Virus record (IMG/VR): IMGVR_UViG_3300029911_000147
Location: 1-23,756 of that record
Source of the DNA: a virus
Length of the DNA stretch: 23,756 bases
Strand: one strand, 5' to 3'
Shown: piece by piece, positions 1 through 23,756 of the stretch
How positions within the stretch are numbered: the stretch's first letter is position 1
Layout: each line of letters opens with the position of its first letter
Notes under the pieces: generated by a model
What the model was told of the DNA's origin: nothing
The model's input: only the letters and a program-made list of their open reading frames with translations
The model's database searches: none
Translations under genes and position numbers: made by a program

Positions 1-1310
1 GGGCTCGTGCCCGGAATCTTGACGCTGCCGCCCGACTGCAAGAGCAGCGCCATCTCTGCGGTCTGCGCCGCGAGCGCCTGGGCTTGCTCCTCTTGCTGCA
101 ATTGCGTGTTGCCGATCGCCGTGAGTGTCGCATCACCGCCCGAGAGCTCGGAGAGCGCAGCCTGTACGTTTTGCTGCTGTGCTTGGGCATAGAGCTGCTG
201 ACGCTGCACATTGGCGTTTTGGGTCATCTGCGCAATCTGCTGTTGCACGATGCCCGAATTCTGATTGCCCTCACCGTTATTCGCCGCGGCTTGCTGAATG
301 GCCTCGGACTGCTGTTTGATTTGCTGATCAATGGTCGCATCGATCGAGGACTTTTGACTCGCCCACTCCGGTGTCGCCGTGCCGCCCGACTGAATCACCG
401 AGGTTGCGCCCTGCACGCCGGCCGTCGCCGCGGCGGAGGCCGTCTGATCCTGGCTCGGCAATTTTGGTTTCTTGAGCGCGTTCATCAACGAAATGCCAAG
501 CAAGCCGGCCGTGGCGTCGTTTTTGGGATTCTTGAAGAAGTTCTCGAGCTCACTGCCAAAACCATTGGAACCCGCGCCCGCGGCCGGAGCATTGGGGTCG
601 ATGCCGGTCGAGGCCGGATCCACCGCAGCATTCGAGGCGTCGAAATCGGTGAATCCGCCGGTGGAGGCGTCCGGCGAGGAGAGCCCCAAGGACTGCGCCA
701 CATCGGGGCTCAAGCTCTGTAGCGACGGCCCGGCGTCGTTTGCGGATAAGAATTGACCGCTGTCCAAGGTCTGACCGGTGTCAGTGATGCCCGCCGGCGT
801 GTTGTTCGCCGTCAGCGCCCCGCTGGTCGGCGTCGCCACCCCGGCACCCCCGCCACCCGCCGCGCCGCCGGCCAAGAGCCCCGCGCCCGCCACCGGCGCC
901 AGACTATCGATCAGGCCGCCGGTCGCGGAGCCGCCCGCAGCCACACTCCCGGGCGCTGTAGAGGCCGCGGTGACGGTCTGTTCGGGAAGTGTGGCAGTGG
1001 CCGCCCCTGCGCCACCCGCCGTGCCCGCCGCATTGGGGTCAACCGGCGAGCCCAAACCGGAGGTTGCCGAGGGTGCCGCCACCCCGCCGGTGTCAGCCCC
1101 CGCGGCGCCCGTATCTAGGCCGGCGCTCGTAGCATCCGCGCCGCCAAAAGCACCGGCCGCATCCGCCGCACCGACACCCGCCGCTGCCGCGCCGCCCACC
1201 TCCGCTGCCGCGTCGCCCACCTCCGCCACCGTGCCCGCATCGCCCAAAACCTCCGCCAAGGTGCCGATAACATCGGTGACCGGACATTCGAGGAAATACA
1301 GGCGTGGCAT
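1..1310 (-). CDS. Ala/Gly/Gln-rich virion-associated protein, probable DNA-ejection/internal protein (C-terminus cut by window edge)
   Basis: The reading frame is open from ATG at 1310 to the left edge, giving at least 436 residues. The start overlaps the stop of the upstream GNAT gene (TGATG). The first ~200 residues are Ala/Gly/Thr-rich low complexity. A central acidic linker leads to a short hydrophobic stretch (AGLLGISLMNAL, around residue 265). After that comes a long Gln/Ala-rich helical region with coiled-coil character (QQQIAQMTQNANVQRQQLYA and following) that continues to the edge. I recognise no enzymatic motif. In podoviruses the gene after the nozzle is often an internal or ejection protein, and the composition fits, so that role is inferred from context. 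A tail-fibre-associated protein is the alternative. Because the frame is edge-open, its C-terminal domains are unknown. Confidence 0.75.
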   Translation of the reverse strand, partial: MPRLYFLECPVTDVIGTLAEVLGDAGTVAEVGDAAAEVGGAAAAGVGAADAAGAFGGADATSAGLDTGAAGADTGGVAAPSATSGLGSPVDPNAAGTAGGAGAATATLPEQTVTAASTAPGSVAAGGSATGGLIDSLAPVAGAGLLAGGAAGGGGAGVATPTSGALTANNTPAGITDTGQTLDSGQFLSANDAGPSLQSLSPDVAQSLGLSSPDASTGGFTDFDASNAAVDPASTGIDPNAPAAGAGSNGFGSELENFFKNPKNDATAGLLGISLMNALKKPKLPSQDQTASAAATAGVQGATSVIQSGGTATPEWASQKSSIDATIDQQIKQQSEAIQQAAANNGEGNQNSGIVQQQIAQMTQNANVQRQQLYAQAQQQNVQAALSELSGGDATLTAIGNTQLQQEEQAQALAAQTAEMALLLQSGGSVKIPGTS

Positions 1311-1783
1311 CACAGCTTTTTCTCCATGACGATTTCATCGTCCACGTAGCCGCGAGACTTCAAAATTGCGTGGATGCGGCTTTCGCGGTGCACGAACCAC
1401 CCCATATAGACCACACCTTGCGCGCGAAGCAATCGCTCGCACTCTTTCAGTAGGTCAAAAACAATCTGCCCAAAACCCGGCTCATCCTTGACATAGATCA
1501 TGTCACCGTGCCCGGTTTTGACCGTCTTGTGGTGCAGACTGTAGCTCGTGAAGTAGATGGCATAGCCGACCAGGCGCCCACCTAAGCGCGCGGTGACGCA
1601 CGTCACCAAATCCATCGCATCGAGCTTTTGATACTTCTCAAAATTAGGATCTATGGCCAATTCACCGATGTAGCTTTCCGTGCGCACCCAGTTGTCTTGC
1701 AAGAGTGGCAGGAGCTCGGCGCACAGCGCTTCGGAGTAGCGCTCACGCGCAATCGTCACTTGCGGCCGAACTTGTGCATTCAT
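1310..1783 (-). CDS. GNAT-family N-acetyltransferase-like protein
   Basis: This 157-residue protein starts at ATG 1783, which overlaps the previous stop as ATGA. The frame could extend upstream, but the coupled ATG matches its neighbours. The pattern fits small phage GNATs: a central beta-strand pair (LVGYAIYF), an acidic strand DMIYVKDEPGFGQ, a helix FDLLKECERLLRAQG, and a C-terminal ILKSRGYVDDEIVMEKKL resembling the closing GNAT strand, helix and strand. The acetyl-CoA loop, normally [RQ]xxGx[GA], is degenerate here (EPGFGQ). Small GNATs are known just after tail-neck genes in several podoviruses, where their substrate is unknown. Possible roles are acetylation of a virion protein or of a host target. 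Confidence 0.75.
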   Translation of the reverse strand: MNAQVRPQVTIARERYSEALCAELLPLLQDNWVRTESYIGELAIDPNFEKYQKLDAMDLVTCVTARLGGRLVGYAIYFTSYSLHHKTVKTGHGDMIYVKDEPGFGQIVFDLLKECERLLRAQGVVYMGWFVHRESRIHAILKSRGYVDDEIVMEKKL

Positions 1784-2184
1784 GTGAGCCCCAACTGCTG
1801 ATACTCGAAGTCGTGCATTTGCTGGTGCACGTACATCCAATCGTAAAACTGACCCGCGGAGGAGAAGTCCGCAATCGACAAGTCGGGCGCCGTCGTCGGG
1901 GTGGAGCCGAGCAGAGTATAGCTTTGATTGTGCATATCGGCATGCACATTGAGCCAGTCTTGCAATGCGATCGGTACCGGCGAGCCCGGCTTGGCCTTTT
2001 TCATGAGCTCGAGCCACGCCTCCTCCGCAATCTGCGAATCGATCCCGAAAGTCGACACCGGCACACCAAACTTGGCCGTGAGCGCATTTGCCGTCTCGAG
2101 GTGTACAAAGCGGTGCGTGAGCAGAAAATTTTGCAAGCCCTGGCGATCATTGAACCCCGTGCTCGCGGCCAAATCGATGTTCAT
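1780..2184 (-). CDS. Small helical protein with three HxxxH motifs, virion-module hypothetical
   Basis: This 134-residue protein has ATGA overlaps at both ends (with the nozzle-like gene upstream and the GNAT downstream), so it is firmly embedded in the virion operon. It holds an internal duplication: residues 75-93 and 114-132 both fit DW[LM]xVHxxMHxxxYxxLG. A third, more divergent HxxxH lies at H24/H28 (THRFVHLE). The three i/i+4 histidine pairs on predicted helices suggest metal binding or a conserved helical packing motif. There is no signal peptide or membrane segment. I recall related short phage proteins beside neck genes but cannot name a family. Being a real gene is well supported, while the function is unknown. 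Confidence 0.82.
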   Translation of the reverse strand: MNIDLAASTGFNDRQGLQNFLLTHRFVHLETANALTAKFGVPVSTFGIDSQIAEEAWLELMKKAKPGSPVPIALQDWLNVHADMHNQSYTLLGSTPTTAPDLSIADFSSAGQFYDWMYVHQQMHDFEYQQLGLT

Positions 2185-4178
2185 TGCAGCTTGTCCCGAT
2201 CGCCCGATTTGCCACGGAGCGCGAGCATGTTGATTTGCGTCATGTCGGTCGAGCCGGTGGCCGTGAGCCCCAAGTATTGCGTGCCGCCATTGTTTGCCGC
2301 CGAAGCGTTGAAGTGATAGCCCGCGGTGACACTAGTCAGTGGCGAAATGACAGCGGGTTCGGTGTTGATTTCCGTGTCTACGTTCAAGGTGACGCCGACA
2401 TTGGTGCCGGACCACGTGCCCGCGATCGCGGCGTTGATCGATTGCTTGTCATGGGTCGGGGCGCCGGCGTCCCACAGCTTGGACTTGATCAACCAGGACG
2501 CGAGCGCCGATGCGGGATTGAACGCACGGTACAGTGAATTCGTCGCCCAGGCGTAAATCGTTGCGACACCGACCAGCACCGGCACCGAAATCATCGCTTG
2601 CGTCAAAAAATACAGATTGCTGGCACTGCCTAAGGTCGCGGTCCACCAGCGATTGCGGAAAAATAGCGCAAAGATGGTGCGCGAGGCACCCCCTTGCGTG
2701 AACACATCGTTGAGGTTGAATAAAAACGTGGCGCAGAGCTCGCCCGCCACCTGGACCTCGCAGCCGTAGGCGGCCGGAATGTCCGTACCTTGGGATGCGA
2801 CGGCGAGGTTTTGAATGAGCCCCGATATCTTGTCCGATATCTTTTCCGGTGTCGCACCCGCCAGAAGGTAGAACCCCGAAGCATGGTAAAAACAAATCGC
2901 GCGATAATACGCAAACACCGAGGTCGGCGTGGAGGTGCCCACCGACGCTGTGACGTTGATGCGCGAAAACGAAGTGATGCCGGCCGCCACCGTCACATTC
3001 GAGAGTGCATCAATCGAGGTATCCCCAAAAATATACAGGTAATTGTTGGCCGCAAACAGCGCCGTGACGTTGTTGTGCAAGTACGATTCGGGAATAAAAA
3101 ACGAGCCGCCCACACCGCCAAAGGAATTGTACGAATTGATATCGGTGAAATAGACCGTGCGGCCGAACGCGATCCACACGCGCCCGGCGTACACCGCGAT
3201 CGCCGTGCCACCGATCACCCCGCTCGAGGTGACGTTCACTGCCGCCACGGTAAAAAAGAGCGCGCCGACTTGATAGCGATCGAGGCCGATCGACAATGCC
3301 GGATAGCCCGTGCCACGCGTCAAAATTGTCGCTTGGTAGGCGACCATGTGCCCCGTGAAGGTCGCGCCGGTGCCCGCCCCGGTGGTCGACGTGACATTGC
3401 CGGTGGGGCCCACTTGCACAAAAGTACCGCTGGTCGGGCCCGGGTACTCGCCGCCGGCAGTGAGCGTAATGCCCGTGATGGCGCCGGCGACGCCGACCGA
3501 GGCCACCACAATCTGCGCCGAAGTAATGGGATTGCCGTCGGTCAGGTTGATCGTGTCGCCCACAGCGTAGCCCGTGCCGGCGGCGTTGATCGTGACGTTG
3601 GTCACTTCGTAATCGGTTTGATACGAGCCGCCGGTGCCCGACGCCGGCACGTAGTGCTGTTGCAACGATGTGCCCATTGCGAGCGTGAGTGGTCCGGGCT
3701 GCAACGTCGCAAAAGCGAGCGAGCCATTTTGCGGGGTCAACGTGTTCGGCGTCGTGACGCTCCAATCCCAGTACCCCGTGGGGTCGATGATCAGCAAGCC
3801 TTGATTGCTGTACTGAGTCGCGGAAGTCTTGCCGGACGTGAGGCCCGTGATCATGGCCGTGATGGCGAACGTCGAGAGATTGACCACGTAACCGTTGCCG
3901 GTCGCGGCCCACACCGCAAAGCAGTAGTCGGTGCCCGCGACATTGAAATTTTTAACGTAGGAGGGTGAACCCGTCTCGGTGCTCACTGTCGCAAGTGCGG
4001 AGGAAGGGCCATTCACCGGCAAGAGCTTGGCACTCGCAATCGGAATGGCGTTCTCGCACCAGGCGAACTCGTTGTCGTTGATAGCCTCGCGGCCATCCAA
4101 GACATTCAAACCCGCGAACTCACGCCAAATGAACTCGGGGTTTTGCCCTCCTACATTGGATGCACCACGCGCCGCCAC
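2181..4178 (-). CDS. Nozzle/tail-tubular-B-like beta-propeller virion protein with inserted GxGY module
   Basis: This 665-residue protein starts at GTG 4178, directly after the adaptor's TAA, with GGAG 5 nt upstream. The N-terminus (FAGLNVLDGREAINDNEFAW) and the later propeller-like signatures (RVWIAFGRTVYFTDINSYNS around 333-352, YLYIFGDTSIDALS around 380-393, FYLLAGATPEKISD around 436-449) resemble P22 gp10 or T7 gp12 type nozzle proteins, which close the short tail and seal packaged DNA. The order adaptor then nozzle fits. Residues ~192-292 form a Gly-rich insert with GTGYAVGDTI, AGGEYPGPTSG and RGTGYP motifs, also seen in the two neighbouring structural proteins. Sequence identity to named families cannot be checked here, so the call rests on motif style and synteny. 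Confidence 0.75.
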   Translation of the reverse strand: MAARGASNVGGQNPEFIWREFAGLNVLDGREAINDNEFAWCENAIPIASAKLLPVNGPSSALATVSTETGSPSYVKNFNVAGTDYCFAVWAATGNGYVVNLSTFAITAMITGLTSGKTSATQYSNQGLLIIDPTGYWDWSVTTPNTLTPQNGSLAFATLQPGPLTLAMGTSLQQHYVPASGTGGSYQTDYEVTNVTINAAGTGYAVGDTINLTDGNPITSAQIVVASVGVAGAITGITLTAGGEYPGPTSGTFVQVGPTGNVTSTTGAGTGATFTGHMVAYQATILTRGTGYPALSIGLDRYQVGALFFTVAAVNVTSSGVIGGTAIAVYAGRVWIAFGRTVYFTDINSYNSFGGVGGSFFIPESYLHNNVTALFAANNYLYIFGDTSIDALSNVTVAAGITSFSRINVTASVGTSTPTSVFAYYRAICFYHASGFYLLAGATPEKISDKISGLIQNLAVASQGTDIPAAYGCEVQVAGELCATFLFNLNDVFTQGGASRTIFALFFRNRWWTATLGSASNLYFLTQAMISVPVLVGVATIYAWATNSLYRAFNPASALASWLIKSKLWDAGAPTHDKQSINAAIAGTWSGTNVGVTLNVDTEINTEPAVISPLTSVTAGYHFNASAANNGGTQYLGLTATGSTDMTQINMLALRGKSGDRDKLQ
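3303..3605 (-). other. GxGY glycine-rich beta module inserted in the nozzle-like protein
   Basis: This stretch encodes nozzle-like residues ~192-292: TNVTINAAGTGYAVGDTI, then GAITGITLTAGGEYPGP, then GTGATFTG and ATILTRGTGYP. The cycle is the same as in the adaptor insert: a GxGY turn, a strand, a Gly/Ala-rich strand, a hydrophobic strand, then the next turn. Its boundaries are approximate. Confidence 0.55.
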
Positions 4179-5051
4179 TTAAGCTCCATACACATCGGGC
4201 AGGCGCCCGGTGTAGGCGGCAACGACTTCACGCACGCGACGCTGGTACTCGCCCAGTTTCTTTTCCGCCTCACCGTAGTTTTGCGCGTTCGACTTGGCGA
4301 GGTACGCCGCATAGAACTTGACCGGATCTTGGCTCATCACCGGAATCGCATCGTTGGTCGTGGTATCGCCGGTGACGAATGGCGTGGGCAAAATCACCGA
4401 ATCGATTTCAATCGCGTAGGTCTGATCCGGCGTGGGTCCAATGAAAAACTGGTTGTCGCCGTAGACCGCCCAGGCAACCGGCTGGCGCTGGTAAGACGCT
4501 GCGGTGAACGGGCGAAACCACGCGGAGAACTGACGCCACGGGTACCACTGCAAGGTGTAGCGCTCGGTGCCCCACAGCAAATTGATCGACAAAATATCGT
4601 AAGTCAGGACATTGATGACCCCGACTTGCACCGTGGCGCCCGCGCCGGCGCCAGAATCCGAGACAGTGGCGACGGGAGCAGTGACATAACTGGACCCGTT
4701 GTTCGTGAAAGCAATAGCGTTGACCGCACCACCACTTTGCGAAAGCGTTGCTGCTACGCCCGAGCCTCCGCCGCCACTGAAAGCAACCGACGGACCCGAG
4801 TAGCCCGAGCCTGCCGTAAGAATGATTCCGCCCGCCACTTGGCCAAACGTGTACTGCTCCACCCCTTGGGAACAAAACGTCTGTTGGAGGTTGCGCAAGC
4901 AGCCCGTGTCCATAACGGTCTGCTTGCGAGCTTCATTGATGTAGCCGTCGACTTGCGGCAAGGACCATCGCAGGGCCGTCGGATCGTGGAGCTGGTCAAG
5001 TACCTGAAACTCATACGTGCCGGGTGTGGTGGAGGGTCCAAGCGTGGTCAC
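4179..5051 (-). CDS. Head-tail adaptor protein (P22 gp4 / T7 gp11-like position) with inserted GxGY module
   Basis: This 290-residue protein starts at ATG 5051. Residues 10-60 are helical (YEFQVLDQLHDP, GYINEARKQTV). The C-terminal half has the phage adaptor pattern: INLLWGTERYTLQW, WRQFSAWFRP, PVAWAVYGDNQFFIGPTPDQ followed by TYAIEID, and a final helix DPVKFYAAYLAKSNAQNYGEAEKKLGEYQRR. Adaptors of this type bind the portal and receive the nozzle, which agrees with the next gene. Residues ~73-146 are a Gly/Ser/Ala-rich beta insert (GSGYSGPSVAFSGGGGSG, then GSSYVTAPVATVSDSGAGAG). It sits between two halves of a beta region that would otherwise be nearly continuous (EQYTFGQV and VINVLTYDIL). The adaptor role is well supported by motifs and order. 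Confidence 0.8.
   Translation of the reverse strand: MTTLGPSTTPGTYEFQVLDQLHDPTALRWSLPQVDGYINEARKQTVMDTGCLRNLQQTFCSQGVEQYTFGQVAGGIILTAGSGYSGPSVAFSGGGGSGVAATLSQSGGAVNAIAFTNNGSSYVTAPVATVSDSGAGAGATVQVGVINVLTYDILSINLLWGTERYTLQWYPWRQFSAWFRPFTAASYQRQPVAWAVYGDNQFFIGPTPDQTYAIEIDSVILPTPFVTGDTTTNDAIPVMSQDPVKFYAAYLAKSNAQNYGEAEKKLGEYQRRVREVVAAYTGRLPDVYGA
4614..4835 (-). other. GxGY glycine-rich beta module inserted in the adaptor
   Basis: This stretch encodes adaptor residues ~73-146, with two cycles of GS[GS]Y-x3-(A)P-V. The cycles are separated by GGGGSG, a small-residue strand and a GGAVNAIAFTNNG strand. It is one of three such modules in adjacent structural genes. Its boundaries are estimated from where the canonical adaptor pattern stops and resumes. 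Confidence 0.6.
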
Positions 5052-5055
5052 GACT

Positions 5056-5379
5056 TTAAGCTATTTCAGTGGTATCCACGGCCGCCTGATCCAAAATCGA
5101 GGAACGCGACACCATGACGGCTTCATCGAACTCGAAGCCGGCGAGCTTGCTGATCCCTTCGGGGTCGTCAGTGAATTCCTTTTTCACAGAATCGTAGCGC
5201 GTGGCCCAGCCCAAGCGCACCAGCACTTCGGTTTTGTCCGGCATATTCCAACCAAAGCAGTGCGACGCCGCGGCTTTGGACAGGTAGACCTTCTTCCCCG
5301 GCGGGAAAACAAAATCCTCGCCGTCGTAACGGTCAGTGTGGATAAAATCGTTGGTGTTCGTGACGAAAATACCATCCAT
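5056..5379 (-). CDS. Conserved phage hypothetical protein, capsid/neck region
   Basis: This 107-residue protein starts at ATG 5379, with GGAG 7 nt upstream. It lies just after a terminator and 4 nt before the adaptor gene. The core FVTNTNDFIHTDRYDGEDFVFPPGKKVYL...AAASHCFGWNMPDKTEVLVRLGW resembles a short beta-rich protein I recall near capsid genes of many podoviruses (FPPGK, then an Ala-rich helix with FG, then a DK...RLGW helix). No function is known to me. It has no membrane segment or signal. A head-completion or neck role is possible from position only. Confidence 0.82.
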   Translation of the reverse strand: MDGIFVTNTNDFIHTDRYDGEDFVFPPGKKVYLSKAAASHCFGWNMPDKTEVLVRLGWATRYDSVKKEFTDDPEGISKLAGFEFDEAVMVSRSSILDQAAVDTTEIA

Positions 5380-5441
5380 AGGTCAACTCCGGGTGGTGTG
5401 GTTTGAGAAACGCGCGGCCCGACGGCCAAAATTCTCTTGGC

Positions 5442-5470
5442 AAAAAGCGACCCCGGATGCAGCTCCGGGG
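5442..5470 (-). terminator. Rho-independent terminator after the decoration-protein gene
   Basis: On the minus strand, CCCCGGA-GCTGCA-TCCGGGG (5470-5451) makes a perfect 7-bp GC-rich stem with a 6-nt loop. It is followed by TCG-CTTTTT. It begins 7 nt past the stop of the 5478-6770 gene and separates the capsid group from the neck/tail group. The three bases between stem and U-tract make it slightly weaker than ideal. Confidence 0.7.
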
Positions 5471-5477
5471 CATTGGA

Positions 5478-6770
5478 CTAGAACGTCTGCAAGCGGCAGT
5501 AGTCTTGCGCGCCGCCGACCGTGAAGGTTGAGGCGTTCGCGGTGCCGGGCGCGGCCGTGCCGTTCGGGATCGCGGTGTACGTCGGAATCGCTTGAAAGTT
5601 CACCCCTTGGAACGGACCCGACAGCGCCGGCACGCCGGTCGCCGTGGTGATGGTCAACGGTGGATACACCGGGATCGACAGCTGTTTGTCGTACATCGGA
5701 TTCGTGTTGGCAGCCGCACCCGCGACGATGCCACCGTTGATGACTCCGCCCGGCGTGGTGCCATAGCCCGCGCCTGGCGTACCCGCGACGCCAGTGATCG
5801 TGAAATTCATGATCGCCGTGGCGGTCGGTGCCGGATTGCTCGAGCCGCCGTAGGTAAACGTCGGTACCGCGGTGAGCGGCGTGCCAAAGTAATACGGCCA
5901 CATCAGCAGCACCGTGCCCGAGCCGACTTGCGCATTGTTCGCCGCGAGCCAGCCAATCACTGCGCCGCCACCGGTGGTGTCGCCGGGTTGCGGAATCACT
6001 ACGACGCCCGGCAGCCCCAAGAGCCCCGCGCCCTGATTGAGCACGGTGATCGAGGAAATGGCGCCGGCCGAAATCGCGCAAATGGCAGTCGGCAAAAGGT
6101 ACGGCTGCGCGCCTTGATTCGGCGGCGGCGAGAAAACGATCAGCGGCGGCTTGGTGTAGCTCGCACCGGCAGAGGGGATCGCGCCACCCGCGGTCGCGCC
6201 AAAGGTGCCGGTTATTCCGTAGTTGCCGTTATAGACCGCGGCACCGGAGAACGACATGGTGGTGCTCACCGCGCCGCCCACAATCGCATTCCACAGCGAG
6301 CCGCCGGCCGACGGAGTGATGGTGAACACCGCGTTGCCGATAGAGGTGATGCCGTTTTGAATGACAACCGCGCCGCCTTGGCCGGCACCGAATGAGGAAT
6401 AGCCGTAAAAGCCGTTGGTGCCGGCGGAGCCGGCGCCCGTGATCAGTGCGCCGATCGGGCAGCCGGTGGAGTTCGCAATGCGGAAATTAGCCCCGTCCGC
6501 CGAGATGGTGACCAGCTGCATGGGCCCCACGTTGACGTTTTGCCAGTAGTTCAAGCCCACGTCGTACATTTGCAGTACGGAATATTGCCCCAGCTGCAAA
6601 AAATATTGCCCCGAGAGCTGATTGTTGGTGCCGAGCTGCGGCGAGGATATTCCGCCAAACCCGCCGATTACCCCTTGGCCGGCTGGCAAAATGAAAGACT
6701 CGCCGGCGCCCATGCCAACCGGGAGCATCTGATAATTGTTGCCTTGGCCTGAGATATCCATGAACCCCAT
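5478..6770 (-). CDS. Probable capsid decoration / head-fibre protein with GxGY modules
   Basis: This 430-residue protein starts at ATG 6770, 9 nt after the major capsid stop, with an AGGAG-type site (TAGGAGCGTCACATG). The N-terminal ~110 residues (ESFILPAGQGVIGGFGG, GQYSVLQMYDVGLNYWQNV, TISADGANFRIANSTGCP) resemble the N-terminal head-binding region of capsid-associated proteins I recall from other podoviruses (pattern Q-YD-W then DG-N-R-N-TG). The rest is Gly/Ala/Thr/Pro-rich beta repeats with several G[AS][GS]Y/L-x-x-P units between residues ~195 and 345. The protein is depleted in charged residues, as expected of an assembled surface beta protein. Its place right after the capsid gene supports decoration or a head spike, though the exact role is unproven. 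Confidence 0.7.
   Translation of the reverse strand: MGFMDISGQGNNYQMLPVGMGAGESFILPAGQGVIGGFGGISSPQLGTNNQLSGQYFLQLGQYSVLQMYDVGLNYWQNVNVGPMQLVTISADGANFRIANSTGCPIGALITGAGSAGTNGFYGYSSFGAGQGGAVVIQNGITSIGNAVFTITPSAGGSLWNAIVGGAVSTTMSFSGAAVYNGNYGITGTFGATAGGAIPSAGASYTKPPLIVFSPPPNQGAQPYLLPTAICAISAGAISSITVLNQGAGLLGLPGVVVIPQPGDTTGGGAVIGWLAANNAQVGSGTVLLMWPYYFGTPLTAVPTFTYGGSSNPAPTATAIMNFTITGVAGTPGAGYGTTPGGVINGGIVAGAAANTNPMYDKQLSIPVYPPLTITTATGVPALSGPFQGVNFQAIPTYTAIPNGTAAPGTANASTFTVGGAQDYCRLQTF
5736..6188 (-). other. GxGY-type glycine-rich beta modules in the decoration protein
   Basis: These encode residues ~195-345, with turns at GASYTKPPLIVFSPPP, GAGLLGLPGVVVIPQP and GAGYGTTPGGVI. Gly/Ala strands and an AGAISSITVLNQG strand separate them. 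This is the third copy of the module type in the same operon. The units are more diverged than in the adaptor. Confidence 0.5.
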
Positions 6771-6779
6771 GTGACGCTC

Positions 6780-7796
6780 CTAAATCGCGACGAATGTGAA
6801 GCCGGTGACGACCGTGCAAACTTTCGGCTTCGCCAAGACCAGCTCGAGCAGCGAGAGTACCGCGCCGATATAGCCAATCTGATAGTTCGACAGTGTGCTC
6901 TCGAATCCGGTGAACGCAAACGCCGCGCGCTCGTGGATGTAGAAGGCGAGGTACCCGGTGTTCAAGAGGTACATCGTGCCCTCGGGCACGTAGGGATCCA
7001 TGTAAATAGGGATTCCCGACACCATGCACGCACGGAAAGCCGAACGCGCACCCCAGGGCTCATCGTCAAAGCCCTTCTCTGGCGTGACCACATAGGATTC
7101 GTTCGCCAGGTAATCGTTTTGCAACGTTTGCCACGTGGCCGGACCCATGATGCCGAAGGTCGGGAGCTCGCCGCCGTACTTGAACGTGCCCGTGATGTAT
7201 TGCGCGACCAGCGCGCGAGTCGGGTTCACACCACCCGCGGCGTAGCGCTTCGCTTTCAACCAGGGGTTGGTGGTGCGCGACTGGTTGCCGTACAACACCG
7301 AGTTCGTGCCGTCATCGACTGCCGCCGGCAGGCCGATGATCTGTGCCGTATTCGACACATTGTTCAAAAGGGCAGTGGCGACACCATCGCAGTAGACGTT
7401 TCCCGCATCGTTCATGCGCGCCGCCAACAACGGAATGATCTCGTGCGCGTCTTGGATCAATCCTTCAAACCCCAAGTACGGAATCGGGATTACTGCGCCC
7501 TTCAAGTTGAACTCGAGGTTGGTCACTGCCGGCTGCACTGCCGGCTGGTTGAATGAGCCGTCGTACCCGACCCATTGCAAATTGACGAATTGCGAGCCTT
7601 GTGCCGGAATCGTGACACTCGACACACCGCCGGAGGCGGGCTGCGAGTTCGCAATCAGCGCTGCGGCCAGCGGCGAGGTGTTGTAGAGCTGCACCACGAG
7701 CTTTTTGACGAACGCGCGGCGCACCACATATTGGAGTTCGGCGCCTAAACTGTTGACGCCACCTGACGGGACGATACCTGTACCCAAGACCGGCAT
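6780..7796 (-). CDS. Major capsid protein (HK97-fold type)
   Basis: This 338-residue protein starts at ATG 7796 with a strong TAGGAG site 7 nt upstream. Features matching HK97-fold capsid proteins without a fused protease or delta domain are an N-terminal arm with LGAELQYVVRRAFVKKLVVQ, a beta E-loop-like region (VSSVTIPAQGSQFVNLQW), and a spine helix (FEGLIQDAHEIIPLLAARMNDA). A P-loop-like region and a C-terminal beta segment with SGIPIYMDPYVPEGTMYLLN and ERAAFAFTGFEST follow. It directly follows a scaffold-like gene, as usual. Conserved WQTLQNDYLANES and YVVTPEKGF look like A-domain elements. Length and synteny agree with podoviral capsids. Confidence 0.85.
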   Translation of the reverse strand: MPVLGTGIVPSGGVNSLGAELQYVVRRAFVKKLVVQLYNTSPLAAALIANSQPASGGVSSVTIPAQGSQFVNLQWVGYDGSFNQPAVQPAVTNLEFNLKGAVIPIPYLGFEGLIQDAHEIIPLLAARMNDAGNVYCDGVATALLNNVSNTAQIIGLPAAVDDGTNSVLYGNQSRTTNPWLKAKRYAAGGVNPTRALVAQYITGTFKYGGELPTFGIMGPATWQTLQNDYLANESYVVTPEKGFDDEPWGARSAFRACMVSGIPIYMDPYVPEGTMYLLNTGYLAFYIHERAAFAFTGFESTLSNYQIGYIGAVLSLLELVLAKPKVCTVVTGFTFVAI

Positions 7797-7816
7797 AGCA
7801 AACTCCTAAAAAGTCT

Positions 7817-7843
7817 CGGGTGCGCGCCGGTCAAACACGCCCG
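7817..7843 (-). promoter_or_regulatory. Hairpin in the leader of the major capsid gene
   Basis: On the minus strand, CGGGCGTG (7843-7836) can pair with CGCACCCG (7824-7817) with one C/A mismatch and an 11-nt loop. The next bases are AGA-CTTTTT, and the T-run adjoins the capsid gene's AGGAG site. It could be a leaky terminator or a stabilising/processing hairpin that sets capsid versus scaffold dosage. Only the foldback is seen. Confidence 0.4.
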
Positions 7844-7856
7844 AAACGGTGAAAAA

Positions 7857-8450
7857 CTAAGCTCGCCCTGCGCCGAGCCCCGCCACTTTACCTGAGGAAA
7901 TCTCGTTCCAAGCGCTAAACGCTTCGTTCATCGCAATCTTGTCGAGTGCGGCCTTGTTGCCGATGCCCTTGCCCCAAATGTCTTTTTCAGGGAGCTCGAA
8001 AGTCGGCGGATTGAAGTGCACCGGGGTCGGCGTCGCGCTTTCGCGGCTCGCGGCATAAACGGTCGCCGCGGTGTCGTGTGACCAATTCTCATCCTTGTGC
8101 TCGAGAATCAGCGCTTCGACTTTTTCGACGTCTGCATCGGTCAGTTTAAACTTCGCCTTGATCGATGCGCGGCGCTCTTTCACGTTGTCGCGCGCCTCGC
8201 GCTCCATCAGCTTGCGCTCGAGCGCCTCGCGCGCCTCGCGTTCTGTCTTTATTTCCCCGCGCAGCGCCGTCTTGGCGTCGAATTCGGGGATCGAGAGATT
8301 CGGGTTGGCCTTTTTGACGAGTGCCTGCCACTGTTCGCGCAGTTCCGGGTTTCGGGCCATCAGGCCGACCAGCTCCGCGGCGGGCTCCATCTGCTTGGCC
8401 TTGGCCAAGAGCTCATCGACGGTGCAATCCTCCAGAGTTTTGCCCGCCAT
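7857..8450 (-). CDS. Scaffolding-like protein
   Basis: This 197-residue charged protein starts at ATG 8450 and lies directly upstream of the capsid gene. Residues ~64-98 (RGEIKTEREAREALERKLME, continuing into REARDNVKERR) form a strong helical coiled coil. A helical FKLTDADVEKVEALILEHK and a Pro-rich linker (SATPTPVHFNPPTFELPEKD) follow. The C-terminal tail is short and helical. Size, charge, coiled coil and position match phage scaffolds that template procapsid assembly and then exit or are degraded. No serine-protease motif was noticed, so a protease-scaffold fusion is unlikely. Confidence 0.75.
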   Translation of the reverse strand: MAGKTLEDCTVDELLAKAKQMEPAAELVGLMARNPELREQWQALVKKANPNLSIPEFDAKTALRGEIKTEREAREALERKLMEREARDNVKERRASIKAKFKLTDADVEKVEALILEHKDENWSHDTAATVYAASRESATPTPVHFNPPTFELPEKDIWGKGIGNKAALDKIAMNEAFSAWNEISSGKVAGLGAGRA

Positions 8451-8453
8451 GAC

Positions 8454-8636
8454 TTAACCCCGGCCGCCGTGCGGTTTCGAGATGGTCAGCGGGTTTTTCT
8501 GCGCGATGCGCGACGGCTTATCGAGGCCGCCATGCTCCGCATAGCGCGGGGGATTGATGATTTGACCGTTGTCCTTTTCGGGATCGGTCGGCTTGCGCAG
8601 CCCGGAGGTCGAAGGTTCCAAATAACGTGCCGGCAT
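8454..8636 (-). CDS. Small hypothetical protein between scaffold and Gly/Pro-rich protein
   Basis: This 60-residue protein starts at ATG 8636 with AAAGGG 6 nt upstream and ends 3 nt before the scaffold start. It is polar, Pro/Lys-rich and probably disordered (STSGLRKPTDPEKDNGQIIN). It has no recognised domain. Operon position and ribosome binding site make it credible. It may be a minor head component or a linker peptide. Confidence 0.65.
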   Translation of the reverse strand: MPARYLEPSTSGLRKPTDPEKDNGQIINPPRYAEHGGLDKPSRIAQKNPLTISKPHGGRG

Positions 8637-8646
8637 AGAAAACCCT

Positions 8647-9123
8647 TTAGGCGCCTGGCGCCGGTTGCTGCTTCGCTTGGGAAAGCTGTTTCATGATCGC
8701 TTGCTGTGCCGAGGTGCCGCCGCCCATCTGCGGCATGCGCCGCACCATTTGCAAAATTTCGGCCGGCACCAAGTCGGAGGAATCCTTCTTGGCTACCATG
8801 CTGCCGAGCATCTTAAGCGCTTTGAGGATTTTGTCACCTTCCGGCGACTCTGAGCCGAACGCGGGCAGCGCCTCCTCGAGCATGTTCACGGCGATGTGAA
8901 TGTTGGTTTGCGCTGCGGCTTTGACTCCGCGCTTATCCTGGGGTGTCGACATAGGCGCCGCTGCCGGCGCTTGACCCGGAGGTTTTTGGCCGGGCTGCTG
9001 GGCGCTCGCGGCTGCTGGACCCCCCGGTCCTGGCATGGCGGATGGCGGCTGCGCACCACCGCCGGGCGGGCCGCCTCCGGCTCCGCCCATCATCTGCTGC
9101 ATCAACTCGGGTGACACAGCCAC
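8647..9123 (-). CDS. Gly/Pro-rich N-terminus plus helical domain, portal-region hypothetical
   Basis: This 158-residue protein starts at GTG 9123, 3 nt past a small basic ORF. Only a weak GCGAG-type site is visible. Residues 1-60 are Gly/Pro/Ala/Gln low complexity (GGAGGGPPGGGAQPPS). Residues ~65-125 form a compact helical domain (NIHIAVNMLEEALPAFGSES and PEGDKILKALKMLGSMVAKK). A Gln-rich tail follows. I recall a similar arrangement beside portals of other podoviruses (paired helices with LP-G-ES-G), but I know of no function. It could help portal or scaffold assembly. Confidence 0.75.
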   Translation of the reverse strand: MAVSPELMQQMMGGAGGGPPGGGAQPPSAMPGPGGPAAASAQQPGQKPPGQAPAAAPMSTPQDKRGVKAAAQTNIHIAVNMLEEALPAFGSESPEGDKILKALKMLGSMVAKKDSSDLVPAEILQMVRRMPQMGGGTSAQQAIMKQLSQAKQQPAPGA

Positions 9124-9126
9124 GGT

Positions 9127-9204
9127 TCAAACTCGCCGTGGCGTGCGTTTACCACTGCGGGGCTTTTTGTACCCGCGATTGTTGTGGCCAATTTCAAGGA
9201 CCAC
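9127..9204 (-). CDS. Tiny basic ORF (25 aa), possibly the 3' part of a frameshifted small gene
   Basis: GTG 9204 to TGA 9127 encodes a Lys/Arg-rich peptide (GYKKPRSGKRTPRRV at its end) that stops 3 nt before the next gene. It has no ribosome binding site of its own, but it lies in the +1 frame just after a well-initiated 10-codon ORF. It may be expressed by frameshifting, may be a remnant, or may not be a gene at all. Confidence 0.35.
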   Translation of the reverse strand: MVLEIGHNNRGYKKPRSGKRTPRRV

Positions 9205-9208
9205 AAAA

Positions 9209-9241
9209 TTACCGCTTATGACGACGACGATGACGAGCCAT
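9209..9241 (-). CDS. Ten-codon basic peptide ORF with a perfect Shine-Dalgarno
   Basis: ATG 9241 is preceded by AAAAGGAG with 6-nt spacing, the best ribosome binding site in this part of the operon. The ORF stops after ten codons (MARHRRRHKR). A longer basic protein would result from a +1 shift at the CGG-TAA stop into the following frame, which continues to 9127. It could be a genuine leader peptide, a programmed frameshift, or a one-base sequence error in a ~37-residue basic protein. Confidence 0.4.
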   Translation of the reverse strand: MARHRRRHKR

Positions 9242-9314
9242 GCGAGTCTCCTTTTGCCAAGGCGGCCACTTTTTTAATGGGGAGCAGCCATACCCCGGTC
9301 AAATCGAGTCTACG

Positions 9315-9470
9315 CTAACTGCGCGCAGATTTGGAACGCGAGCCGTGGGGGCGCGCCATGCGAATCTTGAACTTGCCGCGAGGTGAGTGGTTGAAATCGC
9401 GCTTGTAGGCGTGGCCAGGCTGGTGCTTACCTTCGCCTTTCTTGGCCCGATCGATCATTCGTTCCTGCAT
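9315..9470 (-). CDS. Small basic protein after the portal
   Basis: This 51-residue protein starts at ATG 9470, overlapping the portal stop as TGATG, and ends at TAG 9315. It is strongly basic (RAKKGEGKHQPGHAYKRDFN, RGKFKIRMARPHGSRSKSAR). No domain is recognised. The overlap with the portal argues for translation. Its charge suggests contact with DNA or with acidic head proteins. Confidence 0.65.
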   Translation of the reverse strand: MQERMIDRAKKGEGKHQPGHAYKRDFNHSPRGKFKIRMARPHGSRSKSARS

Positions 9471-11185
9471 CATTGGTGTTTACCCTTGTGCGCTGCCGGT
9501 TTTGCGTGACCACCTTGGGCCTGCATCTGCATTTCCATTTTCTTCGCCTCGAGTTCCTGCGCCTCGAGCTTTTTCAACCGCTCTTTCATGTCCTGCAAGT
9601 TGGGCGGATCGAACATATCGAGAAGCGTCTCGCGATCGATCGCGTGGGCTTCGAGCAAAGTGATCGCATCGTGCTTTCGATCCTCGACAAAAATGGGGCT
9701 CGAGGAGTGTGCATCGACCTTCACCTCGTAGTCCCGTGTAAACTGTTCAGCCGTGAATGTCAATTCGGTGGCCGCGCCACCGGCGTGCACCTGGCACTGA
9801 AAACGCTGCTCGGAGTGATCTTGAGTCAAGCGTAACATTTGCCCGGCAATTTCCTCCGCCGACTCCTCGACACTGATAGCGCGTTCCTTGGGTCGCGAGC
9901 TCCCGAGCCGGGCCATCAAATCAGCCTGGCCGCGGCTGCGTACCCCGGGCTCACCCTTGCCTTGCAGTACATGCCCGAGGCCCGCGCGATCGTCGAACAT
10001 CGCATCGATCTGGCTCATTTCAGCAAAAATATCTGACGGCATGGTCGGCGCGTGTTGCTGCACCTTGGCGTTCGGCGTCGGGAAATTCACCATGCCGCCC
10101 GCCGCGCGCAGCGCCGCCATTTTCTCCTCGCTGATCCCCGTGCCGCCGGTGACCGAGGTAGGCGGATCCGCCTGCTTGTTCAAGATCATGCGCACCTGCG
10201 CCGTGCGCTCGGTGCGCCAGTCTTGCAGCCACGTCAGCTGCGCGACGAAGGAGTCGCCCCAAAAATAATCGTAGAGGTTGAACGCTGGCCTGATCACCGA
10301 GAACGGCGCGATGCCTTGCACGTGACCCATCCAATTGCTGGGCCGGTCATAAATCACCACATCGGGCGCGGCGCGGGTGAACACCTGATAGTCGTCCATG
10401 TCATCGACCCACACGTACAAGTCGCACATGTCGATCAAGTCGACGTCGATCTGCGGCGAATAGTCGTACTGCGGGCCGCGCCCTGCGCCTCCGGTGCCGC
10501 CATCGACACCGGACATTTGTCCCGGGATCGCCACGGATCCCGGCACTCCGCCGACCGGTGAGCCGATGATCAGACGCGACAGCCCCGTGGATAATTGCGG
10601 CAGCTGATCCGTGGAGGAGCGCCCGACCCGACGCAGGATGTCCGCGCGCCGCGGATTGCCGATGAGGTTGGCTTCCAACTGGGTTTTGGTGATCGTGTAG
10701 TGGTGCGTGAACGCCTCTTGATCCGCGAGCTCCATCACATCCTCGCGCAGCACTCCGAACTGATGCGGCTCCACGAGATTCGTGCGCACCCGGTTTTGCA
10801 CCCAGCGGGTTTTGACCAGCATCGTGCCGAACACCTGGCTCCAACGCACGCCAAGCCCAAACAGCGTGTGCGTCTTGGATGCGCGCCACTGCTCGGTGAC
10901 TTCTTTGGCGAGCGGCACGGATTTGGCAATGTCGTCGATCGGCGCTTCGGTACCGATGTGCAGCGAAAAACGCATCGCATCCGGCGAATAAATGAAACTC
11001 GAGAGCGTGTCGACCGTGCTGCCGATCTTATTGTACGGTGCGCCGCGCGCATCCTGACTGCCGAACAAGTAATAGTTACGCAGGATTTGATAGAAGGTGA
11101 ACCGGTCGCGCCGTGAAGCCGTGCACTGCCGCACGAGCTCGTTGACCAGCGTCGCTCGATCAACAATGTCTTTAGGCAGCTGCAC
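9470..11185 (-). CDS. Portal protein
   Basis: This 571-residue protein starts at GTG 11185, overlapping the previous stop as TAGTG. The portal ring sits at one vertex, takes part in packaging and anchors the tail. Signatures are RRDRFTFYQILRNYYLFGS and PYNKIGSTVDTLSSFIYSP near residues 26-68, the acidic wing/stem region IDVDLIDMCDLYVWVDDMDD (~246-265), PFSVIRPAFNLYDYFWGDSF (~294-313) and LTWLQDWRTERTAQVRMILN. The conserved GVRSRGQADLMARLGSSR and PKERA (~414-436) follow, then a C-terminal coiled coil (~533-559, KERLKKLEAQELEAKKMEMQ). The position after terminase and before scaffold is standard. Length fits P22/podovirus-type portals without a long barrel. Confidence 0.85.
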   Translation of the reverse strand: MQLPKDIVDRATLVNELVRQCTASRRDRFTFYQILRNYYLFGSQDARGAPYNKIGSTVDTLSSFIYSPDAMRFSLHIGTEAPIDDIAKSVPLAKEVTEQWRASKTHTLFGLGVRWSQVFGTMLVKTRWVQNRVRTNLVEPHQFGVLREDVMELADQEAFTHHYTITKTQLEANLIGNPRRADILRRVGRSSTDQLPQLSTGLSRLIIGSPVGGVPGSVAIPGQMSGVDGGTGGAGRGPQYDYSPQIDVDLIDMCDLYVWVDDMDDYQVFTRAAPDVVIYDRPSNWMGHVQGIAPFSVIRPAFNLYDYFWGDSFVAQLTWLQDWRTERTAQVRMILNKQADPPTSVTGGTGISEEKMAALRAAGGMVNFPTPNAKVQQHAPTMPSDIFAEMSQIDAMFDDRAGLGHVLQGKGEPGVRSRGQADLMARLGSSRPKERAISVEESAEEIAGQMLRLTQDHSEQRFQCQVHAGGAATELTFTAEQFTRDYEVKVDAHSSSPIFVEDRKHDAITLLEAHAIDRETLLDMFDPPNLQDMKERLKKLEAQELEAKKMEMQMQAQGGHAKPAAHKGKHQ

Positions 11186-11691
11186 TACTGCGCGACCGCT
11201 TGTGCCCGCTCTTTGCTACCCTTCTCCGCTTTCGCCGCCGTCACTTCATGTGCCTTGGGCAAGCGCCGCTGCGTGATTCCGATGCTGGTCGCGGCCTCGC
11301 GCATGGCGTTGTTGCGCGTCAACGTGAGCACTTCCCCGTCGCGCTTTTTCACCGACAGCGGCTTGGCCGCGATCGCCGTCAGTTCCGCAAAGCTGTGGCC
11401 CAGCGCCTTTTTGCTTTCATCGCCCCATAGAACTTGTGGCGAGCCTGGCGCTGCGCGGCCGGCAAAGCTCGTGTCACCGGCTTTGGCGCTCTTGAAATCA
11501 TCGATTTGGTACATGTCGGCGGACTTGCGCATGCCGGCGTCAAACCGCTTGCGAAAATCGGTGCCGATGCCGACCGGCGTTCTAAATTCTTGAGTGACAA
11601 ATTTTGAGCGGCAGCGGTTGCCTGGGCAAATGGGATGCGTGCCCACGAATTCACCGTGCTCTAGGCAGTTCCATTCCTTCATTACGCTCAA
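11185..11691 (-). CDS. Zinc-motif phage hypothetical between terminase and portal
   Basis: This protein is 168 residues if started at TTG 11691, which has GGAG 6 nt upstream. ATG 11682 (MKEWNCLEHG) gives 165 residues but a weaker site (GAG, 5 nt). The N-terminus carries C-x2-H-x9-C-x4-C (WNCLEHGEFVGTHPICPGNR followed by C), a likely zinc site, then FVTQEFRTPVGIG. The middle (MYQIDDFKSAKAGDTSFAG) and the basic C-terminus look loosely folded. I recall similar C-HG...CP proteins upstream of podovirus portals, with no known function. It ends overlapping the portal start (TAGTG), so dosage may be coupled to the portal. Confidence 0.75.
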   Translation of the reverse strand: MSVMKEWNCLEHGEFVGTHPICPGNRCRSKFVTQEFRTPVGIGTDFRKRFDAGMRKSADMYQIDDFKSAKAGDTSFAGRAAPGSPQVLWGDESKKALGHSFAELTAIAAKPLSVKKRDGEVLTLTRNNAMREAATSIGITQRRLPKAHEVTAAKAEKGSKERAQAVAQ

Positions 11692-11724
11692 TGACGTCTC
11701 CGTGCAGTAACTTCCGCTGCCCGC

Positions 11725-12150
11725 TTAAACTCCTCGCAGTCTCGGGCCCAACGTCGTCACATCAATCTTGAGCCGAATGCTCCGCGCATGGGGCGCCGGG
11801 CCCGTCGTGGCAGCCATTTGCGCCAATGGCGCGTCGCACGAATGTGGGTTGAGGATACGCCATTCGTCGTGGACTTTCGCCTTGACCAACGCGCCCGTAT
11901 CCCAGCCATGAAAAAACCTCGAGAGGCCCAACTGCTCGGTTTTGGTCATCGGCCGCGGCACGGCAATCACCCCGCAGCGGACCAACGTGTTCAATTCGAT
12001 GCCAATATAGCGCGCAATGTCGGTGAGGCGCAAAACCGACTGATACGGCGAGTCTTTGGGCAACTGCACTCGCAAGTGCTCGGTTTCTTGGGCGAGCTGC
12101 CTGAGCCGCCGGCGCAAATACACCTCCGATTTAACTTCCGGTGAGTCCAC
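11725..12150 (-). CDS. HTH-containing phage hypothetical protein
   Basis: This 141-residue protein starts at GTG 12150 inside the end of the terminase gene (20-nt overlap), with AAGG close upstream. Residues ~10-30 form a charged helix (YLRRRLRQLAQETEHLRVQL). Residues ~41-58 (RLTDIARYIGIELNTLVRCG) fit a helix-turn-helix. A segment resembling a DNA-binding protein's next helices follows (MTKTEQLGLSRFFHGWDTG). It could be a regulator of the late operon or a DNA-recognition component of packaging. A small terminase subunit is possible, but it lies downstream of the large subunit, which is unusual. Function is open. Confidence 0.75.
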   Translation of the reverse strand: MDSPEVKSEVYLRRRLRQLAQETEHLRVQLPKDSPYQSVLRLTDIARYIGIELNTLVRCGVIAVPRPMTKTEQLGLSRFFHGWDTGALVKAKVHDEWRILNPHSCDAPLAQMAATTGPAPHARSIRLKIDVTTLGPRLRGV

Positions 12151-13948
12151 GGACCTTCAAGCCATTCTTTTTGAGGTAGTTCACCACGGAGTTTTCCAAA
12201 GGTGTGAAAATTTTCGCCGCTTCCGCCGGCCGATTCTCGCGCGCAAAGGTGCGATTCATGGTTTGCATCTCGAGCATGATCCAGTCATTCCACGCCACCG
12301 TGCCGATCGCAAGGCCGATCACCCGATCGTCCTTGGCGCGGCCCTCGCCGCCGATGCGATCCCCGACCCGATGGATGTTGCGAAACTCCTGCACGCACAA
12401 GGGTGAATTGATTTCCACCATGTCGCGCTCGAAGTAGCTGCGCAAGGTCGACATCATGCGGATTTTCTCTTTCGGGTTCGTTTGCCACTGATAGGCAAAA
12501 TTGCCGTAGATCGAATCCTGTTTTTTCCAGAGGTAATCGCGAATGCGGCTCACCGCATCGAACGCGCCCATGCGCGGATCGCCGGGCGCCATCACACCGG
12601 TCTGCCGGCGCAGGTTGATCAACTCGTTGAACACCGCGCCCCCGGGGCCCTGCATTTCCAAGTTGAGCATGCACTCGCCATACCAGCCCGCAAGATGGGC
12701 AATCGCCCAGGCAAACTGCGCTTCATTGAAATGCGTGGTGGCGAGCTCCGCAACCTGCACAATCTTGTCAGAGTAGCAACGGCAGACGCACGCCACGAAA
12801 TTGTCCGCCCACTCCGAGGAGCCGTACGCGGGATCCGCGCCCAAGGTATAGACGCCGGACACCTCGCCCTGCTTCTCGGCTTTAACCGGGGTTTCCCAAA
12901 TCGTCACCTGCGCCGTTTCTTCGGTCGCCTCCAAGAATTGCGTGTCCTCGAAATTCATTCCAAACTGATAGCGAAAGTACAGGCACGGCTGCTTCAAGGC
13001 GTATTGATAATGCTGGTTTACGCGTTCCGCGGAGAAGAACTTCGAGCCCGACAGCTGAAAGGCGTACTCCTCGGTGGGGGGCATCTCTTGCAGCGCCATC
13101 ATTTCATCGCCCTTCATTTTCTCGGTAACGTACCAACGCCACCACGCGAGCTGCTGCGGCGTTACTTCGACCCCATATCGGCCAAAGATTTCGCCAAGCC
13201 ACACCCGCTCATCGGAGGTTGGAGTACCGTCCCAGTACGCCTTGAATTGAACCGAGTCCTCTGGCCAGGCGTAGAGTTCATTGCGCCACCAGCCAATGAA
13301 TATCGCGCACTGCGTCTCGGATTTCTTCGCGACTTCCCAAGTCTGGTAAAACATATTGTAGCCGCGCGCCGTCGACTCGAAAACGTAAAGACGCTTGGGA
13401 TTCTTTTGTGCGAGCGAATTCATCAAGGAAGCGAAGCCCTCCTCATCGCCCCAACTCGAACACTCCGTCGCGTGCAACATGTTGACGCCCTTGGCGCGAC
13501 CTAGGCCGCCTTTTTTCTTCTCGCCGGCCACCATGTACATCAGGCGCGAACGGTTCTCGAACACGATTTGCGCGCGGTTGTGGCGCTCGATCGGCGGCTT
13601 GGAGGACAAGGGCAACGATTCAATGTAACCGGAGAGGAGCGAACGAAAGAGTTCGCGGTTCTCATCATTGTCGGTGACCACGGCACCTTGCAGCCCGGGG
13701 TTTTTAAAGAGCCAGTACATATCGAGCGCGAGCATCACGGTCGAGATGCCCATCTGCCGGCCTTTCAAGATCACGAACTCGTGAATGCCTGAGTTCAAGC
13801 CCTGCGATATCTGCTCGATCGCATAGCGCTGGCTGCCCATGAAGGTCAAGGGAATGCGCCCGAGCTCTTTGGAGTCGATGATCAGCTTCGAGCAAAAGTG
13901 CTCGAATCGCGCCGCATCGAAGCCCGCCGTTTCACCGACGTCGATCAC
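12131..13948 (-). CDS. Terminase large subunit (packaging ATPase and nuclease)
   Basis: This 605-residue protein starts at GTG 13948, overlapping the zinc-ribbon stop as GTGA. The ATPase has a Walker A variant LKGRQMGIST (~61-70), Walker B MLHATE (157-162) and coupling motif FESTARG (190-196). The RNase H-like nuclease has acidic residues in LGADPAYG (D372), NLEMQGPG (E431) and AKDDRVIG (D540/D541). It pumps and cuts concatemeric DNA at the portal. The extra region between ~240 and 360 (WDGTPTSDERVWLG, PQQLAWWRWYV) is typical of large podovirus terminases. All key residues are visible and it appears intact. No small subunit is recognised upstream. Confidence 0.93.
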   Translation of the reverse strand: MIDVGETAGFDAARFEHFCSKLIIDSKELGRIPLTFMGSQRYAIEQISQGLNSGIHEFVILKGRQMGISTVMLALDMYWLFKNPGLQGAVVTDNDENRELFRSLLSGYIESLPLSSKPPIERHNRAQIVFENRSRLMYMVAGEKKKGGLGRAKGVNMLHATECSSWGDEEGFASLMNSLAQKNPKRLYVFESTARGYNMFYQTWEVAKKSETQCAIFIGWWRNELYAWPEDSVQFKAYWDGTPTSDERVWLGEIFGRYGVEVTPQQLAWWRWYVTEKMKGDEMMALQEMPPTEEYAFQLSGSKFFSAERVNQHYQYALKQPCLYFRYQFGMNFEDTQFLEATEETAQVTIWETPVKAEKQGEVSGVYTLGADPAYGSSEWADNFVACVCRCYSDKIVQVAELATTHFNEAQFAWAIAHLAGWYGECMLNLEMQGPGGAVFNELINLRRQTGVMAPGDPRMGAFDAVSRIRDYLWKKQDSIYGNFAYQWQTNPKEKIRMMSTLRSYFERDMVEINSPLCVQEFRNIHRVGDRIGGEGRAKDDRVIGLAIGTVAWNDWIMLEMQTMNRTFARENRPAEAAKIFTPLENSVVNYLKKNGLKVRGLTGS

Positions 13949-14190
13949 AGCCGCAAGTTCCAGCGCTTGCCTGCCTCCTCGAGGTCACCTGCCGGCGGGC
14001 CGGCCGCACAGCACACCTGACATTCGATATTGAAATTGCCCTCATCACCGGAATCGAGCAATGCTTTCACTGCGCGCAAGGTGGTCGAGCCACAAAAGGG
14101 ACAGGCGTAGAGCCGGGCTTGCGCGGACTGACCTTTCGGCGGCGGCGTAATCGCGCGTGCGACGCCTCTAGCTAATTCTTTGTTCGTCAT
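13945..14190 (-). CDS. Lar-like zinc-ribbon protein
   Basis: This 81-residue protein starts at ATG 14190, 23 nt inside the KTSC gene. C30-PF-C33-GS and C57-QV-C60 form a four-cysteine ribbon. The final EEAGKRWNLRL matches the Lar-family ending (eeAi..WN.R). Lar of the Rac prophage relieves EcoKI restriction, but most phage members of this fold are untested, so an anti-restriction role is only a possibility. It ends in a GTGA overlap with the terminase. Confidence 0.8.
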   Translation of the reverse strand: MTNKELARGVARAITPPPKGQSAQARLYACPFCGSTTLRAVKALLDSGDEGNFNIECQVCCAAGPPAGDLEEAGKRWNLRL

Positions 14191-14395
14191 AGCGGCCGAT
14201 GATATCCGTGTTCATGGTGCGCCCGACCGACGATGCACCGAGCAAATTTTGATACACCTGCTGCGGCACGCCTTTGTACTGGTAGACGTGACCGGAAATA
14301 AATTCCACCTCGAGCGTGCCCTCTGCCGGGTTCGCTTCGTCCGCCGCCCAACCGACCCCCGCGACATTCGAGGATTTGACGCTGCGCCGATTCAC
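14168..14395 (-). CDS. KTSC-domain protein
   Basis: This 75-residue protein starts at GTG 14395, overlapping the stop of the membrane peptide (GTGA). It spans a whole KTSC domain: VKSSNVAGVGW, LEVEFISGHVYQYKGVPQQV and YQNLLGASSVGRTMNTDIIGRY match the family's SSn...gyd...L.v.F..G..Y.Y..vp...y..l..A.S.G...n..i...Y. KTSC is named after a domain next to lysine-tRNA synthetase genes. It is common in phages and its role is unknown. The match is clear. Confidence 0.88.
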   Translation of the reverse strand: MNRRSVKSSNVAGVGWAADEANPAEGTLEVEFISGHVYQYKGVPQQVYQNLLGASSVGRTMNTDIIGRYDEQRIS

Positions 14396-14532
14396 TCGCC
14401 GTCCTCCTTGCGATGCATTTTATCTTCCATGTCCGCCCAGGCGGCCCAGCAGCCACAGAAAAACCCGATCGCCGCGCCGCCGATCCCGGCACACAGGAAC
14501 AACATCGCGAACCACCACACCGGCAGATTCAT
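14392..14532 (-). CDS. Small one-pass membrane protein
   Basis: This 46-residue protein starts at ATG 14532 (ATGA overlap upstream) and ends at TGA 14392 (GTGA overlap downstream). A single hydrophobic segment spans about residues 4-32 (VWWFAMLFLCAGIGGAAIGF), with three cysteines. A charged tail follows (MEDKMHRKEDGE). The double overlap supports real translation. It could sit in the inner membrane, but nothing shows whether it acts in lysis, exclusion or takeover. The packaging-gene context argues weakly against a holin. Confidence 0.72.
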   Translation of the reverse strand: MNLPVWWFAMLFLCAGIGGAAIGFFCGCWAAWADMEDKMHRKEDGE

Positions 14533-14903
14533 GAACGCCGCGGCGGAATCGGCATTTGACCGTTGAACGCCCCCGGGCCCGCGACCTTCGGCATTTCCTC
14601 CGGGGCGATTTCATTCTGCACGATCTGCCCGACGATGTTGGCGCGTGCCGTGCGCCGGATGTGCCGGCGCATGGGCGCGTTCAACTGATCATCGTCCGGC
14701 AAGGCGATGATGCAGCCGCGCTTTCGACCCTCGGCAATCATCGCTTCGGCCATGTCGAATGCGCGCACGGCAGCTTCACCGGCGTCGAGGCCATCGGCAA
14801 AATAGGGTGTCTTGATCAGGTCCAAAGCAAACTTGGCCGCTAGATCCAACTGGCAGCCGTTCTCGAATTGGTTGATGGCGCTGCCAAAATAATGATCGGT
14901 CAT
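14529..14903 (-). CDS. Phage hypothetical protein
   Basis: This 124-residue protein starts at ATG 14903 (ATGA overlap with the previous gene). The N-terminus is helical with aromatic/acidic character (YFGSAINQFENGCQLDLAAK). Then comes EAAVRAFDMAEAMIAEGRKR and a basic MRRHIRRTARAN before a Pro-rich end. No family is recognised and there is no membrane segment. The coupled position shows it is expressed with its neighbours. Confidence 0.72.
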   Translation of the reverse strand: MTDHYFGSAINQFENGCQLDLAAKFALDLIKTPYFADGLDAGEAAVRAFDMAEAMIAEGRKRGCIIALPDDDQLNAPMRRHIRRTARANIVGQIVQNEIAPEEMPKVAGPGAFNGQMPIPPRRS

Positions 14904-15472
14904 TTGCGCTGCTGCTCAGCAAGTTTTTTCACATTGTCGTGAAGCGCGGCGTGCTTTTCCGCTGCTTCGGTTTTTGCCGCCTGGCCTTGCTGGTAGGGCA
15001 TCCAACACGCAAAGTTGTGATCCGGTTTGGCTTCACCGGCCTGCACTAACCACAAACTCGTTGCCTGAAAGGCCTCGCCGTTTGAATTGAACCCCGCAAC
15101 GTTGATATACCGATCATCGTGCACGTAGGTCACGAGCGCCGCCTCCGGCTGCTTCACATCGTTCGATTCGCGGCGGAACACCCATACAACGCGCCCGACT
15201 GTCGGTTTGATAATCACGGCCGCTGCGCCGGGCATAAATCCGGCTTGGGTGTTTTGCAAAGTGTCGTTTGCTGTGGGCATGGTCAATTCCTCTTTCGTGT
15301 CGGGATTATTGGGGGTCATCGCATTCACGGCCAGGCGCAGCGCTGCCGGAGCGTCGCACTCGGCATTGAGCAATCGCCGGCGCGCGGCGCGACGAATGTC
15401 ATCAAAACTCGGCTCCGGGCCGCCGAACAGTTCCCGGGCAAGCGCATGCGCAAAACCGGAAGGGTCAATCAT
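14900..15472 (-). CDS. Phage hypothetical protein with probable second internal start (15280)
   Basis: This 190-residue protein starts at ATG 15472 (ATGA overlap). Residues 1-64 are helical, with an Ala/Arg-rich FDDIRRAARRRLLNAECDAP. Residues 65-190 form a separate domain: VGRVVWVFRRESND, AALVTYVHDDRYINVAGFNS, TSLWLVQAGEAKPDHNFACW, then a Gln/Lys helical tail. The second part resembles a widespread short phage protein that I recall as a stand-alone gene. ATG 15280 has AGAGGA with 7-nt spacing (GAAAGAGGAATTGACCATG), so a 126-residue product from the same frame is likely. The longer form would be a fusion. Function is unknown. Confidence 0.75.
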   Translation of the reverse strand: MIDPSGFAHALARELFGGPEPSFDDIRRAARRRLLNAECDAPAALRLAVNAMTPNNPDTKEELTMPTANDTLQNTQAGFMPGAAAVIIKPTVGRVVWVFRRESNDVKQPEAALVTYVHDDRYINVAGFNSNGEAFQATSLWLVQAGEAKPDHNFACWMPYQQGQAAKTEAAEKHAALHDNVKKLAEQQRK

Positions 15473-15759
15473 GCCGTGCGCCAGACGCGGGAGGCGCCGG
15501 TCGCGAGCGCGCGGACGGTGAAATTGCGCTCACGGCCGTACTGCTTGCGGAAAGCATAAACATACAACTCGACGCTGCGCTTTTTGCGGTTCAACTCGAC
15601 GCACTGACGCACCTTCATGCCGGCAAATAGCTGAAACAACTCATCGCGGACCACCCCCGAATTCAGGCGAACTGGGACGGGGAGGTCCACATGTTTAATC
15701 TGCAAAACCCGACGCGAATTGCGCGGACTAGACAGCGGTTCCAAGGGTACATCAGGCAT
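15469..15759 (-). CDS. Conserved phage hypothetical, first gene of the minus-strand block
   Basis: This 96-residue protein starts at ATG 15759. A TTG at 15795 is in frame, but it adds a Cys/Arg-rich stretch with no ribosome binding site. The ATG itself also lacks a clear site, so the start is uncertain. The pattern HVDLPVPVRLNSGVVRDELF...LFAGMKVRQCVEL...FRKQYGRERNFTVRALATGA and SRVWR resembles a small beta protein common in phages (P-P..., M-VG-SF, then K-GK-FT-R, then RVWR), of unknown function. It ends in an ATGA overlap. As the first gene of the block it may be the earliest translated product of the late transcript. Confidence 0.72.
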   Translation of the reverse strand: MPDVPLEPLSSPRNSRRVLQIKHVDLPVPVRLNSGVVRDELFQLFAGMKVRQCVELNRKKRSVELYVYAFRKQYGRERNFTVRALATGASRVWRTA

Positions 15760-15924
15760 CGCACGAAGTCTGCATGCTACTGCGCATGTTAGCAATATGC
15801 GTGTACAAGTAATTGATAAAATTGGAAAAAATTTTTGTGGTGGGAACTGTGGGGGTCACCGTTGCTGCAACGCTGGGCCCAAGGAATTCCTTACATTTCG
15901 AGCCCATGCTGCACTGCGGATACG

Positions 15925-15940
15925 CATAATAACCATTATG
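15925..15940. repeat. Perfect inverted repeat CATAAT-AACC-ATTATG
   Basis: There are 6-bp arms around a 4-nt centre, flanked by GCG/TGCGC that partly extends the symmetry (GCATAAT...ATTATGTTAAATGCGC). It is an operator candidate for the minus-strand block, because it lies closer to that block than to the early genes. Confidence 0.45.
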
Positions 15941-16057
15941 TTAAATGCGCATCGCTTATAAATCAATGACTTAGGCCAATAATGCGGTTTTCGAGGGTCC
16001 ACATGGCCATTTTGTGCGCTGCAAATGACCACCAGGTGGACATGTTGCGGCGCAATG

Positions 16058-16071
16058 GTTCCACGTGGAAC
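16058..16071. promoter_or_regulatory. parS-like 14-bp palindrome GTTCCACGTGGAAC
   Basis: This is a perfect 7+7 palindrome. As recalled, the chromosomal parS of pseudomonads has this core, and other bacteria use GTTTCACGTGAAAC variants. The outermost T/A pair of the 16-mer consensus is G/G here. No parA or parB gene is in the window. If functional, host ParB would bind it. A phage repressor operator is the alternative. Confidence 0.5.
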
Positions 16072-16157
16072 GTCGACGGGTGCGCGCCGTGCTTCACCCG
16101 CAAGGGGTCGCAAGGAAACAGAGACCGGAGCCGAGCCCCGTCACCTTCATAAGCCAA

Positions 16158-16188
16158 ACCTATCAGCATTGATAACTTTTACCTATCA
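16158..16188. promoter_or_regulatory. Tandem ACCTATCA operator-like sites
   Basis: ACCTATCA occurs at 16158-16165 and 16181-16188, exactly 23 bp apart. The first copy is the left half of TATCA-GCAT-TGATA (16161-16174), and the second is a half-site followed by ATGA. Spacing near two helical turns and closeness to the early promoter fit paired repressor operators. The Cro/CI-like protein at 21055-21312 is the obvious candidate ligand, but that is inference. Confidence 0.5.
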
Positions 16189-16246
16189 ATGAATGCGGCT
16201 CATGCAAATCGAGTTTTAGATGCTGAAATGTCACGCAAATAAACGC

Positions 16247-16272
16247 TTGACAGATACCCATAGGTATATAGT
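16247..16272 (+). promoter_or_regulatory. Candidate early promoter overlapped by inverted repeat ATACC-CATA-GGTAT
   Basis: A perfect -35 TTGACA lies at 16247-16252. The best -10-like strings, TATATA (16265) and TATAGT (16267), are only 12-14 nt away, short of the usual 16-18. ATACC (16254-16258) and GGTAT (16263-16267) form an inverted repeat between them. Either the real -10 is non-canonical or a protein bound to the repeat remodels the spacer. Confidence 0.4.
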
Positions 16273-16274
16273 GA

Positions 16275-16318
16275 CCGGGTGCAGGACTTCTGCACGGCGC
16301 TACCGGCGCGAAGCCCGG
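16275..16318 (+). promoter_or_regulatory. Foldable leader of the first early gene
   Basis: CCGGG (16275-16279) can pair with CCCGG (16314-16318) to close a multi-branch fold. Inside it are TGCAG/CTGCA (16280-16294, loop GACTT) and GCGC-TACCG-GCGC. The fold ends 8 nt before the AGGAG site of the DUF932 gene. It could control translation or protect the 5' end of the mRNA. Confidence 0.4.
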
Positions 16319-16336
16319 ACTGACTAGGAGAATTCA

Positions 16337-17437
16337 ATGGAACTCATGCAAGCCAATCACCAGTGGTCGACTCGCCCAGACGATCAGCGATTTCTGTCTC
16401 TCATTGCCTTGAACGATCACTGCGCAGCGCAACGTGCCCTATCAATCGGCAAGGTTGTATCCTCGCGTGCGCTGAGCGCATCGCCCGTCGACGGCGACAA
16501 CGAAGCCTTGATGCTCACGGGCCCGAACGGTGCGCCGGTCAACGTCACCAATTGGTCATTCGGCCAGCTGGCAGCACGTGCCGGAGCTCCGGCGGGCTAC
16601 CTTCGCAACATACCCTCACCCCTTGCCGCCGATTGCATCAACTACGGATTGCACCACGCGCGTGACGTCGAAGAATGTGGCGTGTTGCTCACGCGCGATA
16701 ACGGCTCGAATCAGCCCGCGACAGCGCGCGCCGTGACCGGCCCTAACTACGGTCGTATCTGGAACTCGACCATCACGCAAGCTCTGGTGCGTCAGTTCGG
16801 CGATGGGGTCTCAGGCACCTACCGCATACCGGGCGAGTTCGGTGTTCAAGGCAATCCGATCACCAAACAGAACACTACGCTTTATGCCAGCGATCGGGAC
16901 ATGTGGGTATTTTTGGCCGATGAAACAAACCGCATCGAATTGCCGAATCGCCGCAATGGCAAGACGGGCAGCCTTGCACGCGGTTTCTTCGCGTGGAACT
17001 CCGAGGTTGGCTCAACCACGTTCGGCCTCGGTACCTTCCTTTTCGACTTCATGTGCGGCAATCACATCATCTGGGGTGCCGAGGAATATCAGGAAATCAA
17101 AATCCGCCACACGGCGGGTGCGCCTGATCGCTGGATCGAGGAAGCAGCACCCGCCATTCGCGCCATCTCGCAATCCTCGGCTGTAGGTATCACTGAGGCA
17201 TTGCAGGCTGCACAGCTAAAGAAGGTTGAGAACGTTGACGCCTTTTTGAATGCACGGTTCACCAAATCGCAGACTTCCGCCATCAAGGCCGCGCACATGG
17301 CCGACGAACAGCGGCCGATTGAAACCTTGTGGGATGTGTCAACGGGTATCACTGCTTACGCTCGGGAAATCCAACACACTGACGACCGCGTGAAACTAGA
17401 GCGCGAAGCGGGCAAGGTGCTGAAACTCGCAGCCTGA
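16337..17437 (+). CDS. DUF932 (phage/plasmid-like) protein
   Basis: This 366-residue protein starts at ATG 16337, with AGGAG 6-7 nt upstream. The family core is clear: an early SFGQLAARAGAPAGYLRNIP (~74-93), ARAVTGPNYGRIWN, then GFFAWNSEVGSTTFGLGTFL and FDFMCGNHIIWG (~216-247), and KIRHT. DUF932 proteins are frequent in phages and plasmids, often beside radC-like genes as here. Their biochemical role is unproven; DNA-transaction or anti-defence roles have been suggested. It is the first gene of the rightward early unit and ends at a strong terminator, so it may be expressed separately from the genes after it. Confidence 0.9.
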   Translation: MELMQANHQWSTRPDDQRFLSLIALNDHCAAQRALSIGKVVSSRALSASPVDGDNEALMLTGPNGAPVNVTNWSFGQLAARAGAPAGYLRNIPSPLAADCINYGLHHARDVEECGVLLTRDNGSNQPATARAVTGPNYGRIWNSTITQALVRQFGDGVSGTYRIPGEFGVQGNPITKQNTTLYASDRDMWVFLADETNRIELPNRRNGKTGSLARGFFAWNSEVGSTTFGLGTFLFDFMCGNHIIWGAEEYQEIKIRHTAGAPDRWIEEAAPAIRAISQSSAVGITEALQAAQLKKVENVDAFLNARFTKSQTSAIKAAHMADEQRPIETLWDVSTGITAYAREIQHTDDRVKLEREAGKVLKLAA

Positions 17438-17452
17438 TCCTAAGCCTCTCTT

Positions 17453-17486
17453 TGCCAGGGTGCCCGTGGCCCTGGCATTTTCTTTT
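17453..17486 (+). terminator. Rho-independent terminator after the DUF932 gene
   Basis: TGCCAGGG (17453-17460) and CCCTGGCA (17470-17477) form a perfect 8-bp stem with a 9-nt loop, followed directly by TTTTCTTTT. It lies 15 nt past the DUF932 stop. Its U-tract is also the first part of the leader repeat shared with the gene at 18000, so read-through or a promoter right here is needed for radC. Confidence 0.85.
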
Positions 17487-17498
17487 GACCGGAGAAAA
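17478..17498 (+). repeat. Leader repeat copy 1 (upstream of radC-like gene)
   Basis: This is a 21-nt element consisting of TTTTCTTTTGACC followed by GGAGAAAA. It is identical to 17976-17996 and contains the GGAG ribosome binding site of the radC-like gene (ATG 17502). It may be a shared translational control element or the trace of a gene-cassette duplication. Confidence 0.85.
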
Positions 17499-17501
17499 TT
17501 C

Positions 17502-17951
17502 ATGAAATCCTTTTTTATTAAATGTGGTGGTCGCTATCGAAGCGCCACTCAGTCGGAAGTCTGCGAAGCAGCAAGCGCCTACATTTTCGACAAGGCAGCC
17601 AAGACGCGCCCCTTACTCAGTTCGCCAAAAGCAGCCCGCGAATTTATCACGGCGCAAGCCGGCCTCGACCATGAGCAATTCGGCATTGTGTACCTAGACA
17701 AGCGCCATCGTGTGATCGACGTCGCCATCACTGCGCAAGGCACCATCGATGGCGCCAGCGTCTATCCCCGTGCAGCGGCAGTGATCCTGTTTCACAACCA
17801 TCCGAGCGGTAGCGCGGAGCCGAGTAGCGCCGACGAATTAATTACAACGCGCCTCAAGGATTCGCTTGCACTGCTAGACATTCGGCTAATCGATCACTTG
17901 ATTGTTGCGGGAACCTCGGTCGTGTCACTTGCTGAACGGGGGTTAGTCTGA
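17502..17951 (+). CDS. radC: RadC-like JAMM-domain protein
   Basis: This 149-residue protein starts at ATG 17502, with GGAG 8 nt upstream. An in-frame GTG at 17460 lies inside the terminator and is rejected. It is a single JAMM/MPN+ domain: the metal ligands are in FHNHPSG (H98, H100), followed by SSADE with D111, plus a likely catalytic E58 in HEQFGIVYLD. It lacks the N-terminal HhH region of full-length RadC (~220 residues), as is usual for plasmid and phage copies. Once linked to DNA repair, RadC proteins have no settled activity. They commonly sit with DUF932 and anti-restriction genes. Confidence 0.9.
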   Translation: MKSFFIKCGGRYRSATQSEVCEAASAYIFDKAAKTRPLLSSPKAAREFITAQAGLDHEQFGIVYLDKRHRVIDVAITAQGTIDGASVYPRAAAVILFHNHPSGSAEPSSADELITTRLKDSLALLDIRLIDHLIVAGTSVVSLAERGLV

Positions 17952-17975
17952 TGAACGAATCAACCAGCATTCCTC

Positions 17976-17996
17976 TTTTCTTTTGACCGGAGAAAA
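17976..17996 (+). repeat. Leader repeat copy 2 (upstream of the 75-aa gene)
   Basis: This is an exact copy of 17478-17498, again placing GGAG 8 nt before an ATG (18000). Unlike copy 1, no hairpin precedes it. The two copies make recombination or co-regulation plausible. Confidence 0.85.
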
Positions 17997-17999
17997 ATT

Positions 18000-18227
18000 A
18001 TGGCTACAAAAAATCGCTTTGAAGTGCTATGCAAGACAATCACTGAAATTGGTGACGAACTCACATCCGAGGTAGAACGCGCCGACACGGCAGAATCGAG
18101 TCTTGACCATCTCAAAAGTGTCACACGCGACTTCCACACCTGGTTTCAATCCTTCATCGGTAACCAGGCTTACGCTGAGCTCACCTGCCCAGAGCTCGAC
18201 CGTCTAGTACAGGCTTTATCCGAATGA
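18000..18227 (+). CDS. Small helical hypothetical protein
   Basis: This 75-residue acidic protein starts at ATG 18000 with the duplicated leader's GGAG. Residues 1-40 are helical and heptad-like (VLCKTITEIGDELTSEVERA, then DTAESSLDHL). The second half (FHTWFQSFIGNQAYAELTCP) ends with LDRLVQALSE. No family is recognised. A role as a small regulatory or inhibitor protein is possible. Its stop overlaps the next start as ATGA. Confidence 0.75.
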   Translation: MATKNRFEVLCKTITEIGDELTSEVERADTAESSLDHLKSVTRDFHTWFQSFIGNQAYAELTCPELDRLVQALSE

Positions 18228-18349
18228 TGCTACGCAAACACAAAGGCTACTGGACGATCTTTTGCAACGGGGTGCCTACCCTCGCCTTTTCGACTTTCGA
18301 GGCCGCCTGGGCGGCGATCATCGATGCGCATACGCCAGATCCCCTTTGA
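18224..18349 (+). CDS. Small hypothetical protein (41 aa)
   Basis: ATG 18224 overlaps the previous stop (ATGA), and the frame ends at TGA 18347-18349. The sequence starts MMLRKHKGYWTIFCNGVPTL and continues AFSTFEAAWAAIIDAH. A Y-W-I-F strand, a NG turn and an Ala-rich helix give it a compact beta-alpha look. The overlap with the upstream gene supports it. Function is unknown. Confidence 0.6.
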   Translation: MMLRKHKGYWTIFCNGVPTLAFSTFEAAWAAIIDAHTPDPL

Positions 18350-18557
18350 CTTAAACGCCTGCCTTGAACGCTGGCGTGAGGCGTGGATGGGTAAACACCG
18401 CGCCCGACTGGATGCATACAAGCCAGTCGGGCGCGCCTACCTGACAGAACGGCTCGCGCGCCAGCGCGAGATCGCCCAGCGCTGGCTCGAGAAGAGGGCC
18501 GATCAAAAATTCCATGAGCAGCACCCGAACGTGGTGCGCCTCAAAAGGCGGCGATAA
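18324..18557 (+). CDS. Small basic hypothetical protein (77 aa)
   Basis: ATG 18324 lies 26 nt inside the previous ORF, without a clear ribosome binding site. The protein is Arg/Lys-rich and helical (CLERWREAWMGKHRARLDAY, LTERLARQREIAQRWLEKRA) and ends in NVVRLKRRR. No family is recognised. Its last codons fall in the first copy of a 50-bp duplicated unit. Being a gene is plausible but less certain than for its neighbours. Confidence 0.5.
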   Translation: MRIRQIPFDLNACLERWREAWMGKHRARLDAYKPVGRAYLTERLARQREIAQRWLEKRADQKFHEQHPNVVRLKRRR

Positions 18558-18627
18558 GATAAGTTCAAATTCGAGTCTTGGTCGGGCTGCTCAAAAGGCG
18601 GCGATAAGTTCAAAAATTCGAGTCTTT
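18540..18627. repeat. Imperfect tandem duplication (~50 bp unit)
   Basis: CTCAAAAGGCGGCGATAAG occurs at 18540-18558 and 18590-18608. Each copy is followed by TTCAAA(AA)TTCGAGTCTT (ending 18579 and 18626). The copies differ by small indels: an extra ATAAG in copy 1 and two extra A in copy 2. Copy 1 contains the end and stop of the 77-aa gene, and copy 2 is non-coding. Confidence 0.85.
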
Positions 18628-18685
18628 GAACAATTCTAAATGCGACATTCACGCTAACGAAAATACCGGAGCGCGGAGGCACATT

Positions 18686-18812
18686 TGCCCAACCTGCCCA
18701 ACCATTTACCCCCTATGTATCCCCCTATACGTATTTACTGTATGTTAATACAGTATGCCCTATACCCTATACTCTACTTCTGTCGTTTATATATATAAAG
18801 GTTAGGCAGGTT
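18686..18812. other. Candidate replication origin: inverted 9-bp repeats, CCCTATA repeats and AT-rich tract
   Basis: The left side has TGCCCAACC twice in tandem (18686-18703). The right side has GGTTAGGCA and GGTTAGTCA in tandem (18800-18817), in inverted orientation. The inner 13-mers pair 12 of 13. Between them are four CCCTATA-type strings, a 20-bp palindrome (18736-18755) and an AT-only run TTTATATATATAAA (18786-18799). The region lies between convergent genes, at the 3' end of the primase/helicase gene. Iterons plus an AT-rich element suggest an origin. A complex bidirectional terminator is the alternative, but no T-run follows the palindrome. Confidence 0.45.
18736..18755. promoter_or_regulatory. 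LexA-box-like palindrome TACTGTAT-GTTA-ATACAGTA
   Basis: The arms are 8 bp and perfect, and the site fits CTG-N10-CAG and CTGT-N8-ACAG, the proteobacterial SOS box. It overlaps the -35 of a possible plus-strand promoter (TTAATA 18745-18750, 17-nt spacer, TATACT 18768-18773). That promoter would transcribe antisense to the primase gene's end. No gene start lies directly downstream on either strand. Confidence 0.55.
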
Positions 18813-21045
18813 AGTCAGAGTCAGGCAAGTCATTGACCTTAGTCCAAATATACTGCCTAAGTCCATTTTTCTGAGGTCGGGTTTTAGTTAGGCACAGGTT
18901 AGACAACACGTGCGCAATGCGCATTTCTTGTGCTCGCGATAAGGTTCGTATGTCGAGTCCCAGTGCAACCGCCATGTCCCGGGTGCTCCAATGCTGCCCA
19001 ATAGGTGCCACCCGGATCAACTGGGCAGCATCCGTTAGCCACACGTCGGAAGCCTTGAATTCCGAGTGTTCAAATTGCGCCAAACGCTCTGCTTGGGCCC
19101 AGGCCACACCCTCGCTCAAAAAGAGCGCTGCACCCTCGGCCCACAGCTGCGCGCGATCCTGCGTCAAGGCTTCCCTCTCGACCCGCGTTACGCGCACCGG
19201 CAGCCAGCGCCGCTCTCCGGTTTCGTCATCCAGAAAGTCGTCATGGTTGGCCGTTCCAACGAACACACAGCGCCTAGGCGAGCTGATCGCCTTTTCCTGG
19301 TACTTCGGCGTCCAAGTGTCCTCGCGTTCGCTCACAAACGATTTGATGGCGTTGATATCGCGGGTGTGCAGCCCCCTCAAATCCGCAAACTCGCCCAGGC
19401 ACTTGCCCTGCATACGGCGCGCGAGGTCCGCATCTCTGACACTCAAGTCCAACGTCACGTACCCGCCGGGAAAAGGGCACAGTGCCTCGCAGCCGCGCGT
19501 CTTGCCCAAACCTTGCGCACCGACGAAAATGACCACCATGTCGCACTGCACACCCGGTTGCAGCACGCGCCCGGCCAAGGCGCTCATGAGAAACCGGCCA
19601 AGCGATGCCGAATAATCCCCCTCGGCGGCTCCCCAGTAAGTTTGCAACATCGAGTCGACCCGCCGTACTCCGTCCCAGCGCTGCGCCTCCAACCACAATT
19701 GCGCCGAATCGAAGCGCCCGAGCCAGCCGACCCGCTGCAAGGCGTCACGGAACACATCAGCGCCGATCGCGGCGAACCCGGCCCGCTCGAGGCGTTCGCG
19801 CGCTTCCAGAGCCAGATTGTGCGTCACCGTCTCCCAGTGCTCCTCGCCCACCGCATCGCGCCAGTCGCACGACACGAGCTCGCCTCTGAATTCATCCCAG
19901 GCGAGGCGGCGCCAGAAATTCTCGATGCGCAAGGCCCGCGCCAAGTTGCCGAAGGACGGCCGGTAGCCGGCTTGGGTCCGTGCGAGTCCGAGTGTGGTCA
20001 AAACCCCCGGGCCGACCAAGCCGACGGTAGCCGCGGAACCATTTCCACGGCTACCCGGCGCGCTTACCGATCGATCGGATGGAGTCCCGGCATGTTCAGT
20101 CACCTCCTCGGCAGTGTCGGTAAGATCAGGAAATTGAGTCTCGACGCCTAAGCCCACGGCGCGTAAGAAGTCATCATCACTGCGCGCATCGCAGTGCGCG
20201 TGCAGGCATTTGAAATGGCCTTGAGCGTACCCGCCGCTCCCCCGGGGCCAGTAGACCGTCTCCGTGGGCCCGGAATCGCCGGTGTGGTCATCTTTCCACG
20301 GGCAGGTGATGTAAAAGGCGTCATCGGGCCCGGCGCCTAAGATCCAGCCTCGCATCGATAAGTGATCGAGTGTAGGATCGGCTTCGCTCCGCGGATCCGC
20401 TGACTCCCCCGCGGGGTGGCGCTGGGCGATGTGCTTTGCGGCCGACCCGCCCAGCGTTTTCCACAAATCCTCGAACTCCTCCACCGTCAGTGTTGGAATG
20501 CTTCCGGGTAGACCACCTTCCCATTGGTAGTGCCCACCGTCGGGGTGCGCGCCAGCGGCGACGAATTGCTGCCCGTCAGCCAAAAATTCAATGATTCCCG
20601 AGTCACGCTTAATTGTTCGTTTGGCAAAAGCGCCACTATCGAGTCTAAATGCGAGGAGGCGGCGAAAACTTGCACTGCGATATCGACAAGGGAGAGCATG
20701 ACCCGCATTTCGCACAACGGACAGAACGGCACCGATTTCAGCCGCATCCTCGAGGTCGAGGTCAAGCGCTCGCACCCGGCGAGTCTGCACACAGAGGCCA
20801 TAGTCTTGCTCCTTGCTCCAAAGATCGATTTCCGCGGTCGTCGACTGGTGCGACGTCCATTTTTTAATCCCCACGGCCTGGCGCTTCGCGTTGTACCGCG
20901 ACGGCACCTTGCCGAGTTTTGTCAATTCCGAATCCGGTGAGATGATCGCCTGCGGATTTGACAGTACCGGCAAGATATCGGACATAAGCCCGAGCTCATA
21001 GGCGAAGCAGAACCATTCGGCACCGGAGGCGCCAAAGCGCGGCAC
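18811..21045 (-). CDS. Primase-polymerase / VirE-type helicase replication protein
   Basis: This 744-residue protein starts at GTG 21045, with AGGG 7 nt upstream and 9 nt after the HTH gene's stop. Residues ~40-180 are an archaeo-eukaryotic primase-polymerase domain: KVPSRYNAKR, YGLCVQTRRVRALDLDLED (D95/D97), then IIEFLADGQQFVAAGAHPDG. A Cys/His cluster follows (C248, H254, C280, C285) in ITCPWKDDH and HFKCLHAHC. Residues ~370-660 are a VirE/D5-like SF3 ATPase: Walker A GAQGLGKT (509-516), Walker B GKCLGEFADL, and FVGTANHDDFLDDETGERRW. A winged-helix-like end (STRDMAVALGLDIRTLSRAQ) closes it. It should prime and unwind phage DNA. Confidence 0.9.
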   Translation of the reverse strand: MPRFGASGAEWFCFAYELGLMSDILPVLSNPQAIISPDSELTKLGKVPSRYNAKRQAVGIKKWTSHQSTTAEIDLWSKEQDYGLCVQTRRVRALDLDLEDAAEIGAVLSVVRNAGHALPCRYRSASFRRLLAFRLDSGAFAKRTIKRDSGIIEFLADGQQFVAAGAHPDGGHYQWEGGLPGSIPTLTVEEFEDLWKTLGGSAAKHIAQRHPAGESADPRSEADPTLDHLSMRGWILGAGPDDAFYITCPWKDDHTGDSGPTETVYWPRGSGGYAQGHFKCLHAHCDARSDDDFLRAVGLGVETQFPDLTDTAEEVTEHAGTPSDRSVSAPGSRGNGSAATVGLVGPGVLTTLGLARTQAGYRPSFGNLARALRIENFWRRLAWDEFRGELVSCDWRDAVGEEHWETVTHNLALEARERLERAGFAAIGADVFRDALQRVGWLGRFDSAQLWLEAQRWDGVRRVDSMLQTYWGAAEGDYSASLGRFLMSALAGRVLQPGVQCDMVVIFVGAQGLGKTRGCEALCPFPGGYVTLDLSVRDADLARRMQGKCLGEFADLRGLHTRDINAIKSFVSEREDTWTPKYQEKAISSPRRCVFVGTANHDDFLDDETGERRWLPVRVTRVEREALTQDRAQLWAEGAALFLSEGVAWAQAERLAQFEHSEFKASDVWLTDAAQLIRVAPIGQHWSTRDMAVALGLDIRTLSRAQEMRIAHVLSNLCLTKTRPQKNGLRQYIWTKVNDLPDSD

Positions 21046-21054
21046 GGCGCGGCC

Positions 21055-21312
21055 CTACTTGTGCACGTTATCGAGCCAATGGGTCGGAAGTTTCAAGGTC
21101 ACTTCCACATTGCGCGCGAATTCTTCCCCTATGGCTTTGCGTGGATTGGGCCCGGCGATGTGCGTCAGATACGCCAAGTGCAATCCGAGCGCACGCGACA
21201 ATGCCGCCCAGGAACCGTACCGATCGCGCAGCTTGCGAATGTTCTCGATGCGAATTTCCCGAACCCGTTCAAGGGCTTTGTATTGTTGCTGGCGATCGGC
21301 CTTGGTGAGCAT
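21055..21312 (-). CDS. Cro/CI-like HTH regulator
   Basis: This 85-residue protein starts at ATG 21312, with AAGGA 7 nt upstream. An N-terminal charged helix leads to a helix-turn-helix at ~32-52 (YGSWAALSRALGLHLAYLTH). The segment IGEEFARNVEVTLKLPTHWLDN matches the R.ig...Ar.iE..lglp.gWLd pattern of phage repressor DNA-binding domains. It has no C-terminal oligomerisation/cleavage domain, so it is Cro-sized. It is divergent from the recombination operon and 9 nt from the primase gene, so it probably controls both through the region 21313-21391 and perhaps the sites at 16158-16188. Confidence 0.8.
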   Translation of the reverse strand: MLTKADRQQQYKALERVREIRIENIRKLRDRYGSWAALSRALGLHLAYLTHIAGPNPRKAIGEEFARNVEVTLKLPTHWLDNVHK

Positions 21313-21391
21313 TAATTTTTCCTTGACTTATTCGATACCCGGGGAGCAGGATGCTACCCCCGACAGGAATTAATTACAAACCGGAGCGCCT
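21313..21391. promoter_or_regulatory. Divergent promoter/operator region between HTH-primase and recombination genes
   Basis: On the minus strand, TTGTAA (21379-21374) and TAGCAT (21356-21351) are 17 nt apart, a weak sigma-70 match for the HTH-primase unit. GGGGAGCA-GGA-TGCT-A-CCCC (21341-21360) is an inverted repeat covering that -10. It is a plausible autoregulatory operator. TTGACT at 21323-21328 points rightward, but no -10 at proper spacing was found. Confidence 0.45.
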
Positions 21392-21817
21392 ATGTCACTC
21401 GAAGATGCGGTCAACCGTCTTGCTCAAGCCATTGAAAAACACACCGATATTTTGTCCGGCCAATTGGGAAAAGGGCCGCCGGCCGCACAACCGGAAGCAG
21501 CAGCGGCAACACCGCGCCCGCGCGGCCGACCGACCTTGAGCACCACGCCGAAAGCGGATCCGACGTTGGATGTGACGGGGAGTGGCGCTACTGCCCCACC
21601 ACAGAAATCCGCTGCACCCGCAGTATCGGGCATCAAGTATGACGTGCTGCGCGAAGCGGTACTGAAACTGGCCGAAGTGCAAGGGCACAAAGTCGGCCTT
21701 GAGGTGCTAAAGCCGTTTGGCGTCACATCGGCCAAGGCGTTGCGCGAGGATCAATACGACGCTGCCTATGCGGCGGTCACCAAACAGTTGGGCAATTCCG
21801 CATCGATGCTCGCCTAG
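21392..21817 (+). CDS. AT-hook-containing hypothetical protein of the recombination operon
   Basis: This 141-residue protein starts at ATG 21392, with CGGAG 5 nt upstream. The N-terminal helix (SLEDAVNRLAQAIEKHTDIL) is followed by an Ala/Pro linker with TPRPRGRPTL, an AT-hook-like RGRP core that binds the minor groove. The C-terminal ~60 residues form a helical domain (YDVLREAVLKLAEVQGHKVG, then LEVLKPFGVTSAKALREDQY). Similar small proteins precede DUF2800/DUF2815 genes in phages I recall, with no proven role. The stop abuts the next ATG with no gap, so translation is coupled. Confidence 0.75.
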   Translation: MSLEDAVNRLAQAIEKHTDILSGQLGKGPPAAQPEAAAATPRPRGRPTLSTTPKADPTLDVTGSGATAPPQKSAAPAVSGIKYDVLREAVLKLAEVQGHKVGLEVLKPFGVTSAKALREDQYDAAYAAVTKQLGNSASMLA

Positions 21818-23035
21818 ATGGCGGACAAACACGCATTCTTGCCGCCGAGCGATGCCGACAATTGGTTGATTTGCGCCGGCAAGCCTGCGCTCGAGGAGCA
21901 GGAACCGGAGTCTACTTCGGAGGCCGCGGCGGAAGGGTCGCGTAAGCACGAGCTCGCCGCTCGGGTGTTGTTCAATCCACGGTTGATAAAACCCGATGAG
22001 CTCGAGGATGAACCGGAAGTGCTGGCCTACATCGGCGCCGTGAATGAGCGCATGCAGGCGTACCGGGAAGCCGGCGTGAAGCACTTGCATTTGGCGGTTG
22101 AACAAAAGCTCGACATTTCCGGTATCACGGGTGAGCGCGGTGCACAAGGCACAGCCGATTGCATCATCGTTGCGGAGTTCTCCGATTACGTCGACATGGA
22201 CGTGATCGATGCCAAGTTCGGCTTTGTACCGGTCGATCCTAATACGGCGCAAATCAAACTCTACGGCTTGGCTGCCGTGCTCAAGTATCAATTGCTCCAC
22301 GACTTTCGGCGCATCAATCTAGGCATTTTCCAGCCCAAGGTGTCGGACACGCTCTCGTTTATCGAGGTGAGCAGTGATGAACTCTACGTATTTGGCGCCA
22401 AGGTCACGGAAGCCGCGGCCTTGTCGCTGTCGCTGCGCGGTGACGTCACGGCTCTGTCCCACCTGGTGCCCGGTGAGAAACAGTGCCGATTCTGCAAGGT
22501 TAAACACCGTTGTCCGGCGCTGGCTCAGAGTGTCGCGGCGGAAGTATTGGCCGACTTTGACGCTATGGATGATCCGGCTGCGTTGCCGGTTGATCCCGTG
22601 GCGACGATTGGCGCCCCGGCGGACTTGCCCGAAAGACTCGCCCGCGCAATGGCCAAAGTCGGGCTGATCGAGGATTGGTGCTTGGCCGTGCGCGCCAAGG
22701 TCGAAGCGCTGCTGTTCGAGAACACCGAAGTGCCGGGGTTCAAGCTGGTCATGGGGCGCAAGGGTCCGCGTGCGTGGACTGATCCCGAACAGGCGGCGGG
22801 GATTCTTGCGCTGGGTGGTTTCAAGGCGGAACTGACGCATACCAAACCTGCACTGCTGTCGCCCACGCAAATTGAAAAAATAGCCAAGGATTCTGCTGTG
22901 TGGAAAGAGCTCACGACGTTGACCAAACAATCCGACGGCAAACCCTCCGTTGCCCCTGCCGAGGATTCGAGGCCGCCGTGGTCGCCCGTCAAGGAATCGG
23001 ATTTCAAAAACCTAGAACACGAGGATTTAGCATGA
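21818..23035 (+). CDS. DUF2800 protein, Cas4/RecB-like PD-(D/E)XK nuclease with predicted Fe-S cluster
   Basis: This 405-residue protein starts at ATG 21818, immediately after the previous TAG. It fits DUF2800: NWLICAGKPAL with C20, VEQKLD (E95), GTADCIIV (D114), VIDAKFG (D131-x-K133) and QIKLYGLAA (Q145, Y149) supply the nuclease motifs. CRFCKVKHRC supplies C223, C226 and C232. C20 plus that trio match the split four-cysteine Fe-S arrangement of Cas4, AddB and Exo5. Expected activity is DNA end resection for single-strand annealing, together with the ssDNA-binding protein encoded next. It ends in an ATGA overlap with that gene. Confidence 0.88.
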   Translation: MADKHAFLPPSDADNWLICAGKPALEEQEPESTSEAAAEGSRKHELAARVLFNPRLIKPDELEDEPEVLAYIGAVNERMQAYREAGVKHLHLAVEQKLDISGITGERGAQGTADCIIVAEFSDYVDMDVIDAKFGFVPVDPNTAQIKLYGLAAVLKYQLLHDFRRINLGIFQPKVSDTLSFIEVSSDELYVFGAKVTEAAALSLSLRGDVTALSHLVPGEKQCRFCKVKHRCPALAQSVAAEVLADFDAMDDPAALPVDPVATIGAPADLPERLARAMAKVGLIEDWCLAVRAKVEALLFENTEVPGFKLVMGRKGPRAWTDPEQAAGILALGGFKAELTHTKPALLSPTQIEKIAKDSAVWKELTTLTKQSDGKPSVAPAEDSRPPWSPVKESDFKNLEHEDLA

Positions 23036-23604
23036 AATTTATTTTGTTGGACAAGCGCTTGTCGTTCCCCGATCTGTTTGTGCCCAAGGCGCAGATGAAT
23101 GACGCCGGGCAGCCGGGCAAACCCACCTACGCGGCAAACTTTTTGATGGAACCGGATGACCCGCAAGTCGATGAGTTGAATGACGTGATCGATGCCGTCA
23201 TCCTCGAGCACTGGGGTGACAAGGCCAAGGCAATGGGCGCGGCGCTGCGTGGCGCCGATCGCGTCTGTTTGCATAATGGCGATTTGAAAGCGGACAAGTA
23301 TGAGGCCTACGGCGGCATGTACTTCGTGACCGCCAGAAACGGCACGAAGCCGAGCATCTTGGATCGTGACAAGACGCCACTCACGCAAGCATCGGGGCGC
23401 CCGTATGGCGGCTGCTTCGTCAATGCCGTGCTCGATGTGTGGGTGCAGGACGGTAAGGGCGAGAAAGCCAAGCACGGCCGGCGCGTGAATGCGACTTTGA
23501 TGGGGGTGCAGTTCGTGCGTGATGGCGATGCGTTCGCGGGCGGGCCGCCGGCGAAGCCCGAGGATTTCCCAGATTTGGACGTGAGCAACGAAGCCTTGGC
23601 GTAG
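23032..23604 (+). CDS. DUF2815 ssDNA-binding protein
   Basis: This 190-residue protein starts at ATG 23032 (ATGA overlap with DUF2800, GAGG 7 nt upstream). The frame extends left to 22900 but overlaps DUF2800 and is rejected. The pattern LLDKRLSFPDLFVPKAQMND, YAANFLMEPDD, HNGDLKADKYEAYGGMYFVT and ASGRPYGGCFVNAVLDVWVQ matches DUF2815, an OB-fold-like ssDNA-binding family paired with DUF2800. The acidic C-terminus (PEDFPDLDVSNEALA) resembles SSB-type partner-binding tails. It coats ssDNA during replication and recombination. Confidence 0.9.
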   Translation: MKFILLDKRLSFPDLFVPKAQMNDAGQPGKPTYAANFLMEPDDPQVDELNDVIDAVILEHWGDKAKAMGAALRGADRVCLHNGDLKADKYEAYGGMYFVTARNGTKPSILDRDKTPLTQASGRPYGGCFVNAVLDVWVQDGKGEKAKHGRRVNATLMGVQFVRDGDAFAGGPPAKPEDFPDLDVSNEALA

Positions 23605-23756
23605 TGCAGCCCGTGAAGTCGATAGAAGAACTTGGCAACACCGGGATCAGGGTTGTGCTGCTGAGACGCACGGGTGAGGAGTCAGTAGCAGCAGCGGTCG
23701 GCTATCGCGATGCGCATGGCAACATTCGGGGGTGGTATCGCGCCAGACCACCAACT
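23604..23756 (+). CDS. Partial hypothetical ORF, cut by right edge
   Basis: GTG 23604 overlaps the DUF2815 stop as TAGTG, and the frame stays open to the right edge (51 codons). A second in-frame GTG is at 23613. The visible part (SIEELGNTGIRVVLLRRTGE, then ESVAAAVGYRDAHGNIRGWY) looks like a small beta-rich domain. I cannot name it. In related gene sets the next gene is often a polymerase or a nuclease, but this fragment shows no such motif. Confidence 0.6.
   Translation, partial: MQPVKSIEELGNTGIRVVLLRRTGEESVAAAVGYRDAHGNIRGWYRARPPT

Follow-up and report, generated by a model that had tools for sequence, protein, structure and literature searches.

Three neighbouring structural proteins encoded in a 23,756-base IMG/VR virus record from an uncultured phage (hereafter the window, meaning the whole stretch of DNA that was analysed) carry what sequence profiles indicate to be one homologous, glycine-rich beta module, in canonical form in the adaptor and a putative decoration-type protein and in a divergent form in the nozzle. 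At the adaptor the module is swapped at a fixed site, where homologues have it, have only a short linker or have an unrelated module instead. Overall, we read it best as an old, exchangeable surface docking domain, an interpretation to which we give roughly an even chance.

Structural genes of the window and position of the modules

The minus strand carries the structural genes. They include those for the terminase (12131-13948), a 571-aa protein in the portal position (9470-11185) and the major capsid protein (6780-7796; phrog_9953 match, E 6e-21); after the 571-aa protein and the capsid gene follow a 430-aa decoration-type protein, a 107-aa protein, the adaptor and the nozzle. A GNAT-type acetyltransferase-like gene within the structural block (1310-2017, minus strand; phrog_1249, E 1.4e-4) overlaps a 134-aa ORF at 1780-2184. 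The other arm (16337-23604) has genes for DUF932, a RadC-like JAB protein, a Prim-Pol/VapE-like primase-helicase, a DUF2800 (PD-DEXK-like) protein and an Enc34-type ssDNA-binding protein. We identified no fibre gene within the 23,756-base window. The relatives used for comparison were metagenomic contigs; for the adaptor and the nozzle they were the best 80 of 587-595 found.

The adaptor (head-to-tail connector) gene (4182..5051, minus strand; GTG start) encodes a protein of 290 aa that scored above the curated cut-off of PF24175 SU10_adaptor in a profile search (37.3 bits versus 27, E 5e-9). Its AlphaFold2 model (pLDDT 91.6) displays the helix bundle and beta dock region of the adaptor fold, and Foldseek matched it to the podophage adaptors GP4, A4 and SU10, and also to N4 and crAss001. 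At the level of a predicted structure, these results confirm an SU10-type podophage adaptor. The two-cycle GSGY beta module, delimited by HMM, hhalign and predicted strands, occupies aa 69-148 (4608-4847, minus strand), each cycle being about 38 aa long. According to the model it is inserted between the core strands aa 53-60 and aa 150-160, where it replaces a short hairpin, in agreement with the preliminary description, which had it interrupting a beta region. Six strands are predicted within it (72-79, 88-92, 97-106, 109-120, 127-131 and 140-145; pLDDT about 95). The adaptor core is whole without the module: a 214-aa homologue from locus L016 matched SU10_adaptor end to end (62.4 bits), and a 211-aa viral homologue aligned to the adaptor model with a TM of 0.88 (by the homologue's length) and an rmsd of 2.8 (one row from a GenBank phage record was left out of the structure-model alignments). 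By analogy with SU10 and T7, we infer that the hairpin site would be the fibre-dock domain.

The nozzle (hub) gene (2184..4178, minus strand) encodes 665 aa, the body of which found no sequence-family match in family profile searches. Its AlphaFold2 model (mean pLDDT 85.6) consists of a platform and a beta-propeller, and the top 28 Foldseek matches are all chains of phage tail complexes (nozzle/hub), with the nozzles of A4, SU10, GP4, T7 gp12 and P22 gp10 at E about 1e-10 to 1e-14. Model and matches confirm the predicted protein as a podophage propeller nozzle of the T7 gp12 / P22 gp10 / SU10 gp17 type. The whole insert, as delimited by alignment A3, spans about aa 150-319 (3222..3731, minus strand) and is absent from two homologues, the nozzles of L014 and L028. 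Within it, divergent cycles of GTGY-VGD type cover aa 185-305 (3264..3626, minus strand), as placed by hhalign (2e-9) and Gp18_dom_I. The strands of the model (185-202, 209-212, 221-228, 234-241, 254-256 and 270-287) follow a long-short-long order resembling that of the adaptor module, and from the model's strand list the insert comes after the second propeller blade. In alignment A3 it stands in the same place as the canonical module of related nozzles.

The putative decoration-type protein (5481..6770, minus strand; 430 aa) is encoded between the major capsid protein and the adaptor and matched no family in family profile searches, including Pfam and NCBIfam. A two-cycle GSGY module was located at aa 187-296 (5883..6212, minus strand) by jackhmmer and hhalign. 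In alignment A7 it is flanked by a probable further degenerate cycle, GAGY, at aa 297-346 (5733..5882, minus strand), which taken alone is not significant against the adaptor module, and by a possible first, much eroded cycle at aa 104-186 (6213..6461, minus strand), which is canonical in the distant homologues L035 and L027 (..VTNAGSGYTNG..) and not significant in the window sequence itself. The module profile matched 41 of the 43 ORFs of this family in the loci; because of this, and because distant members show canonical cycles, the module is integral to the protein, with the cycles as its body, and not an insert as had been implied. The extents originally assigned to the module in the three genes were otherwise roughly right. 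The first 100 residues of the decoration-type protein form a conserved N-terminal domain (..LPAGQG..GQY...LGQYT.LQ.YD...YWR..), for which no family was matched. Small genes occupy the position of the decoration-type gene in MW202825 and MW202753.

Relatedness of the three modules

The modules had been recognized by their GxGY turns. The literal motif is weak evidence, its counts being close to chance (GxG[YF] in the three proteins against shuffles, p 0.04, 0.27 and 0.68), and it is the profiles that carry the case for homology. An HMM built from the adaptors of five other phages matched the window's adaptor module at 5e-27; the modules that it retrieved belong to adaptors, nozzles and decoration-type proteins, and none of its matches was a reversed decoy. 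Direct alignment of the window's adaptor and decoration modules gave a z-score of 6.9 (0 of 500 shuffles). A jackhmmer search started from the adaptor module recruited nozzles immediately and had reached decoration proteins by round two; started from the decoration module, jackhmmer recruited adaptors, and neither search drew in a single reversed decoy. Profiles built strictly within each gene family were aligned with hhalign at 1e-15 (adaptor-nozzle), 1e-10 (adaptor-decoration) and 2e-13 (nozzle-decoration), unrelated control segments remaining below a probability of 28%.

The window's own nozzle insert found no direct match to the other two modules of the window (z 1.6 and 0.0), and jackhmmer started from it recruited only nozzles. 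The window-type nozzle profile nevertheless aligned to that of canonical nozzle modules (2e-9, 96%). On this profile evidence the adaptor and decoration-type modules are one homologous repeat. The nozzle insert is best described as a divergent subtype, since it is matched by the canonical modules of homologous nozzles and not by the window's other modules. The original claim of one module in three proteins therefore holds directly for the first pair and, for the nozzle, by way of its homologues.

Occupancy of the adaptor site

Among 163 adaptor homologues having both cores, 25 (including that of L016) have only a linker of 11-25 aa at the site, so the region is not an integral core of all adaptors, and the first module HMM matched 43. 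Most of the others have an alternative module of the type W..(V)TAG.(FV)FSNIFIY.V....G...PPYP...DGTATLQY. This unrelated, conserved module (W...AGQFVFSNIFIY.V...G...PPYP...DGTATLQY) sits at the exact adaptor site in most relatives, for example L119:6995-7843, L162:3378-4226 and L034:6042-6956. At E below 1e-3 its profile retrieved 97 ORFs but not one reversed decoy. A possible further copy was noted in the nozzle of L042 (aa 215-269, E 1.6e-4). The alternative module resembles CBM_5_12 and K1-lyase_C weakly (E 0.02-0.05, below cut-offs), the CBM resemblance reaching E 0.023 in one homologue, and has no match in the PDB.

A ranking by the full query gives module carriers an advantage; a second search therefore used only the C-terminal core of the adaptor, its sample still being ranked by similarity to the query. 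The 72 distinct adaptors of this module-blind sample comprised 52 with the alternative module, 11 with an empty site and 9 with GSGY. On a tree of adaptor cores, the three site states need five changes (none of 200 shuffles was as low); the GSGY label needs four, and well-supported branches force at least two. Since homologues without the module exist for both proteins, as had been anticipated, the module is not core in the adaptor or the nozzle. In the window's adaptor clade it was kept in 22 of 22 rows, and therefore it may be essential there.

Distribution among virion genes and phages

Co-insertion into adaptor and nozzle had been thought unusual. This was not borne out: where the adaptor carries the GSGY module (18 distinct loci), one or other module subtype is also present in the nozzle in 16 cases. 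As had been noted, such repeats do occur in other phage virion proteins. Matches to the MW202825 nozzle module include 12 or more PHROGs, which cover head closure, baseplate, tail fibre and virion proteins, and 154 phage records, almost all from marine T4-like phages; by HMM, P-SSM2 has the module in gp14 and gp7, and P-HM1 in two gp7-type proteins and gp8. Several module-bearing virion genes per genome is thus a common and known pattern, since T4-like cyanophages carry the module in several virion genes each. Unlike the longer nozzle module of MW202825, the 81-aa adaptor module gave no match in a tblastn search of phage records, possibly because of the low-complexity filter, and the window-type nozzle profile found none in two cyanophage regions. 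For the canonical form there is no Pfam or NCBIfam model, and literature searches turned up no description of the motif.

In a tree of the modules (short sequences, many weak branches), copies group by gene family and not by genome, and for this reason the spread looks old. The nozzle homologue L017:5831-7816 (MW202753.1) carries the label 'baseplate wedge initiator', probably on account of a similarity between its GSGY module and the baseplate proteins of cyanophages. In L016, the gene that follows the nozzle (7592-9031; MW202825.1, 'endo n acetylneuraminidase') contains a stretch resembling the nozzle insert of the window (E 1e-6 when composition is not corrected for), which hints at a further module-bearing virion gene. 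The module occurs widely among the virion proteins of phages and appears to mislead annotation; such names would be corrected if it were recognized as an exchangeable domain.

Possible role of the module

We propose that this small beta domain, with its two cycles of about 38 residues (long strand, GSGY turn, short strand, Gly-rich loop, strand), would be an interchangeable surface module of this phage lineage. In the adaptor it substitutes for the tip of a beta-hairpin, within the beta region flanked by helices that we presume to be the fibre dock; in the nozzle a divergent version follows the second propeller blade, at the position of the SU10 nozzle domains; and the decoration-type protein has tandem cycles as its body. 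The module most likely folds as the six-stranded barrel seen in domain I, the outward domain of the T4 tail sheath protein gp18, and we would expect this fold in the adaptor and the decoration-type protein as well. It probably projects from neck and tail, where it would not serve as core scaffold but would give tail fibres or neighbouring subunits a docking or accessory surface.

Two of the alternatives concern origin. That the modules merely resemble each other, as convergent low-complexity beta sequence rich in Gly, Ser and Thr, could be argued from the near-chance motif counts and the isolation of the window's nozzle insert; it is very hard to reconcile with ordered matches (1e-10 to 1e-15) between families whose profiles were built separately, with searches from the adaptor and decoration modules free of reversed decoys and with a globular adaptor model of high confidence. 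Equally improbable is that the module is mobile and was recently copied within the operon. Several adjacent genes carry it and the adaptor state changes repeatedly across the tree, but modules cluster by gene family, the copies within the window are far apart and no long DNA repeats link the genes; recent intra-operon duplication was rejected on these grounds.

The other two concern function. Modules on neck, tail and head might weakly bind glycans of the host surface or the environment and so raise the encounter rate, which we regard as possible, with perhaps one chance in four. The presence of the module in tail fibres and baseplates speaks for such adhesion, as do its same-site replacement by an unrelated module with weak, sub-threshold CBM_5_12 and K1-lyase_C resemblance and the host-binding CBMs in neck and tail proteins of lactococcal 936 phages (PMC6669499); yet the GSGY module itself has neither a binding-domain family nor a solved relative, and the CBM resemblance of its replacement is not significant and is accompanied by no PDB match. 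It is unlikely that the modules mainly stabilize the assembled particle through contacts between neighbouring subunits. SU10 nozzle domains do stabilize the native tail by mutual contacts (PMC9509320), a cementing role in tails has been proposed for additional sheath domains (PMC9230969) and the module is fixed in the window's adaptor clade; against this, some homologues do without it or have an unrelated module at the site. A docking or accessory-surface role is slightly favoured over adhesion to hosts or glycans because of the position of the module and the precedent of T4 gp18.

More speculatively, and with somewhat less likelihood than even the stabilizing role, a gp18-domain-I-like barrel might be a general 'plug' of tailed phages: with the same module on adaptor, nozzle and a capsid-side protein, one partner (e.g. 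a folded-back fibre) could dock along the whole particle, the adaptor site being a hot spot at which unrelated docking or adhesion modules are exchanged. The variation among homologous adaptors, whose site may hold the module, an unrelated one or neither, makes the function of T4 sheath domain I and its relatives testable.

Comparison with known systems

In T4 gp18, domain I (98-188) is a six-stranded barrel with a helix and is itself an insertion; it protrudes, makes no inter-subunit contacts in the sheath and binds the retracted long fibres (PMC3004832). Gp18_dom_I (PF22639) was matched by 11 of 11 window-type nozzle inserts (best 3.2e-6) and is the sole Pfam family matched by this subtype. 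The window's own copy scored 21.5 bits, under the curated cut-off of 27, and is therefore not filed as a member. The nozzle-subtype alignment falls on residues 100-151 of gp18, placing the GxxYAVGD turn inside domain I, and is weak alone (probability 14%); the adaptor model gave weak Foldseek matches to gp18 chains (3fo8, prob 0.77, E 0.09). Insertion into another domain and, for the adaptor module, six predicted strands are further likenesses. Unlike T4 gp18, the carriers here are podophage proteins, an adaptor and a nozzle, instead of a contractile sheath, and canonical GSGY modules have no gp18 match by sequence, so the sequence link is direct for the nozzle subtype only.

SU10 offers the same pair of proteins and an adaptor core of the same family. 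Its nozzle domains lie between blades 2 and 3 and its fibre dock is in the adaptor (PMC9509320); the insertion point after the second blade is apparently the same. The SU10 nozzle domains are, however, Ig-like, whereas here no Ig-like domain family was matched in Pfam at E up to 1, and the SU10_adaptor profile passes the adaptor site without an insert, as in its full-length match to L016.

By HMM, marine T4-like phages have the same module (phrog_460 Hc2, phrog_701, phrog_708, phrog_5342 and others). They differ in having contractile tails and in carrying it in head closure, baseplate and tail fibres instead of adaptor and nozzle. The CBMs of lactococcal 936 phages are likewise exchangeable surface modules common to different virion proteins. 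Binding has been demonstrated there, for modules whose folds are not known to be akin to that of the window's module; the latter found no match to a CBM family, another binding-domain family or a solved CBM, and PDB sequence searches with single proteins, module profiles and whole-protein profiles returned no credible solved relative. Taken with these systems, the module looks like an exchangeable surface part of a kind already seen on other phage tails.
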